Origin: Mycoplasmatota bacterium
GTDB taxonomy: Bacteria > Bacillota_I > Bacilli_A > MAG-NZ
Assembly (NCBI GenBank): GCA_018394315.1
Contig: CP074575.1
Location: 1,019,501-1,083,500, forward strand
Direction of reading: 5' to 3'
DNA length: 64,000 nt
The stretch's first letter is position 1. Every line of letters starts with the position of its first letter. A program made the position numbers and the translations under genes. Below the pieces are notes generated by a model. That model had not been told where the DNA came from. It made no database searches and saw only the letters and a list, made by a program, of their open reading frames with translations. Below, piece by piece: positions 1 to 64,000 of this stretch.

Positions 1-1482
1 CTTTACTTCCTCATTCTCTAAATCTAAATCATAATACTCTCTATAAAGATTTTTCATTATTGTTGATAGTGCACTATATGTAATTGGATTTCCTTCTTCT
101 ACTAACTTATGAGCTTGGTATTCATAATCTGCAAATAAGCTCTGTCGATAGAAGGTACCTAAAATATCATCGATTGCTTGTTGAAGTAATACTATTTTTT
201 CATTATTATCAGTTAAGTTATCGAATAAGTAATCCAATAGCAAATGCTCATTAAATGTTGAAGCTACTTCAGCCACGAATATGGTATAGCCAGCTGTTGC
301 GAATGGCTGAGCTTTACTTGCGAATAATGTATGCATTGAATGTCCGGCTTCATGAGCTACCGTTAAGACATCTCCTAAAGAGTTATCATAATTCAGTAAT
401 ATGAATGGATTATATCCATAGATACTTGTTGAGTATGCTCCTGTCCTTTTTCCTGGTTTCTCATAAACATCAACTTGACCATCTTGTAATGCGATTTTTG
501 CATATTCATTAAATTCACCTGGGATTTTAGAAGCTGCTTTTTCGAATAATTTAAGAGCTTCTTCGTAAGAATAATTGCTTTTTGATTTAACTAAAGGTAA
601 GAATCTATCATATGTACGATAGTCTGTTATATTAAGAACTTTTTTTCTAAGTTCAATATATTTTTTAATAGGCTTATTGTTTTGTTTTGTAGTGTTAATC
701 AAAGTTAGATAAACTTCTTTAGGAACGTTATCATTAAATAAGTAACTTTCTAAAGAAGAAGAATAGTTCCTAGACTTTGCATTAGCCCAATCAGCTTGAA
801 CTCTAGAATCATATATCGCAGCATATGTATTTTTGTGATTAGCGTAATGAGAAAATACAGACTTGAATACATTGAAACGGTCTTCTTGATTTTTTAGTTC
901 AGCTAAATATTTTCTATAATTACTGTTTGTTACTTCAATTTCTTCCCCATTCGACAAAGTAACCATCTCAGAACTATTATCTGCATTTGCTAGCCCTGAA
1001 TAAAGATTACTAGCTATATTAGATGATTGCGAAAAATTAGCGATAATTGATTCTTTATCTTTATCAAGAATATGTTCTTGCATTCTAAATAAGTTTTCAA
1101 TTTCAAACTTATACTCTTGAAGTTTCTTGCTTTTTTCAAGAAACTTGTTGATTTTATCTTTTCCAGTACTTAATTTCTCTGGTCTACTAAATGCATTTGC
1201 TTGTGTATAATCTGAGTAGACCATCATAATCTCTTTATACTTTTTATCGTTGTGTACATCTTTTGTATTTAAGTCGTTTTGCATATGTGCGTAAACTGCA
1301 AGTTTACGTATTTCCTTGAACAAGTTCTCGTTAAATGTATAGTATTCATCAAATGATTTGAATTCACCTAATTTCGTCTCATAATTTTTAAGTTGTTGAA
1401 TTTGTTTTTTTACTTCATTGAATGAATCACTCCATTCATTCCAACTATTAAATATAGTCGTTAGATCCCATTTTTTTAACAT
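1..1482 (-). CDS. pepF: Oligoendopeptidase F (M3 metallopeptidase), C-terminus beyond window
   Basis: This is a cytoplasmic zinc metallopeptidase that cuts short peptides, partial because the gene runs off the left edge. The first 494 codons are present. The protein starts MLKKWDLTTIF and carries the zinc-binding HEAGHS motif (HExxH) read from about 325-355. PepF proteins are usually about 600 residues, so roughly 100 C-terminal residues are missing. The ATG at 1480-1482 is chosen because GGAGG lies just upstream on the minus strand. It follows trpS on the same strand but has its own promoter behind the trpS terminator. Peptide hydrolysis fits the oligopeptide importer encoded nearby. The family assignment is firm; the exact substrate is not. 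Confidence 0.93.
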   Translation of the reverse strand, partial: MLKKWDLTTIFNSWNEWSDSFNEVKKQIQQLKNYETKLGEFKSFDEYYTFNENLFKEIRKLAVYAHMQNDLNTKDVHNDKKYKEIMMVYSDYTQANAFSRPEKLSTGKDKINKFLEKSKKLQEYKFEIENLFRMQEHILDKDKESIIANFSQSSNIASNLYSGLANADNSSEMVTLSNGEEIEVTNSNYRKYLAELKNQEDRFNVFKSVFSHYANHKNTYAAIYDSRVQADWANAKSRNYSSSLESYLFNDNVPKEVYLTLINTTKQNNKPIKKYIELRKKVLNITDYRTYDRFLPLVKSKSNYSYEEALKLFEKAASKIPGEFNEYAKIALQDGQVDVYEKPGKRTGAYSTSIYGYNPFILLNYDNSLGDVLTVAHEAGHSMHTLFASKAQPFATAGYTIFVAEVASTFNEHLLLDYLFDNLTDNNEKIVLLQQAIDDILGTFYRQSLFADYEYQAHKLVEEGNPITYSALSTIMKNLYREYYDLDLENEEVK

Positions 1483-1500
1483 ATGTACCTCCTCGTATCA

Positions 1501-1529
1501 ATTATATCATAACTCTATTTTGAGAACAA
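1501..1529 (-). promoter_or_regulatory. Promoter of pepF (extended -10)
   Basis: On the minus strand a perfect TATAAT (1501-1506) is preceded by TG one base away, giving an extended -10. A weak TTGTTC -35 lies 17 bp upstream, overlapping the trpS terminator tail. Confidence 0.6.
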
Positions 1530-1553
1530 AAAAGCAGATTGAATCTGCTTTTA
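1528..1553 (-). terminator. Rho-independent terminator of trpS
   Basis: The arms AAAAGCAGATT and AATCTGCTTTT pair almost perfectly around a tiny loop, followed on the minus strand by a run of T. The hairpin overlaps the trpS stop codon. Confidence 0.85.
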
Positions 1554-2543
1554 TCTTTTCCTACCTAAACCAAGTTTATTATTTGCTTTCATGATTTTCT
1601 TATACGCAATTTTACTTATTTTGTCACGACCTACATCAAGAATTTCATCAATCTTAGTAGATTTTATGATGTTGTTATATTTTTCTTGAATTGGTTTTAT
1701 TGTAGCTACAACTATATCTGCCAAATCTGATTTAAATTCTCCGTATCCTTTACCTCTATATTTATCTTCAATTTCTTTGATCGATTTCTTAGTTAAAGTG
1801 GAATAAATAGTCATTAAATTAGAGATGCCTGGTTTCTTTTCTAAATCAAATCTTACATCGCTAAAAGAGTCAGTGACAGCACCTTTAATTTTATTCTTAA
1901 TTCTATTTAGGTCATCAAGTAATAATATATATCCTTTATCTGAATCATCAGATTTACTCATTTTGTTTAATGGATCCTGTAAGTCCATAATTCTAGCGCC
2001 TTGCTTTGGAATTACGGGCTCGGGAACTTTGAAGAAATCCCCGTGTCTTGAGTTGAACCTTTGAGCGATATTTCTAGTTAGTTCTATATGTTGTTTTTGA
2101 TCATCGCCAACTGGTACAAAATCAGCATCGTATAAAATTATATCTGCGGCCATTAACACTGGATATGTAAATAGACTTGCAGTAATTGATTCACCTGCTT
2201 GTTTACTAATTTGGTCTTTATATTGAGTCATTCTACCTAACTCTCCAATGTATGAATGACATTCTAGTAAATACGCTAGCTGCGAGTGTGCTGGTATCTC
2301 AGACTGGATAAATATAGTCACTTTATCAGGGTCTAGTCCACAAGCAATATAAAGTGCAGTAATATCTTTAATTCTCTTTCTTAATTTTAATCTATCTTGT
2401 GGTTTGGTAAGTGCATGTAAGTCAGCTATGAAAATGAACATTTCATATTCATTTTGAAACTCGATAAAGTTTTTAATCGCTCCAATATAGTTTCCAAGTG
2501 TTAATTCACCCGTAGGTTTTATTCCTGAAACCATTCTTTTCAT
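1551..2543 (-). CDS. trpS: Tryptophanyl-tRNA synthetase
   Basis: This class I aminoacyl-tRNA synthetase charges tRNA-Trp with tryptophan in the cytoplasm. It has the HIGH-type signature as TLGNYIGAI near the N-terminus, the GDDQKQHIEL segment and a perfect KMSKSDD loop. At 330 residues it has the usual length. An in-frame ATG at 2552 touches the AAGGAG ribosome site with no spacing, so the ATG at 2543, about seven bases from that site, is the likely start; it gives the family N-terminus MKRMVSGIKPTG. A T-box leader and a strong promoter precede it, so expression should rise when uncharged tRNA-Trp accumulates. Confidence 0.97.
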   Translation of the reverse strand: MKRMVSGIKPTGELTLGNYIGAIKNFIEFQNEYEMFIFIADLHALTKPQDRLKLRKRIKDITALYIACGLDPDKVTIFIQSEIPAHSQLAYLLECHSYIGELGRMTQYKDQISKQAGESITASLFTYPVLMAADIILYDADFVPVGDDQKQHIELTRNIAQRFNSRHGDFFKVPEPVIPKQGARIMDLQDPLNKMSKSDDSDKGYILLLDDLNRIKNKIKGAVTDSFSDVRFDLEKKPGISNLMTIYSTLTKKSIKEIEDKYRGKGYGEFKSDLADIVVATIKPIQEKYNNIIKSTKIDEILDVGRDKISKIAYKKIMKANNKLGLGRKR

Positions 2544-2562
2544 TAAAATCATCTCCTTAAAT

Positions 2563-2778
2563 TAAAAAGTCTCTTGCATTTTTGCAAGAGGACGAATTTA
2601 TCCGTGGTACCACCTCGTTTTAGTCTATGACCCTTAAACCCGTAACGAGGGGAACGTGGTCACCTACGCTCTTCAGTGACCCACTCATGAATCCATTCAA
2701 TAAATAAAACTTGTTTGTTTTCACCAACCACAAACTCTCTAGAAAGTTTTATTTTATCTACTACTTTCAATCATTGTT
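2563..2778 (-). promoter_or_regulatory. T-box riboswitch leader of trpS (tRNA-Trp sensing)
   Basis: On the minus strand the conserved T-box GGTGGTACCACGG occupies about 2602-2615. It is followed by a terminator made of CTCTTGCA/TGCAAGAG arms (2571-2590) and a T-run. Upstream is a stem I-like region with GGTGAAAAC-type sequence and a candidate TGG (Trp) specifier in GAATGGATTC. The T-box sits between the promoter and the trpS ribosome site, the standard layout for antitermination by uncharged tRNA. Confidence 0.93.
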
Positions 2779-2784
2779 TTATTC

Positions 2785-2812
2785 ATTATAACACAGCAAT
2801 TACTGTTGTCAA
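2785..2812 (-). promoter_or_regulatory. Promoter of the trpS T-box leader
   Basis: Consensus TTGACA (2807-2812) and TATAAT (2785-2790) on the minus strand, separated by 16 bp, just upstream of the T-box leader. Confidence 0.85.
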
Positions 2813-3510
2813 CGTATTCAAAAGAAGACGTGAAAGGTAAACATAATAATATATAGTTTATTCTAAAATAATATATAAATGACAATTCAGGTGTGAAATT
2901 TAGACAGTATAGAGGAAAAATTGAAGAATAATATTGGTTTACTCCAAATTTCGACAATACTTTATTAATGTCTCAGCGTATAATTGGAAGTAATTAGACA
3001 AGTAGTTTCTTAGACACTTATTGATTGAAGATACCGGTAGTATACTGATATAAAGTTTGTACTTATTTTAAAGACGGAGTATAGGTAAGCATCATTTAGC
3101 AATTAGACTGAAGTAGATAAAAAGAATTCTGCTTTTGTATAATATAAATAGGAGGTGTAAGAATGTCATAACTACATATATAATTCTTGAAATCGAGTGA
3201 GAGTTGGTTTTCATATGATTTTATCTCAGTGGTACTTGAAAAATACCGTACATATTATGACTAATATACATTTTTAATACGGAGGTTATATGAAGTCTAT
3301 ATTTAAAAGCTTGATGGATAGGTAAAGTAAGAAATGAAGATTTAGAAGTATAGGTTTGACTTACAATAAAAAAACAAACTACATTGATATTTACCAAAAT
3401 TAAAAGAAAACGGAATGAAGTTTATAAATATATACAATCTGGATATTGTAAAAACGCTTTCCAAATAAAATTCACAAATTGTTCACACAATATTGGTAAG
3501 TTTTACTTTA
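2813..3510. other. Long intergenic region with no convincing gene
   Basis: About 700 bp lie between the divergent trpS and oppA promoters. Two good ribosome-site-like sequences occur (GGAGGTG near 3152 and GGAGG near 3282), but the reading frames after them stop after 2 and about 11 codons. This suggests decayed genes. No RNA gene or long repeat was seen. Confidence 0.4.
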
Positions 3511-3539
3511 TTGACTTAGGGTTTATATTTTGGTAGAAT
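3511..3539 (+). promoter_or_regulatory. Promoter of the opp operon
   Basis: TTGACT (3511-3516) and TAGAAT (3534-3539) with 17-bp spacing, about 48 bp before the oppA start. Confidence 0.75.
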
Positions 3540-3586
3540 GTAGTTAATTAACTAAGAGTTAATATAAATTAAAGGGAGGAAACAAA

Positions 3587-5323
3587 ATGAAGAAATTATT
3601 AGCTTTAACGCTAGTATTAGGTTTATCTCTATCTTTAGGAGCTTGTACAAGAGAAGTTGAAAAGATAGTAGAAGTTGAAAAAGAAGTTGAAGTTGAAGTT
3701 GAAGTTGAGGTAGAGGTTCCTGTAGACGTAGTTGAACCAGAAGGGACTGTACGTGTAGGTAATACTTCTTTCAATGGTCAATTCTTTGATGGTTGGGGAA
3801 ATTCGTCTTACGATAACAATATTAGAAAATTAGTATTCGGTAATGGTGGATTACTATGTATCGGTGAAGATGCGAAATATCATGCAAACTTTATGGTTGA
3901 GAGTTATGAAGATAATGGTATGGAATTCATTTTCCATTTAAAACAAGGTATTCAGTATTCAACTGGTGAAGAATTCACAGCTGATGATGTTATTTATACA
4001 TATGCATTCTATATGGACGTAGAAGCATTAACTGCTGTAGGTAGTTCTACTTCTTTACCTGAGTATTTAGAAAGTGTTGAAAAAATTGATGAGTATACAG
4101 TTAAATTCAACCTTAAAGAGAGAATTTACACTACTTTAGGTACAGTATTTACATATTATATTATCAGTGAAGATCAAATTGAAGAATTTAGACCTGCTGA
4201 CATTACACCACAACAACATGTGTATGACAGTTTATTAAGTCAACCAGTTGGTATGGGTCCTTATAAACTTGAACAATATGCAGAAGGTCAATTTGTTAAG
4301 TTAACTTGGAATCCTTATTATAAAGGTAACTACGCAGGAGATGTACCATCAATTAGAAACGTAGTTGTAAGAGTTGTTTCTGACGTTACTGATATTGATG
4401 AATTATTAACTAATAACATTGATATCTTAGCTGGTATTGTTGATGAAGATAAAATTGATGCAGCTAAAGACTCAGCAGGACATACTTTCAATAACTATGA
4501 CCGTCATGGTTACGGACATATCACATTCCATAATGACTTTGATGTAACTAAATATAAAGAAGTTCGTAAAGCTATCGCTTATGCTACTGATAGAAGAGCA
4601 TTTATCGCTGATTTCTTAGGTTCTTACGGTAGACCAGTTCAAGGTCCTTATTCTACTAACTTCTCAATGGTAACTCCTGAATTTGAAGCAAGCTTAATTA
4701 ACTATCAAGCTGATGCTGATAAAGTTGCTGAAGTATTAGAAGCTGAAGGTTGGGCTAAAGGTGATGATGGTATTTATGCTAAAAATGGTGAAAAATTAAT
4801 CATCAACGTTGCATGTGGTACTAAGTCTTGGAAAGATTCTTTCGCATTAATTTGGGAAGGTTCTGTTGAAGAATACGGTATTCAGTTCAACGTACATCAT
4901 ATCGATTTCGCTGTATTATTAGATCATTATTATGGATTTAGTACATATGGTACAGATGTATCTGAAAGAAAATATCATGCATTCGCATTAGCTACTTCAT
5001 TTAATGGTCCTGACTTTGATGGATATGCAAACTGGCATTCAGATAAAGTTTATGACTTCGGTGCTCAAGCGTCAAATAATAGTTCAAGATTTGAAGATGC
5101 ACAAGCTGATGAGTACTTAATGAACATGAGACAGGCTACTACTTACGAAGTTTATGAAGAAAATTATCAAGCATGGGTTACATTAATGAATGATAATATG
5201 CCATTAATTCCAATGTACTCTAATGATTATCATGATTTATACTCTTCAAAATTAGAAAATCTTAACACTGGTCCTATCTGGGGATGGGCTGATGGAATTG
5301 TTAAAGCTACTTTAAATGACTAG
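3587..5323 (+). CDS. oppA: Oligopeptide-binding lipoprotein OppA
   Basis: This is the extracytoplasmic solute-binding protein (SBP_bac_5 family) of the oligopeptide ABC importer, anchored to the membrane by lipid. The 578-residue protein has a signal peptide ending in the lipobox SLGAC (Cys20). The mature start is an unusual Glu-Val repeat (residues about 22-50), encoded by a GTTGAA-type tandem repeat near 3650-3720, which probably forms a stalk from membrane to binding domain. Segments such as FHLKQGIQYSTGEEFTADDV and the C-terminal IPMYSNDYHDLYSS fit the family. The AGGGAGG ribosome site is close to the ATG. It heads oppABCDF and is separated from oppB by a strong hairpin. Confidence 0.95.
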   Translation: MKKLLALTLVLGLSLSLGACTREVEKIVEVEKEVEVEVEVEVEVPVDVVEPEGTVRVGNTSFNGQFFDGWGNSSYDNNIRKLVFGNGGLLCIGEDAKYHANFMVESYEDNGMEFIFHLKQGIQYSTGEEFTADDVIYTYAFYMDVEALTAVGSSTSLPEYLESVEKIDEYTVKFNLKERIYTTLGTVFTYYIISEDQIEEFRPADITPQQHVYDSLLSQPVGMGPYKLEQYAEGQFVKLTWNPYYKGNYAGDVPSIRNVVVRVVSDVTDIDELLTNNIDILAGIVDEDKIDAAKDSAGHTFNNYDRHGYGHITFHNDFDVTKYKEVRKAIAYATDRRAFIADFLGSYGRPVQGPYSTNFSMVTPEFEASLINYQADADKVAEVLEAEGWAKGDDGIYAKNGEKLIINVACGTKSWKDSFALIWEGSVEEYGIQFNVHHIDFAVLLDHYYGFSTYGTDVSERKYHAFALATSFNGPDFDGYANWHSDKVYDFGAQASNNSSRFEDAQADEYLMNMRQATTYEVYEENYQAWVTLMNDNMPLIPMYSNDYHDLYSSKLENLNTGPIWGWADGIVKATLND

Positions 5324-5355
5324 TATCTAAACAAACATTAGAATAAATAAAAAAA

Positions 5356-5392
5356 AATATTGTTATCGGTATCTGATACCGGTAACAATATT
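5356..5392 (+). terminator. Strong intra-operon hairpin between oppA and oppB
   Basis: Two 18-nt arms (5356-5373 and 5375-5392) pair along their whole length with one G-U pair. Only a short T-rich stretch follows, so it may be a leaky terminator or a 3' stabiliser giving more OppA than OppBCDF, as is common for ABC importers. Confidence 0.7.
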
Positions 5393-5410
5393 TATTGAGA
5401 AAGGATAATT

Positions 5411-6439
5411 ATGGAAGAAACAAAATTTACGAATAGAATAATGAGAATAATTGACACTTCTATTCCGTTTTTGAAGTATTTGGTTAAGAGATTGCTTCTT
5501 ATGATACCAGTTATCATAATAATTTCTTTACTAATATTCTTTATGATCCAAAATATGCCTGGAAACGAACTGAATATGTTCTTCAATCCAGAAGATCCTT
5601 CGTTAACAGAATTGCAAAAACAAATGTTAACTGAGTACTGGACTGAAAAACTAGGACTAAATGACCCATTTTTCGTGAAATGGGGTAAATGGTGGCTTAA
5701 CATGTTCCAAGGTGATTTTGGTATTTCGATTACAAAACAAAAACCTGTTGCAGATTTTGTTGGGGAAGCTATCATGAACTCATTTAGACTAAATATTTCA
5801 GGATTCATCTTAGCATTCTTGATCTCTATTGTTGTTGGTGTTAAGTCCGCAGTAAAAAGATTTTCAAAATTTGATAATTTTTGGACTGTATTTTCAATTA
5901 TAGGTATATCTTTACCAGGTTTCTTTATGTCAATTTTATTGGTATTCGCATTTTCAGTGAATCTTGGCTGGACACCAATTAGTGGTATGCAGGATCCAAT
6001 GAATGAGACACCAGCAATCCTATACTATATATTACCAGTAACGGTTATTACCTTGAGTTCTCTAGCTTCTTTAATTAGATATGTTAGGAATGCAATGTTA
6101 GAAGTTCTAAAACAAGATTATATTAGGACTGCAAGATCAAAAGGTTTAAAAGAAAAGGTAGTAATTTATAGACACGCATTTAGAAATGCACTTATACCAG
6201 TAATTACTCTAGTCGGATTCTATATTCCTTTATTATTTGGTGGATCAATCGTATTGGAAAGAATATTTGTATGGCCGGGAATTGGGTTATTGATGAACGC
6301 GGCTTATACAGGTCGAGATAGAGCGTTAATGATTACAATGTTGATTTTTTATTCATTCTTAACGTTATTAGGAAATTTATTTATGGATATAGGTTACGCA
6401 TTAGCTGATCCAAGAGTACGAGAAGGAGGAGAACGATAA
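5411..6439 (+). CDS. oppB: Oligopeptide ABC transporter permease OppB
   Basis: This is an integral membrane permease (BPD_transp_1) of the peptide importer. The 342 residues contain an N-terminal membrane anchor, a periplasmic-type loop with the LGLNDPFFVKWGKWW segment, and five or so further helices. The EAA loop that contacts the ATPases is visible as DYIRTARSKGLKEK. The C-terminus DIGYALADPRVREGG is the usual OppB ending. Its stop codon overlaps the oppC start (TAATG), which implies translational coupling. Confidence 0.95.
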   Translation: MEETKFTNRIMRIIDTSIPFLKYLVKRLLLMIPVIIIISLLIFFMIQNMPGNELNMFFNPEDPSLTELQKQMLTEYWTEKLGLNDPFFVKWGKWWLNMFQGDFGISITKQKPVADFVGEAIMNSFRLNISGFILAFLISIVVGVKSAVKRFSKFDNFWTVFSIIGISLPGFFMSILLVFAFSVNLGWTPISGMQDPMNETPAILYYILPVTVITLSSLASLIRYVRNAMLEVLKQDYIRTARSKGLKEKVVIYRHAFRNALIPVITLVGFYIPLLFGGSIVLERIFVWPGIGLLMNAAYTGRDRALMITMLIFYSFLTLLGNLFMDIGYALADPRVREGGER

Positions 6440-7539
6440 TGAGTAAAACTGAATTACTTGAGTCAAAAGCTCATGAGAAGATTTTATCTCCTACGCAATT
6501 AATGATTAATAAATTTAAATCAAACAAACTAGCTATGGCAGGTTTGATTACGTTTATTATTATAGTATTGTTAATAATAGGTACTCAGTTGTACATTAAG
6601 TTTACTGGATATCCTTTAGGTATTAAAGATCCATCTGTATTAGGTGGAAAATATGAGTCTCCTAATGCTGAATTTTGGTTTGGTACTGATAAACAAGGTA
6701 GAAACTACTTTATTCGTGTATTAGCTGGAGGTTGGTTATCGTTATTAGTTGCTATCTTAGCGACAGTACTACAAATTACAATTGGTATGTTTGTTGGAGC
6801 TGTAGCAGGTTTCTTCGGTGGAAGAATTGACAATATATTGATGAGAATAACAGAGATTGTATCTTCATTCCCATTCATAGCAATAGCGATGACAATTTCA
6901 TTTCTATTTATTGATATGCCAGAAGAATCTAGATTATTTATAATGGTATTTATTCTAGGAATTTTGAGATGGACAGGTTTAGCACGTATGGTACGTGGTC
7001 AAATTCTGTCGTTAAGAGAACAAGAATTTATAGTAGCCGCAAAGGCTTTAGGAATTAGTACGAGACATCAAATTACTCGCCACTTACTTCCGAATGTAGT
7101 AGCATATGTTATAGTAAGTGCTACAATCGGTTTTGCAACTGCAATCCTTGCTGAGGCAACTCTAGCTTTCCTAGGACTTTCTGTAGCAGAGCCTGTTCCA
7201 ACATGGGGTAGTTTAATCCAAAGGGTTAAGAGTACATCTATGGGACCTAGATGGTGGCTATGGGTATTCCCTGGTGGATTACTTGTAATGTTTATTATGA
7301 GTGTTAACTTAATTGGGGAAGGTTTAAGAGACGCAGTAGATCCAAAAGCAGTTGCTGGTGTCAAAAATAAAGTTAATGGTTGGGCAATACTTGCAAAATT
7401 TATTGTAAGTATATTATTATTCTTCGTATTTAGTGTATTTGTATCAATTCTATTATTATTTGTAGTTTGGAATGTGGAAAGCATTTATTTCTTCTTCAAG
7501 AAGTATGTTTCTAAAAATGAGGTGAATGCAAATGGGTAA
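6439..7539 (+). CDS. oppC: Oligopeptide ABC transporter permease OppC
   Basis: The second permease subunit, pairing with OppB. The N-terminal segment LMINKFKSNKLAMAGL before the first helix and FWFGTDKQGRNYFIRVLAGG are typical OppC features. The EAA loop reads EFIVAAKALGISTRHQITRH. The family ending GEGLRDAVDPKA is followed by an extra hydrophobic stretch of about 50 residues (two extra helices or one hairpin), which makes the protein longer than usual at 366 residues. Its end overlaps oppD. Confidence 0.94.
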   Translation: MSKTELLESKAHEKILSPTQLMINKFKSNKLAMAGLITFIIIVLLIIGTQLYIKFTGYPLGIKDPSVLGGKYESPNAEFWFGTDKQGRNYFIRVLAGGWLSLLVAILATVLQITIGMFVGAVAGFFGGRIDNILMRITEIVSSFPFIAIAMTISFLFIDMPEESRLFIMVFILGILRWTGLARMVRGQILSLREQEFIVAAKALGISTRHQITRHLLPNVVAYVIVSATIGFATAILAEATLAFLGLSVAEPVPTWGSLIQRVKSTSMGPRWWLWVFPGGLLVMFIMSVNLIGEGLRDAVDPKAVAGVKNKVNGWAILAKFIVSILLFFVFSVFVSILLLFVVWNVESIYFFFKKYVSKNEVNANG

Positions 7540-8518
7540 ATTATTAGATATTAAGAACTTACATACTTACTTCTTTACAGATAAAGGAACAATTAAAGCT
7601 GTAAATGGAGTAGACTTATCCATTGATAGTGGTAAAACACTAGGTGTTGTTGGTGAGTCTGGTTCTGGTAAATCAATTACTTCATTTAGTATACTAAGAT
7701 TACTAGAAAACCCAGGTAGAATTGTTGAAGGTGAAATTTTATTTGATGGTATAGACCTAACACAATTATCTGAAGAAGATATGATGAAAATTCGTGGAAA
7801 TGACATTTCAATGATATTCCAGGAGCCAATGACATCATTAAATCCTGTTTTTAGAATAGGTCATCAAATTAGCGAACCATTAATTTTACATCAAGGGATG
7901 AATAAAAGAGAAGCGTGGGAAAGATCAATTGAGCTTCTAAGAGAAGTAAAAATACCTAATCCTGAGCGTGTCGCTACAAATTATCCTCATCATCTATCTG
8001 GTGGTATGAGACAACGTGTAATGATCGCTATGGCATTAGCATGTAAACCTAAACTTTTGATTGCTGATGAGCCTACTACAGCTTTAGATGTTACAATACA
8101 AGCACAAATATTTAATCTAATGAATGATTTAAAAAATAATCACAATACCGCAGTGTTATTTATTACTCATGACTTAGGTGTTATCGCTGAACTTGCAGAT
8201 GATGTAGTAGTTATGTATACAGGTGAAGTAGTTGAAAAAGCATCTGTAGAAGAAATATTCGGTAATAGTAAATATCGTCATCCTTATACTGAGGGATTAT
8301 TAAGATCGATTCCGAGTTTGGATGAAGAAGTTGAGTATTTAGATCAAATTGATGGAAGTGTACCTCATCCTCTTAACTTACCAGTTGGTTGTAGATTTGC
8401 TCCAAGATGTAAATATGCTACAGAAAAATGTCAGAAAGAAATACCAAGTTTGATTGAGGTTGAAAAGGGACATCTTGTAAGATGTTTCTATCCGGAATTG
8501 AGGGAAAGAAATGAATAA
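7532..8518 (+). CDS. oppD: Oligopeptide ABC transporter ATPase OppD
   Basis: An ATP-binding subunit that powers peptide import from the cytoplasmic side. It has Walker A GESGSGKS, the signature LSGGMRQRV, Walker [13 protein letters not shown], and the C-terminal oligopeptide/dipeptide domain with the Cys-rich [15 protein letters not shown] motif that may bind an Fe-S cluster. An in-frame ATG at 7526 lies only one base from the GAGGTG ribosome site; the ATG at 7532, seven bases away, is the better start. The gene overlaps oppC and its own end overlaps oppF. Confidence 0.95.
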
Positions 8519-9683
8519 TAAAGTACTAGTTGAAACTAAAGATTTAAAGCAATACTTTCCTACTGGCAGAAGACGTAACGAAAGTAAAGTTTTAAACCAA
8601 CTTAAATCAGAAATTCTTGAACTTTATAGAAAAGAATTAGCTGATTCAGATCAAAAATTGACATTTAAGCATATAATAAGGGAACATGAAGAGGGAAAAA
8701 TTTCCAACGAAAATATTAAAGATTTAATTGAAGAATATAATAAAGTAAAAGAAGTTCATAAAGAAAAACTATATGTAAAAGCTAATGATGGTATTAATTT
8801 AAAAATACATGAGGGTGAAACAGTTGGACTTGTAGGTGAGTCTGGATGTGGTAAATCTACACTTGGAAGAGCAATATTAAAACTTTATTCTTTAACTGCA
8901 GGGAAGGTATTATTTGACGGTAATGATATAACTGATTTGTCAGTTGGTAAAATGAAAGAATTAAGACAGGATATGCAAATCATCTTCCAGGATCCGTACT
9001 CTTCACTAAATCCAAGAATGACTGTTGGTCAAATTATTGGTGAGGCTCTTGTAGAACAAGGACTATATCAAAAAGGTTCTCAAGAGTGGGAAGACTATGT
9101 AAAAGAAATTATGAAAACTTGTGGACTTGACGATTATATGATTTATCGTTTCCCACATGAGTTTTCTGGGGGACAACGTCAAAGAATCGGAATCGCTCGT
9201 GCTTTGGCATTGAAACCAAGATTTATTGTATGTGATGAAGCAGTATCAGCACTGGATGTTTCGATTCAATCGCAAGTTATTAACTTATTACAAGACTTAC
9301 AAAAAGACTTCGGGTTGTCATACTTATTTATTTCACACGATCTATCTGTAGTTAAACATATTAGTGATAGAATTGGTGTTATGTATTTAGGTGATATAGT
9401 TGAGTTAGCCGACAAAAGAGCTATTTATAATAATCCACAACATCCTTATACTAAAGCATTACTTTCTGCAATTCCTGTTACAAACTTGGAAATTGCTAGA
9501 AACAAGAAAAGAATTATTTTAGAGGGAGATATTCCTTCTAATGTAATTACTCCAACAGGATGTAAGTTCCATACTAGATGTCCAATTGCTAAGAGTATAT
9601 GTAAAACAACGGAACCAGAGTGGAGAGAAGTAGAAAAAGATCACTTTGTATCTTGTCATTACGCAGGTGCTGAAGTTAAATAA
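8511..9683 (+). CDS. oppF: Oligopeptide ABC transporter ATPase OppF with N-terminal insertion
   Basis: The partner ATPase of OppD. Walker A GESGCGKST, signature FSGGQRQRI, Walker B FIVCDEAVSALD and the C-terminal GCKFHTRCPIAKSIC motif are all present. Between the opening KQYFPTG and the usual YVKANDGINLKI there is an extra charged segment of about 65 residues (roughly 20-88), predicted helical and rich in Lys and Glu. Its role is unknown; it could contact the OppD partner or the membrane. The start overlaps the end of oppD. Confidence 0.94.
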   Translation: MNNKVLVETKDLKQYFPTGRRRNESKVLNQLKSEILELYRKELADSDQKLTFKHIIREHEEGKISNENIKDLIEEYNKVKEVHKEKLYVKANDGINLKIHEGETVGLVGESGCGKSTLGRAILKLYSLTAGKVLFDGNDITDLSVGKMKELRQDMQIIFQDPYSSLNPRMTVGQIIGEALVEQGLYQKGSQEWEDYVKEIMKTCGLDDYMIYRFPHEFSGGQRQRIGIARALALKPRFIVCDEAVSALDVSIQSQVINLLQDLQKDFGLSYLFISHDLSVVKHISDRIGVMYLGDIVELADKRAIYNNPQHPYTKALLSAIPVTNLEIARNKKRIILEGDIPSNVITPTGCKFHTRCPIAKSICKTTEPEWREVEKDHFVSCHYAGAEVK

Positions 9684-9886
9684 TGAAAAGAAACTATAAA
9701 GATCAATTTGAATCTAAACGAGCACGAAAATTAAGAGAACGAGAAGAATTTGAGAAATACAGCAAGAAGACTGAGTTTGAAAAGGGAGACTTTTTAGCAC
9801 TAGTTATTGCTGCACTAACAACTTTTTTTCCAATAGCATTGGGTATCTTCTTGTTAGTATTCTTGATCATGATGTTAATTTTTTAA
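9683..9886 (+). CDS. Small membrane protein at the end of the opp operon
   Basis: A 67-residue protein with a strongly charged N-terminal half (rich in Lys, Arg and Glu) and a C-terminal hydrophobic half that would form one membrane helix or a hairpin. The ATG overlaps the oppF stop, so it is translated as part of the opp operon. I do not recognise a family. An accessory role in the transporter is only a guess from position. Confidence 0.7.
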   Translation: MKRNYKDQFESKRARKLREREEFEKYSKKTEFEKGDFLALVIAALTTFFPIALGIFLLVFLIMMLIF

Positions 9887-10229
9887 GTATATTATTTACA
9901 AGAGCACTATAAGGTTACGATTTATTAATTACAATGGCTTTTAGTCAAAAAAAATGGAATTTTAAGGGGTGTCATTCGAAAGATTGATCCCTTTTTAATA
10001 GATAGAAAATTCAGTATTTCCAACTATTATTAATTCTAATTGTGAATTAACTCCTAGTAGCCCGAATTTCTAATTGGCCGGTAGACATATCTGATACTAA
10101 AATAATGATTTATGTTATTATTAAATATGTTAATCTGAATTTAAGTGTAATTTCCAGGATTAATGTATGAAGAAATAAAGACTTTTAGAATTATCTACAA
10201 GTGTTTATATTATTGTTAGTATTAGGTGG
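9887..10229. other. Intergenic region after the opp operon
   Basis: No gene was seen. A weak hairpin with AAGGG/CCCTT arms followed by a T-run (about 9963-9998) may end the opp transcript. Confidence 0.4.
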
Positions 10230-10258
10230 TTGATTAATTATCGATGATTTAGTAAAAT
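10230..10258 (+). promoter_or_regulatory. Promoter of spx-nadK
   Basis: TTGATT (10230-10235) and TAAAAT (10253-10258) with 17-bp spacing, 24 bp before the spx start. Confidence 0.6.
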
Positions 10259-10281
10259 TACTTAAGAGGGAGGTTGAAAAT

Positions 10282-10713
10282 ATGATTCAAATGTATACAA
10301 CTCCATCGTGTGGGTCTTGTAGAAAAGCAAAAAAATGGTTTAACGATAGAGGTATTCCTTTCACCGAAAAGAATATTTTTAGTGTTAAAATGACTCAAAA
10401 CGAAGTGATGAACATTTTAAGAAATACTGAGAATGGTGTTTTTGATATAATCTCATCAAGATCAAAATTAATTGTTAATAGCGATATAGATTTAAATAGT
10501 TTATCTATGAATGAACTTATTAATTTCATAATTGATAATCCTAGTGTCCTTCGTAGACCGATTATTTTAAGTGATACTAATATTCAAATTGGATACAATG
10601 AAGATGACATTAGAGTTTTTATTCCAGTAGAGTATCGTAGAAAGATGATGTGTCTTGATTGTTCTAATAATGATGAATGTGATTATAAAGCTGGATTGCT
10701 AAAAAAGGGATGA
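10282..10713 (+). CDS. spx: Spx-family transcriptional regulator
   Basis: An ArsC/Spx thioredoxin-fold protein that in Firmicutes binds the RNA polymerase alpha subunit under disulfide stress. The redox switch CxxC is present (SCGSC near residue 10), as are RSKLIVNSDIDLNSL and the LRRPIILSD segment containing the conserved Arg. QIGYNEDDIRVF is the usual Spx ending. The C-terminus carries an extra Cys-rich tail (MMCLDCSNNDEC) not seen in the Bacillus protein, possibly a second metal or redox site. The GGGAGG ribosome site is good. It is followed by nadK four bases later. Confidence 0.9.
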   Translation: MIQMYTTPSCGSCRKAKKWFNDRGIPFTEKNIFSVKMTQNEVMNILRNTENGVFDIISSRSKLIVNSDIDLNSLSMNELINFIIDNPSVLRRPIILSDTNIQIGYNEDDIRVFIPVEYRRKMMCLDCSNNDECDYKAGLLKKG

Positions 10714-10717
10714 TAAT

Positions 10718-11485
10718 ATGTTTGCTACAGTTGTAAAGAACGATTTAGTAAGTAAAAGAATAGAGAAGAAACTAAAAGATAGATTAAGTATAGGCGAAAC
10801 TAATACCCCAAAGATAGTTTTTTGTATTGGTGGTGACGGAACTATCTTAAGAGCTATACATAAGTATAGTGATATTTTGGATGATATTATTATATTTGGC
10901 ATTCATACTGGTCACTTAGGATTCTTTATGGATTTCAACGAAAAGAATCTTGATAACATGATAGATAGCGTTATTAATGAATCGTTTGAAGTTCATGGAT
11001 TCAATATTGCTGAAGCTGAATTAAAAACTAAGAATAAAACTTTTACTTATTTTGCATTAAATGAGTTTCAACTAATTAAGGTTGACCGAGTTATAGTATT
11101 AGATGTTTACATAGATGATAAAAAGTTTGAAACCTTTAGGGGAACAGGACTATGTTTTTCCACTCCTGGAGGATCAACAGGAATGAATAGATCTTTAGGT
11201 GGAGCAATAGTTGATCCTGATCTTCATTCAATTCAGTTAACTGAACTTGCAAGTATTAATTCAAATGCTTATCGCACTATTGGGTCTTCTTTGATATTAG
11301 GACGTGATCGAACATTACATTTGAAGCCTGAAGCACCGATCGATGTTGACTTTTGTTATGACCATCTAACTATGAATATTAGGGGAATGATAGAATTTAG
11401 TTGTTCTCTATCAGATAGAAAAGTAAGAATTGCTTATAATAAAAATAACCCTTTCTTCGAAAGAGTTAAACAAGCATTTTTGTAA
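10718..11485 (+). CDS. nadK: NAD kinase
   Basis: This enzyme phosphorylates NAD to NADP in the cytoplasm. The 255-residue protein has the GGDGT motif (CIGGDGTILRAI), the HTGHLGF segment and the glycine-rich GLCFSTPGGSTGMN loop. This is the compact Firmicutes form. It is co-transcribed with spx, with a four-base gap. Its stop codon abuts the left end of an ISL3-family element, so any native terminator has been displaced. Confidence 0.93.
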   Translation: MFATVVKNDLVSKRIEKKLKDRLSIGETNTPKIVFCIGGDGTILRAIHKYSDILDDIIIFGIHTGHLGFFMDFNEKNLDNMIDSVINESFEVHGFNIAEAELKTKNKTFTYFALNEFQLIKVDRVIVLDVYIDDKKFETFRGTGLCFSTPGGSTGMNRSLGGAIVDPDLHSIQLTELASINSNAYRTIGSSLILGRDRTLHLKPEAPIDVDFCYDHLTMNIRGMIEFSCSLSDRKVRIAYNKNNPFFERVKQAFL

Positions 11486-12991
11486 GGCTCTAAGTCAAGG
11501 ATTGGGGTAAACTCAATAAAAGAGTAAGAGCTCAAAGGATGTAGATTGAAAAATCTATGTCCTTTTTTTGTGCATAACTATGCAGATACAACGTGTCTTG
11601 AATTATTGTGATGATAAAGGATCTTGTTTCTAAAGGTATTGAAACATCTGAACCCATATGAAGTACGTTTAATCACTTTGATATAGTTGTTAGATCCTTC
11701 TATAAAAGAACTAGTATATTTAGTATTCGTATCAGAATTAATCATAAATGAATTGACTATTTCAGGTAACCATCGTTCAATTGATAATGCTGCTTCTCTA
11801 TATTCACCAATGTTAGATTTTTTAGATTCAATTATCCAATTAGAGATTTTAGAATAAACATCAGGATAAGTAGAGCTATGAACAATCTCATAAAATGATT
11901 CTAGTAGTTCCCTAGCTGTAGCTAACTCTGGATGGATGTTTCTCATATAATCTAGTAAGTAAGAATCGCTAGTCCATTGTTTAGTTCTTTTGTCAAACTT
12001 CCAATCATTAGAGATGTTTTCCGACTTTGTATTAAATAATCTCCACCTAGACTTGAGAACTTTATATTCTTTATCAGTACGATTAAATTTCTTCATAATC
12101 CGTATTCTTATCTTTTTAGCTGCATTGGTGACTAGTCTCACAAAATGAAATGTATCAATAACTATAGTAGCGTTAGGGAAGAACTCCTTACAAATATCAT
12201 AGTAAGTATGATACATATCCATAGTAATAACCTCTACATTATTAAGTTCTTCAGAACTAAACTTACTAAAGTAATGATGTAAATAATCCTTATACCTACA
12301 TGGTAATATGTCGATTATCTTTCTGTTCGACGGATCACATAGAGATAGATTATACTTATAACCACCACTGTTACCTTTAAATTCGTCTATGCTTAATACT
12401 CTAGGTAATTTCTGTCTAGATTGCTTACAGTGTAAGTTAAAAATTATTCTTACAGTAGTAGAAGACATATTAAGTCTTTTACCCATATCTTTGAATGAAG
12501 ATACTAGTATTGCTTCTTTAATAACACTCCATTTAGAGTTAGCACTTATCTTATTGTATTTCTCTACGAATTGAGTAGGTAAAGAGAATCTCTTACCACA
12601 ATCACAACGATATCTACGTTGCTTGTATTTGATGAAACACTTACGGTTATTGAAAACACCATGATTAATAGTTCGAGTATAGTAGTCATGAACTTTATCA
12701 GTTAGCTCTCCGCATACAGGACATTTAGATAACTGAAGCTCTCTGGATAAGTTAATTATAATTTCATCTCCTACATGTTCATAACCATCAATGTGAATAT
12801 TTTGATCATCAATGTTGAATAGTGATTTCAAATCTTCATTAAATGTGATAAAATTTCTTTGCATAATACACCTCTTTTAATTGGGTTTCGTCGCTTTAAT
12901 TATAACGTGTTATTATGCACTTTTTTTATTTCCGCTAAAAAAGTTTGAAATAAGAGAATAACTCTCTTACCCCAAACTTAATTTTACAGCC
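11486..12991 (-). mobile_element. ISL3-family insertion sequence
   Basis: The ends are imperfect inverted repeats starting GGCTCTAAGTCAAGG (11486) and, on the opposite strand, GGCTGTAAAATTAAG (12991); about 18 of the first 25 positions match, including a shared TTGGGGTAA block. The element is 1506 bp and holds one transposase gene. The 8-bp flanks (ttttgtaa and ttttactt) share only their first four bases, so no clean target duplication is seen. A hairpin terminator with T-run lies at about 11535-11570 inside the left end. Confidence 0.85.
11578..12864 (-). CDS. ISL3-family transposase
   Basis: A DDE transposase of 428 residues. The N-terminal zinc-ribbon-like region has CPVCG and CDCGKRF. 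The catalytic acidic residues fit SIDEFKG, VITMDMYHTY and the C-terminal SSFIEGSNNYIKVIKR, and the GFRCFNTFRNKILYH ending is typical. The frame is intact from ATG to stop, so the element could be active. Transcription runs toward nadK from the far side. Confidence 0.93.
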   Translation of the reverse strand: MQRNFITFNEDLKSLFNIDDQNIHIDGYEHVGDEIIINLSRELQLSKCPVCGELTDKVHDYYTRTINHGVFNNRKCFIKYKQRRYRCDCGKRFSLPTQFVEKYNKISANSKWSVIKEAILVSSFKDMGKRLNMSSTTVRIIFNLHCKQSRQKLPRVLSIDEFKGNSGGYKYNLSLCDPSNRKIIDILPCRYKDYLHHYFSKFSSEELNNVEVITMDMYHTYYDICKEFFPNATIVIDTFHFVRLVTNAAKKIRIRIMKKFNRTDKEYKVLKSRWRLFNTKSENISNDWKFDKRTKQWTSDSYLLDYMRNIHPELATARELLESFYEIVHSSTYPDVYSKISNWIIESKKSNIGEYREAALSIERWLPEIVNSFMINSDTNTKYTSSFIEGSNNYIKVIKRTSYGFRCFNTFRNKILYHHNNSRHVVSA

Positions 12992-12993
12992 TT

Positions 12994-13569
12994 TTACTTT
13001 GTGATTATTTTATCTACAATTCCATATTCAAGTGCTTCTTCAGCGAACATGTATTTATCTCTTTCTGTGTCTCTTTCGATTACTTCTATAGCTTGGTTAG
13101 TGTTTTCTGCTAACAATTTATTAATTCTACTTTTTATTTTAAGAATATGTTCAGCTGCAATTTGAATTTCAGTGGCTTGACCTTTTGCCCCACCCAAAGG
13201 TTGGTGTATTAACACTTCACTATTTGGTAATGCATATCTTTTTCCTGGAGCACCACTACTAAGGAGAAAGGCACCCATGCTTGCTGCCATTCCCACGCAT
13301 ATAGTAATTACTTCTGGCTCTATATAATTCATAGTATCGTATATAGCCATTCCTCCTGTAACACTTCCGCCTGGAGAATTAATATATAGATTAATTTCTT
13401 TTTTACTGTCTTGTGCAGCTAGGAAAAGTAATTGTGCAACTATACTGTTTGCTACCATATCATTAATTTCACCGCTTAACATTATTACTCTATCTTTTAA
13501 GAGTCTTGAATATATATCATAAGTTCTTTCTCCAAATGATGTTTGTTCTACTACGATTGGAATATTCAT
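12994..13569 (-). CDS. clpP: ATP-dependent Clp protease proteolytic subunit
   Basis: A serine peptidase that forms the double-ring degradation chamber with Clp ATPases. The nucleophile Ser is in [11 protein letters not shown], the His in VLIHQPLGG, and the Asp lies in the [10 protein letters not shown] region. The 191-residue length matches the family. The start at 13569 has AAGGAGAG upstream. It is transcribed toward the ISL3 element, whose right end is only two bases from the stop codon. Confidence 0.96.
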
Positions 13570-13667
13570 AAAATCTCTCCTTATTTTTTTATTTATTATA
13601 ACTTACATAAAATGTAAAATTTGTCGTAATAATATTATATGATAACGTTTCCCATATATGATACCCA

Positions 13668-13696
13668 TTGAATTAAGGAACGTTTAAGGTTAAAAT
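13668..13696 (+). promoter_or_regulatory. Promoter of gap
   Basis: TTGAAT (13668-13673) and TAAAAT (13691-13696) spaced by 17 bp, 36 bp before the gap start. Confidence 0.65.
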
Positions 13697-13732
13697 GGTT
13701 ATGGATAGAATATAAGAAGGAGAGTGATTTTA

Positions 13733-14740
13733 ATGGCAGTAAAAGTAGCAATAAATGGTTTTGGGAGAATAGGTCGTTTGGCATTTAGACTAATGAATGA
13801 AGACGATAATTACGATGTAGTAGCAATAAATGATTTAACTGATGCTACAACATTAGCTTATTTGTTGAAGTACGACTCAGCTCAAGGTAATTATATGGTT
13901 AATTCTATTGAAGCAAAAGATAGCTCAATAATAGTAAATGGAAATGAAATTGAAATTTATGCCAATCCTAATCCCGCGGAATTACCATGGGGTGAACTAG
14001 ACATTGATGTAGTATTAGAATGTACTGGATTCTTTACCTCAAAGGAAAAGGCTGAAGCACATATAAGTGCAGGAGCGAAGAAAGTTGTAATTTCTGCACC
14101 AGCTAAGGGAGATTTAAAATCTATCGTTTATAACGTAAATCATGAGATTCTAGATGGTAGTGAAACAATTATATCAGGTGCTTCATGTACTACAAATTGT
14201 TTGGCTCCAGTTGCAAAAGTATTAAATGATGAGTTTGGTATTGTTAAAGGATTTATGACTACAGTTCATGCTTATACAAATGATCAAAGCACTCTAGATG
14301 CACCACACCAAAAGGGTATTCATGCAAGACGTGGTAGAGCAGCAGCAGCAAACATCGTTCCTACTTCAACAGGAGCAGCAGTAGCTGTTGGTAAAGTACT
14401 ACCTGATTTATTAGGAAAATTAGATGGTGGAGCATTACGTGTTCCGACTATTACTGGTTCTTGTGTTGATTTAGTTATCGAATTAGCAAAGACAGTTACT
14501 GAAGAAGAAGTAAATGCAGCAATGAAAAGTGCTGCTAATGAGAGTCTAGGTTATACAGAAGATCCAATAGTTTCAAGTGATGTTATTGGAAGTAGTTTTG
14601 GTTCTTTATTTGATGCTCAATGTACTAAGGTTATGGAAGTTGATGGTAAACAATTAGTTAAAGTGTTAACTTGGTATGATAATGAAATGAGTTATACTGC
14701 ACAAATGGTAAGAACTATTAAGTATTTGATGGAAATTTAA
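13733..14740 (+). CDS. gap: Glyceraldehyde-3-phosphate dehydrogenase
   Basis: The glycolytic enzyme oxidising glyceraldehyde-3-phosphate with NAD. It has the NAD-binding opening [14 protein letters not shown], the active-site SCTTNCLAP with its catalytic Cys, the [15 protein letters not shown] segment and the WYDNEMSY ending. An in-frame GTG at 13724 lies too close to AAGGAG; the ATG at 13733, about ten bases away, is the start. It is a single-gene transcript with its own promoter and terminator, near the lower-glycolysis genes gpmI and eno. Confidence 0.98.
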
Positions 14741-14765
14741 GACTGCAATAGCGGTCTTTTTTTGT
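14739..14765 (+). terminator. Terminator of gap
   Basis: Arms AAGACTGC (14739-14746) and GCGGTCTT (14751-14758) around an AATA loop, then a run of T. Confidence 0.9.
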
Positions 14766-14791
14766 GGTATAATATTTTTGAGGTGTGATGT

Positions 14792-15454
14792 ATGTGGGAT
14801 GAGTTTTTAATGAAAGAAAAGAAAAAGAATTATTATAATGAGTTAATGTTAAGACTGGATTATGAATATTCTAATTTTACTGTTTATCCTAAAAGGGAGG
14901 ACTTATTCAATGCGTTTAAGTGTAAAGATGTAAAAGTAGTAATACTTGGGCAAGATCCATACCATAATCCTAATCAAGCACATGGATTAGCCTTTAGTGT
15001 GAATGATCACATAAAAACTCCTCCTTCGCTTAGAAATATATTTAAGGAACTTGCAGATGATATTGGACATAATATCCCTATGTCAGGTAATTTAAGTAAA
15101 TGGGTTGATGAAGGTGTTTTGTTATTAAATACTACTTTATCAGTTAGAAAGAATCAACCAAATAGTCATAAAAATATTGGGTGGATGACATTTACTGATA
15201 ATGTAATAAAGTATTTATCTGATCGAAATGACTCAATAGTTTTTATTCTTTGGGGTAACAATGCAAGAAGTAAAAAAAAACTTATTGATGAAAGACATTT
15301 AGTGATTGAAAGTTCACATCCTTCTCCTTTAAGTGCTAGTAGAGGTTTTTTTCAAAGTAAGCCATTTTCTAGAGCTAATGAATTTTTAATTAATAATGGA
15401 AAAGAAAGTGTCGAATGGTGCCTCGAGAATATTGACTTATTTAGTTTAAAATAG
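14792..15454 (+). CDS. ung: Uracil-DNA glycosylase
   Basis: A base-excision repair enzyme that removes uracil from DNA. Its 220 residues contain the catalytic water-activating motif GQDPYHNPNQAHGLAFSV, the LLLNTTLSVRKN segment, WGNNARSK and the DNA-intercalating HPSPLSASRGFF loop. These make it family 1. The GAGGTG ribosome site is close by. A THF riboswitch begins just downstream. Confidence 0.97.
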   Translation: MWDEFLMKEKKKNYYNELMLRLDYEYSNFTVYPKREDLFNAFKCKDVKVVILGQDPYHNPNQAHGLAFSVNDHIKTPPSLRNIFKELADDIGHNIPMSGNLSKWVDEGVLLLNTTLSVRKNQPNSHKNIGWMTFTDNVIKYLSDRNDSIVFILWGNNARSKKKLIDERHLVIESSHPSPLSASRGFFQSKPFSRANEFLINNGKESVEWCLENIDLFSLK

Positions 15455-15465
15455 TATAACTATTA

Positions 15466-15572
15466 TGCAGAGTAGTTATTGAGCGTTAAGTGTTGTACCA
15501 TGGGATGTCGGGTACAAACGAACTATCTTTTGATAGGCGGTTTAATAACGCGTCCGCTAGCATAAAGTGGAC
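15466..15572 (+). promoter_or_regulatory. Tetrahydrofolate (THF) riboswitch
   Basis: The conserved GCGTTAAGTG, GGGATGTCGGG and ACGCGTCCGCT blocks of the THF riboswitch class appear in the right order. Outer pairing AGTTATTG with TAATAAC closes the structure. Just downstream GTCCGCT/AGTGGAC can form a hairpin, and CTCTCT before the ribosome site could mask GGAGGG, so control of translation is possible. It directly precedes a folate-type ECF transporter. Confidence 0.9.
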
Positions 15573-15598
15573 TCTCTAATTTATTTAGGAGGGTATAT

Positions 15599-16093
15599 AT
15601 GAAGCAAACTAGAATTTTAGCCATAGGCGGCATATTAGCAGCTATGGCAATTGTTTTGAAGGTATTTTCTTTTACTACATTAGATTATCGTTTTACGTTT
15701 TACGATATTCCTTTGATGGTAGCAGGAATTGCATTTGGTCCAGTAGTTGGTGGTATTACTGGATTTGTAACTGATTGGATATATGCAACAACACATGGGT
15801 GGCCTATAGGACTTTTTACAATCTCAAGTATTCTTTGGGGATTACTACCAGGTTTACTTATGATAATGATTAAAGAAGTAAATGTAAAAGTTATCATTCT
15901 AATAGTACTAATTACTTCAATATCTGCATTTGCGATGAACACATTGGCATTATATCAATTAAGTGGTTCAGGTGTGTTCGCACTTATGCCAGCCAGAGCA
16001 ATCACAATGGTAATAAAGTGGCCAATTGAAGTTATTCTTTTATCACATATTTATCAAAGAGTAATGATACCGTTTAAAATTAAAAGAGTTTAA
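15599..16093 (+). CDS. folT: ECF transporter substrate-binding subunit, folate type
   Basis: A small integral membrane protein of 164 residues with about five or six helices, typical of the S component of energy-coupling-factor vitamin importers. The N-terminal helix with KQTRILAIGGILAAMAIVLKV and the FYDIPLMVAGIAFGPVVGG segment are typical of the family. The THF riboswitch directly upstream argues that the substrate is folate. ECF ATPases and the T subunit are not in this window. The TTAGGAGGG ribosome site is strong. Confidence 0.9.
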   Translation: MKQTRILAIGGILAAMAIVLKVFSFTTLDYRFTFYDIPLMVAGIAFGPVVGGITGFVTDWIYATTHGWPIGLFTISSILWGLLPGLLMIMIKEVNVKVIILIVLITSISAFAMNTLALYQLSGSGVFALMPARAITMVIKWPIEVILLSHIYQRVMIPFKIKRV

Positions 16094-16106
16094 GCTCTTT
16101 TTTTTA
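16082..16106 (+). terminator. Terminator of folT
   Basis: AAGAG/CTCTT arms around TTTAAG overlap the stop codon and are followed by at least eight T. Confidence 0.75.
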
Positions 16107-16134
16107 TTTAGAAACGTTTTCATTTTATTAATAA

Positions 16135-16163
16135 ATGATTAATTCATGATATTTTTGTATAAT
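16135..16163 (+). promoter_or_regulatory. Probable promoter of gpmI
   Basis: A consensus TATAAT (16158-16163) with a weak -35 (ATGATT) 17 bp upstream. Confidence 0.45.
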
Positions 16164-16207
16164 ATACTAAAGGGAAATGTAAAAATGTACCTAATATGGA
16201 GGTAGTA

Positions 16208-17707
16208 ATGAAAAAACCAATAGCTTTAATAATTTTGGATGGATATGGTGTAGGTGAAAATTATAAGGGTAATGCAATTTCTTTAGCTAATACGCCAAAC
16301 ATTGATAGATTTAAAGAAATATATCCGTATCAAGAATTAGAGGCTTCAGGATTAGGTGTTGGATTACCTGAAGGACAGATGGGTAATTCAGAAGTTGGGC
16401 ATTTAAACTTAGGCGCGGGAAGAATTGTTTATCAATCTTTAACTAGAGTTAATATGTCTTTAAAAAATGGAGAATTTAAGAAAAACGAAGAGTTCTTAAA
16501 TGCAATTAACCACGCAAAAGAAAATAATAGTAAATTACATTTATTGGGATTATTGTCTGATGGTGGTGTACATTCACATATTAATCATTTTAAAGCTCTG
16601 TTCGAATTGGCTAAAGAAAATGATGTTGAAGTTTATTTACATGCGTTTACAGACGGAAGAGACACTCCTCCGAAAAGCGCAATAGATTTCCTAACTGATT
16701 TTGAAAATTTTATTTCAAAATTAGGTCATGGTAGTGTTGCTACTATTTCAGGAAGATATTATGCGATGGATAGAGATAAAAACTGGGATAGAACTCATAA
16801 TGCTTATAAAACTCTAGTAAATGGAGATGGAATAAAATATAGTACAAGTAAAGAAGCAATAGAATCATCTTATGAAAATAATATATTTGATGAGTTTATA
16901 TTACCTACTGTTATTGACAGTGAAGGAGTTATTCAAGATAATGACTCAGTTATATTTTGTAATTTTAGACCAGATAGAGCAATTCAAATTTCTACGGCTA
17001 TTACTAATATAAAAGAAACTTCAATAAATGAAAGGCAACTTGATAATATTAAGTATGTCTGTATGATGCATTACTCAGAGAGTGTTAACGGTGAATTAGC
17101 ATTCGGATTACAAAATTTAAATAATACGTTTGGTGATGTGATCTCAAGTAACGGTTTAAAGCAATTAAGAATAGCTGAGACTGAAAAATACGCTCATGTA
17201 ACTTTCTTTTTCGATGGTGGAGTTGATAAGCAATTAGAAAATTCAACAAGAGTTCTGATACCATCGCCAAAAGTAGCAACATATGATTTACAGCCTGAGA
17301 TGAGTGCTTATAAAATTACTGATAAAATGTTAGAAGAATTAGATAAGGATTATGATACTATAATCTTAAACTTCGCTAATTGTGATATGGTTGGACATAC
17401 TGGTAACGTGGAAGCTACGATTAAAGCGGTAGAAGTAGTTGATGAATGCGTTGGAAGAGTAGTGAATAAAATTATTGACAAAGGTGGAGTAGCGCTAATA
17501 ACTGCAGATCACGGAAATGCTGATAAGCTATTAGATGAGAATGGACAAATGTTTACTGCTCATACATTAAATCCAGTTCCACTAATTGTTACTGATAAAT
17601 TTATTGAGCTTACTAGTGGGAACTTAGGAGATATTGCTCCTACAATGCTAGAACTATTAAATATTAATAAACCTAAAGAAATGATTGGGAATAGTTTGAT
17701 AAAGTAA
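16208..17707 (+). CDS. gpmI: 2,3-bisphosphoglycerate-independent phosphoglycerate mutase
   Basis: This enzyme interconverts 3- and 2-phosphoglycerate using two manganese ions and a phosphoserine intermediate. Its alkaline-phosphatase-like fold is shown by LIILDGYGVG, the catalytic Ser segment GQMGNSEVGHLNLGAG, HAFTDGRDTPP, FCNFRPDRA, NFANCDMVGHTG and TADHGNAD. A GGAGG site lies at 16198-16202, so the ATG at 16208 (MKKPIALI) is preferred over the ATG at 16196, which overlaps it. It stands directly before enolase, the next step of glycolysis. Confidence 0.97.
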   Translation: MKKPIALIILDGYGVGENYKGNAISLANTPNIDRFKEIYPYQELEASGLGVGLPEGQMGNSEVGHLNLGAGRIVYQSLTRVNMSLKNGEFKKNEEFLNAINHAKENNSKLHLLGLLSDGGVHSHINHFKALFELAKENDVEVYLHAFTDGRDTPPKSAIDFLTDFENFISKLGHGSVATISGRYYAMDRDKNWDRTHNAYKTLVNGDGIKYSTSKEAIESSYENNIFDEFILPTVIDSEGVIQDNDSVIFCNFRPDRAIQISTAITNIKETSINERQLDNIKYVCMMHYSESVNGELAFGLQNLNNTFGDVISSNGLKQLRIAETEKYAHVTFFFDGGVDKQLENSTRVLIPSPKVATYDLQPEMSAYKITDKMLEELDKDYDTIILNFANCDMVGHTGNVEATIKAVEVVDECVGRVVNKIIDKGGVALITADHGNADKLLDENGQMFTAHTLNPVPLIVTDKFIELTSGNLGDIAPTMLELLNINKPKEMIGNSLIK

Positions 17708-17786
17708 GCATTAAATGATAGTATAAATTGAAAGTTAAGAGCAAACTAGTTTTGTTATTATAAATTAAGGTAAAAAGGAGATTTAA

Positions 17787-19082
<1,296 letters not shown>

Positions 19083-19087
19083 TCTAG

Positions 19088-19112
19088 AGAGCCATTAAAT
19101 GGCTCTTTTTTC
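19088..19112 (+). terminator. Terminator of eno
   Basis: Arms AGAGCCAT (19088-19095) and ATGGCTCT (19099-19106) followed by a T-run. Confidence 0.9.
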
Positions 19113-19146
19113 CTTTAGTTATCGCATTTTCATAATTAAATTAAAA

Positions 19147-19175
19147 TTGACATAAACTATAAAATGAAGTATAAT
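19147..19175 (+). promoter_or_regulatory. Promoter before the cation exchanger gene
   Basis: Consensus TTGACA (19147-19152) and TATAAT (19170-19175) with 17-bp spacing. The -10 lies inside the first unit of a 48-bp tandem duplication, so a second TATAAT without a -35 follows 48 bp later. Confidence 0.8.
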
Positions 19176-19256
19176 TAATAATCGTGAAATAAAAATTTAA
19201 CTTCTAAAAAAATGAAGTATAATTAATAATCGTGAAATAAAAATTTAACTTCTAAA
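19161..19256 (+). repeat. Exact 48-bp tandem duplication
   Basis: 19161-19208 and 19209-19256 are identical. The unit begins AAAATGAAGTATAATTAATA and includes a -10 box. The duplication ends seven bases before the only start-like codon of the exchanger gene. Confidence 0.97.
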
Positions 19257-19262
19257 AAAAGA

Positions 19263-20282
19263 GTGACTCTTGTTGTTTATGCATCAATGACGGTGGGTAC
19301 TTTAGTTGATGAATTTGATAATAGAACTAATCTTTCTGGGGCTTTTGTTGGTGGATTATTATTAGCTGCGGTTACTAGTTTACCTGAGTTTATTACTAGT
19401 ATTACATCAACTGTAGTCTATAATGAACCCGGATTAGCGTTTGGTAATATTTTTGGTTCTAATATTTTTAATTTAGTTATATTAGCTGTAATGGATATAA
19501 TTTTTGTAAGGAAAATTGTATATACCAAAATAACTGAAATAGATAAAGCAAACAAATTATCAATTCTTATATATTTTATAATCTTAATACCTTTCATTAC
19601 TAATATATTATTAGGTAATGGTATCTTAAATATAGATATTGATAATAAATTCTTTAATATAGTTCAAAATGCTGAGATTCTAGGATTTTCCTTATTATCG
19701 ATAGCCATACTAGTTATATATTTTATTAGCGCTAAAACATTATCAGAAGGTGATGATGTAGAAAGTGAAGATAATACTGAAGGTAAATTTTCTAAGTATA
19801 GTATGAAGGTCGTTACACTCTTGTTTATCTTTTGGGCAGGTGTGTTAGTAGCTGCGAGTTACTTTATCACTGGTACTACAAATGAAATTGCTAGTTTAAC
19901 TGGACTTAGTGCATCATTTGCTGGAGCGCTATTCTTAGGAGTTGCGACTTCATTACCTGAATTAACGACATGTTATACTTTAATTAAGTTAAACAACTAT
20001 GAAGCAGCAGCGGGAGGAATTGTTGGAAGTAACATTTTCAACTTTACGATAATTGCGGTTGTAGATTTATTTGTTAAAGATAATATTATAGATTTGATTG
20101 TAAATGATCCAACAGTTAGTCAAAATGAATTAACACTATTGATTTTAGGACTAATAAATTCTATAATATTAATGTTAGCACTTATGCGTAAGAAGAAATT
20201 CGGTAGAAAAATTGTTTATTTAGTACCATCTGTGTTGATAATTACAAACTATTTGTTTTATTTGGTCATATCATTTGTTTAG
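19263..20282 (+). CDS. CaCA-family sodium/calcium exchanger, probably N-terminally shortened
   Basis: An integral membrane antiporter. Both alpha repeats are present: LAAVTSLPEFITS followed by FGNIFGSNIFNLVIL, and LGVATSLPELTTC followed by GGIVGSNIFNFTII. An acidic loop lies between the two halves, as usual. The only start available is a GTG at 19263 with a poor ribosome site (an in-frame stop is at 19233; the next ATG is 19287). The first membrane helix is therefore about 10-15 residues short compared with relatives. The exact 48-bp duplication just upstream suggests that the native 5' end was rearranged. The protein may be impaired, or it may use the GTG. Confidence 0.82.
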   Translation: MTLVVYASMTVGTLVDEFDNRTNLSGAFVGGLLLAAVTSLPEFITSITSTVVYNEPGLAFGNIFGSNIFNLVILAVMDIIFVRKIVYTKITEIDKANKLSILIYFIILIPFITNILLGNGILNIDIDNKFFNIVQNAEILGFSLLSIAILVIYFISAKTLSEGDDVESEDNTEGKFSKYSMKVVTLLFIFWAGVLVAASYFITGTTNEIASLTGLSASFAGALFLGVATSLPELTTCYTLIKLNNYEAAAGGIVGSNIFNFTIIAVVDLFVKDNIIDLIVNDPTVSQNELTLLILGLINSIILMLALMRKKKFGRKIVYLVPSVLIITNYLFYLVISFV

Positions 20283-20293
20283 GAGGAATTGTT

Positions 20294-20542
20294 ATGAACT
20301 TTTTGTGGGTAGATATTTTATTAATAATCGTTGGAGTTTTCTTGATTACACTAGTTGTTTTACAAGGAACTAAGGATGATGTAGCTAGAGCTTTTTCTGG
20401 GGAAAAGTCTGAATTATTTGCTAATAAAAAAGAACGTGGATTTGAGTTATTATTAAGTAGAGTTACTTATGGTACTGCATTCGTATTCTTAGCGTTAGCA
20501 TTTACTGCAACATTCGTAGTTGAGCGCGGTTTATTAGGTTAA
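20294..20542 (+). CDS. secG: Preprotein translocase subunit SecG
   Basis: A small auxiliary subunit of the SecYEG channel. The 82 residues hold two membrane helices flanking a cytoplasmic loop (LVVLQGTKDDVARAFSGEKSELFANKKERGFE), which fits SecG; the LQ(G) motif after helix one is typical. An AGGAGG site precedes the ATG. Order secG-rnr-smpB-ssrA is the common Firmicutes arrangement and supports the call. Confidence 0.88.
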   Translation: MNFLWVDILLIIVGVFLITLVVLQGTKDDVARAFSGEKSELFANKKERGFELLLSRVTYGTAFVFLALAFTATFVVERGLLG

Positions 20543-20569
20543 GAACACCCAGATGGTGTTCTTTTTTTT
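20541..20569 (+). terminator. Terminator of secG
   Basis: Arms AAGAACACC (20541-20549) and GGTGTTCTT (20555-20563), then eight T. Confidence 0.92.
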
Positions 20570-20620
20570 GATAAATGTATTTAAGATGGAAAACTATACA
20601 AAATATAGTGGAGGTGTAAT

Positions 20621-22795
20621 ATGAAAGAAAGACTACTTGAACTTATTACTAAACCAACCACAATAGAAGAATTAAAGGATGTACTAGCAATAACTGATGC
20701 TAGTAATTTTAGGTTACTAGTTAAATCTTTAAATGAATTAGAAGATGAAGGATATTTAGTAATTAGCGGTGACTATTATGATTTAGCTATTAATCATGGT
20801 GTTTATATTGGTGAGTTAAGTATAAATAAAAAAGGTTTTGGTTTTTTAGAAACTGAAAGTTTAAAAGATGATATATATATACCTAAAAGTGACTTATCTA
20901 ATGCAATGCATAGAGATAAGGTTTTAGTTAAAGTAACTAGAGACAAAGGTCATGGTTTAAAAACTGAAGGAAAAGTAATTAGAATACTAGAAAGAAAGAA
21001 TGAATATATAATTGGTACCTTTATTGAGAATAGAGATAATGGTTATGTTAAACCAGATGATTCAATATTTGCAAAAAGAATCCAAATAGTTAAGAAGAAA
21101 TCTTTAGGTGCTGTAACTAATCATAAAGTAAGAGTTAAAATAGTAGATTATTTTAAAGATCTTATAAAGGGTGAAGTAGTAGAAATACTTGGACATAAGA
21201 ATGACCCAGGTATGGATATTTTAAGTATTGTTTATAAGCATCACTTTAGACCGGAATTTCCAAAAGAAGTTCTAAAAGAAATAGAAGATATAAATGAAGT
21301 AAGTGAATATGATTTAGATAACAGAGTAGATTTAAGAGATAAGTTATTTATCACAATTGATGGTGCTGACGCTAAAGATTTAGATGATGCAGTATGTTTA
21401 GAAAAGAAGGGCGAGAATTTCGTTTTAAGCGTAAGTATCGCAGATGTAAGTTATTATGTTAAAGAAGATTCTAAACTAGATAAGGAGGCTCTTAAACGTT
21501 CTACAAGTGTATATTTAGTTGATAGGGTTATTCCAATGATACCTCATAAGTTATCTAATGGGATATGTTCGTTAAATCCTAATGTAGATAGACTAACTTT
21601 AACATGCGAAATGGAATTAGATAAACATGGTACAGTTATAAATCATGATATTTTTCAATCAGTAATAAATTCTAAATACCGAATGACTTATACTGAGGTT
21701 AATGATATTTTAAAAGGTGATAAGGAAACACAGACAAAATATGCTAATATAGTATCGCTATTTTATGATATGAATAGGTTAGCTAAAGTCCTTAATTCAA
21801 GAAGAAGTAAACGTGGATCTATTAATTTTGAAACGAATGAACCAAAGATTTTAGTTGATGAAACAGGTTTTCCTATTGAAATATTTGTAAGAGATAGAGA
21901 AGATTCAGAAAAACTAATTGAAGAGTTTATGTTAGTAGCAAATGAAACTGTTGCTGAACACTTCCATTGGTTGAATTATCCGTTTATTTACCGTGTTCAT
22001 GAAGAACCAAATGAAGATAAATTAAAAAATTTATTTAAACTTACTGGAATGTTAGGCTTTAAAGTAAAAGGTACAACTAACTCAGTACATCCAAGTGCAT
22101 TGCAAGATTTACTTAAGTCAATAGAGGGTCTTCCAGAAGAACGAGTGATTAATACTCTTATGCTTAGAAGTATGGCAAAAGCAAAGTACTCTAATCAGTC
22201 ACTTGGTCATTACGGATTAGCTACTAAATTCTATACACATTTTACTTCGCCAATAAGAAGGTATCCTGATTTAATGGTACATAGATTAATTAGAGAGTTT
22301 ATTATAAATGAAAATGTTGATAGAAGATCTATAAAACATTATGATTTAATAATGCCTGAAATAGCAAATCAAACAAGTAAGAAAGAACGAGATGCAGTAA
22401 ACTGCGAACGAGATGTTGATTCAATGAAAATGGCTGAATATATGATTGATAAAGTTGGTCAAGAATTTGAAGGTATTGTTTCTAGTGTTACCTCATTTGG
22501 AATGTTCGTAGAAGTAGATAGAGCTATTGAAGGATTAGTGCATATAAATGACATGAAAGATGACTATTACGAATACCATCAAGATAGATACATCCTAGTT
22601 GGTAGAAGAAGCAAAAAGGTGTATACTATAGGGGATAAAGTTAAAATCAAATGTATTAATGCTAATAAAGAAGAAGCTAAAATTGATTTTGAATTAATTA
22701 GCGGAAAAGAAAGAAGAGCAAGAAGAACTGAAGGTGAGAGAAATGCCCAAAGGAGAGGGAAGAATAATCGCTCAAAACAAAAAAGCAAGACATGA
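20621..22795 (+). CDS. rnr: Ribonuclease R
   Basis: A processive 3'-5' exoribonuclease that digests structured RNA and acts with tmRNA in quality control. The 724 residues show an N-terminal winged-helix region, cold-shock-like OB domains ([18 protein letters not shown]), the RNB catalytic domain with [12 protein letters not shown] and [13 protein letters not shown], the [17 protein letters not shown] motif, and an S1 domain ([21 protein letters not shown]). The tail is basic. It overlaps smpB, consistent with joint function. Confidence 0.97.
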
Positions 22796-23204
22796 TTATC
22801 ATATTGAAGAGGAGTTAGAGTGTGGTATTGTTTTGCATGGGACTGAGATTAAATCGATTAGAAAAGGTCAAATAAATCTAAAAGATTCTTATGCTAGAAT
22901 TAAGGATGATGGTATGTATGTTATAAACATGCATATATCTCCTTATGAGCAAGGGAATCGTTTTAATCATGATCCAATTAGAGATAGAAAACTGTTATTA
23001 CATAAAAATGAAATAAGAAAACTGAATCAAAAAATACAATTACAAGGAGTTACTCTTGTTCCACTAAAAGTCTATATTAAAGATGGATATGCTAAACTAG
23101 AATTAGGTGTAGCGAAAGGTAAAAACGTAAGAGATAAAAGGCAAGACTTAAAAGCTAAACAAGCGAAAAGAGATATGGCTTCAGCCATGAAATACAAATA
23201 TTAA
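22743..23204 (+). CDS. smpB: SsrA-binding protein SmpB
   Basis: Binds tmRNA and delivers it to stalled ribosomes. Its 153 residues have [43 protein letters not shown] and the basic tail with [20 protein letters not shown]. An in-frame GTG at 22734 is inside the AAGGTGA ribosome site; the ATG at 22743 is the start. It overlaps the end of rnr by about 50 bases and lies just upstream of ssrA. Confidence 0.97.
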
Positions 23205-23207
23205 CAC

Positions 23208-23236
23208 TTGATAATAATTTATAAATAATATATTAT
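23208..23236 (+). promoter_or_regulatory. Promoter of ssrA
   Basis: TTGATA (23208-23213) and TATTAT (23231-23236) with 17-bp spacing, about 12 bp before the mature tmRNA 5' end. Confidence 0.65.
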
Positions 23237-23248
23237 TATTAAGCATAT

Positions 23249-23596
23249 GGGGTTGTTACGGATTCGACGGGGTACGTGGAGTATTGTAAGCATGTCTTGG
23301 TTGCGCAAGTAAAAACGTTCGAGGTTTAATAACCGGAAACAAACAACAATTAGCATTCGCGTAATATAAACGCATGCATCGCTCCTAACTGGTGCCTATA
23401 CAGTTAGTGTAGCGATACGTTCATAGGCTGGGTTATAGTTGTGCCGTCTTAACAATTGTAACTAAGATCAATAAGACTCGCGAACGAATCGGGTGTCTAT
23501 TCCCAGTTCTAAGCTAAATCTAATAATAGAATAAACATGTAGAAAGCAGTATAAAATTTGCTTCGGACGGGGGTTCGACTCCCCCCAACTCCACCA
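23249..23596 (+). ncRNA. ssrA: Transfer-messenger RNA (tmRNA), tag GNKQQLAFA
   Basis: The 5' end GGGGTTGTTACGGATTCGAC pairs with CAACTCC before CCA at 23596, and the T-arm reads GGGGGTTCGACTCCCCC. The predicted resume codon is GGA at 23335 (position 87), preceded by AATAACC, which resembles AATAGTC before the E. coli resume codon. The frame reads G-N-K-Q-Q-L-A-F-A and stops at 23362-23364. The last 30 bases serve as the left attachment site of a mobile element; the same 30 bases recur at 52018-52047. Confidence 0.96.
23567..23596 (+). repeat. attL (ssrA 3' end)
   Basis: 30 bp starting ACGGGGGTTCGACTCC and ending CTCCACCA, identical to 52018-52047. It completes the functional tmRNA gene. Confidence 0.93.
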
Positions 23597-23625
23597 AAAA
23601 AATCGCTTAGATTACCCAGAAAGTA

Positions 23626-24612
23626 CTACTTCAGTTGTTGGGGGTTAGTTGAAAGGGGATTATCTAAATTTAATATATTTATAGGTGTACATACCTTATG
23701 CTCATCTTTAAGTTTATTATTGGATAAATGTAGATATTTTTGTGTAATTGTTATACTTGAATGTCCTAGTGTTTTTCTAATAAACTCTAAACTTGCGCCT
23801 TGTTCTAAACAAGTAGTAGCATATGTATGCCTGAATTTATGAAAACTCAAACTTATCTCACCAGGTAGATTGAGTTTTCTTTTTATTTCCTCAAAAAATT
23901 TATACATCCCATAGTAAGTTAATTGTCTTCTCGATATGTCATCTATTAATAGATAATCCGTAGGCTTAACAACTGATATATATTCTTCAATACTTTGCTT
24001 AGTATAATCTGTTATAAAGACACTTCTATGTTTCTTAGTTTTTGTAAACTTAAGGTTTATTTGGTTATTTTCCAAATCTAAGTCAGTAACCTTAAGTTGT
24101 CTAAGCTCATTTCTTCTTATGCCTGTGTCTAATAAGATATACACAATCGCTCTTGATCTTAAAATATGAGGTTTAGATGGTGCTGTTTGGAAAAAAGCGA
24201 ATACAGCGTTCAATATATCTTTTTGAATAATTACTGTTTCAATATCGTCTTTGTCTAGTAGTTTAAAATTACTCATTGGATTAGTATCTATATATTCTTG
24301 TGACACACAGTATTTCAGAGCTTGTTTGAGAGTCTCCAGCCTCTTGTTTATGGTATTGTTCTTATTACCTTTTGCCTTCTCGAACTCGATGAATCTATAT
24401 ATACTATTGTTTGTTATATCCTTGGTAGTGTTAACTTTTATTCGTTTAAGGTAACTAATAATCACATCTAAATGTTTATTATAGTACTTATACGTTTCAT
24501 ATCTATTGGTGTGCTTGCACCTATTTAAGTATATAGTTCTTACCTCATCTAAAGGTAGACCTTTATCATTTTTCTTGATTAACTCTGAGATTAAGTTCTC
24601 AATGGTATTCAT
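23626..24612 (-). CDS. int: Tyrosine recombinase (integrase)
   Basis: A 328-residue phage-type integrase expected to recombine the ssrA attachment sites. The N-terminal half resembles a SAM-like core-binding domain. The catalytic domain shows the first Arg in LLDTGIRRNELRQL, the HxxR box FHKFRHTYATTCLEQG, the second His in RKTLGHSSITITQKYLHL, and the nucleophile Tyr in that last segment. It sits just inside attL and points toward it, the usual location. A decayed relative of its C-terminal part occurs at 58735-58990. Confidence 0.95.
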   Translation of the reverse strand: MNTIENLISELIKKNDKGLPLDEVRTIYLNRCKHTNRYETYKYYNKHLDVIISYLKRIKVNTTKDITNNSIYRFIEFEKAKGNKNNTINKRLETLKQALKYCVSQEYIDTNPMSNFKLLDKDDIETVIIQKDILNAVFAFFQTAPSKPHILRSRAIVYILLDTGIRRNELRQLKVTDLDLENNQINLKFTKTKKHRSVFITDYTKQSIEEYISVVKPTDYLLIDDISRRQLTYYGMYKFFEEIKRKLNLPGEISLSFHKFRHTYATTCLEQGASLEFIRKTLGHSSITITQKYLHLSNNKLKDEHKVCTPINILNLDNPLSTNPQQLK

Positions 24613-24701
24613 ACAATCAATCCCTTCTATATTGTTATAACTTCCATTATAAGAATTAGAAGGACAGTCTCTTACTCTCTGTTGAAAATGATTAAATAGT
24701 A

Positions 24702-24911
24702 TTATTTAGATAGATCTTTGAAAACTAGATCATCAATTGGAATGTTAAAAATCTCTTTAAGTTTCATTAGAAAATCTAACGTAGGATTTGATAGAGATCC
24801 ACTTTCATATCTGCGAAGGTAACTGTCAAAAATACCAAGCTCATCACTTAGTTGTTTTTGTGTCATTTTGGCTCCTAGACGAAGATACTTAATGTTAGAT
24901 CCTAAGAACAT
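24702..24911 (-). CDS. XRE-family repressor-like regulator
   Basis: A 69-residue single-domain helix-turn-helix protein of the Cro/CI type. The helix-turn-helix is KMTQKQLSDELGIFDSYLRRYESGSLSNPTLDFLMKL. The ribosome site AAGGAG precedes the ATG at 24911. It is divergent from the early operon, and two copies of a GAACATATATATTC operator-like sequence sit in the shared promoter region, so it probably represses the early genes and perhaps itself. I infer it controls the integrated versus active state of the element. Confidence 0.88.
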   Translation of the reverse strand: MFLGSNIKYLRLGAKMTQKQLSDELGIFDSYLRRYESGSLSNPTLDFLMKLKEIFNIPIDDLVFKDLSK

Positions 24912-24924
24912 ACTAAACTCCTTA

Positions 24925-24983
24925 TTGACAAGAACATATATATTCTATATAATGTATTTATCAACCGAACATATATATTCTAT
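24925..24983 (+). promoter_or_regulatory. Early promoter overlapped by repressor operators
   Basis: TTGACA (24925-24930) and TATAAT (24948-24953) are 17 bp apart, reading rightward. GAACATATATATTCTAT occurs twice, at 24932-24948 (inside the promoter spacer) and at 24967-24983, 35 bp apart. Each copy is a near-palindrome with GAA/TTC ends, a likely binding site of the adjacent XRE protein. Confidence 0.78.
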
Positions 24984-25009
24984 TGTTAAGTGTAAAAACG
25001 AGAACACCT

Positions 25010-25265
25010 GGTCGTGTCCTAGTTTCTGTAAAGCTATAATCATTCTCAACATCTTTGATTATAGCATATTTACTGGGAAATTTCTATCAGGAAGAGTCGA
25101 CATGATTCTCCTGATGGGGATAGAAAATACAATGCACGAGGATTTCATTTTAATTTCTCCTTCTATATAAGACTGCTATCAATTCGATGTTTTTATATTA
25201 TTGGACTTGGTGAGCCTGTTCCTAGATGGCAGTCGTGGGGATGGGTTCACTAAGTCCAATAATTC
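25010..25265 (+). promoter_or_regulatory. Structured leader with several nested inverted repeats
   Basis: Four pairings are seen. GCTATAATCA (25033) pairs with TGATTATAGC (25056). TTTCTATCAGGA near 25080 pairs with TCCTGAT and GATAGAAA near 25111-25127. TTATTGGACTT (25198) pairs with AAGTCCAATAA (25252) and extends inward as GTGAGCC/GGTTCAC. GACTGCTATC (25171) can pair with GATGGCAGTC (25225), which competes with the previous stem. Mutually exclusive stems before the first early gene suggest an attenuator, regulatory RNA or origin structure. The function is not known. Confidence 0.55.
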
Positions 25266-25282
25266 TATATGGGAGGATCTTT

Positions 25283-25459
25283 ATGTTTGTAATATATCAC
25301 AAAGGCAAACCAATGTTAGCAGGTCATGCAACTATTGAGGATGCTAAGAGAATATATGAAGAGCGTAACCCTGATGTAGTATCAAAATCAAAGAGTAACG
25401 AGCGCACAGAGCGATCAAGAAAGAGTTTTGTGGGCAATAACCCACGTCAGTTTGTATGA
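25283..25459 (+). CDS. Small early protein, unknown function
   Basis: A 58-residue basic protein (MFVIYHKGKPMLAGHATIED...) starting at the ATG after GGGAGGATC. An in-frame frame extends upstream to 25226, but that start lies inside the structured leader and has no ribosome site. The Lys/Arg/Ser-rich middle and lack of membrane segments suggest a cytoplasmic nucleic-acid-associated role, which is only a guess. I do not recognise a family. Confidence 0.65.
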   Translation: MFVIYHKGKPMLAGHATIEDAKRIYEERNPDVVSKSKSNERTERSRKSFVGNNPRQFV

Positions 25460-25483
25460 GAGTTCTATTACGAGGGGGTTACT

Positions 25484-25642
25484 ATGGAAAATAGTCATAG
25501 AGTGATAAAAAGTATCAATAAAATGATTGAAGACCTATGCAATGTTACTGAGTATAAGAGTGAACATTTTAATGATTGTAATTGGGATTGTAAAACATGT
25601 TCGCATAGAGAGTATTGTGAAGATTCAGACTTGTATTTATAA
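25484..25642 (+). CDS. Small Cys-rich protein (52 residues)
   Basis: ATG at 25484 preceded by GAGGGGG gives a 52-residue product ending in EDSDLYL. The C-terminal part has closely spaced cysteines (CNWDCKTCSHREYC), a likely zinc or iron-sulfur site. No family is recognised. It follows the previous small gene by 24 bases. Confidence 0.62.
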   Translation: MENSHRVIKSINKMIEDLCNVTEYKSEHFNDCNWDCKTCSHREYCEDSDLYL

Positions 25643-25934
25643 ACGATCACAGAGTTATTACTATCAGCCAAAATTGGCGCGTGCGGCTACGCCGCTATTG
25701 TGCTCTGCTCTTTGTTTTTGTTATAAAAACAAATAAATGCCAGCAAGCTGTCATCGTATTTATTTTTATTATAGTTTTGGTTTTTTGGTTTATACGTTTT
25801 CGTACAGTGCGCGCCAGTAGCATTGTTGCCGAAAGTGCGACATGCTTCCGCTCTCGATGGGAACAGCTTAGACCCATTTCTTCCATTGTGTTTTTGGATG
25901 AACTGGGCTAGACGATATATCAGGGAGGGATATT
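25643..25934. other. Non-coding, GC-richer, repeat-bearing intergenic region
   Basis: About 290 bp with no supported gene. It is visibly richer in G and C than its neighbours. It holds GCGGC-TAC-GCCGC (about 25683-25695), TTTGTTTTT/AAAAACAAA around GTTAT (about 25711-25733), AAATAAAT/ATTTATTT flanking a CAGC/GCTG hairpin, and the spaced pair GGCGCG/CGCGCC (near 25677 and 25820). It could be an origin, a transfer or packaging site, or an RNA. Confidence 0.45.
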
Positions 25935-26141
25935 ATGAAAGTATCAAAGAAGATGTTAAATCATTACTTATGTTATTTACTTGATGTTGTATCACTATTG
26001 TTTACTGTATTAGGTATCTATTCTTTTGCAGAGTTAATGATAGCAGTAGGTTTATTGTGTTTAATAATAAGTTTTCTACTCCATAAGTACTTATGGGATC
26101 AGGATTATTATAAATATAAGTTCAGAGGAGAGAAGGAATGA
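25935..26141 (+). CDS. Small two-helix membrane protein
   Basis: 68 residues with two hydrophobic stretches (about residues 11-33 and 35-50) and a charged C-terminal tail. GGGAGGG precedes the ATG. The stop overlaps the next start (ATGA). The family is not recognised. In an inovirus-like element a small membrane protein could be structural, but this one lies among the early genes, so that is speculative. Confidence 0.65.
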   Translation: MKVSKKMLNHYLCYLLDVVSLLFTVLGIYSFAELMIAVGLLCLIISFLLHKYLWDQDYYKYKFRGEKE

Positions 26142-26404
26142 AAGTGAAGTATGTAATTGAGACAAAGAAGATTACAACATGTAAAGATTGTTTCTTTAAC
26201 ACTATAGAGTTAGGACAGTTTGTAGATGTGCATAGTTGTGGTTTAAATGAATTTATTAATACTGAGTTTCACTCTGTAAAGTTAAACAAACCACCTCATT
26301 GTCCATTAGTAAGGTTTAACGATATTTCTACTGATGGAGTTATTGCAGTTCATGGTAGTGTGGATAATTGTGAGGAGGGCTATAGTGGTAAGGATTCCAA
26401 GTGA
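26138..26404 (+). CDS. Cys-containing small protein, unknown function
   Basis: 88 residues, start overlapping the previous stop. It contains CKDCFF, HSCGL and PPHCPL, a possible zinc-binding arrangement (two Cys pairs plus His). The C-terminal 20 codons overlap the next gene. No family is recognised. Confidence 0.6.
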   Translation: MKVKYVIETKKITTCKDCFFNTIELGQFVDVHSCGLNEFINTEFHSVKLNKPPHCPLVRFNDISTDGVIAVHGSVDNCEEGYSGKDSK

Positions 26405-26711
26405 AAGTATAGTGAGTCAAGTGACTTCAACAGATGATAAATCAAATGTGTTGAGTGCATCTGATATAATATCAGGTTTAAAGGACTTGATAGATGATAG
26501 AAAAAGTTCCATTACAAATTATGAAGTTGAGAGCGATAACATCTACAAGTACGATATTGAAGTATTAAGTGATGCTATCAAAATAATAGAGAACTCACTT
26601 GTGATACAGTGTTTCTTAAGTGAGATTAAGGCTCTATTGAATGTAACTGGTGTTAACTCTAAGGGGCAAGCGATTAAACGTATAGAAAAGTTTTTAAAGA
26701 GATTTAATTAA
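26385..26711 (+). CDS. Small early protein, unknown function
   Basis: The likely start is GTG at 26385, six bases after GAGGAGG, giving about 108 residues beginning MVRIPSESIVSQ. An upstream ATG at 26334 is in frame but has no ribosome site and lies inside the previous gene. The C-terminal half is helical and charged (DLIDDRKSSITNYEVESDNIYKYDIEVL...). No family is recognised. Confidence 0.6.
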   Translation: MVRIPSESIVSQVTSTDDKSNVLSASDIISGLKDLIDDRKSSITNYEVESDNIYKYDIEVLSDAIKIIENSLVIQCFLSEIKALLNVTGVNSKGQAIKRIEKFLKRFN

Positions 26712-26760
26712 TTGATGATCTAGTTTTTAATATCTACATATTAAAATGGAGGATATTTAA

Positions 26761-27531
26761 ATGCTAGGAAAATATTGTTATAACAAAATATACAACGAAG
26801 ATAGTTATAAAGCTATTAAGCAGTTACCTGATAATTGTATAGATCTAATTGTTATAGATCCACCTTACAAGTTAAACGTGAACACTTGTGAGAATGGATT
26901 AAAAAGCTCTAACCCAGTTACTAGAGGTATGAGTCAAACACAACATGAACTAAAGAAAAAGAACTTGCATGTTGGAATAGATGATGAGCTACTTACTGAA
27001 ATGGTAAGAGTTATGAAAAAGATTAATATTTACATTTGGTGCAACAAGAGACAGCTAAAACAGTACTTCGATTTCTTTGAGAAGTATGAGTGTAATTTTG
27101 AATTGTTAGTGTGGTGTAAAACAAACCCAACACCAGCAACTAATAATACGTTTTTGCCTGATATAGAGTATTGTTTCTACTTTAGAGAAAAAGGAGTAAA
27201 GTTACGAGGCTCATATGACACAAAGCATAAATTTTATATTAGAAAGACAAACCAGGAAGAGAAGGCTTTGTACTTGCATCCGACTATTAAGCCACTGCAG
27301 TTCATAAAGAACTTCATTATTAATTCTAGTGATGTAGGGAATGTAGTAGCTGATTTCTTTATCGGAAGTGGAACTACAGCAGTAGCATCTAAAGAGTTAC
27401 ATCGTAATTATATTGGGTTTGAAATAGATCCTGAATATTATAAGATAGCTGTGGACCGTATTAATGGTATTACTGCAGGAGGTCAGACAAGTATATTTAC
27501 AGATTTTGAGCAAGAGGAAGTGATTCTGTGA
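26761..27531 (+). CDS. DNA adenine methylase (N6, beta-type), orphan
   Basis: A SAM-dependent DNA methyltransferase of 256 residues. The catalytic motif IV is IDPPYKLN (residues 32-39) and comes before the SAM-binding motif I, FFIGSGTTAVASKEL, near residues 197-211; this is beta-class order. The DPPY form and the HPTIKPLQFIKNFI segment are typical of the phage and plasmid N6-adenine enzymes. No restriction endonuclease is adjacent, so it probably marks the element DNA or protects it from host restriction. It overlaps the next gene by four bases. Confidence 0.9.
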   Translation: MLGKYCYNKIYNEDSYKAIKQLPDNCIDLIVIDPPYKLNVNTCENGLKSSNPVTRGMSQTQHELKKKNLHVGIDDELLTEMVRVMKKINIYIWCNKRQLKQYFDFFEKYECNFELLVWCKTNPTPATNNTFLPDIEYCFYFREKGVKLRGSYDTKHKFYIRKTNQEEKALYLHPTIKPLQFIKNFIINSSDVGNVVADFFIGSGTTAVASKELHRNYIGFEIDPEYYKIAVDRINGITAGGQTSIFTDFEQEEVIL

Positions 27532-28435
27532 ATGTAGGACTAATTGATGTTGAAATGAAAACACATAAATTTCCTAATTTAGCATTAATGAAAATAAGTT
27601 CCTATCATAAAGAACTGGGAGATAACGTTGAGTGGTATGACCCTCTTAAAGGGTCATCAGAAGAGTACGACATAGTTTATATGAGTAAGGTATTTGATGA
27701 GACCTACAGCTCTGATTATAAATATCCAGTATACGCAAAAAAAATTATCAAAGGTGGATATGGGTATGGTATTTACGACTTACCATTCGAGAACTATGAG
27801 AGTCAGTTTCCAGATTACTCACTTTATCATGATATCTATCCAAAATATAAATATACAGCATTTGGATATTTAACGCGAGGGTGTCCAAGAGATTGTGAGT
27901 TCTGTATGGTAAGTGATTACGAAGGACTTAAGAGTAGAGTTGTTTCTAATGTTGATAATTTCTATGAACCAGCTTTTCACAAAGAGATTAAGTTATTGGA
28001 TCCGAACTTGCTAGCTTGCAGAGATAATATTGAATTATTAACACAGTAACAAATACTAATGCGTTAATAGATATTACGCAAGGTTTTGATATAAGACTGT
28101 TAACGCAAGAACAGGCTAGTATAATCAATAAATTTAGAGTTACTGCATTACACTTCGCTTGGGACAACATGGACAATGTCACTGAGAAACTATTAGAAAT
28201 AAAGAGAGAGTGGCTTGTATTTGAAAGAAGAAAACTGAGGGTATATGTACTATGTAATTTTAACACCACGTTCAATGAAGATTTATATCGAGTTAACAAG
28301 CTCAGACAACTTGATTATGATCCTTATGTAATGATTTATGATAAACCTAGTTCGCCACACAATATTAAAAGATTAGCGAGATGGGTAAATAATAAATTCA
28401 TTTGGAACACAGTTAAGTCTTTCGAACAGTATTAG
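27528..28435 (+). pseudogene. Phage-type radical SAM protein, broken by a one-base frameshift
   Basis: The first part (27528-28049) opens with MNVGLIDVEMKTHKFPNLAL and carries the radical SAM cluster motif CPRDCEFC (CxxxCxxC). It stops at TAA (28047). The reading resumes in another frame with NTNALIDITQGFDIRLLTQEQ... and runs to 28435. Restoring one base near CAGTAACA gives a continuous ...ELLTQLTNTNALIDITQGFDIRLL..., which fits radical SAM proteins carried by phages. The role of that family is not settled. Either the gene is inactive or there is a sequencing error. Confidence 0.82.
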
Positions 28436-28458
28436 AAATACTTTGTGAGGTGATTCTA

Positions 28459-28647
28459 TTGGAGTTATGTAAGGCTGACAATGGTAAGTACTTTAGAGGA
28501 ATTTATGAAGGTTGTTTTGAAGATATAGAGATTAGTGGAAAGATTAAAAAGGTTAATCCAAATAAAGTGACTGTGGAAGTACTCACAACAATAGATGGAT
28601 GGAATTATTCAACACTGATACTTAGTAAGTTTATACATGAAGTATAG
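28459..28647 (+). CDS. Small protein with in-frame UAG; frame continues to 28752
   Basis: TTG at 28459, five bases after GAGGTGA, gives MELCKADNGKYFRGIYEGC... of 62 residues ending at TAG (28645-28647). The same frame continues without interruption for 34 more codons (DKPLRCIDVEEIKAAIEHHRELD...) to TGA at 28750-28752. The continuation looks like real protein and has no start codon of its own. So the gene probably has a nonsense mutation, or the UAG is read through. No family is recognised. Confidence 0.55.
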   Translation: MELCKADNGKYFRGIYEGCFEDIEISGKIKKVNPNKVTVEVLTTIDGWNYSTLILSKFIHEV

Positions 28648-28782
28648 GACAAGCCATTAAGATGTATTGATGTTGAAGAAATAAAAGCAGCGATTGAGCA
28701 TCATCGAGAGCTAGATAGAAAGAAAAGAAGTGTCAATATAACTAGGTATTGAGTGTTAAATTTTGGATCGTGAGGTGATCGT

Positions 28783-29121
28783 ATGAGTTTTATACATAAA
28801 ACATTCAAAACTTACGATGAACTTCGTGAGGAACTTCAGTTCTTGGAACTGAGAAAGATAGTACTAGAGAGTCGAGGTACTAAGAAAGAATTGAAGATAT
28901 GCTTAAACCGAATTACTGAATTGAAGAGTATCATTGATGTTATTGAAAGTAGAATAGAGAAGTTCGCTGAAAACAATGATAGACGATATAAAGTGCTGTA
29001 TTTACGAATAGTAAAACGTAGAAGTAATCCTGAAATAGCAGATGATCTTGATTACAGTATAAGACATGTTAGAAGAATATGTAGCGACTTCAATAAAGAT
29101 TTCCTGCAAAGTAGTGCATAG
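28783..29121 (+). CDS. Phage-type sigma-like/ArpU-like regulator
   Basis: 112 residues. The N-terminal part is a long charged helix, likely coiled coil. The C-terminal part DRRYKVLYLRIVKRRSNPEIADDLDYSIRHVRRICSDFNKD resembles sigma-70 region 4 helix-turn-helix as found in late-gene activators of phages (ArpU/RinA types). It may switch on later genes of the element. Start after GTGAGGTGATC is reasonable. Confidence 0.65.
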   Translation: MSFIHKTFKTYDELREELQFLELRKIVLESRGTKKELKICLNRITELKSIIDVIESRIEKFAENNDRRYKVLYLRIVKRRSNPEIADDLDYSIRHVRRICSDFNKDFLQSSA

Positions 29122-29143
29122 ATAGTTAAAAGGGGGTGGAGCG

Positions 29144-29980
29144 ATGAGAAAAGTAAGTTATCATATCGAGGGTTCAGATCCTCAGGGAATAATTATGGAT
29201 TCAAATGTATCAGCAGCTGTAAAGCTATTCCATACAATAGTCCCCTGGATGCTCAATAAGGATTTAACTGAGATACAAGCGTCATCGCTCACATTTGCAG
29301 TAAGGTGTGGATTCGTAGATTCATCATTTCAAGAAGAGTATAATGCTGCTAGATCGGTAAATGAAATTAGTACCGAACTAAAATTGAAGAAAGATAGAAT
29401 TGATAGTAAAGTGAATAAGGTTATTGATACGCTTAAGAAACTAAGATTAATCAATACTAGACAAGTTCACAATAACTATAGAGGATCTAAAAGATATATA
29501 TCACTAAATAACTCAGAAGTACGCAAACTGCTGAGTAATTTTGACGATAACCTAACTGATTATGAAATTGATAATACTAGTTATGACATCAAAAATAATA
29601 GAGGAACAATTATTGTAATCAGGAAATTTGTTAGATACAGAATATTTTCTTTAGTCGAGGCGATTAAGAATCTTAAAGAAGATTTTAACAAGTATAGAGT
29701 AAGACAAATTAGAAACTTAAAGAAAAAAGGTTTGAGATTGATTGAGAAAGATAACGGAGACATAGTTGAGCTAATAGAAATTGAGTACAAGCGAAAACTT
29801 AACTCTAAGGAAAGGTTTATTATTGATAGGTGGAAATACTCCTACGATGATGTAAAATGGGCTGTATTGGAAACACTCAAGCGCAAGATCCATAAAGTCG
29901 AGTACCTGTATAAGATACTTGAGAACAATGAAAAACAGATTAAGAAGAATCACGAGTATTACAATCAATTTATGAGCTAA
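29144..29980 (+). CDS. Replication initiator candidate (winged helix plus DnaD-like tail)
   Basis: A 278-residue protein. The N-terminal region (about residues 45-120) looks like a winged helix used by plasmid and phage initiators: NEISTELKLKKDRIDSKVNKVIDTLKKLRLI. The middle is basic and coiled. The C-terminal segment ERFIIDRWKYSYDDVKWAVLETLKR...KVEYLYKILEN resembles the DnaD/DnaB_2 helicase-loading domain. Phased iterons follow it directly, which strengthens a replication role. AAGGGGGTG precedes the ATG. Confidence 0.68.
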   Translation: MRKVSYHIEGSDPQGIIMDSNVSAAVKLFHTIVPWMLNKDLTEIQASSLTFAVRCGFVDSSFQEEYNAARSVNEISTELKLKKDRIDSKVNKVIDTLKKLRLINTRQVHNNYRGSKRYISLNNSEVRKLLSNFDDNLTDYEIDNTSYDIKNNRGTIIVIRKFVRYRIFSLVEAIKNLKEDFNKYRVRQIRNLKKKGLRLIEKDNGDIVELIEIEYKRKLNSKERFIIDRWKYSYDDVKWAVLETLKRKIHKVEYLYKILENNEKQIKKNHEYYNQFMS

Positions 29981-29992
29981 ATAATAAAGAGG

Positions 29993-30056
29993 ATCCAACG
30001 GATTCTACTTTTCAATGTTAACTATATTATGAGATGAGTAGAACTCATTTTTTTTT
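29993..30056 (+). terminator. Two hairpins ending the early operon
   Basis: AGGATCC-AAC-GGATTCT (about 29991-30007) is followed by ATGAGT-AGA-ACTCAT (30034-30048) and eight T. The second is a clear Rho-independent terminator. Confidence 0.85.
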
Positions 30057-30075
30057 GCATATACCTCTTAAGATA

Positions 30076-30174
30076 GGTAGGTTAAGTTGATACGGTAGGT
30101 AGGTTGAAAATGTAAGAAAGGTAGGTTGATACCTGGTTTTAGATATGAGATGGGTAGGTCAGTATAGTTATAAT
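30076..30174 (+). repeat. Phased iterons and downstream -10: candidate replication origin
   Basis: GGTAGGTT or GGTAGGTC occurs at 30076, 30098, 30120 and 30153. The spacings are 22, 22 and 33 bp, all multiples of 11, so a bound protein would sit on one face of the helix. Copies two and three share GGTAGGTTGA. A TATAAT at 30169-30174 right after the last copy could be the promoter for the next operon. AT-rich DNA (30215-30260) follows, as in iteron origins. Confidence 0.72.
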
Positions 30175-30332
30175 AGAGAACACTTAGAGAAAGTTAGTAA
30201 TCGATTTACGAGAACATCTTTACTTTTTTTAAATAATTTTTTTGTAAATATAATCATTTTCTTTTGAGATGTCCTTTTTATGTCCTACCAACTTAGTGTA
30301 TATTGAACTAAATTTGATAAGGAAGTGGTTTT

Positions 30333-30647
30333 ATGAACGTGATTTTAAACGTTCCTGAACTTGATAATTTAACAGACTCAGCTCGTAGATTCTTCTGTGA
30401 CTTGGTATCAAGAGAATTTATCTTAACGGATAGAATAAAAGCCACGAATGGTCAGCTACTCGATGCGATTCCAACAGCAACATCGACTAGATCTATAAGT
30501 AGATGGTTGAAATTGATTAGAGAGGAAGGACTCATTGAAGTCAAAAAAATTAAAATTAGAGAAGACTATTTTAAGCGAGAGCTATCTTTATCAGAAAAAG
30601 GAAAGAGGGTCCAGGATTATATCATAGCAGGCTCTCAAATAAATTAG
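30333..30647 (+). CDS. Winged-helix regulator
   Basis: 104 residues. TNGQLLDAIPTATSTRSISRWLKLIREEGLIEVKKIKI is a winged-helix DNA-binding domain, followed by LSLSEKGKRVQDYI, seen in MarR/ArsR-like folds. It heads the surface-protein operon and probably regulates it or copy number. AAGGAAGTGG precedes the ATG. Confidence 0.72.
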   Translation: MNVILNVPELDNLTDSARRFFCDLVSREFILTDRIKATNGQLLDAIPTATSTRSISRWLKLIREEGLIEVKKIKIREDYFKRELSLSEKGKRVQDYIIAGSQIN

Positions 30648-30657
30648 GAGGATTTGT

Positions 30658-31761
30658 ATGGCAGGAAAAAAAAACAATATTCCAGGTATCAATTTACCTT
30701 GGGAGTATGCAATATTTATTGCAATCATTGTAATAGTGATTGGTGCTATTCAATGGGGATGGTTCCAGTTTGGTGGAGTTCATGAGATTGATCGTGTAAA
30801 TCCAGTCGTACTATTAGATGTTGATTCAGAAGTCAGCACTGTTGAGAAAGAAGGTACATTTGATATAGAAGTTAAAGTAGACAATGGTGAGGATACGGAA
30901 ATTATTGCATTTATTATTAATGCTGTGGAGTATACTGAGTTCGTTCAGTCTTCAACCGAAGATGGACTATATACTATAAACGTTACAGCTGACGATCTAA
31001 TCGGAACAAAAGTGTACGAAGTACAGAAGATCAAGTACCAGGTGGACTCAGAAGATAAGACACTTAGTATTATCGAGGATGATTCTATTACATCAGCAGT
31101 AACAATGACACTTACTCATAATGAACCGAAATTCATGGGAGTAGCAGTTAATGAAAATGTAGCTGTAGGTACTGCAGCAGCTGTTGTAATCAGCTTTGAT
31201 GATGTTGAAGGTATATCTGAAGTCGTAATTGATGGTATTACTTATGATGAAGAGACTGACTTTGATGTAGTTGACAATGCAGAAGAAATTACTGTTAACA
31301 TTGCTGGTTTATCTGTAGGTGAACATGAGTATATCTTAGAGTCATATACGTTTGATACTGGAACTCAAAGTATAAAAGTTGAATTAACTTCGAGTAATAC
31401 AATGACGTTTGATGTTGTTAAAGCAGTACCTGAGCTATTATCAATAATACCAAGTGTTGACACATTTACAACTTCAGGAGTAGTAGAAGGGACTGCAGAT
31501 TACAACTTAGTAATTACATTTGATGAGGTTGATGATATCTTCAGTATTACAATTAGTGATACTAAGTATGTTTTATCTAGTAATAATGATGTTACAGTGA
31601 ATGCAGTATCTGATACTATTACGATTGCATTAAGTCAAACAGATGATACAGTTGGAACGTACTCGTTTGAGCTAGAAGAGTTTGAATTCTATAATTCACT
31701 TGAAATGATTATTGAGGCGTTAACTGAAGAAAACACGTATAGTATTTCAGTAACTGCATAG
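30658..31761 (+). CDS. Membrane-anchored protein with three Ig-like repeats
   Basis: 367 residues. A single N-terminal membrane helix (about residues 17-38) has a Lys-rich segment before it, so the rest would face outward. The outer part contains three related beta-rich units of about 100 residues, each with a pattern like VxIxFDDVEGISEVVIDGITYDE. The same type of unit occurs five times in the 898-residue protein downstream. It is very acidic. Likely an extracellular or virion surface component; exact function unknown. AGGAGG lies 7 bp from the ATG. Confidence 0.72.
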   Translation: MAGKKNNIPGINLPWEYAIFIAIIVIVIGAIQWGWFQFGGVHEIDRVNPVVLLDVDSEVSTVEKEGTFDIEVKVDNGEDTEIIAFIINAVEYTEFVQSSTEDGLYTINVTADDLIGTKVYEVQKIKYQVDSEDKTLSIIEDDSITSAVTMTLTHNEPKFMGVAVNENVAVGTAAAVVISFDDVEGISEVVIDGITYDEETDFDVVDNAEEITVNIAGLSVGEHEYILESYTFDTGTQSIKVELTSSNTMTFDVVKAVPELLSIIPSVDTFTTSGVVEGTADYNLVITFDEVDDIFSITISDTKYVLSSNNDVTVNAVSDTITIALSQTDDTVGTYSFELEEFEFYNSLEMIIEALTEENTYSISVTA

Positions 31762-31778
31762 GAAAGTGGTGAATATAT

Positions 31779-32090
31779 ATGGAAGTAATTCTTAAATTAT
31801 TTGAAAATACAAGAGAATTCATTACTTCAATATATACAGTAGCACGATTAGGGACCGCATTTAGTTACTTCATGTGGGCCCTTCTTTTTATAATTGCTGT
31901 AATGTTGTTAGTAATTGTAATTCTTTTACTTAGAGGAGTAGCCTTTATATTTGAATTTATATTCGCATTACCTGACTTCTTTAGAGATAGTGACGGTGAT
32001 GGGATAAAAGATAGAAAAGATACTGATAAAAATGGTGATGGTATCCTTGATTGGATGCAACCTAAGAATATCTTTAAAAGAAGGAGGTAA
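31779..32090 (+). CDS. Membrane protein with calcium-binding-like DxDGDG tail
   Basis: 103 residues. A long hydrophobic stretch (about residues 25-60, one or two helices) is followed by DSDGDGIKDRKDTDKNGDGILDW, two thrombospondin-type-3-like calcium-binding loops, and a basic end. The family is not recognised. In the operon it lies between two surface proteins with near-zero spacing. Confidence 0.68.
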   Translation: MEVILKLFENTREFITSIYTVARLGTAFSYFMWALLFIIAVMLLVIVILLLRGVAFIFEFIFALPDFFRDSDGDGIKDRKDTDKNGDGILDWMQPKNIFKRRR

Positions 32091-32095
32091 TTTGA

Positions 32096-34792
32096 ATGAA
32101 GAAAGTTTTAAGTATATTTAGTTTATTTGTAGGTGGTTTAGTTGCTTTCACTTATAACAATCCATTAGCTGTGGATCATTCATATACACCTTCAGTAAGT
32201 GCAGCTGAAGTAACAGCTACAGATGCATCAACTTATAATCTAAATTATCCGTTTTATGTGAGACAAGCAAGCGATGATAATGGGACTACTACATACTCAC
32301 TAACAAACCTGATCCAGGACGAGAGTGAGTTAAGTACATTATCTAACACGTACTTTCATGATGAAGTAAATGGAGCTGATATTGAGAGTCACCCATTAAG
32401 TAAACATATTGCGACTAAAAGTGCTGATGCTTTTGAGTCAGGTGGTTTTGAAGGGCGAACAGGATCATACGCACAATTTAGATATATCGATTTCTATCAT
32501 ATAAGTCCTAGTACAAGTATAACAATCAGTGGGGATTATTATTGGACCAATGATTCAGGGACTGAATGGGAGAGTAGACATTACTGGCGTATTTATATAA
32601 GAATGTTTGATGAAAACTATAATTTTATAGCTGAAGAATACGCAAATAGTGCTGCAACTTTTACAACACCAGCTAATGCTGCTTACTTTAAGATGGAGTT
32701 CTCATTGCATAGATATTCAGGGGATGGTTCGCCTAAAGCAGACCAAAGGACTTTGACATATGCGATAAGCAAATATAACTATGTTTATGATAATGATACT
32801 TCATACACCTCAACAACGTATACACCAGCAACTATTAGTACATCTAATTATGTTGAGTACTCATATGACGATATTGACTACACTATTATGAGTGCAACGT
32901 CCGATACGATAGAGGAGTATTATTCATTTACTAATGTAACAACATTAGGTAGTCCTATTTCACTTACAGAGATTGCTTTTAGTGAAGAAACCATAACTGC
33001 AGTGGATCAAGAGTATTACATGTTACTTACATTAAATAATTCAGATGGATTACCTTTTGGTGATATAGTTGTGGATGGTACGTTAATAAGACATGAGACT
33101 GATATTGCATCAGGGTATGTAATAAATGATGAAAATACTGAGATAGCAATACCACTCACTAATACACTTACAGAAGACGGATCTATAACACATGCGATAG
33201 AAACGATTGAGGTATTTGATAATGGAACTTATGAAATATGGACCATTAATAATAATCATTCTATTTCAGTAGAGTTACCAATCCAACAAACAGCTAGTTA
33301 TGTTGACTCGTACATCGACAAAACTTCTGTAACGTTCGGTGAGGACTATAATCTTATAATTGAGCTTGATAACCCTGACGAATATTATACTGGTACCTTA
33401 GTGATCAACGGGATTGAGTACGAGGAAAACGCAGGATATACAGCTAGTCCTGGTTATTATTTAGTTACTGTTCCTTTAACAGCTCAGAGTGTTTATGGAG
33501 ACAATGTACACCATATAGACTCAATTGAGTTTATTGAACAAGTATCGCCATTCGATAGTTATGTAATCAATATCGATAAGTTGAAGTATGTTAGATCTGA
33601 TTTAACTTTTACCAACGATATTACCGTAACTGATATTGATGTACCAGGAACTTCTTACTTAGGGGATATTATCGAAGTAAACATTTCCTTAGATAACCCT
33701 GAACAATTACCAGTAAATTTTATTCAAATGAATGGGGATCAATATTCTGTATTTGAATCAAACGATACTAATACATTAATCACTATTGAATTATTAGTAG
33801 GAACTGAAGAAGGATCCTTTGACTACTTAATTGACTATATAAACTTTAGCAAAACATTTGGAGAGGATGTTTACAATTCTAGTAAAGTAATAGATTCGCC
33901 TTTTAGTTATACAGTTAATAATCCGATAGATCTAGCTGGAGTTAGAGTTAAGAACTTTAGAAGTGCCGAGTTGAAAGCCACAGTTGATAGTCCAGTAGAT
34001 CTAGTAGTAACACTCGATAATCCAAATGCTTATGAGATACACTCGATAATTATCAATGGAGTAAGTTATAAAGATTTCACTCATGACGATAACTACACAG
34101 TGATGACAATTCCATTTATTGCAGCAGATGAAATAGGAGACATGTATATATCACTAGATGGAGTAAGATTTGAACACTTTAATAATATTCAAACATTCAA
34201 CTCGTTCTTGATTGATGATATCGCTATTGTTCTTCCAGTACAGACATATGAATTCACTAAAGAAGTAGAAGTGAAATCAGTCAGCCTAGATACAGAGAAT
34301 GTATATGTTGGGGATAAAACTAATTTACTATTAACACTTGATAATCCTAACAATTACGAGATTACAGCTTTATCAATAAATGGTAGAGAATATTCAGCTA
34401 GTGAGTTTGATATGAACGAAGATTACACTTCAGTAACTATCCCAACAAGTGTCGGAAATGTATCAAGTATTATATTTAACCTGGACTCGATTACATTCAA
34501 GAGATTTACTGAACTAGGAACTAGAATATTTGAGTCGATAACGGAGTTTGTTGTAGGTTCAGAATATGAAAAACAAATTGCGCTTACAAACAATGTATGG
34601 TGGGCAGTGTTCTTGTATTCAACATTAGCACCAAGAGTAGATTGGTTACTTATGAGTGATGCAGGCCACATATGGATGTTATCTGTATTTGCTGTCATAT
34701 TACTATCATTCTTAATATATTTAATTGCTAGAAAGAAGAAAGAAAAAATTAATAATACTAAAGTCATAAAGGGTAAGAGGGTGAGAAAATGA
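32096..34792 (+). CDS. Large surface protein with Ig-like repeats and C-terminal anchor (adsorption-protein candidate)
   Basis: 898 residues. The signal peptide (MKKVLSIFSLFVGGLVAFTY, predicted cleavage after SAA near residue 36) is followed by a unique domain of about 220 residues rich in aromatic and Thr residues, perhaps a carbohydrate-binding-like fold. Then come five repeats of about 110 residues with a common core such as LDNPNAYEIHSIIINGVSYKDF. A membrane helix (about 863-880) and a basic tail IARKKKEKINN end the protein. The layout matches a cell-surface adhesin, or the gpIII-type adsorption protein of filamentous phages. AAGGAGG is adjacent to the ATG, and its end overlaps the next gene by four bases. 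Confidence 0.75.
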   Translation: MKKVLSIFSLFVGGLVAFTYNNPLAVDHSYTPSVSAAEVTATDASTYNLNYPFYVRQASDDNGTTTYSLTNLIQDESELSTLSNTYFHDEVNGADIESHPLSKHIATKSADAFESGGFEGRTGSYAQFRYIDFYHISPSTSITISGDYYWTNDSGTEWESRHYWRIYIRMFDENYNFIAEEYANSAATFTTPANAAYFKMEFSLHRYSGDGSPKADQRTLTYAISKYNYVYDNDTSYTSTTYTPATISTSNYVEYSYDDIDYTIMSATSDTIEEYYSFTNVTTLGSPISLTEIAFSEETITAVDQEYYMLLTLNNSDGLPFGDIVVDGTLIRHETDIASGYVINDENTEIAIPLTNTLTEDGSITHAIETIEVFDNGTYEIWTINNNHSISVELPIQQTASYVDSYIDKTSVTFGEDYNLIIELDNPDEYYTGTLVINGIEYEENAGYTASPGYYLVTVPLTAQSVYGDNVHHIDSIEFIEQVSPFDSYVINIDKLKYVRSDLTFTNDITVTDIDVPGTSYLGDIIEVNISLDNPEQLPVNFIQMNGDQYSVFESNDTNTLITIELLVGTEEGSFDYLIDYINFSKTFGEDVYNSSKVIDSPFSYTVNNPIDLAGVRVKNFRSAELKATVDSPVDLVVTLDNPNAYEIHSIIINGVSYKDFTHDDNYTVMTIPFIAADEIGDMYISLDGVRFEHFNNIQTFNSFLIDDIAIVLPVQTYEFTKEVEVKSVSLDTENVYVGDKTNLLLTLDNPNNYEITALSINGREYSASEFDMNEDYTSVTIPTSVGNVSSIIFNLDSITFKRFTELGTRIFESITEFVVGSEYEKQIALTNNVWWAVFLYSTLAPRVDWLLMSDAGHIWMLSVFAVILLSFLIYLIARKKKEKINNTKVIKGKRVRK

Positions 34793-35907
34793 AAAAACTG
34801 CTAATCATATTAATGGTACTTGCAATATTCATGATACGTATTCCTGAAGGAGTCGCATCTGAAGAACTAAAACAGATTGGTGATAAACAGATACCACCAA
34901 CAGAACATCCTCTTTTAATTCATCAGTCATTCGAGACTGTAGGGGATAGAAAATATAGGATGGAGTTAGGTTTTGGAACTAAAACACCCTTTGTAAGAAA
35001 TTATTTTCTTACCTATTATGACCTCAATTATAAAATTGAATACATAGTTATTAATAATCAGAAGATATATCCTAAATGGGCTGTCGAAGGAAGAGATGAC
35101 GTATATTATGAATTTGGTTATAAAGTAGTAAACCTATTTTCTCCTGTACCGAGTGACGTGTGGATGTGGTATGAGATTACATTTGACAAAGTACTACCAC
35201 CCGACATCAATAATAAGTGGTATGTAAATGAAATTAAATTTCAAAATATGAGTTATGACTTTGTGAGTGATAATGGAGAGAAATATCCAACCTACTTGTT
35301 TGAGTATGATGACTTGAGTAAATATCCTAGGATTGTTCTTGAGCATGGAGATGTATTTCATCACGAACTAGGTTATTTATTCGTAGAACCAGGATATACA
35401 GCATTCTCAACTTACGATGAAACATTGTCACTCGAGGAAAGAGACATTACAAATAGGGTTGTTGAAGACTACGGATCCATAACACCAGGAGAGCCTATTG
35501 AGGTCGAAGATTCATATATCATTAACTATACTGTTGAGGACGATTTTGGAAATGTTGGATCTACTACTAGGCTATTAGTCATTGGTGATGCAGAACCACC
35601 TTTAATAAATGAGGATCCTGAGCCTGAGACACCTTTTGTAGAAGATGGCACAGATACAGCAACTGACAACACAGAGTCTTCATTCGACTTCGAGCAATTT
35701 TTACTCGATTACTGGTGGGTAGGATTAATTATAGCCTTTGCAATTATTATGTTTGCAACCAATAGCTTTACAAAGTCATTTGCAGTGACGATTATTATAT
35801 TCGTCATACTACTTATGATATACGGAAATGAGTTGATTGACTTATCACTTGAAGGATTGATAATAGATGGACTCACAGAAACAGTAGAAAGTAGAATTAC
35901 AAGTTAA
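34789..35907 (+). CDS. Secreted/membrane protein with DUF5011-like domain and C-terminal helices
   Basis: 372 residues. A signal peptide of about 24 residues is followed by a unique domain, then an Ig-like HYR/DUF5011-type domain (FVEPGYTAFSTYDETLSLEERDITN...YIINYTVEDDFGNVGSTTRLLVIGD), an acidic Pro/Thr linker and two or three membrane helices (about 305-350). It overlaps both neighbours (ATGA at the start; TAATG at the end). Probably part of the same membrane or virion assembly. Confidence 0.72.
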   Translation: MKKLLIILMVLAIFMIRIPEGVASEELKQIGDKQIPPTEHPLLIHQSFETVGDRKYRMELGFGTKTPFVRNYFLTYYDLNYKIEYIVINNQKIYPKWAVEGRDDVYYEFGYKVVNLFSPVPSDVWMWYEITFDKVLPPDINNKWYVNEIKFQNMSYDFVSDNGEKYPTYLFEYDDLSKYPRIVLEHGDVFHHELGYLFVEPGYTAFSTYDETLSLEERDITNRVVEDYGSITPGEPIEVEDSYIINYTVEDDFGNVGSTTRLLVIGDAEPPLINEDPEPETPFVEDGTDTATDNTESSFDFEQFLLDYWWVGLIIAFAIIMFATNSFTKSFAVTIIIFVILLMIYGNELIDLSLEGLIIDGLTETVESRITS

Positions 35908-36179
35908 TGTTTAAGCTGTTTCAGATTGATAGTTTTGAAGAATTTATGGTGTACTTCAATGACTTTAATCCTTCTGTTAAGCTGATACTTTATATAATAA
36001 TTTTTGCTTTAATAGTTTTTATCGCAAAAAAAATAAAGTGGGCCGGAAAGGTAATGAACTATCTAGTGGGGATCACAATAGTCTTAAAACTAGTTTCTAT
36101 GGCTGGATTCCAAGTCACTTGGATAGAAGGTTGGCTTGAAATGGTTAGCTATGCAATAATGTTTTGGGGGTTGGCGTAA
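35907..36179 (+). CDS. Small membrane protein next to the Zot-like ATPase
   Basis: 90 residues with two or three hydrophobic segments and a basic loop (KKIKWAGK). The ATG and stop overlap the flanking genes. In inoviruses a small multi-helix membrane protein (gpVI type) often lies between the adsorption protein and the Zot-like protein, which fits this order. Sequence alone does not prove it. Confidence 0.65.
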   Translation: MFKLFQIDSFEEFMVYFNDFNPSVKLILYIIIFALIVFIAKKIKWAGKVMNYLVGITIVLKLVSMAGFQVTWIEGWLEMVSYAIMFWGLA

Positions 36180-38266
36180 TGTTTGAAGTAGAAAGAGTGG
36201 ATAAAATTAAAAATTTCCTAGATAGACTTGCTAGAATACTTAAGCAGCTACTCTTAATAGCAGTAATATATATAGTATATAACTTAATTATAGGAACAAT
36301 TACTCCTGAACAATTATTGAGAATGTCTTTGGTGATTGCTGCAGTAGTTGCAGTAATCGCCATTGTTATATCTCTATTGTATAAGTTTATTTGGGAGTAT
36401 GTTGAATGTGAGATACTAAGGAAGAAATCAGCACAAGTACTTGTAGACACTAAAAAGATACCAATGGTGAGACAAGTATCAGGCGATCAGGGACGAGGTA
36501 AAGATGCAAGTACAACAGCATCTGCAATCTTAATTAGAAAAATGCTGATTGAGAGAGATTTAGAAAGAATGGAAGTTATTAGGGACAAGCTTTATATCTA
36601 TGACTTTGATAAAGTTCATGACTTTCTAGATAGTAGTTATCATGGACGCAAATTCATAGTTAACAGAGAGACAACATTAAAGCAGCGATTTGTGTCAGCT
36701 CTAAGAAAAAAAAACTCATTTCTATTAGGTGAATATAGAGAGTCACATAGTGAAGAGGCAGACGCTCACATTCTTAATTATCTAAAAAGAAAAGAAGGAT
36801 TAAAGATATATAGAGATGGAATAACACCTGGTGGAGTAGCGTTCTTGGATTTACTTCTTGAGTACTTTATTTATTATGTTAGATATGTACATGTAACTAA
36901 CTATATCTTGAGTAATCAACCTATTATAGAAGTACTTGAAATGGATAAGAACAACAAAGTAAAAGAGCTGCTTATGTCGAAGAAATTTAAACAGAGTATA
37001 ATCAGAATTAAAGAGGATAATTCATTCCCAGTTACTCACTCAATGATTGTAGTGGAAACTGAAACAGCAATATTAAACGGAAATGTAGATAAAGCTCAGG
37101 AACAATATGTCAAAGCTATATCAGGTATCAGAGAATTTTTCACACTTATTAGACATTTACTCGGGGAGGATTGTTTTTACTACACTATAACGCAGGATCC
37201 ATTTAGACCCATAAAAGCAGTTAGGGAATTACAACAATGCTACATGGAAGTGTTTGGTTCAACAGAGCGATGTACATCCCCAGTAATAAGAAAGACACTA
37301 GGGATATATATAAAAATATTAAAGCTAATGAATAAGATAAACTTACTTGTAATGAAACTGGATAGAGATAAGGTTGAAGATAAGTTTAGGGGAATTAAGA
37401 GACAGTTAATTAAGACTAGAAACAAGCTAGGAGCTGTACTAGAGAAACTGAAAGTATTTAAGATTATTAAGAAGGCTATCTTTAGAAATAAGAAACGAAT
37501 ATCTAGAAGTAAAGAGATACAAGATAAGCTCGATAATAATGGGTATATTGAGTTTCAAATAGGAGTTTATAAATCCATTAAAGATGTAGGTAAAAAGGTT
37601 AAATTTCCTAAGATGTTCGAGGGAGTTATTTTAGAGAATGAGAGTGAGGCGCATGAAAAGAGGGCATTTGGATTTAGACTTACGTGTAGAAAAAAAGACA
37701 CTTGGTGTAGATATGATACTAAGTTCTTAAGTATATTCAGAAGATATAAAACATATAAGCACTCAGAGACTTTTTATAATCTTATAAACTGGGAGAGTCT
37801 GTCACTAAATGAGAAGGACATAGAGTACATGGACTACGGAGCTTTCAACAACATCATGGATCCTCTGATTGATAACATTGTGGAGTTTGATTCCATTGAG
37901 GATCGTGAAAAGAGAAACTTAGAAATATTGACTCAGTTATCAGTAACAGAGCCTAAGAAGTTTAATAAGATGATTCAAAACGCTGGTTTGATGAAGAAGA
38001 CGAAGATAGTGGCAAGAAAGGTTGATAACAAAGTTATTCCTCAAGCTAGACCAAACTATAATCAGTTAGATATACATGAGTTAATGGATCTAGCTTGTGA
38101 GCGTGGTTATGAAGAATGGGTAATACAGCAGCTAGTAACTGAAGAGGTGCTCAACCAGGATGATATAGAATCTATTGAAGACTTTAACGAAGAACTAACA
38201 GAACATGGATACCATAAGAAAGATAAAATACTAAAGTTTTTAAAGTATTACACTAGTGCATCATGA
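36179..38266 (+). CDS. Zot/gpI-like membrane P-loop ATPase (morphogenesis or extrusion candidate)
   Basis: 695 residues from the ATG at 36179, which overlaps the previous stop. Two membrane helices lie at about 22-38 and 48-72. A Walker A-like loop SGDQGRGKDAST (residues 101-112) follows; the Ser/Thr normally after the Lys is replaced by Asp. Further on, MIVVETETA (about 289-297) looks like Walker B, and EFFTLIRHLLGEDCFYYTITQDPFRPIKAVREL matches the arginine-His helix plus TQD strand seen in Zot/gpI ATPases of filamentous phages. Unlike them, the membrane helices come first and the protein is about twice as long. The C-terminal 300 residues are basic and unassigned. Confidence 0.68.
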   Translation: MFEVERVDKIKNFLDRLARILKQLLLIAVIYIVYNLIIGTITPEQLLRMSLVIAAVVAVIAIVISLLYKFIWEYVECEILRKKSAQVLVDTKKIPMVRQVSGDQGRGKDASTTASAILIRKMLIERDLERMEVIRDKLYIYDFDKVHDFLDSSYHGRKFIVNRETTLKQRFVSALRKKNSFLLGEYRESHSEEADAHILNYLKRKEGLKIYRDGITPGGVAFLDLLLEYFIYYVRYVHVTNYILSNQPIIEVLEMDKNNKVKELLMSKKFKQSIIRIKEDNSFPVTHSMIVVETETAILNGNVDKAQEQYVKAISGIREFFTLIRHLLGEDCFYYTITQDPFRPIKAVRELQQCYMEVFGSTERCTSPVIRKTLGIYIKILKLMNKINLLVMKLDRDKVEDKFRGIKRQLIKTRNKLGAVLEKLKVFKIIKKAIFRNKKRISRSKEIQDKLDNNGYIEFQIGVYKSIKDVGKKVKFPKMFEGVILENESEAHEKRAFGFRLTCRKKDTWCRYDTKFLSIFRRYKTYKHSETFYNLINWESLSLNEKDIEYMDYGAFNNIMDPLIDNIVEFDSIEDREKRNLEILTQLSVTEPKKFNKMIQNAGLMKKTKIVARKVDNKVIPQARPNYNQLDIHELMDLACERGYEEWVIQQLVTEEVLNQDDIESIEDFNEELTEHGYHKKDKILKFLKYYTSAS

Positions 38267-38367
38267 TTCTATATATTGTTTTGTTTGTGGCGATTCTTTT
38301 CCTGGAGTATAGAATACTCATAAACTTATGGAAACAAAGCGACAGAGGCGTATTTTGTGCTTACTAA
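38263..38367 (+). CDS. 34-residue single-helix protein coupled to the Zot-like gene
   Basis: The ATG overlaps the previous TGA (ATGA). The product MILYIVLFVAILFLEYRILI... is one membrane helix plus a charged tail ending DRGVFCAY. It could be a minor coat or assembly peptide. It is short, so coding is supported mainly by the overlap and the clear helix. Confidence 0.5.
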   Translation: MILYIVLFVAILFLEYRILINLWKQSDRGVFCAY

Positions 38368-38460
38368 TCAGATATATAAGCAAGGAGAAGAGACGTGACT
38401 ATTCACTAGGTGAACATAGATTGCCTTTCCGGTGTTCTTCAATATAAACCTTTTTACGCC

Positions 38461-38512
38461 ATCAATAGAATGGGGTAGAAAAAAAATAATTATTCAAATG
38501 GATTCTATTGAT
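38461..38512 (+). promoter_or_regulatory. 11-bp inverted repeat
   Basis: ATCAATAGAAT (38461-38471) and ATTCTATTGAT (38502-38512) are perfect inverted copies 30 bp apart, just before the next gene. Possible operator or weak terminator. Confidence 0.45.
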
Positions 38513-38554
38513 ATCTAATTATAAATTATATAACCTATAGCAGGAGGTGAGTTT

Positions 38555-38749
38555 ATGCAAATCATATACGTAATAGCAAAAAACGGAAGGGTCCATGGAG
38601 TTAGAATTGACGAGAACGACATTAATGATTGGAGGATATCAGATCAAGCAACACTTATAGAGGATGAAGAAGCTGCAGTTCAACTGCATAGATTACTAGA
38701 TAGTTCTGCTCAATTTGACAAAGTATCATTATTAACGATTGAAATCTAA
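38555..38749 (+). CDS. Small protein, unknown function
   Basis: 64 residues (MQIIYVIAKNGRVHGVRIDEND...), acidic, no membrane segment. AGGAGGTGAG precedes the ATG. No family is recognised. It is the last gene of the left half of the element. Confidence 0.62.
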   Translation: MQIIYVIAKNGRVHGVRIDENDINDWRISDQATLIEDEEAAVQLHRLLDSSAQFDKVSLLTIEI

Positions 38750-38975
38750 ATCATATCTTTAAGTAAGTATTACTATGATGCTAGATATACGTGGATTGTT
38801 TAAATTACTGTTGTGCTGGAGCTACCTACTATTTAATTGAAGTATTTCATCATATTAATACTATGAGCTACATCTAAATTCGATATATCTGACTTTCTAA
38901 TACTTCATGTTTGTCACCAATACTGAGGAAGGTTAGAAAACGAGAATAATAAAATCGTTACAGATAAGAATACAG

Positions 38976-39212
38976 ATGAAAAAAAATGTAGTAAGAAATG
39001 TACTATTTATGTTCCAAAATATCGTTGTGGAGGAAAGAGAGTTTAGCAAAAATGATCTTATAGAGTTGTTTAAAGTAACCGGGAGAAGTATTATCAATTA
39101 TGTTAATGAGATTAATTGCTATCTCTATAATGATTACATCTACAAGGAACTCAAGTATGATAAGTCCAATAAGAGATATATTGTTGTAAGTTTAGAGGAG
39201 TGGGATGATTAA
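38976..39212 (+). CDS. DeoR-like helix-turn-helix protein
   Basis: 78 residues. FSKNDLIELFKVTGRSIINYVNEINCYL is a winged-helix/HTH_11 type DNA-binding motif. No strong ribosome site is visible before the ATG. A second similar reading frame follows at 39327-39530. The pair separates the core genes from the defence-like cargo. Confidence 0.6.
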   Translation: MKKNVVRNVLFMFQNIVVEEREFSKNDLIELFKVTGRSIINYVNEINCYLYNDYIYKELKYDKSNKRYIVVSLEEWDD

Positions 39213-39259
39213 AAATATTCCCTATTTTTTTCAAAGTGAAGTACTGCTTCCACATCATT

Positions 39260-39268
39260 TGTTATAAT
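39260..39268 (+). promoter_or_regulatory. Extended -10 promoter
   Basis: TGTTATAAT (TGnTATAAT) at 39260-39268, before the second HTH frame. Confidence 0.5.
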
Positions 39269-39326
39269 CCCTTGAATTAATTCAATTGGAGATGATCTCA
39301 AAATTAATGCAACAGGGGGAATTGTT

Positions 39327-39530
39327 ATCAAGTCAGAGGCGATATTATTCATTATGTATTACATGTTATTGGGATCGACTTTTGGGAGAACAGAGCTATC
39401 TAAGACCTTCGGTGTTGATACAAGGACTGTTTCCAGATATGTATCTGAGATAAACGTGTTTTTCATGAATAATTATATCAACCATAAGATTGTTTATGCT
39501 GGTGAATTGAAGAAGTACCGAATGGAGTAA
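39327..39530 (+). CDS. Second DeoR-like HTH protein, start codon unclear
   Basis: The frame reads IKSEAILFIMYYMLLGSTFGRTELSKTFGVDTRTVSRYVSEINVFFMNNYINHK... and ends at TAA 39528. It aligns with the product of 38976-39212 (ELSKTFGVDTRTVSRYVSEIN versus DLIELFKVTGRSIINYVNEIN). The ribosome-like GGGGGA (39315) points to a start near 39327, but that codon is ATC; the first ATG is 39354, inside the domain. It may use a rare start or be damaged. Confidence 0.5.
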   Translation: MKSEAILFIMYYMLLGSTFGRTELSKTFGVDTRTVSRYVSEINVFFMNNYINHKIVYAGELKKYRME

Positions 39531-39564
39531 CAAAGAAAAAAGAAGTCTAGACTAATAATGAACA

Positions 39565-39586
39565 AGGGGGATGACATCCCTTTTTC
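39565..39586 (+). terminator. Terminator after the HTH pair
   Basis: GGGATG-A-CATCCC (39568-39580) followed by five T. Confidence 0.7.
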
Positions 39587-39767
39587 TATTGATGGCTGAA
39601 TGAATATTTCTAGTGCTTCTAAATGCATTTAGATAAATAGTTTGTGATTTAAGTCGAATAGTGTAAAATCAAGGTAGAGGATTCTATAAATATTTATAAG
39701 ATTATATGATTGTTTAACCGTAAGTCTAATTATATTGATTATTTTAAGAAAATTGATAGTAAAAACC

Positions 39768-39792
39768 CAGAGGGACATTGAGTCCCTCTTTG
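39768..39792 (+). terminator. Hairpin GAGGGAC/GTCCCTC before the nuclease gene
   Basis: GAGGGAC (39770-39776), loop ATTGA, GTCCCTC (39782-39788), then TTT. The 17-nt core GAGGGACATTGAGTCCC is repeated exactly at 41472-41488. Confidence 0.7.
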
Positions 39793-39863
39793 ATTTGATA
39801 CTACTCTATATGATATTATTAGAATGTATACACATAATTACCAACAATTATGGGGGAAATAGA

Positions 39864-41363
39864 ATGAATAATCCGGCTTATGTTCAGAAATTTGATAATG
39901 TATTGCGAAAGGTTTATCTTAAAGATAGACTGATATTTTCACAGGTACAATCAACACAATTAATGGGAATTCATAACAATAAAGTGCTTGAATACGGGAA
40001 GAAGGGTCTTTTTCCTGAAAATTATGTTTTTTTTTCTTGCAGAAGTATTCAAGATTTCGGAGGAAAACCATATAAGGATTATAACTTTTTAATGAAAAAC
40101 ATTAAAAACCTTGTTTCAAATCAAAATTCTGTTTTAGAGATTTATAATAATTCACACAGTCATGAAGAACTAAAAACAGTGTTATTATATACACAGATTC
40201 CGTTACAAAGAAATTATGAATATTTGTATTACAGGTATAATTATATTTTCAGTTTTGTTAACGACAAAATTGACATGAATACTGTATTTTATAATAAATT
40301 TGGTACTTCTCATATTAGATTTACAGATTTTATGATGAGTTTTATTGTAACTACCAATGCCCTTAAAAATTATCCTATGCGTTATATAAACATGTTAAAT
40401 AATCTCTTTAGGAGATTTAACGATGTAGTCACAGAGTTATCTCAACACAGGGATAAGTTGATAAACATTCATAAACTAAGGAGAAATAAAAATAGACTTT
40501 TCTCAATACTTGATCTAAATATCTTGAACTCATACCCAATTGTATATTTCTACAACGATAAGAAATATTTAGAAATGGCGGTGCCGTTTGTTCCATCTAT
40601 AGTAAATGCATGCACTGAGTCTCTGCTTTTTAGATTGACAGAGAATAAAGACGGTTTAAGATCTATTATAGGAAAAGAAGTACTAGAAGAATATGTTTAT
40701 CATATCATCGATACAAGTACTACATCAGGAGTACATAAGATGATTAGGGAATTTAGTTATAATAAAGGTGATAAGTTTTGCGATATCACATTATTAGATG
40801 ACCACGATAATATCATCTTAGTTGAGATTAAGATGGGAACACCCCCTTTGAAAATAAGAGACATGAATGAAAAGGAAATCAATAATTATAATAAAAGAAT
40901 TTCTGAAGTGATAGTTCAAGCATATAAGAAGATTACTTTGTTACAAAGTGGTTCGATAACATCAGATGACGGTAGCATATCTCTTGTTGCAAAAAGTAGA
41001 TTATTTGGAATAGCAGTTTTAAATAGTGAAATATACCATAATAAAGAGGGTATATATAATTTTGCATTAAATGATTTACGTGATTTTGGTATATCAGTTA
41101 ATATGCAAGAATTATGTGAGAAAGTAATGATAGTATCTCTATATGACTTTGAGAGATGGCTGCATAGTGGAACTCAGACAATAATCAATTATTGCGAAGA
41201 AAACAAAACAAGTAAGACTTTTTTTGATGTTGTTTACAATCCCTCAGGTGTTAATCAGTCGAATTTGATACTTGAAAAATATACTACAATGCTTAGTACC
41301 TTTGTTGATGAAGAGAAAGAGCATTTTGAATTATTCCTGTCTAAGAGTAAAAATAATTCATAA
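39864..41363 (+). CDS. PD-(D/E)XK-like nuclease domain protein, defence candidate
   Basis: The ATG at 39864 follows GGGGGAAATAG; the in-frame stretch upstream to 39735 overlaps the terminator and has no ribosome site. The product has 499 residues. The C-terminal half has KFCDITLLDDHDNIILVEIKMG, the D-(x)n-ExK pattern of restriction-like nucleases, followed by QAYKKITLLQSG, a possible supporting Gln helix. The first 300 residues are unassigned, rich in Tyr, Phe and Asn, and have no membrane segment. It is a lone gene between two copies of one terminator, which fits a single-gene defence cassette. No named family is claimed. Confidence 0.62.
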   Translation: MNNPAYVQKFDNVLRKVYLKDRLIFSQVQSTQLMGIHNNKVLEYGKKGLFPENYVFFSCRSIQDFGGKPYKDYNFLMKNIKNLVSNQNSVLEIYNNSHSHEELKTVLLYTQIPLQRNYEYLYYRYNYIFSFVNDKIDMNTVFYNKFGTSHIRFTDFMMSFIVTTNALKNYPMRYINMLNNLFRRFNDVVTELSQHRDKLINIHKLRRNKNRLFSILDLNILNSYPIVYFYNDKKYLEMAVPFVPSIVNACTESLLFRLTENKDGLRSIIGKEVLEEYVYHIIDTSTTSGVHKMIREFSYNKGDKFCDITLLDDHDNIILVEIKMGTPPLKIRDMNEKEINNYNKRISEVIVQAYKKITLLQSGSITSDDGSISLVAKSRLFGIAVLNSEIYHNKEGIYNFALNDLRDFGISVNMQELCEKVMIVSLYDFERWLHSGTQTIINYCEENKTSKTFFDVVYNPSGVNQSNLILEKYTTMLSTFVDEEKEHFELFLSKSKNNS

Positions 41364-41471
41364 TCGTTGGAATTGTTATCACTGATAATACTCAGACGAA
41401 ATGGTATAAAAAAGTTAAGCAATTATGTGGAAATGTTTCATTATTATTAGATACCATAAATGATTCAGTAT

Positions 41472-41494
41472 GAGGGACATTGAGTCCCTTTTTC
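41472..41494 (+). terminator. Repeated GAGGGAC/GTCCC terminator
   Basis: The 17-nt core is identical to the hairpin at 39770, followed by five T. It ends the nuclease cassette and precedes the next one. Confidence 0.8.
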
Positions 41495-41583
41495 TCTTAT
41501 CAACCCTCTGAAAAAGAAATCCATTCACAAGATGTCAAGATAGGTCATTGTTCTGTGTTTATTAGACCTATTAAACCAATATT

Positions 41584-41592
41584 TGATATAAT
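41584..41592 (+). promoter_or_regulatory. Extended -10 promoter of the next cassette
   Basis: TGATATAAT at 41584-41592; the same TGATATAAT occurs before the methyltransferase operon and the NLR-like gene. Confidence 0.55.
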
Positions 41593-41613
41593 ATACATAA
41601 AAGGGGGACACAC

Positions 41614-42485
41614 ATGAACGTTAAGATAGATCTAAAATCAGACTTTCATAGTAATATGAGACTGAAGATAATGACTGAGGGTATAATTACCGAAGGTATA
41701 ACTAGAGAAGATACCTTAGTTATAAGATATTTGACATATTTGAGAAAAATCGGTTATCCATCTCAAAAACGACATATTTTCGAATCAGCTAGTTTTCATT
41801 GTCCATCTGCTCACAGAGCGGGATTAGAATGTATAAAAGAGAAACTTAAAGATGGAGAGTCCATTTTTGCTCACCATAGTAAAAAGATAGACAACTTAAA
41901 TGTGAATGACCTTATGTTCAACGAATGGGGAGTAGTGCACCTTCATCTAGGCGTGGAATCAGATTCAAATGATCCTAGATTTGTACAACGCACTGGTCCA
42001 TTATTATTTGTGTTGTTAAGTGATAAAGAGGCATACTTAATTGGTGTAGGAAAGCATGGTGATTGGACTGATTCAAATATCTTAAAAACTATCTATGAAA
42101 ATTGGCCGCAATTTATAGAACGAAATATTGTTGATGCAAAAGGAATCTCCTATGAATTAACTAGTGCAGAACACGCTGGATTAAGAAAAGAAAATATTAA
42201 CGCTGTTCTTGCATTTGAGAGCGGTGGAGTAAAATATACTATACCCCAATTGGAATTGCTACTTCAGGTGATTCTATTAGAGATGTCAGGAATTACATGC
42301 GGGTTATTAGTATTTTAAACATCACTGAGCAAGAGATAATAGAAAATATAGAGGAGAATCTAGAAAAGATTAAAAACATAGGAGGGCTTACATTGTCTGA
42401 TATAGAATGTCGCCTTGAATATGACGATGGGTGGTATGTTGTAGAAATAAACAGTGAAGTAATCATTTCTCGACATTCCTTATAA
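41614..42485 (+). pseudogene. Unknown cytosolic protein split by a 5-bp tandem duplication
   Basis: The first frame (41614-42318) gives 234 residues; its last 20 or so (PQLELLLQVILLEMSGITC...) look like out-of-frame sequence. The second frame (42297-42485) reads upstream as YTPIGIATSGDSIRDVRNYM before MRVISILNITEQEI. TATAC occurs twice in a row at 42235-42244; removing one copy joins ...AFESGGVKYT to PIGIATSGDS..., giving about 289 residues. GPLLFVLLSDKEAYLIGVGKHGDW is a well-formed segment of the first part, but I do not recognise the family. Either inactivated or phase-variable. Confidence 0.68.
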
Positions 42486-42515
42486 AATTCAAAATACTCA
42501 TTATGGATATAAAAA

Positions 42516-42579
42516 TAATCTGGAGAAATCGGATTACTTTTTTTGGAGTAAGAATCTGTCTTTCTAGAAAGTATAATGG
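42516..42579 (+). repeat. Cassette-end repeat, copy A
   Basis: Terminator TAATCTG/CGGATTA plus T-run, then GGAGTAAGAATCTGTC...CTAGAAAGTATAATGG. The post-terminator part is shared with copies B (48941-49006) and C (51828-51893). Confidence 0.7.
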
Positions 42580-42650
42580 ATGTATAGTGATGATAATCAC
42601 CCTAGATAGATATTTGAAAAGTTGATGGTGAATTAAGTAGAAATTTGATT

Positions 42651-42682
42651 GGCGTGGGTTCAAATCTCACATGTTTCGTCAT
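42651..42682 (+). other. tRNA-like T-arm scar
   Basis: GTGGG-TTCAAAT-CTCAC forms a T stem with a canonical seven-base TTCAAAT loop, followed by about seven bases and TCA. No upstream tRNA half exists. This looks like a decayed 3' end of a tRNA or tmRNA, i.e. an old attachment site. Confidence 0.45.
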
Positions 42683-42686
42683 TTAA

Positions 42687-42887
42687 ATTAATATTGCAAA
42701 CGTTCAGAGCGTTTGTTATCCTATATGTGATCACACAGTCAAAAATTTAAATATTGATGGTATAAAGTTATGTACTGTATGTGGAGATTACCTCATAAAA
42801 AGAAAAGGACGATATGGATATTTTTATGGATGTAACTCATTTAAGTATGAGGTTTGTAATTACACCATTAATGTAAAAAATACATAA
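42687..42887 (+). pseudogene. Topoisomerase-type zinc ribbon fragment
   Basis: An open frame without a start codon reads ...IKLCTVCGDYLIKRKGRYGYFYGCNSFKYEVCNYT..., the four-Cys zinc ribbon found at the C-terminus of topoisomerase I and of some nucleases. It is the tail of a gene whose front is missing. Confidence 0.6.
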
Positions 42888-42963
42888 TGTTATAGAAAAT
42901 GCGACTTTTATAAGTTGCCTTTATTCTGACTAATTTAGCGTGTAAGAGAATATACAGAATTAT

Positions 42964-43804
42964 TGGTTCTGTTGCAAAAACAGAGCCTTTCTTATGTAAG
43001 GTAAAATAATATCTTTGATTGGTGTGCTTTATGCAACTTGAAATATCTGATTGATCAAATTGATCTCATCAGATACTAATGAAGTATTAGCTTGTCTCTT
43101 TCGAATCATGTTCATTGATTCGATTCCTTGGATGGTGGAACAAGCTGATTTAAAGTGTTTAAAACCGGGGACATTATTGGTGACACGTTTGATATGTCGA
43201 TGATCTTGCTCAATAATGTTATTCATATATTTGGATGAACGATGTTTAGTTGAAGACGCTAATCTATTTAGTCTCATTTCATTCTTTATCGCTTTAATCG
43301 TTGCCCAGTGTTTATCAGTAGTTATAACTCTAGGATTAGAGTTATGTGGGGAACGGAGTGCTTTTCTAAAAAACTTCTTAGCCGCATATCTATCACGCTT
43401 TTTAGATATCCAAAAGTCAATTGTGTCTCCATGTTGATCAACTGCACGATATAGATATGTCCAGTTTCCATTCACTTTTATATAAGTTTCATCAACTCTC
43501 CACGAATCACTAGTTCTTTTGAGATGCTTTCTTAACCCACGATTAAGGATTGGTGAATACTCAATCACCCATCTGTAGATAGTTGTATGATTGAGAAAGA
43601 GACCTCTTTCTTCCATTATTTCTTGCAAGTTTCTGTAAGATAGCGGATACTTCAAGTACCATCTAACACAAAGAATGATAATTTCGGTTTCAAAGTGTTT
43701 CCACTTGAATATGTTCTTGTTCATAAATAATCCCCAGTTTATTTTAATATTGAGTTATAATTATAACATAAGAAGGTTACCGATAGAATTTTTGCAACAG
43801 AACC
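42964..43804 (-). mobile_element. IS6/IS26-family insertion sequence
   Basis: Perfect 16-bp terminal inverted repeats GGTTCTGTTGCAAAAA (42964-42979 and the complement at 43789-43804) enclose one transposase; total 841 bp. The 8-bp flanks (agaatatt and gtattttt) differ, so no target duplication is seen. That is consistent with recombination between copies or loss of adjacent DNA. Confidence 0.92.
43029..43724 (-). CDS. IS6-family transposase
   Basis: 231-residue DDE transposase: RNLQEIMEERGLFLNHTTIYRW at the N-terminus, the catalytic Asp in SWRVDETYIKVNG, the second in RVITTDKHWAT, and the Glu in YMNNIIEQDHRHIKRV. The frame is intact. Confidence 0.95.
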   Translation of the reverse strand: MNKNIFKWKHFETEIIILCVRWYLKYPLSYRNLQEIMEERGLFLNHTTIYRWVIEYSPILNRGLRKHLKRTSDSWRVDETYIKVNGNWTYLYRAVDQHGDTIDFWISKKRDRYAAKKFFRKALRSPHNSNPRVITTDKHWATIKAIKNEMRLNRLASSTKHRSSKYMNNIIEQDHRHIKRVTNNVPGFKHFKSACSTIQGIESMNMIRKRQANTSLVSDEINLINQIFQVA

Positions 43805-43866
43805 GTATTTTTTAGATGTGGTTCTGTAATCTTCGATAAGTAGTGTGTTCTTAAACATAAGTATAT

Positions 43867-43912
43867 ACACTCTATAAATACATTTTAAGAGTGTAGTTTT
43901 GTGTGATATAAT
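43867..43912 (+). promoter_or_regulatory. Promoter and possible operator of the methyltransferase operon
   Basis: Inverted repeat ACACTCT (43867) / AGAGTGT (43888) overlaps the -35 region of an extended -10 promoter TGATATAAT (43904-43912). Confidence 0.55.
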
Positions 43913-43975
43913 AGAAAAAAGAGAAAAACAGTATACCTGTGGACTTATTGAACTAAAAAAATAAAGGGTGATTAT

Positions 43976-45256
43976 ATGACTACCATTAATTCAATTGAAG
44001 AACTTAAAGGAATTAATTTTGAACTAATTCCTGAAGATGATAAATGGAGTTTTGGAGAGAGCAAGGAGCATCCTATGCACAGAATCCATGCTTACCCTGC
44101 CAAATTTCCTGGTTTCATTGCCGAAAAGGCCATAGATTTCGCACTAGATAATGGAGTGGTTCTTGAAACTATTGCTGATACTTTTTGTGGGTGTGGTACT
44201 GTCGCACTTGCTGCTAAGCAAAGGAACTTCAATTTCTGGGGAGTTGACATCAATCCAGTTGCAACTTTAATTGCAAATTCTAAACTTCATGATTATGATA
44301 TTTTCAAAGTTGAAGAGTACTATAAAGAAATTAAATCAAATCTGCTGGGTAGCACTGAAAGTTTAAGTCAGTCCTCTAATAGTAGAATCCAGTATTGGTT
44401 TAACAAGAACACTATTGGTGAACTTTCAAGACTTCTAGAATCCATAAATACAACTGCCCCTGAAGGAAAGTATAGAGATTTATTTTTGACTGTATACTCA
44501 AGTATTCTGAAAACCACTTCTAAATGGTTATCAAAGTCAATCAAACCTCAAGTAGATCCTAATAAAATCATCATAAAAGTGACAGATGCATTTGAAAGAA
44601 ATTACAATAAAACCCTTAAGGCATTAAAGATTGCATCTGAGTCATCTTCGAATATTACTATAGAAACCAATAATTTTCTAAATACGAATTGTGTCGCACC
44701 TAAGATCGATTTACTAGTTACAAGTCCTCCATACGTAACATCTTATGAGTATGCAGATTTGCACCAATTATCTACTCTTTGGCTCGGGTTTACAGAGGAT
44801 TACAAAGAACTAAGGCAGGACACAATTGGTAGTTTGTACAAGAGTGGTTCCAGAGGCGATGTTCGTGAAGGTCGCTTGAATCAGACAGTGAAGCAAATGA
44901 TTTTGAATTTAAATGATACTAATATTTCAAAGACAAGAATCAATTCAATAATAACTTATTACTTAGACATGCAGAATGTAGTCAAAAAAATAGCAAGATC
45001 GATAAATAATAATGGAATGGTTGTGTTTGTCATTGGAGATACAGAATATAAGGGAATTAAAATAACAAACGCTAAGCATTTAGTAGAATGTCTTCTCTTA
45101 AACAACATTGCTGATATAAAACTTGTAAAAAGGAAGATTTCAAATAAATCATTAACACCGTATAGAGATAAGAACGGGAGATTCACTAAAGATAAAAACG
45201 CAAGAAAGATTTATAGCGAGGAATTTGTAGTTATTGGGAGGAAATTTGATGCCTAA
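43976..45256 (+). CDS. DNA methyltransferase (TSPPY type) of a three-gene system
   Basis: 426 residues. SAM-binding motif I is DTFCGCGTVALAA (about 68-80), followed by WGVDINP; catalytic motif IV is TSPPY (249-253). Motif I before IV is the order of the alpha/gamma groups, and TSPPY is common in N4-cytosine and some N6-adenine enzymes. The inserted segment between the motifs (about 100-240) may recognise DNA. The gene overlaps the next by eight bases. It presumably marks self DNA for the sensor and receiver proteins that follow. Confidence 0.85.
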   Translation: MTTINSIEELKGINFELIPEDDKWSFGESKEHPMHRIHAYPAKFPGFIAEKAIDFALDNGVVLETIADTFCGCGTVALAAKQRNFNFWGVDINPVATLIANSKLHDYDIFKVEEYYKEIKSNLLGSTESLSQSSNSRIQYWFNKNTIGELSRLLESINTTAPEGKYRDLFLTVYSSILKTTSKWLSKSIKPQVDPNKIIIKVTDAFERNYNKTLKALKIASESSSNITIETNNFLNTNCVAPKIDLLVTSPPYVTSYEYADLHQLSTLWLGFTEDYKELRQDTIGSLYKSGSRGDVREGRLNQTVKQMILNLNDTNISKTRINSIITYYLDMQNVVKKIARSINNNGMVVFVIGDTEYKGIKITNAKHLVECLLLNNIADIKLVKRKISNKSLTPYRDKNGRFTKDKNARKIYSEEFVVIGRKFDA

Positions 45257-47543
45257 GAAAAAGGAAGAATTACGCATGAGACCTTATGCAAGGTTGTTAA
45301 CCATGCTAAGTGAGCAACTTATAAAGAATGAAATAATTGCATTATCAGAGTTAATCAAAAATGCTTATGATGCTGGTTCAAAGTGGGTCGAAGTAAATTT
45401 TGAAAATTTCGGGGAGAATTATGAAATTTTTGGAGATTCTCAAATTACTATTTCAGATACTGGTTGTGGAATGAATAAGGATATTATTGTAAACCATTTT
45501 ATGAACCCTGCGACATCTGTGAAAAAACACTTGGATTCAAACTCTGAGAACAGAGTACCGCAGGGTGAAAAAGGAATTGGTAGATTCTCTATGTTCAAAC
45601 TTGGTAACAAAGTAAATATCATTACTAAGACTATAGATGAAAACTTTGGACATAACTTAACATTTGACTTCTCTGACTATGATAACGAGTTTTTACAACA
45701 AAATGGGGAAGAAAAGGAAATCTATCTAGATTCCATCTATGCAGAATATGAAAAAATTTATAATGTCGAGATTCTGAAAAAGAATAAAGGTACAATAATA
45801 GAAATTACAGGAATAAAAGGAAGTTGGAATTCTAAAAAGGTACGTGAGTTTGTAGATGAAATGGTAAGATTTATTCCTATAAAGTTTCAAGACAAAGAAT
45901 CAAATAAAGTCAAAAAAAACACCTTTGAGATAAGATTGTTAAAGGATGGAATCAAGCTCAGAAATTTTGAAGAAGCTGCTAAGGAAATAAGAAACATCGT
46001 TGAGCACAAAGCAGTAATCAAAATTACAGATGGTTTCTATGATGAGAAGAAAAAAACAGTGAGCTTTAATTATCAAAAGGGAGACTCTATTGTTAGAAAA
46101 GGCTTTATCGACTTGGTCCCAAAAAGCAAAGATATTATGAGTAGGTCGCAACATTCTTTTACTGCGAAAATGCAAGGTCTTTCATTATACAGGGGAAGTT
46201 CGGTAATAAAGGAACCGGTTTCAGACTATTTTGGGGAAGGTGAAACTACTTCATGTGGATCCTTTTCATTTAAATTTTATGTTTTTGATTTTTCAGGTAC
46301 CCAATTGGATCCTTACGGACTGAATAAGAATGAGAAAAATAGATTACGGAACCATAGAGTTTTCTTATATCGTGATGGGGTTAGAGTACAACCATATGGA
46401 GCAAGTGATGACGACTGGTTAGAAATGGATAGAAGAAGAGCTGCAACTAAAGCTAGTGAGATTTTCAGTAATGATCAAATATTAGGAGAAATAGGTATCG
46501 GAAAATTCAGCAATCCGAACTTAATAGATAAAACTAACAGAGAAGGTTTAATAACAGATGACGAGTCCTTTAAACAAATGATTACTCTTATAGGAGCATT
46601 TCTAAGTACCATAAGAGTAAGTTTGTATATGGAATATATTTACTCGAAGAACAAAAGAAAAGAAGAAGATAAAAAATCAAAACAAGCAAACTATACTATT
46701 GATTTGCAATACCTAGCGAATACTTTTAAAAGCGATAAACAATTATTAAAAAGAGTCAAAAACATCGAGGATGAGTTTCACAGACAAGACAAACAACACG
46801 CTAGTAGGATGAAGATAGTAGAAAATCTAGCAGGAATTGGTCTGTCAGTGGAAATGGCAGCTCATGATACAAATTTGACAATTAGTAGATTAGTTGACAA
46901 AATTGGTTACCTGAGGAGTGAATTGGTACAAGCACCCTTAACAATAATGAATAATTTACATTCAATACAAGAAAGTGTAATTAGTGCAGAGGAAGGTGTG
47001 GCGCTTCTAAGAGATAAGATGAAAAACATTGACCAACTATTTGCCTCTTCAAGTTCACGACCAAAAAATGTTAGGATAGAAGAAATCATACGTAAAGTTG
47101 AACTCATGTATGGAAAAAAACTACGAGATGCAGATATAGTTGTTAAGTATAATCTCATTGGGATATCACCACTCATTGTTAGGATTGTAGACGCATTTGT
47201 TTATCAAATATTCATAAATTTATTTGACAATGCATGCTACTTTCTTGATGGTATAGAAGGTACAAAAATTATTACAATCACCCTAGATTCTGAAAGGCTA
47301 AAAGTTATTTTCTCAGACAATGGACCAGGTATATCTTCATTAGATAAACCTTTCGTATTCGATGCTTTTTACTCTACAAAAGGAGAAGAAGGAAAAGGTC
47401 TGGGGATGTATATTGCTAAGAGGTTGCTTGAAAGAGGAGAATTTAACATATATATACCTAGACTCGCAGAAGAAGTAATTCATGAAGGGGCTAATTTCGT
47501 AATAGATTTCGCAAAAAACAATGAAAGTGATGGTTCGTATTGA
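45249..47543 (+). CDS. Dual-GHKL protein: HSP90/MORC-like ATPase fused to a histidine kinase
   Basis: 764 residues from the ATG at 45249 (GGGAGGA six bases upstream). The N-terminal GHKL ATPase has the N-box ELIKNAYDAG (about 34-43), DTGCGM (70-75) and GEKGIGRFSM (107-115), as in MutL/HSP90/MORC proteins. The C-terminal part has a dimerisation/phosphoacceptor-like helix with His (SVEMAAHDTNLTISRLV) and a second ATP-binding domain with NLFDNACYFL, DNGPGIS and GKGLGMYIAKRL, i.e. a classical histidine kinase core. No membrane helix is present, so it senses something in the cytoplasm. The next gene encodes a receiver domain, its probable phosphorylation partner. Confidence 0.85.
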   Translation: MPKKKEELRMRPYARLLTMLSEQLIKNEIIALSELIKNAYDAGSKWVEVNFENFGENYEIFGDSQITISDTGCGMNKDIIVNHFMNPATSVKKHLDSNSENRVPQGEKGIGRFSMFKLGNKVNIITKTIDENFGHNLTFDFSDYDNEFLQQNGEEKEIYLDSIYAEYEKIYNVEILKKNKGTIIEITGIKGSWNSKKVREFVDEMVRFIPIKFQDKESNKVKKNTFEIRLLKDGIKLRNFEEAAKEIRNIVEHKAVIKITDGFYDEKKKTVSFNYQKGDSIVRKGFIDLVPKSKDIMSRSQHSFTAKMQGLSLYRGSSVIKEPVSDYFGEGETTSCGSFSFKFYVFDFSGTQLDPYGLNKNEKNRLRNHRVFLYRDGVRVQPYGASDDDWLEMDRRRAATKASEIFSNDQILGEIGIGKFSNPNLIDKTNREGLITDDESFKQMITLIGAFLSTIRVSLYMEYIYSKNKRKEEDKKSKQANYTIDLQYLANTFKSDKQLLKRVKNIEDEFHRQDKQHASRMKIVENLAGIGLSVEMAAHDTNLTISRLVDKIGYLRSELVQAPLTIMNNLHSIQESVISAEEGVALLRDKMKNIDQLFASSSSRPKNVRIEEIIRKVELMYGKKLRDADIVVKYNLIGISPLIVRIVDAFVYQIFINLFDNACYFLDGIEGTKIITITLDSERLKVIFSDNGPGISSLDKPFVFDAFYSTKGEEGKGLGMYIAKRLLERGEFNIYIPRLAEEVIHEGANFVIDFAKNNESDGSY

Positions 47544-48835
47544 TGAAGGTAGAAGATGTCAAAAATATTTCTGATATAATGAAGAAAGGATTAGTACTAA
47601 TAGTCGATGATAAAGTCGGTGTTGAAGATTCATCTGATAGAGTAAATGCTATCGTGACAAGCCTTGAACAGACGAGTCTTTTATTGATTAAATTGAGGAA
47701 TATTCCAGAACAAAAGACTGAATCATTCGCTAATTTGGCCTTCATTATTTTGGACTGGGAACTGAATCTGGATATTCCAGATGCTCCAGCTGGAGTAAAT
47801 CTTAAACAGGATGTAAAAACCGTTGATAAAGGGGAGATTATAAAGTTTATCGACGAAATTTCTAACAAGTATTTCATTCCAATCTTTATTTTTACAGGAC
47901 GTAGTAACAAGGAAATTGAAGACATTAAAAAGGACATAGTTAATACAAGTTCATTTTATAGTGAAACCAACATAGAGGAAAGTAATCTCTTTATTAAAAA
48001 TAAAGAAGAACTCCTGGAAGAAGGAGTGTTTGAAGTTTTCGACCAATGGTTAGTTGAAAATCCTGCAATATATTTAATGAAGGAGTATGAGAATACATTC
48101 TATAAATCAATACATAATTTTTATAGATCTATGGTAGAGTCTCATAAATCATGGCCAATAGTTGCTTATAACACCATACTTGAGGATAATATTGAACCTC
48201 TCCCTGCTATGAAGGAGTTCTTGAGTAAATGTATTACTGCGCATTCTGGTGACTTTTCATTTAACAAAGATTTTTTTAGTATAGAGCCAACAGATCAGAT
48301 TGAACAATTACAAAAAATATGGGAGAATATGAAGTTTATTACATATTCAGAAGAATATTTAGAAAATGTGGAATCTCAAACGTCAGGAGATATCTATGTG
48401 TTCAATGGTGAAGGAGGTGCCAGCAAAAGAAGGTATTTGATTAACATAACACCAGTATGTAACACTAGAAACGGCAAGATGCTCTATTTATTGGGTAAAC
48501 GTAAAAATAAAACGGAGGAAGATGGTCTCCACAACGGTTCTATAATCGACAGAGCAAACGAAAAGACAATTCCTAATCTGCTAGATCAGAAATTTATCTC
48601 ATTTGACTTTACAAAGTTTAATGTTTTCTTATTTGATGAAGGCTCAAATTTTAATAAAGTGACTATCCAAAAAAGAACTACAAAGAGAGTAGACGGAAAA
48701 CCTGTAGTACAACTAGATAACCAGGAATATGTTTTAGTTGGAAGACTTATGGAGCCATATCTCTCGACTTTACAAAGGGCTAATTCTAATTACATTAGTA
48801 GAATTGGAACTCCAAGGTTGCCCAAAGTTTCATAA
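47543..48835 (+). CDS. Receiver-domain protein, partner of the dual-GHKL kinase
   Basis: 430 residues; the ATG overlaps the kinase stop (TGATG). The first 140 residues read like a phosphoreceiver: GLVLIVDDKVG (acidic pair), FIILDWELN (phospho-Asp) and IPIFIFTGRSNK (Thr and following strand). The remaining 290 residues are unassigned; they could form the effector or DNA-binding part. The gene ends the operon and is followed by the cassette-end repeat. Restriction-like or signalling effector function is inferred only from context. Confidence 0.75.
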   Translation: MKVEDVKNISDIMKKGLVLIVDDKVGVEDSSDRVNAIVTSLEQTSLLLIKLRNIPEQKTESFANLAFIILDWELNLDIPDAPAGVNLKQDVKTVDKGEIIKFIDEISNKYFIPIFIFTGRSNKEIEDIKKDIVNTSSFYSETNIEESNLFIKNKEELLEEGVFEVFDQWLVENPAIYLMKEYENTFYKSIHNFYRSMVESHKSWPIVAYNTILEDNIEPLPAMKEFLSKCITAHSGDFSFNKDFFSIEPTDQIEQLQKIWENMKFITYSEEYLENVESQTSGDIYVFNGEGGASKRRYLINITPVCNTRNGKMLYLLGKRKNKTEEDGLHNGSIIDRANEKTIPNLLDQKFISFDFTKFNVFLFDEGSNFNKVTIQKRTTKRVDGKPVVQLDNQEYVLVGRLMEPYLSTLQRANSNYISRIGTPRLPKVS

Positions 48836-48940
48836 TCTTAATTTGAAAGCTCACCGATTAAACCTTAGAATATGACAATAATTTAGGAAGTTACATTTGT
48901 TATTAATCTATCATTAATATACATTTACTGTTATATTTAA

Positions 48941-49006
48941 AAATAATTGCTCTTATGCAATTATTTTTATGAGAGTAAGAATCCGTCACCTAAAAAGTAC
49001 AATGGG
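48941..49006 (+). repeat. Cassette-end repeat, copy B
   Basis: Terminator AAATAATTGC/GCAATTATTT, then GAGAGTAAGAATCCGTC...CTAAAAAGTACAATGG, matching copies A and C. Confidence 0.72.
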
Positions 49007-49088
49007 GGTAGGTAGAGGTCTTTTATGATGCAGCATTTCATTAAAGTGACGATTTTTACGCACGGTAAGTACTGATACTGATAGGATG

Positions 49089-49097
49089 TGATATAAT
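49089..49097 (+). promoter_or_regulatory. Extended -10 promoter of the NLR-like gene
   Basis: TGATATAAT at 49089-49097, about 67 bp before the start codon. Confidence 0.55.
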
Positions 49098-49163
49098 TTA
49101 GACAACAATTCTTGTAACTGTGGATGTTTGAATTTATTGTCTTATCAAGTAGGAGGAAGAACA

Positions 49164-51743
49164 ATGAATAAAAAATTAGAAATGCATGCTATGGTAGATG
49201 CAATAGAAAGGGATTTAATTTGCTATATAAGTGCAAAGGTTAATGACAAGAATGTCCCTGCAAAAATCATAAAAAAAATTAAAGAAAGATTAGGATATTA
49301 TAATCTGGAAGAGGGAGTATTATACTTGGATCTCCAGGACTTTATTGAGATAATAAATATTAATTCCAAAAGATTAGATTTCGATGAAGAAGAGATTAAG
49401 TATTTAAACAAGCATATAGTAAGAATCATACCTATAAGGAATAGAGTAATGCATCCTAGACCTCTAGAATTCGATGATTATCCTATTCTGAAAAATGTGT
49501 TTAATTGTGTTTCTATTTATATAAAAACTATTAAGTGGAAGTGTACAGAAAAAGTTATTAAGATAGTTTCAGATTCACCAAATGATTTACTTTCTCTAGA
49601 TTTTAGAGAAGTAAGTAAACAATCCGATATATTCGAGAACCTTCCACTTCCAGATTTTGATGATACAACCTATATTGGTAGAAGGAGAGAGAGAGCAGAA
49701 ATTAGGGAATTACTCTTGAATGATAGGGTATATGTTGTAACTGTTAAAGGTGAAGGAGGAATAGGAAAATCGGCCACTGTCTTAAAAACACTTTACGATC
49801 TACTAGATGATAGCGAGAATCCCTTTGAAGCAATAATTTGGAGTACACTTAAAACAGAACACTTAAATAATTCGGAATTTATAAAAATAAATGATGCTAT
49901 AAATTCTTTTGAATTATTACAATCCAATATCTCAAATGAGGTGATTAAAGACAGTAACCTAACAGAAGAAGAAAATATAATGAATTTTGTCAAAGAGTTT
50001 AACACCTTATTAGTAATAGATAACTTAGAAACATTGAATTCAGATGATGTAAGAGACTTTATTATTAGATTCACAGAGTACGGTAAAATTCTGATTACTT
50101 CAAGAATAGGATTAGGAGAACTTGAGAGACGATATAGTCTCGACACAATGAGTGATAATGATTCATTTGCGTACGCCACAGCCCTTCTTTCCTATCATAA
50201 TCTTGAGAGCATTTTTAGCAACGAGGAATTAAAACACCTAATTAAAGATGAACTATATTGCAATCCGCTTTCAATTAAGTGGTATGTGAGATCATTAGCC
50301 AATGGACTGGATCATAATGATGTTCTAAAAAATAAGATGGATGTAGTAAACTTTTGCATGTCAAATGTATATGAAGGTCTAAGTGAACTCTCGATGCTTG
50401 TACTATCGGTGTGTGTTATAGAGGATAGACCACTAAGTTACCCTAATATTACCTTTTTACTGGATATGAAATATGAGTTAGAATTTAAGATAAGAAGGTC
50501 TGTAAACGAACTAGACATCTCCAATTTCTTAGAATCGAGCAAGCTAAAAAGAGGAATAGTTAACTTAACTGCAATCGCAAGGAATTATTTAAGAATTAAC
50601 CATTTTCCGGACAAGAAACTGATAGAGAGAATAATTAGAAAACGTAAGAAACTCAGCAACTTAAAGCAAGAGATGGAAATTAAAAATATCCAAGACAGGT
50701 ATAATCCCAAATCTCTTATGTCGTTTGATAAAGAAAACAATTTAGTTGCGGGATGGTACTTATTTCGTGCTATAGAATGTAAAGAAAGCTCTGATTGGGA
50801 ACAAGCTTTTGAGTACGTAGAGATGGCAAAAAAAATCTCACCAAAATATTTTGAATCGTATAAAATCTCAGCATATTTATTGTCGTGTAAGGGTGACAAA
50901 AACGCCAATACGGAATACAAGACAGCTTATGACCTATGCACAACTGACGATGAGAGGGTCACGATACTAGCACTTTGGGCATCTCATTCTCTTGAAAGAG
51001 AGGACAGACATGAAGCCTTAAGGATGATAAATGAAGCTGAACGAATTGATGGTTCAAATTATCACATAAAACTAGACAAAGTTAAAATGTTGAGTAACCT
51101 GGGTAAATATGACGAGGCCATTAGCATATTGGAAAATATAGATATAAGTAAATTATCTACTCTAAAATACAAGAATATTTACTATACTAGATATGCAGAT
51201 GTTTATAGAAGAAGATCAGAGAGAATAGAGTTCAAATATTTCGATGGAAGATTTTCTCTTTTGCAAAAAGCTTATGATGTACTAGAAAAATCTCCTGGTT
51301 CAGATTTTAGGCTCGCAAACATGAAAATAAGGATTCTTCAATTGATTTCTGAGTATTCTACAAGGGAAGAAGCAATGGAATTTTTATTAGAGAAAATTTC
51401 TAGTGATGAGATAGAACTATATAGCCACTCAAAATTCGACAAGTTTATCAAATCCTTTAGAAGCAGAGTTGTTAATATTGATAACGAAGAATTGAAGAAT
51501 CAGTTAAAAAGATATTTAGTAGACTATAATGAAAAAGCCACAGCGGTTAAAGAGAAGGATGAAGGAATCGTTGTATTTATGAAAGATAATTATGGATTTG
51601 TAAAAAACGCATCATTAAAGAGAGGATTGTATTTTACCTTACCAAGGAAGTTAAGTTTGAGGTTGGGTGATAGAGTAAAATTCCAGATACGAGATAGTTC
51701 TAAAGGACAACCTGCAGCAAGGATTCTTGATAAGATAGCCTAA
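49164..51743 (+). CDS. NLR-like STAND NTPase: HEPN - NB-ARC - TPR - cold-shock-like
   Basis: 859 residues from the ATG at 49164 (AGGAGG upstream). Residues 1-135 are helical with IRNRVMHPRP, an R-x4-H motif (R92, H97) as in HEPN/Swt1-type ribonuclease domains. The NTPase has P-loop GEGGIGKSA (196-204), Walker B LLVIDNLETL and the ILITSR sensor, typical of NB-ARC/AP-ATPases. Then come a winged-helix-like part and TPR-like helical repeats (YLFRAIECKESSDWEQAFEYVEMAKKISP). The last about 65 residues (GIVVFMKDNYGFVKN ... LRLGDRVKFQIRD) resemble a cold-shock/OB domain. It is a single-gene cassette in a defence-like region, so an antiphage sensor that cuts RNA is a reasonable hypothesis. Confidence 0.8.
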   Translation: MNKKLEMHAMVDAIERDLICYISAKVNDKNVPAKIIKKIKERLGYYNLEEGVLYLDLQDFIEIININSKRLDFDEEEIKYLNKHIVRIIPIRNRVMHPRPLEFDDYPILKNVFNCVSIYIKTIKWKCTEKVIKIVSDSPNDLLSLDFREVSKQSDIFENLPLPDFDDTTYIGRRRERAEIRELLLNDRVYVVTVKGEGGIGKSATVLKTLYDLLDDSENPFEAIIWSTLKTEHLNNSEFIKINDAINSFELLQSNISNEVIKDSNLTEEENIMNFVKEFNTLLVIDNLETLNSDDVRDFIIRFTEYGKILITSRIGLGELERRYSLDTMSDNDSFAYATALLSYHNLESIFSNEELKHLIKDELYCNPLSIKWYVRSLANGLDHNDVLKNKMDVVNFCMSNVYEGLSELSMLVLSVCVIEDRPLSYPNITFLLDMKYELEFKIRRSVNELDISNFLESSKLKRGIVNLTAIARNYLRINHFPDKKLIERIIRKRKKLSNLKQEMEIKNIQDRYNPKSLMSFDKENNLVAGWYLFRAIECKESSDWEQAFEYVEMAKKISPKYFESYKISAYLLSCKGDKNANTEYKTAYDLCTTDDERVTILALWASHSLEREDRHEALRMINEAERIDGSNYHIKLDKVKMLSNLGKYDEAISILENIDISKLSTLKYKNIYYTRYADVYRRRSERIEFKYFDGRFSLLQKAYDVLEKSPGSDFRLANMKIRILQLISEYSTREEAMEFLLEKISSDEIELYSHSKFDKFIKSFRSRVVNIDNEELKNQLKRYLVDYNEKATAVKEKDEGIVVFMKDNYGFVKNASLKRGLYFTLPRKLSLRLGDRVKFQIRDSSKGQPAARILDKIA

Positions 51744-51827
51744 CTAATAAATTCATTCTCGTAGCATAGGCAGTTAGTATAGGTATTATGGGTTAAGAAT
51801 TTATCTGTTTCATATTCAAATTTATAA

Positions 51828-51893
51828 AATAATCGAAATAAATTCGATTATTTTTTTTGAGAGTAAGTTTCTGTCGCTCTAAAACGTATAATG
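51828..51893 (+). repeat. Cassette-end repeat, copy C
   Basis: Terminator AATAATCGAA/TTCGATTATT plus eight T, then GAGAGTAAGTTTCTGTC...CTAAAACGTATAATG, matching A and B. It lies about 125 bp before attR. Confidence 0.72.
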
Positions 51894-52017
51894 TGGTTAG
51901 ATTTATATAAAAACACTTGTGGACGTTCTTTGAAAAAATCCATATTGAAGTAAGTAATAATGATTTTTTGTAAGTATTTTACTTCAAGAGATATAGTTTG
52001 CATATGATATTTCTCAA

Positions 52018-52047
52018 ACGGGGGTTCGACTCCCCCCAACTCCACCA
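52018..52047 (+). repeat. attR (copy of the ssrA 3' end)
   Basis: 30 bp identical to 23567-23596, including the T-arm and CCA of tmRNA, with no tmRNA body upstream. Confidence 0.93.
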
Positions 52048-52055
52048 ATGAAATT

Positions 52056-53533
52056 TGAAATGGCTTCCAAAAGTTGGAGAAATGGTATAATTAATTACCT
52101 ACTCTGATGAAGGGAGCTTTTATTATGCGTTATACATTAAAAGAGAAGTTAAAAATGTGTATTGAACATGTAGAAGAACATAAGTCATTGTCACATGTGT
52201 CTGAGAGATACAACAACTATGATTTGAGTAGTTTGAAGTATTTAGTGGCTTTATACAAGACGTATGGAGAGAAGCCATTTATACAAAGAAAGATAAGATC
52301 ATATAGAAGAGATACTAAATTGTTGGCTATTGGAAGAGTAGAAACAGGAGAATCGATAAGACGTGTAGCTCTAGATTTTGAATTACTTGATCCAAGTATA
52401 TTAGGAGATTGGGTAAAGGTATATAGAACAAAAGGTAAGGAAGCAATAAAGGATACTCACTCTAGAAAAGCGTACATGTCAGAAGAAGAAAGAAATAAGT
52501 ATAAAGTGGATAAAGCGTTGAAAGAGGAAAACGAAAGACTGAGAGCTGAGATAGAATACTTAAAAAAGTCGCAGTCCTTAATTCAAAAGCTAAAAAAAGT
52601 GACTAATAGAGAAAAGGCAGCTATTGTCACTGAATTAAGGAAAGATTTTAGTTTAAAGGTCCTTTTGGATGTAACGGGAATGGCGTCATCTGTTTATTAC
52701 TACAACGTGAATAAAATAAAAGAAAACAAAGATAACTACATAGAGATAAAAGAAGAGATTGATTACCTATACTTGATAAAGCACAAGAAACGTATGGGAT
52801 ATCAACGAATATATATCGAATTACAGAAACTAGGATATCGTATAGGTAAGAACAAAGTGTTAGAAATAATGAGAGAAAAAGGATATCTTAAGAAGAAAGC
52901 TAAGAAATGGAGAAAATACAATTCATATGAAGGAATAGTAGGAAAACTATTTCCAAACGAAATGAATCAGGAATTCACTACAAGTCGACCATACGAAAAA
53001 GCAGGGACAGATATCACAATGTTTCCAATGGAAGAGGAATCAGTATACCTTTCTCCAGTAATTGATTTTCATTCAAGAGAAGTGTTATCATATACAGTAG
53101 GTACGAATGCAAAGATGGATAAAATTGATTCAATGATGAAGGAACTAAAAGCAAATCATTCAGTAAGAGTAAAAGGTATGATAATTCAACCCGATCAAGG
53201 CATACAATATCAAAATTCAAGGTACAGAGAAATGGTTCAAAGTTTAGGAATGAAACAATCGATGAGTCGAAAAGGAAATTGTTTAGATAATTCACCAACT
53301 GAAAACTTCTTTGGAAGAATGAAAGAAGAGATGTGGAATGGGTGTCAAGAACAGTACAAAGATGCCAATGAATTAATGAGTACTATACACGAATATATAG
53401 ATTATTACAATAACACAAGAATAGTAACTAGACACAAGATGAGTCCAGTAAACTATAGAAATGAGTATTTTAAAGAAGCAAATATGGTGGGGGGTTAATC
53501 AAAATCATCTCCAATATTTGAAAGCCACTTCAG
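52056..53533 (+). mobile_element. IS3-family insertion sequence
   Basis: Imperfect terminal repeats start TGAAATGGCTTCCAAAAGTT (52056) and, on the opposite strand, TGAAGTGGCTTTCAAATATT (53533). The element is 1478 bp, with one long transposase gene. The 3-bp flanks (att, gta) do not match. It lies eight bases outside attR and cuts off the front of the relic at 53534. Confidence 0.88.
52125..53498 (+). CDS. IS3-family transposase in one continuous frame
   Basis: About 457 residues from the ATG at 52125 (MRYTLKEKLKM). The N-terminal part is the OrfA-like helix-turn-helix and Leu/Glu-rich coiled coil (LKEENERLRAEIEYLKK); the rest is the OrfB rve integrase domain with GTDITMFPMEE, IIQPDQGIQYQN and SPTENFFGRMKEEMW (the D, D and E). 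IS3 elements usually make this product by frameshifting between two frames; here it is one frame. Confidence 0.93.
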   Translation: MRYTLKEKLKMCIEHVEEHKSLSHVSERYNNYDLSSLKYLVALYKTYGEKPFIQRKIRSYRRDTKLLAIGRVETGESIRRVALDFELLDPSILGDWVKVYRTKGKEAIKDTHSRKAYMSEEERNKYKVDKALKEENERLRAEIEYLKKSQSLIQKLKKVTNREKAAIVTELRKDFSLKVLLDVTGMASSVYYYNVNKIKENKDNYIEIKEEIDYLYLIKHKKRMGYQRIYIELQKLGYRIGKNKVLEIMREKGYLKKKAKKWRKYNSYEGIVGKLFPNEMNQEFTTSRPYEKAGTDITMFPMEEESVYLSPVIDFHSREVLSYTVGTNAKMDKIDSMMKELKANHSVRVKGMIIQPDQGIQYQNSRYREMVQSLGMKQSMSRKGNCLDNSPTENFFGRMKEEMWNGCQEQYKDANELMSTIHEYIDYYNNTRIVTRHKMSPVNYRNEYFKEANMVGG

Positions 53534-53691
53534 TATAGAGCATTCTACAAATCTGCAGACAATAGAAAGAGATAGAATTAAGAATATGCTTTGTGAAAAG
53601 GCAGGTCTTAAGCTTGTTAGAATTAGTAACGATTATGTAAGATGATATGAGCATGTCAAACGAGTAATAATGGATCTTTTGAGAAAGTAAT
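53534..53691 (+). pseudogene. Relic C-terminus, DUF2726-like
   Basis: The frame reads ...LQTIERDRIKNMLCEKAGLKLVRISNDYVR, a TGA, then YEHVKRVIMDLLRK and TAA. The pattern (EAGxxLxRI) resembles the end of DUF2726-type nuclease domains. The front was lost at the IS3 element and the TGA probably replaced a Trp codon. Confidence 0.5.
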
Positions 53692-53799
53692 TATTTAAAT
53701 TGAGAATAAAGTTATTGTCATTTCTTTATATATGTAGAATATTGTATTATAATGAGATATCCATTTATTTTCCAGACAGTTATGTGAGGGGGGACTACA

Positions 53800-55371
53800 A
53801 TGATAAAAACATATGATTTTGCTAGAAATAATGAAGACATAAAGAATAAACCTTTTTGTATGAATTGGCCTGTAGTTTATATTATTGAAGATGGAACCTC
53901 TGTATATATAGGCGAAACCAATAATTTTTATAATAGAACTAACACGCATTCTTTAGATGATGAAAAGAAACATCTGAAAAGAATTCATATGATAACAAAA
54001 AATGATTTTAATTCCTCTGTAATTGCTGATATTGAATCATTTTTGATACGTCATTTTGATGCCGATAATCAAATGGTAGTACTAAATAAAAACGGAGGAA
54101 GAGGAAACTTATTATATTATCAGAAGGAATTCTATTATTCTAAGATTCCATCTATATGGGAAAGATTACTGAAGAAGAGATTAGTGACTCATGATTTGGT
54201 TCAAATAGAAAATTCGGATTTGTTCAAATACTCTCCGTATACATCTCTTAGTGATGATCAGTTAGCTATTAGCGAAATGATTATCGATTATATTAAGACA
54301 AAAGAAGAATCGATTAGTATCATTGATGGATTGCCTGGTACTGGAAAGACTGTACTTGCTATGTATTTGCTAAAGTTATTATCCTTATATGATTCTCTAA
54401 CAGCGGATGATATTGCTCTTGTAGTGCCAATGTCATCATTGAGATCAACACTTAAGTCAGTTGTAAAGACAGTTAAAGGACTAAAAGCTTCAATGGTTAT
54501 TGGACCTGCTGATGTAGTGAAAAAAAATTATAAGATACTTATTGTGGATGAAGCTCATCGACTTAGAAGAAGAGTAAATATAACTAATTATGGATCCTTT
54601 GATAAAGTAAATAAAAATTTGGAATTGGATAAGAATGAGGGGAATGAGCTAGATTGGATAATGAAGAGTAGTAGGCACCAAATTTTGTTTTATGATGAGA
54701 ATCAGTCAGTTAGACCGAGTGATGTTATAGTTGAGGATTTTTATAAAGTAAAAGAGCTAGCTACTGTCTATACATTGGAGTCTCAACACCGAGTTGCTGC
54801 TGGTATAAACTATGTTAATTATATAAAGAATATATTTACTAATATGCAAAATGGAATAGTTCATTTTGATAACTATGATTCTCTGATAATTGATGACTTC
54901 TCTTATTTGGTTGAATTGATTAACAATAAAGATAAGGAAGTTGGTTTATCGCGTGTAGTATCTGGATACTCCTTTGAGTGGGTGTCAAAAAGAGATAAAT
55001 CATTGAGTGATATCACACTTGATGGCATATCGATGCAATGGAATACTACTGCGAGTAATTGGGTAAACAGTAAAAATGCGTTAGAGGAAGTTGGATGTAT
55101 ACATACTGTTCAGGGATATGACTTAAACTATATAGGTTTAATTATAGGAAAAGATATAGATTATGATTTTGAGTTGAAAAAGTTTATAGTTGATAGAGAC
55201 CAGTATTTTGATATAAAAGGGAAGGCTACTATAGATAGTGAGGAGCAACTCCTAGAATATATTAGAAACATTTACATTACTCTCTCAACAAGAGCAATTA
55301 AAGGAATATATTTTTATATTTGTAATGATAACATGAAAAAATATATGCAACAGTACTTCGATACAAAATAG
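53800..55371 (+). CDS. GIY-YIG nuclease fused to a DUF2075 helicase-like ATPase
   Basis: 523 residues. The N-terminal 100 residues form a GIY-YIG nuclease: VVYIIEDGTSVYIGETNNFYNR, and a later Glu in DIESFLIRHF. From about 165 a superfamily 1-like P-loop domain follows: GLPGTGKTVLA (Walker A), ILIVDEAHRLRR (Walker B), ESQHR and HTVQGYDLNYIGLIIGKD near the end, typical of DUF2075. Both modules look intact. It sits nine bases before a MazG-like gene, so the two are probably co-translated. A nucleic-acid-cleaving defence role is inferred from the domains and the setting. Confidence 0.85.
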   Translation: MIKTYDFARNNEDIKNKPFCMNWPVVYIIEDGTSVYIGETNNFYNRTNTHSLDDEKKHLKRIHMITKNDFNSSVIADIESFLIRHFDADNQMVVLNKNGGRGNLLYYQKEFYYSKIPSIWERLLKKRLVTHDLVQIENSDLFKYSPYTSLSDDQLAISEMIIDYIKTKEESISIIDGLPGTGKTVLAMYLLKLLSLYDSLTADDIALVVPMSSLRSTLKSVVKTVKGLKASMVIGPADVVKKNYKILIVDEAHRLRRRVNITNYGSFDKVNKNLELDKNEGNELDWIMKSSRHQILFYDENQSVRPSDVIVEDFYKVKELATVYTLESQHRVAAGINYVNYIKNIFTNMQNGIVHFDNYDSLIIDDFSYLVELINNKDKEVGLSRVVSGYSFEWVSKRDKSLSDITLDGISMQWNTTASNWVNSKNALEEVGCIHTVQGYDLNYIGLIIGKDIDYDFELKKFIVDRDQYFDIKGKATIDSEEQLLEYIRNIYITLSTRAIKGIYFYICNDNMKKYMQQYFDTK

Positions 55372-55379
55372 GAGGAATT

Positions 55380-55706
55380 ATGAAAAACATAGAAGAATTA
55401 ACTCAACTCCTAGTCAAGTTTAGAGATGATAGGGATTGGAAACAATTTCATACACCAGAGAATCTATCTAAGAGTATAATGCTTGAAGCTGCTGAACTTC
55501 TAGAAAATTTTCAGTGGCAATGTGAGTCAGACGACTTAGATAACATTAAAGAAGAGATAGCGGATATTTTTGGATATTTGCTTCTACTTTGTAACCACTA
55601 TGACCTAAACTTAATTGAAATAACAAAATCAAAAATCAATCAAAACTCTGAAAAGTATCCGGTAGATAAATCTTATGGGATAAGCACGAAGTATAATAGA
55701 CTATAA
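55380..55706 (+). CDS. MazG-like nucleotide pyrophosphohydrolase
   Basis: 108 residues. EAAELLENFQW and EEIADIFGYLLLL give the ExxE...ExxD metal-binding pattern of all-alpha NTP pyrophosphatases; the N-terminus (LVKFRDDRDWKQFHTPENLSKS) is typical of the short MazG-like group. These enzymes hydrolyse nucleotide triphosphates. Pairing with the DUF2075 protein suggests a shared function. AGGAGG precedes the ATG. Confidence 0.88.
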   Translation: MKNIEELTQLLVKFRDDRDWKQFHTPENLSKSIMLEAAELLENFQWQCESDDLDNIKEEIADIFGYLLLLCNHYDLNLIEITKSKINQNSEKYPVDKSYGISTKYNRL

Positions 55707-55730
55707 TAAAAGTGATTCTGCTAATTAGGC

Positions 55731-55769
55731 AGTTGTGGTTATTTAGTGCAATGCCCCAGCTCTGCCAAT
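55731..55769 (+). repeat. Degenerate attachment-site-like repeat, copy 1
   Basis: AGTTGTGGTTATTTA, five bases, then ATGCCCCAGCTCTGCCA. It matches 58661-58698 at the first 15 bases and at ATGCCCCAGC. CCCCAGCTCTGCCA resembles the ssrA end CCCCAACTCCACCA (11 of 14). Confidence 0.6.
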
Positions 55770-56115
55770 AATAATCACATAAATTCTGATCGATAGTTGG
55801 AATTATTATATATAAATAAATAGCCACTAAATACTGTATTTACAGAAATTATTGGCTATTTTCTTATCCCTTATATATTATAAACTAAAATTTATCTGTT
55901 ATGTTGACATTGAGTTGTATTGTACTCAAATAAGAATGATATTCATCGTATTTCTGTACTCATATCTACTTATAGTATATAATGAAGTGAGAAAGAAAGT
56001 TATGAATTTTGTTAAAAAAAACATAGCTCATGTGAGTACTATTTAGTTTGATCTTATAGTGGAATACATATAGATTTAGATGAACCTATTACAATTAAAT
56101 GAAAGGAAGAAAAAA
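55770..56115. other. Intergenic region without a supported gene
   Basis: AT-rich; a 64-codon open frame exists but has no ribosome site and an atypical composition. GAAAGGAAG at its end serves the next gene. Confidence 0.4.
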
Positions 56116-57465
56116 ATGAAAAAGAGAACTAGAATTGCTTTTATATTTATTATAATCATAACTGCTTCTATTTTAACGGGATGTCGTATGAATGTATCTA
56201 ACAAAGATAAAGAATTTTACTTAAAGGCAAATGAGTATATTACTGCTATTAACGAGGTTACTACTGGGCAAAAAATACACGGAAATGTCTTGGTTGTAAA
56301 GGATGGAGAAATATTGTTTTCAGAAGGATATGGGAAAGCAGATTATAATAGCGACAGAGATTTTACTGAGGATACAATATTCCTAATAGCATCAAATACA
56401 AAACCAATAACAGCTATTGCAATAATGCAATTACAGGAAAAAGGTTTTTTGGATATCAAAAATCCAGTGTCTATGTACGTACCAGATCAACTTAGAGGTG
56501 ATGAGTTTACTATAGAACATCTATTGACGCATACTTCAGGAGTAAAAAGAGATTTAGATACTATTTTCTATCATCCTATCTCAAAAAAAGACTCGATAAA
56601 GGAGATTACATCAGAACCCCTTGAATTTAATCCTGGAACAAAATATCAATATAGTAATTGTGGATTTAGCTTATTAGCTCACATTATAGAAAAGGTTTCA
56701 GGTCAGACTTATGAGGAGTATCTGGATGAAAATATTTTTAAGCCACTGAATATGAAGCATACCGGGGCTGCTACTTCAAATGAAGATTTGCCTGATATGG
56801 CTAAATCACACTATATATCTCATAATAACATTAGTGAATCATCATTACTTTATGACGTGTCAGTTTTTTGGGGTGCGGGAAATATTTATTCTAGTATTAG
56901 AGATCTATATTTATTAGAAAATGCCTTATATGTTGGTGAGATATTAAGTAAAGAATCAATTAAAAGTATGTATGAGAATGGATATGGAATAGGATTCGGA
57001 GAATTAAATGGACATAAATGGGTTGGCCACAATGGACTTCTAAGTAGTTATTCGTCCACACTACTTAGATTTCCAGATGATCAATTAAGTGTAATAGTCT
57101 TGATGAACGTCGGTAATCAGGATAATTTAAATTTCAATATTGCACAGGCATTGTCAATTATAGCATTAGGAGAAGAGTATACTTTACCAGTTATGAAAGA
57201 AGAAATATTCCTAGATAAGAATCAATTGGACAAATTTGTAGGAAATTATCGGTTTGATAATGGTGGTATAGTTTCAATTACAAGGAATAACAATATTTTA
57301 TTATTTGGTCATTCATTCAATCTAACTCCATATTCAGATTTAGCGTTTTATAATATAGGGAGTGAGTATAGAACGGTAGAATTTAATTTAGATGATAATA
57401 GTAATGTAGTTGGATTTATATTTAAAGAAAGCGTTGTTGAACTGAAAGGAAGTAAGGTCAACTAG
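56116..57465 (+). CDS. Serine beta-lactamase-fold lipoprotein (class C/esterase type)
   Basis: 449 residues starting at the ATG after GAAAGGAAG. A signal peptide ends in lipobox LTGC (Cys23), so the protein is a surface lipoprotein. The catalytic SxxK is SNTK in LIASNTKPITAIAIMQL; the YxN is YSN in YQYSNCGFSLL; the third box is HNG in WVGHNGLLSSYSS. The fold is shared by beta-lactamases, D-alanyl-D-alanine peptidases and esterases. A C-terminal beta domain of about 90 residues follows. Substrate unknown; a peptidase or esterase is more likely than drug resistance. Confidence 0.88.
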   Translation: MKKRTRIAFIFIIIITASILTGCRMNVSNKDKEFYLKANEYITAINEVTTGQKIHGNVLVVKDGEILFSEGYGKADYNSDRDFTEDTIFLIASNTKPITAIAIMQLQEKGFLDIKNPVSMYVPDQLRGDEFTIEHLLTHTSGVKRDLDTIFYHPISKKDSIKEITSEPLEFNPGTKYQYSNCGFSLLAHIIEKVSGQTYEEYLDENIFKPLNMKHTGAATSNEDLPDMAKSHYISHNNISESSLLYDVSVFWGAGNIYSSIRDLYLLENALYVGEILSKESIKSMYENGYGIGFGELNGHKWVGHNGLLSSYSSTLLRFPDDQLSVIVLMNVGNQDNLNFNIAQALSIIALGEEYTLPVMKEEIFLDKNQLDKFVGNYRFDNGGIVSITRNNNILLFGHSFNLTPYSDLAFYNIGSEYRTVEFNLDDNSNVVGFIFKESVVELKGSKVN

Positions 57466-57727
57466 AACACAAAATGCTGTAAGTTATGTTAGTAAGTAAA
57501 AGTTAACCTAGGGTACTTGGTAAAGTTACAGTTTTAAGTTCATTATCAGCGAATCTATGATTTTTGTAGTTACAATACTCTCCAGGGAGAATAAATAGTT
57601 TGGATAATCAAGATACTTCAAATACTAAAACAATTCTAATGACAAAAGCGGATGGAGCCTTAACTCATACTAGAAAATTTGGGTAGTGATTCTACTATTA
57701 ATAAAAATCAAAAAGAGGAGAAATAGG
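57466..57727. other. Intergenic region with a short protein-like relic
   Basis: The frame around 57598-57687 reads DNQDTSNTKTILMTKADGALTHTRKFG before TAG, with no ribosome site. It may be a fragment; function unknown. Confidence 0.25.
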
Positions 57728-57760
57728 AAAATGGTTGAACAAATGTTCAACCATTTTTTT
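57728..57760. terminator. Bidirectional terminator
   Basis: Perfect 13-bp arms AAAATGGTTGAAC (57728-57740) and GTTCAACCATTTT (57745-57757) with A- and T-runs on either side, between converging genes. Confidence 0.88.
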
Positions 57761-58026
57761 CACCATCCACATGATTGATAAAATGGATGGCCATGGTAAT
57801 AACAATAAGGTGAGTTAATACAATAAATAGGATTATAAGATGGAAATCTCCTTCTCTTACAACACTTGCACCTGCATTTACAATAGTCATCGTAACCAAA
57901 ATTGCATCTATTATGTTCTATGTGTCTGATGCATTTACAACCGCAATCCATTCGTCTACTACAATGTTTACAACAAGTTACTCTCTGACAACAAGATGAC
58001 TTATGATGACAATAATGTTTACTCAT
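57760..58026 (-). CDS. Cys/His-rich small protein
   Basis: 88 residues, of which 18 are Cys and many are His, Arg and Tyr (SSCCQRVTCCKHC, DCGCKCIRHIEHNRC, CKCRCKCCKRRR). The ribosome site GGGAGGAA is good. The composition suggests metal binding or a disulfide-linked structural layer such as spore-coat-like proteins. The nearby YheC/YheD-like gene is also coat-associated in bacilli, but a coat in this organism is not shown. No family is certain. Confidence 0.7.
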   Translation of the reverse strand: MSKHYCHHKSSCCQRVTCCKHCSRRMDCGCKCIRHIEHNRCNFGYDDYCKCRCKCCKRRRFPSYNPIYCINSPYCYYHGHPFYQSCGW

Positions 58027-58660
58027 AAAATTCCTCCCTTTTTGTCAATACACTTTATAATATGAGTAAGTTATCTACTTATAAACTTAACTTGCCTATA
58101 CTCTAATTATAACTGAGTAATTATAATCAAATTAAGGTAACTCAAATCAAGATGACAGGAGTTATCTAAAATAAGTCACAGGAAGAAGATAATTGGTGTA
58201 TTCAATTAGGACAAAAAAATAGTTAAAGGATATAACAAAGTTCCACCCTTTGAGTCTGGAATCAATTTATATGGATGGTTCATTCCGACATCAGTATATA
58301 GATAAAATATATTTGGATAAGTGCGAGTTTTTATATATGAGGACTTGAAATACAATGTTAATGGTAGGAGATTATTTTTAACTAGTGAATTTAGGGAAGA
58401 GGGTAGACATAAGGAACAGAACGCAATAAGATTTTTGAAGAAGTAAGAAAACACTTAGGTTAAAGTGAAAGTAAAGTTAAAGATAATGATGTTGTTGATG
58501 AGTTTGATAACAGCATTACATTATCAATAAGTGATTTTGCAAATAACATATTAAATAAGATAGAACTTTCGACAATGTGATATATCAGCATTTGAAGTGT
58601 TTTTTGGTCGTATAAGTATAGCACAAAAATTATCTAGAAATATCGGTGTCATAAATAGAT
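58027..58660. other. Region of decayed sequence
   Basis: No intact gene. The frame 58222-58446 reads VKGYNKVPPFESGINLYGWFIPTS... with two in-frame stops and ends ...REEGRHKEQNAIRFLKK; it is probably a pseudogene of unknown family. Other frames are broken. Confidence 0.4.
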
Positions 58661-58698
58661 AGTTGTGGTTATTTACTAAAATGCCCCAGCTTCACCAT
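58661..58698 (+). repeat. Degenerate attachment-site-like repeat, copy 2
   Basis: AGTTGTGGTTATTTA then ATGCCCCAGCTTCACCA. Directly after it the sequence resembles the inside edge of attL at 23597 (AATTGCTTGGATTA versus AATCGCTTAGATTA), so it is probably an old attL. Confidence 0.65.
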
Positions 58699-58734
58699 TA
58701 AAATTGCTTGGATTAGTCTAAAACACTAATTCAT

Positions 58735-58990
58735 TTGTTGGGGTTAGTTGAGAGGGGATTATTTAAATTTAATATATTTATAGTTGTACATGCCTTATGC
58801 TCATCTTTTAGTTTATTATTAGATAAGTGTAGATATTTTTGTGTAATAGTTTTACTTGAATGTCCAAGCATTTTTCTAATAAGTTTTGAACTTGCGCCCT
58901 TTTCTAAGCAAGTAGTAGCATATGTATGTCAAAATTTATGAAAACCAAAAACTTATCTCACCAGGTAGATTGAGTTTTCCTTTTATTTTG
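58735..58990 (-). pseudogene. Relic of a second ssrA-type integrase
   Basis: About 250 bp closely resemble 23635-23890, the end of the element integrase gene, including the region for the last catalytic residues. Substitutions break the frame, and the similarity stops abruptly near 58985. It lies just inside the degenerate att-like repeat, in the same orientation as the intact one. Confidence 0.82.
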
Positions 58991-59193
58991 ACATATATTA
59001 TCACAAACTCAAGAAGCAGCTTAAAAAGGTGTTATAGAAATAGAAAAAATCATGAGGGCTACTTACTCCCATGAAAATTATAGAACCATGATATTTTTAA
59101 AGGGGATATTCGTACAACCTTCTTTTTTTTATGTACATAAAATATTATGTGAGCAAAAGATTTACGCAATGTTTGAGATTAATAAGTGAAATT

Positions 59194-59475
59194 ATGATGA
59201 TCAATCAAAATGATAATCTTACCGAGATTTTCAAGGAGAGACTCGATTCTAAAGGAGACTTGTTTATGTGTTTAAACAAATTCGTTTGTAAAGTGTTGAA
59301 AGTTAGAAAGATGCTGATTATTTAAAGTATGAGTAAAAAGTATGTCTCTCAAGTAAATTAATCAAATCAGCATCATGTAAGGAAAATGTAGCAGAACAAT
59401 GAATTGAGGCAGTATTAAAACTGGAGTTTAGCCTATTCTTAGTATATGTTAAAGATTCTAGTTCAGTAATCTAAA
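59194..59475 (+). pseudogene. Decayed paralogue of the YVTN protein N-terminus
   Basis: The sequence reads INQNDNLTEIFKERL...FMCLNKFVCKVLK..., then with stops ...VCLSSKLIKSASCKENVAEQ...IEAVLKLEFSLFLVYVKDSS. This matches the start of the protein at 62456 (INIFVSKVLKG..., VYLSNKLIESVSCMENAAT...VIEVVAKL...). Several stops make it nonfunctional. Confidence 0.6.
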
Positions 59476-59584
59476 CACCTGGGAAAACAATGGTTATTAT
59501 AATATTTATAGTGAAATTATATGCAAAGTACCATTGCGTATGTAGAAGCTTTAAAAGTAGTCGTTAGAAGGAGGTGAAAAATAG

Positions 59585-62314
59585 ATGAATAGCGAAGAAA
59601 GAGAAATGAGTCATTATAATTATGAATTATGTAATATTGGAATTAAAAAAATTTGCCTATTAACAAATGCGAGTACAAAAGAAGTTATACACAAAAATGA
59701 TTCCCACTTAAATATCAAACCCATATCTAAAATATCTAGATATTATGATGAAAACGGTGAGCTTAGACTGGGTCCTTTTATAGGTTTTATAATAAGCAGT
59801 AAAAGGAAAGAGGCTATTCTTGAAGGAAAAAAAAGTAACATCTACAAAATGTTATCACAAAGAATAGACAAAATAGGTGGAGTATATGTTTTCTTTTCAA
59901 TAGATGATTTAAATATGGAGAAAAATTACATTAATGGATTAGTTTTAACTGCAGCATCTAGTTTTGAAGAGTATGAACCTATTTCAGTACCTTTTCCAAG
60001 AGTTATTTACGATAGATGCTTTGATAGAGAAGAATCGAGAGAGTTAAGATTAAAATTACAGAGTTTTAGTAATATAAAGATTGTAAATAATGTAGCAAAG
60101 ATTGGTAAGATAGAGGTATATGAGTTATTTGAAAATCATCCCATTTTGAAAAAGATATGTATACCCTTTGATTTATTCTCAATAAAAAATCTAAGGAATT
60201 TTCTACAGGATCACGAGATTGTATATATAAAGCCTGATAACCTATATAAGGGCGAAGGGGTTATTAAAGTAATGAAAAAGAACAATGGTTATGTATTTAA
60301 ACATCATAGTCAAGGCGTATTTAGTGAGACAGAAACAAGTAATATTGAGGATATATCTATGTATATTAATGATTATGGGAACCTTAATTCAAATTATGTA
60401 ATGCAAAAGGGTATAGTTTCTCCAGATTTTTTAGGAAACCAATATGATGTAAGGGTTATGTTACATAAGAATGAAATAGGTAATTGGAAAATAACTGGTA
60501 GTTTGGCGAGATTAGCACCAATTGATGGAACTATAACAAGCCCCCGCAGTGGAGGTAAAGTAAGTAATCTAAATACAGTATTAAATGATTCATTTAAAAA
60601 TGATTCTGCGAAAATTGAGACTATAAAGAAAAGTATGCAAGCTATGAGTATTGAAATAGGTAATGAACTAGAAAAAAAATATGGTGATCTATGTGAGTTA
60701 GGAATAGATTTTGGTTTAGATACCTGTGGTAATTTGTGGCTATATGAAGTTAATGGAAAACCTATGAAAGTTAGTCTCAAAAGATTAAACTTAGGCTCAA
60801 TTTATTATAATGTGAATACTTATTTAACAATGTATTTCTCTTATCTAGATGGACTACATATTAATAAAAGTGATCCTAAAGTAACTGAGATTGATTCTGA
60901 TGGAGTTACTATTAAGTTTAAATCTATTAATCTTCAAGAAAATAACATAATGATGAGTAAGAAATTGATAAATACACTTAATATTAATGTAGAAGAAGAG
61001 ATATGTTTACAAGTTGGTAAAACGGAAGTAATCTGTAAGGCCATAGAAGATGAACCAATTGATAAAAATGAAATACTAATGTCTGAAAATTTATTATCTA
61101 AGTTCAATTTATATGAAGGTATTGAGTTAAAGTTGATCTACAATAAAGGTAATGTGATTTCCTTAGGTCCAGTTATGTCCTATGTGATTAGTAGTAATCT
61201 ATATAATAGACTTGTTAAAGGTAAACCATCTCGCGTAATAAAATATATAATAGATCAATCTAAAGAATTAGGTTGCTTAATTTATTATTTTACTGTCGAT
61301 AATGTAGATCTTATAAATGAAAAAATTAAAGCTTGTTATTTTAACTACGTCAATAATAAATGGGAAGAAAGGATTTTTGATTTTCCAGATTTAATTAACG
61401 TTAGAACATTATTTAATAATATTAAAGTAGATTATAAATATAGGATTAAAAAACTTAAAAAAATTAATGAAATTGCTTTCTTTAATGGAAAAAAAGCATT
61501 TGGGAAATATGAAACATATAAAGCTATGAACTTTTTTAAAGATACGAAAGATTTACATCCATTAACTTTTCTATATGAAGGAGAGGAATCCCTACAGAAA
61601 ATTTTCGAGTGTCATAATATTGCTTTTGTTAAATATGATTTCGGAAGCGGCGGTAAAAGTGTCATTAGACTTAAGAAAATGAACAATATTTTTGAGTGTG
61701 AAATTGGAGACGAAAATCACACTGTTAAGTCTTTTAATTCAATAAATGAAATTAAAAAGTTCATAGAAAAAAAACTAGGCAATAAAAACATTATTATACA
61801 AAAAGGAATTAATTTAGATAAATATAATAATAGAACATATGATTTAAGAGTAATAATGCAAAAGGATGAAACTCTAAACTGGAAAATAGGATTAATTGTC
61901 ATGAGGCTTGCTGAAGAAGGAAAGAATATAACAAATACTAACTTAGGAGCAGACAGAATTGTAATTAATCCTAAAATTATCAATGAGATGCTCCCTAAAG
62001 TGTCAGAGGATTTATTAACTCAGTTTGTTAATAAATGTGCTAAGTCTATTGAAGCTTATTTTGGGCAAGCAGGAGAAATGGGGTTAGATATAGGGGTAGA
62101 TGATAATGGTGAAATCTATCTAATTGAAGTTAATGGGATTCCATCAACATATCCATATATTAAATTGCTAAATAAAAAGCATATGTACCAGTTTTTTATG
62201 AGTCCAATTAAATATTCGAAATATCTAGTTAATATCAATAAGAATGTATTTATTGAAGATATTGAGTTAGAATTAAACAATAGAAAAAATATAATTAAAG
62301 TCTTAGATAATTAA
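59585..62314 (+). CDS. Tandem YheC/YheD-type ATP-grasp protein (two fused copies)
   Basis: 909 residues. Two similar halves each hold a YheC/D-like module: LGPFIGFIISSKRKEAILEGK and LGPVMSYVISSNLYNRLVKGK mark their N-terminal parts; YDVRVMLHKNEIGNWKITG and YDLRVIMQKDETLNWKIG, then ELGIDFGLDTCGNLWLYEVNG and EMGLDIGVDDNGEIYLIEVNG, are the ATP-grasp catalytic segments. Both halves retain the metal-binding Glu-x-Asn. In bacilli YheC and YheD are separate coat-associated proteins; here they are one chain. AGGAGGTG lies about 8 bp before the ATG. The substrate is unknown. Confidence 0.85.
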   Translation: MNSEEREMSHYNYELCNIGIKKICLLTNASTKEVIHKNDSHLNIKPISKISRYYDENGELRLGPFIGFIISSKRKEAILEGKKSNIYKMLSQRIDKIGGVYVFFSIDDLNMEKNYINGLVLTAASSFEEYEPISVPFPRVIYDRCFDREESRELRLKLQSFSNIKIVNNVAKIGKIEVYELFENHPILKKICIPFDLFSIKNLRNFLQDHEIVYIKPDNLYKGEGVIKVMKKNNGYVFKHHSQGVFSETETSNIEDISMYINDYGNLNSNYVMQKGIVSPDFLGNQYDVRVMLHKNEIGNWKITGSLARLAPIDGTITSPRSGGKVSNLNTVLNDSFKNDSAKIETIKKSMQAMSIEIGNELEKKYGDLCELGIDFGLDTCGNLWLYEVNGKPMKVSLKRLNLGSIYYNVNTYLTMYFSYLDGLHINKSDPKVTEIDSDGVTIKFKSINLQENNIMMSKKLINTLNINVEEEICLQVGKTEVICKAIEDEPIDKNEILMSENLLSKFNLYEGIELKLIYNKGNVISLGPVMSYVISSNLYNRLVKGKPSRVIKYIIDQSKELGCLIYYFTVDNVDLINEKIKACYFNYVNNKWEERIFDFPDLINVRTLFNNIKVDYKYRIKKLKKINEIAFFNGKKAFGKYETYKAMNFFKDTKDLHPLTFLYEGEESLQKIFECHNIAFVKYDFGSGGKSVIRLKKMNNIFECEIGDENHTVKSFNSINEIKKFIEKKLGNKNIIIQKGINLDKYNNRTYDLRVIMQKDETLNWKIGLIVMRLAEEGKNITNTNLGADRIVINPKIINEMLPKVSEDLLTQFVNKCAKSIEAYFGQAGEMGLDIGVDDNGEIYLIEVNGIPSTYPYIKLLNKKHMYQFFMSPIKYSKYLVNINKNVFIEDIELELNNRKNIIKVLDN

Positions 62315-62455
62315 ATCAAACTTAACAGAATTTTTTCATGTTTAAATATGTTTATAATGAGGAGGTAATATATACACCCCCTTTTTTTTTTGACTCATAG
62401 AATATCATGAAGGACTACTGGCTTTACGAAATCTTAGAAATTAGGAGGTGAAATT

Positions 62456-63448
62456 ATGACGAGTAATGAAGATGGTAATCCTAATGAGATTATGAGAGAG
62501 ATACTGGTATTAGAAAGAGACATGTCAAAGTGTATAAACATATTCGTTTCCAAAGTATTGAAAGGTATAAACGATGTTGATTATTTAAACCACAAGGAAA
62601 AAGTATATCTTTCAAATAAATTAATCGAATCAGTATCTTGTATGGAGAATGCTGCTACTATGGTGATTGAGGTAGTGGCTAAGTTGAATAAGAAAAGCCA
62701 ATCTATAGTATATGTTACAAATTCTAGTGATGATACTGTATCAGTAATCCAAATATCTGATAATTCGGTAGTTGATACTATAGCAGTTGGAAACGTTCCA
62801 AATGGCATAGTAATAACACCAAATGGTGAAATTGTATATGTTACAAATATAATTGACGATAATATATCTGTAATCCAAACATCAGATAATACAGTAGTCG
62901 ATACGATAACAGTTGGAAATAGTCCACATAACGTAGCAATAACACCAGATGGGAAGTACATATATGTTACAAATTTAGGTGGTAATACTGTGTCAGTAAT
63001 CCAAACATCAGATAATACAGTAGCTGATACTATAACAGTTGGACACTTTCCTTTTGGCATAGCAATAACACCAAATGGAGAGTTTGCATATGTTGCAAAT
63101 ATTCGAGATGACACTGTATCGGTAATTCAATTATCAGACAATACAGTAGTTGATACTATAGCAATTGGAAATAGTCCACATGGAGTAGCAATAACGCCAA
63201 CTACTAAACCTGAAACTATCAATAAAACCATTGAAAACATCTTAAAAAAAGAGAGAGATATCTTGAAGTCTCTTAGCGAGAATGTGTGTAAGACTTTAAG
63301 GAAATTGTATGATGATGACTCAATATGTTTCAAGAGCTTAGTTGAATTATCCTCAACCTTAATAGAAGAAGCGGCTAAGAAAGAGAGAACAGCATCAAAA
63401 GCGATAGAAGATTTAACCAATTTAGAATGTGAAGAATCTGTTGAATAA
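62456..63448 (+). CDS. YVTN beta-propeller repeat protein inside duplicated helical domains
   Basis: 330 residues. Four YVTN repeats of about 42 residues (such as VYVTNIIDDNISVIQTSDNTVVDT) occupy about 82-247. They are flanked by two related helical segments: IMREILVLERDMSKCINIFV...LIESVSCMENAATMVIEV and TIENILKKERDILKSLSENV...LIEEAAKKERTASKAIED. So a propeller-repeat array was inserted between, or fused to, a duplicated helical module. There is no signal peptide. Four blades are too few for a usual seven-blade ring. AGGAGGTG precedes the ATG. Confidence 0.8.
   Translation: MTSNEDGNPNEIMREILVLERDMSKCINIFVSKVLKGINDVDYLNHKEKVYLSNKLIESVSCMENAATMVIEVVAKLNKKSQSIVYVTNSSDDTVSVIQISDNSVVDTIAVGNVPNGIVITPNGEIVYVTNIIDDNISVIQTSDNTVVDTITVGNSPHNVAITPDGKYIYVTNLGGNTVSVIQTSDNTVADTITVGHFPFGIAITPNGEFAYVANIRDDTVSVIQLSDNTVVDTIAIGNSPHGVAITPTTKPETINKTIENILKKERDILKSLSENVCKTLRKLYDDDSICFKSLVELSSTLIEEAAKKERTASKAIEDLTNLECEESVE
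62700..63200 (+). repeat. Four 126-bp coding repeats (YVTN units)
   Basis: Blocks such as TATGTTACAAAT, GATAATACAGTAG and GTAGCAATAACACCA recur at 126-bp spacing. High nucleotide similarity suggests recent expansion or recombination between units. Confidence 0.8.
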
Positions 63449-64000
63449 GTCGAGGTTGGTTATTTAGCGAGGTACAAGAGTTACTTAATAATAGAAGAAA
63501 TGGTGGTAGGTTTAAAGCTAAAACTATCTATTTATTATCGGGACTTATCTATTGTAAAAAATGTGGTGGAAGGTTACAAGGTAATAGGAGAAAAGCTGGA
63601 AGTGGTAAAAAAGAGTATGCTTCATATAGATGTAGATGTAAAGAAGTTAAAGAGATTAACAAATTGTATATCGATCAATATGTAGCTAATTTATTAATGG
63701 AAACTATATTGGATGAAAATAACATAACTAAGTTACATAAGATGATTAATAAACAGATAAAAGAATCTAGAGTTAATGAGACATCATTAATTGCATCCAA
63801 GAAAAAACAGTTGCATGAACTAGAAAAAAGGATTGATTCAACTGTAAACTTAATGATAGAGGATAATGATGCAAGAGTACAGAAGGTACTGATGCAGAAA
63901 ATATATGAGATGAGTGATGTGAAGGATTTATTAGAAGAAGAGCTTAGGACTATGAATGTAACTACTGATGTTGATGAAGTATCACTAGATCGAGTTAGAG
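63445..64000 (+). pseudogene. C-terminal part of a large serine recombinase, 5'-truncated
   Basis: The frame runs open from 63445 past the window end. It reads VQELLNNRRNGGRFKAKTIYLLSGLIYCKKCGGRLQG...YRCRCKEVKEINKLYIDQYV, the recombinase domain end and zinc ribbon (CxxC...CxC), then the coiled-coil region (KKKQLHELEKRIDST). The N-terminal catalytic domain is absent and no start codon or ribosome site precedes the fragment, so this is a relic of an integrase of another element. Confidence 0.82.

Follow-up and report, generated by a model that had tools for sequence, protein, structure and literature searches.

A HEPN-NB-ARC-TPR protein with a cold-shock-like tail, encoded at the end of a tmRNA-gene island in a Mycoplasmatota bacterium

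The gene described here lies at positions 49164-51743 on the forward strand of the window, which is the whole 64,000-nucleotide stretch of DNA that was analyzed from a Mycoplasmatota bacterium. It is an intact open reading frame that begins with an ATG at 49164, ends with a stop codon at 51741-51743, and encodes a protein of 859 amino acids. A ribosome-binding site (AGGAGG, 49151-49156, forward strand) precedes the start codon, and a rival long reading frame was not found on the opposite strand of this stretch. Upstream, a terminator-like hairpin on the forward strand (48938-48969, fold -12.7 kcal/mol, z -2.96), for which a GC-based terminator scan raised no flag, separates the gene from a preceding cassette. 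A second terminator-like hairpin, followed by a T-run, is located 3′ of the gene on the same strand (51826-51855, fold -11.2 kcal/mol, z -3.02). Because the gene is flanked by hairpins on both sides, it is likely a single-gene unit. An operon shared with the upstream methyltransferase, HATPase and receiver cassette was considered and rejected, given the gap of about 330 bp, the intervening hairpin, and the lack of such partners near the relatives of the gene.

The gene is the last cargo gene of a 28-kb island in the tmRNA gene ssrA (window 23568-52047), and the final long open reading frame before the right attachment core. The ssrA gene spans 23249-23596, its 3′ end (23568-23596, forward strand) forms the left attachment core, and an exact copy of this 29-bp sequence is found at 52019-52047 on the forward strand, so that two exact matches were observed where none was expected. 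A tyrosine integrase gene (23626-24612, reverse strand; Pfam Phage_integrase 1.2e-33) adjoins the left core. Other cargo includes two members of defense families at 39861-42318, namely a GapS1-like gene (NCBIfam E 5e-7, below the cut-off) followed by a PD-T4-7-like gene (PADLOC 3.5e-21). At 43976-48835 there is an apparent three-gene cassette that starts with a DNA methyltransferase; its second protein combines an N-terminal HSP90/BbrUII-like ATPase with a C-terminal histidine-kinase-type ATPase, and its third is distantly similar to Response_reg_2 (E 0.3). The cassette resembles a not yet catalogued defense system of the restriction or two-component type. The region 30658-38266 encodes large secreted or membrane-type proteins and a 700-amino-acid P-loop protein (GDQGRGKD) for which Pfam, PADLOC and PHROG matches are absent, and these are possibly the transfer or virion genes of the island itself. 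Just beyond the island, at 53800-55706, a gene for a GIY-YIG nuclease joined to a helicase of the Schlafen group 3 type (Pfam 2.5e-54) precedes a MazG-like gene.

An earlier note, made from the sequence of the gene alone, had read the protein as an NLR-like receptor with a HEPN-type N-terminus, an NB-ARC NTPase, TPR-like repeats and a cold-shock-like C-terminus. This order is correct, with all four parts recovered by sequence and modelling, and the residue numbers it gave (R92, H97 and K202) agree exactly with the translated open reading frame. The observation is thus confirmed and exceeds what is expected by chance.

The protein belongs to PHROG 24039, a family of unknown function, with an E value of 4.9e-105 over residues 7-762; the 780-position profile match ends ahead of the C-terminal cold-shock domain. 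The relatives score up to 1e-188 against the same profile, and a divergent Acinetobacter baumannii protein scores 5e-31. Relatives in genome contigs were obtained by an alignment-based search, a single-protein search of these contigs having found none. Relatives were also not found in the collection of phage records, whereas IMG/VR contigs do carry them. The tree of 25 members consists of a Bacillota group, which contains the window protein, and a proteobacterial group, with further members from Ignavibacteriota, Thermodesulfobacteriota and Actinomycetota. Of three sequences that were at first counted as members (L005-L007), L005 turned out to carry an AlbA_2 effector (Pfam 4.6e-15), and the start of L006 is similar. 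Both L005 (982-3390) and L006 (982-3396) have an AlbA_2-like N-terminus, a related NTPase and helices of the TPR-like kind. The scaffold thus appears to be shared and the effector exchanged, and the C-terminal cold-shock domain is absent in both.

In terms of genomic setting, one relative (L060) is located directly after a phage endolysin gene, and another (L024) has integrase and primase genes next to it, an arrangement like that of phage satellites. The A. baumannii relative (L058, 3518-6190) stands alone as the largest gene of 8-kb plasmids and has the motif RNAISH and a cold-shock-like tail, while the relative in Rhizobium sp. BG4 adjoins type I restriction-modification genes. In 20 relatives, the vicinity of the gene showed no conserved operon partner or recurring gene family, and PADLOC has no model or match for the family. 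A defense role is well supported by context, namely by carriage on mobile elements, the prophage lysis-adjacent locus and the defense-like neighbors.

The N-terminal region (residues 1-140; 49164-49583, forward strand) is assigned as an all-helical HEPN domain of the Swt1-like type. Its AlphaFold2 (AF2) model is confident and consists entirely of helices (pLDDT 89, pTM 0.82), which, together with R92-N-x3-H97, bears out the claim of an R-x4-H motif in an N-terminal helical domain. The predicted catalytic motif, R92-N-R-V-M-H97 (49437-49454, forward strand), terminates the helix at residues 75-96 and is followed by a helix at 105-119. HEPN motifs canonically sit at the end of a helix and the start of the next loop and follow the rule R-x4-6-H with a polar residue after the arginine (PMC3710099); 25/25 members have RN...H. 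R92, N93, H97, the P-loop lysine and the acidic residue E15 (49206-49208, forward strand) are invariant in the alignment of 25 relatives from several phyla. The family consensus around E15 is E-x3-K/R, with K or R four residues after the glutamate in 18/25 and I19 in the window protein.

The genome scan pattern included P-x-R-N-x-V-M, so the conservation of R, N, V and M in L008-L023 is partly built in, and H97, P100 and L101 lay outside the pattern. Besides the window protein, 7 of the 25 relatives were recovered without use of the HEPN motif: three plasmid proteins (from Planococcus and Rhizobium plasmids), the A. baumannii plasmid protein, and proteins from the IMG/VR contigs L060, L061 and L063. 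All seven retain R-N-x3-H, in the versions RNRVMH, RNSVMH, RNAISH, RNKVMH, RNRVCH and RNATMH.

Database support for the HEPN/Swt1 assignment, one of the checks that the earlier note had named, is divided. HEPN_Swt1, the sole HEPN family detected with Pfam, matches 11/21 members, and alignment with hhalign to three HEPN_Swt1 proteins superimposes the motifs (probability 80, E 1.4e-5). However, each member viewed singly is below the Pfam cut-off (best 19.8 versus 27.5 bits), a Foldseek search of the N-domain model against the PDB gave no significant match, and a HEPN match was absent from the PDB profile search with this domain. The assignment hence depends on the motif, its position, the topology and the remote profile, and a fold match plays no part in it. 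On this sequence evidence the domain is predicted to act as an RNase.

The NB-ARC/STAND NTPase (residues ~155-420; 49626-50423, forward strand) stands as proposed, since the window protein itself exceeds the Pfam NB-ARC cut-off (25.9 versus 23.5 bits). Walker A (KGEGGIGKS, 49746-49772, forward strand) contains K202, and Walker B (LLVIDNLET, 50007-50033, forward strand) contains D286; both residues are present in 25/25 members, and T312, R314 and P368 of the TSR and GxP-type motifs are likewise invariant. An NTPase profile searched against the PDB matched the archaeal STAND-TPR sensor PH0952 (6e-8), plant NLRs (~5e-5) and Avs4 (0.005). Foldseek with the whole model found the wheat resistosome NLR and CED-4 (E ~1e-7) and human SAMD9 (9zjr, E 2.2e-7). 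The NTPase is followed by a helical linker or winged-helix-like region of AF2 helices (residues ~421-520; 50424-50723, forward strand) and then by about seven TPR-like helix pairs (residues 524-792; 50733-51539, forward strand). The TPR signal is weak in the window protein alone, but the repeats are borne out by TPR families in 18/21 members and by the helix pairs of the AF2 model.

The C-terminal domain (residues 796-857; 51549-51734, forward strand) is similarly barely visible in the window protein alone (Pfam E 0.023; UNR in the PDB, E 0.64). A profile of 11 C-terminal sequences matched UNR/CSDE1 at 4e-18 in the PDB, CspA at 6.5e-9, CspC and CspA at ~5e-9, and CspB at ~1e-6 to 1e-7. The Pfam cold-shock cut-off is exceeded in L017 and L019, and the AF2 model of the window protein forms a five-strand barrel (800-807, 810-814, 822-825, 837-842 and 851-857). 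These results uphold the suggested OB/cold-shock-like domain. The whole-family profile also matches stand-alone cold-shock-sized reading frames in numerous genomes across the phylum, among them one in the genome that contains the window (G000:C1:940705-940905, E 5e-7). On out-of-sample tailed members, the C-terminal profile scored above all 2600 shuffled decoys, with the tails of L058, L063 and L019 beating the decoys narrowly (E 0.02-0.05).

An RNP1-like Y-G-F-V is located at residues 810-813 (51591-51602, forward strand). Its aromatics are largely kept, F812 in 23/23 and Y/F810 in 22/23 aligned ungapped rows; one of these rows belongs to a member that lacks the domain and overlaps there by chance. 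A cold-shock-like tail is present in 22/25 members, including all seven motif-independent homologs, and is absent in L018, L024 and L022, while L017, L019 and L020 have a tandem pair of these domains. The three tailless members fall in two places in the tree, with L022 adjoining a tailed member. The simplest account is that the ancestor had the domain and that it disappeared on two or more occasions. Because it is doubled in some members and missing in others, a recognition module fits better than a catalytic one. Cold-shock OB folds bind single-stranded RNA, and the tail may do the same. That it detects RNA, as the earlier note had suggested, is something we only infer; it could equally hand RNA substrates over to the HEPN domain or be autoinhibitory.

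Sequence and modelling together establish that the protein has all four domains and invariant catalytic residues, that its gene is a unit of its own and that mobile elements carry it. We interpret the protein as a self-contained, mobile-element NLR that brings about abortive infection through a HEPN RNase released by a phage trigger and that has an RNA-contacting tail, with a probability of about 0.7. In the resting state, the NB-ARC/TPR body would keep the HEPN domain in check. Recognition of a trigger made by the phage, through the TPR/cold-shock half, would lead to nucleotide exchange in the NTPase and to oligomerization, and the HEPN domains brought together in the oligomer would become active R-N-x3-H ribonucleases. 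Cleavage of RNA (tRNA, rRNA or mRNA) would then stop translation before phage are produced. The cold-shock tail would contact RNA, either reading RNA or an RNA-bound complex or presenting substrate RNA, and may tune specificity and not be strictly required.

The abortive-infection reading is favored because the HEPN residues and the P-loop lysine are invariant in 25 members, motif-independent homologs included; because the STAND fold was found with Foldseek, the cold-shock domain was confirmed, and no operon partner is shared; and because carriage is prophage, satellite-like, plasmid, restriction-modification-adjacent and in an ssrA island, with Tha as a precedent. It is weakened by the sub-cut-off HEPN_Swt1 scores, the N-domain without a significant PDB match, the partly built-in R/N/V/M conservation in L008-L023, the lack of a PADLOC model, and the three relatives without the cold-shock domain.

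Less likely, but possible as well, is a division of labor in which the TPR surface recognizes a phage protein and the cold-shock domain is a substrate arm that feeds tRNA or ribosome-bound RNA to the HEPN domain. The general affinity of cold-shock folds for single-stranded RNA and the retained RNP1-like aromatics would suit such an arm. The Tha HEPN RNase, which responds to a phage protein and not to RNA (PMC11087260), also agrees with it. However, the three members without the cold-shock domain keep the HEPN motif intact, so not every member requires this domain for its substrate, and the sensors of STAND proteins are usually C-terminal. A toxin/addiction role, or that of a housekeeping stress RNase, in which the protein would stabilize mobile elements and not defend against phage, appears unlikely: plasmid and island carriage is frequent, as this would predict, but an antitoxin or conserved partner gene is absent in 20 relatives, the NLR architecture has a nucleotide switch, and the settings are prophage and satellite-like with defense-like neighbors. 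Loss of activity is on record for some Swt1-type HEPN domains (PMC3710099), and here the domain might be inactive and serve as an RNA- or nucleotide-binding adaptor. We regard this as very improbable, since R, N, H and E15 are the same in all 25 divergent members while the flanking motif residues vary (RNRVCH, RNAISH, RNATMH).

The window protein is a real, well-conserved member of an architecture on record since 2013, and is related to the immune receptors of plants and animals; the prophage and plasmid carriage of its relatives points to an inbuilt alarm against phages. Being compact, encoded by one gene, spread over several phyla and prophage-borne, the family is easy to assay, and it could reveal whether RNA is what an NLR detects when its sensing end bears an RNA-binding domain.

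The earlier note had not taken the architecture as standard, but bacterial HEPN(Swt1)-STAND-TPR-(S1/cold-shock OB) proteins were already described from sequence by Anantharaman et al. in 2013, with Bacillus cereus gi 229028907, Npun_F6454, MED222_16016 and Desac_1927 as examples (PMC3710099). As compared by the text and Table 1 description, their domain order is identical to that of the window protein (PMC3710099). Functional work on this layout was not found in the open-access literature, most subscription papers being outside the scope of the search. Avs and bNACHT proteins share the STAND NTPase switch and an N-terminal effector (Avs4 by the NTPase profile, E 0.005) but differ in the effector and the C-terminus, and PADLOC gave no Avs model match for the window protein. 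CoCoNuT type IV restriction systems also combine HEPN RNases with cold-shock-like OB folds; they differ in being multi-gene and in having a McrBC-type GTPase rather than NB-ARC (PMC11090510). Tha is a prophage-borne HEPN RNase with the near-identical motif RNSIMH, in which H270A abolishes defense and the trigger is a phage tail protein, but it has 301 amino acids and a C-terminal HEPN domain, and STAND, TPR or cold-shock domains are not reported for it (PMC11087260). Since this trigger is a phage structural protein, precedent does not demand an RNA trigger.

The most interesting lead, and the part worth pursuing, is the parallel with SAMD9. This protein has been dissected as AlbA_2, SIR2-like, STAND, TPR and an OB fold "most similar to cold-shock" (PMC5445408), and it acts as an anticodon nuclease on tRNA-Phe (PMC13245274). 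SAMD9/SAMD9L thus resemble the window family in their scaffold of RNase, STAND NTPase, TPR and cold-shock-like OB fold (PMC5445408, PMC13245274), of which the STAND-TPR-OB core is present in the window protein, and some members have two OB folds, comparable to the tandem domains of L017, L019 and L020. They differ in that their RNase is AlbA_2 (tRNase-SA), they have a SIR2-like domain, and their P-loop is without the lysine. Membership in the SAMD9 family was rejected, as the window protein has neither AlbA_2 nor a SIR2-like domain; a sequence-level match was not found, and the parallel is drawn from shared domain order and the Foldseek match. The SAMD9 literature, as far as it is searchable, does not mention a link to the HEPN family. 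It is rather unlikely, but conceivable, that the family corresponds in prokaryotes to SAMD9, with the RNase swapped on one STAND-TPR-OB scaffold (HEPN here; AlbA_2 in SAMD9 as well as in L005 and L006 from bacteria), with an OB tail that would read the state of translation or RNA and with tRNA cleavage as the shared outcome. The family could show whether bacteria possess a functional parallel to the way in which human SAMD9, with its NLR body, RNase head and OB tail, counters viruses.
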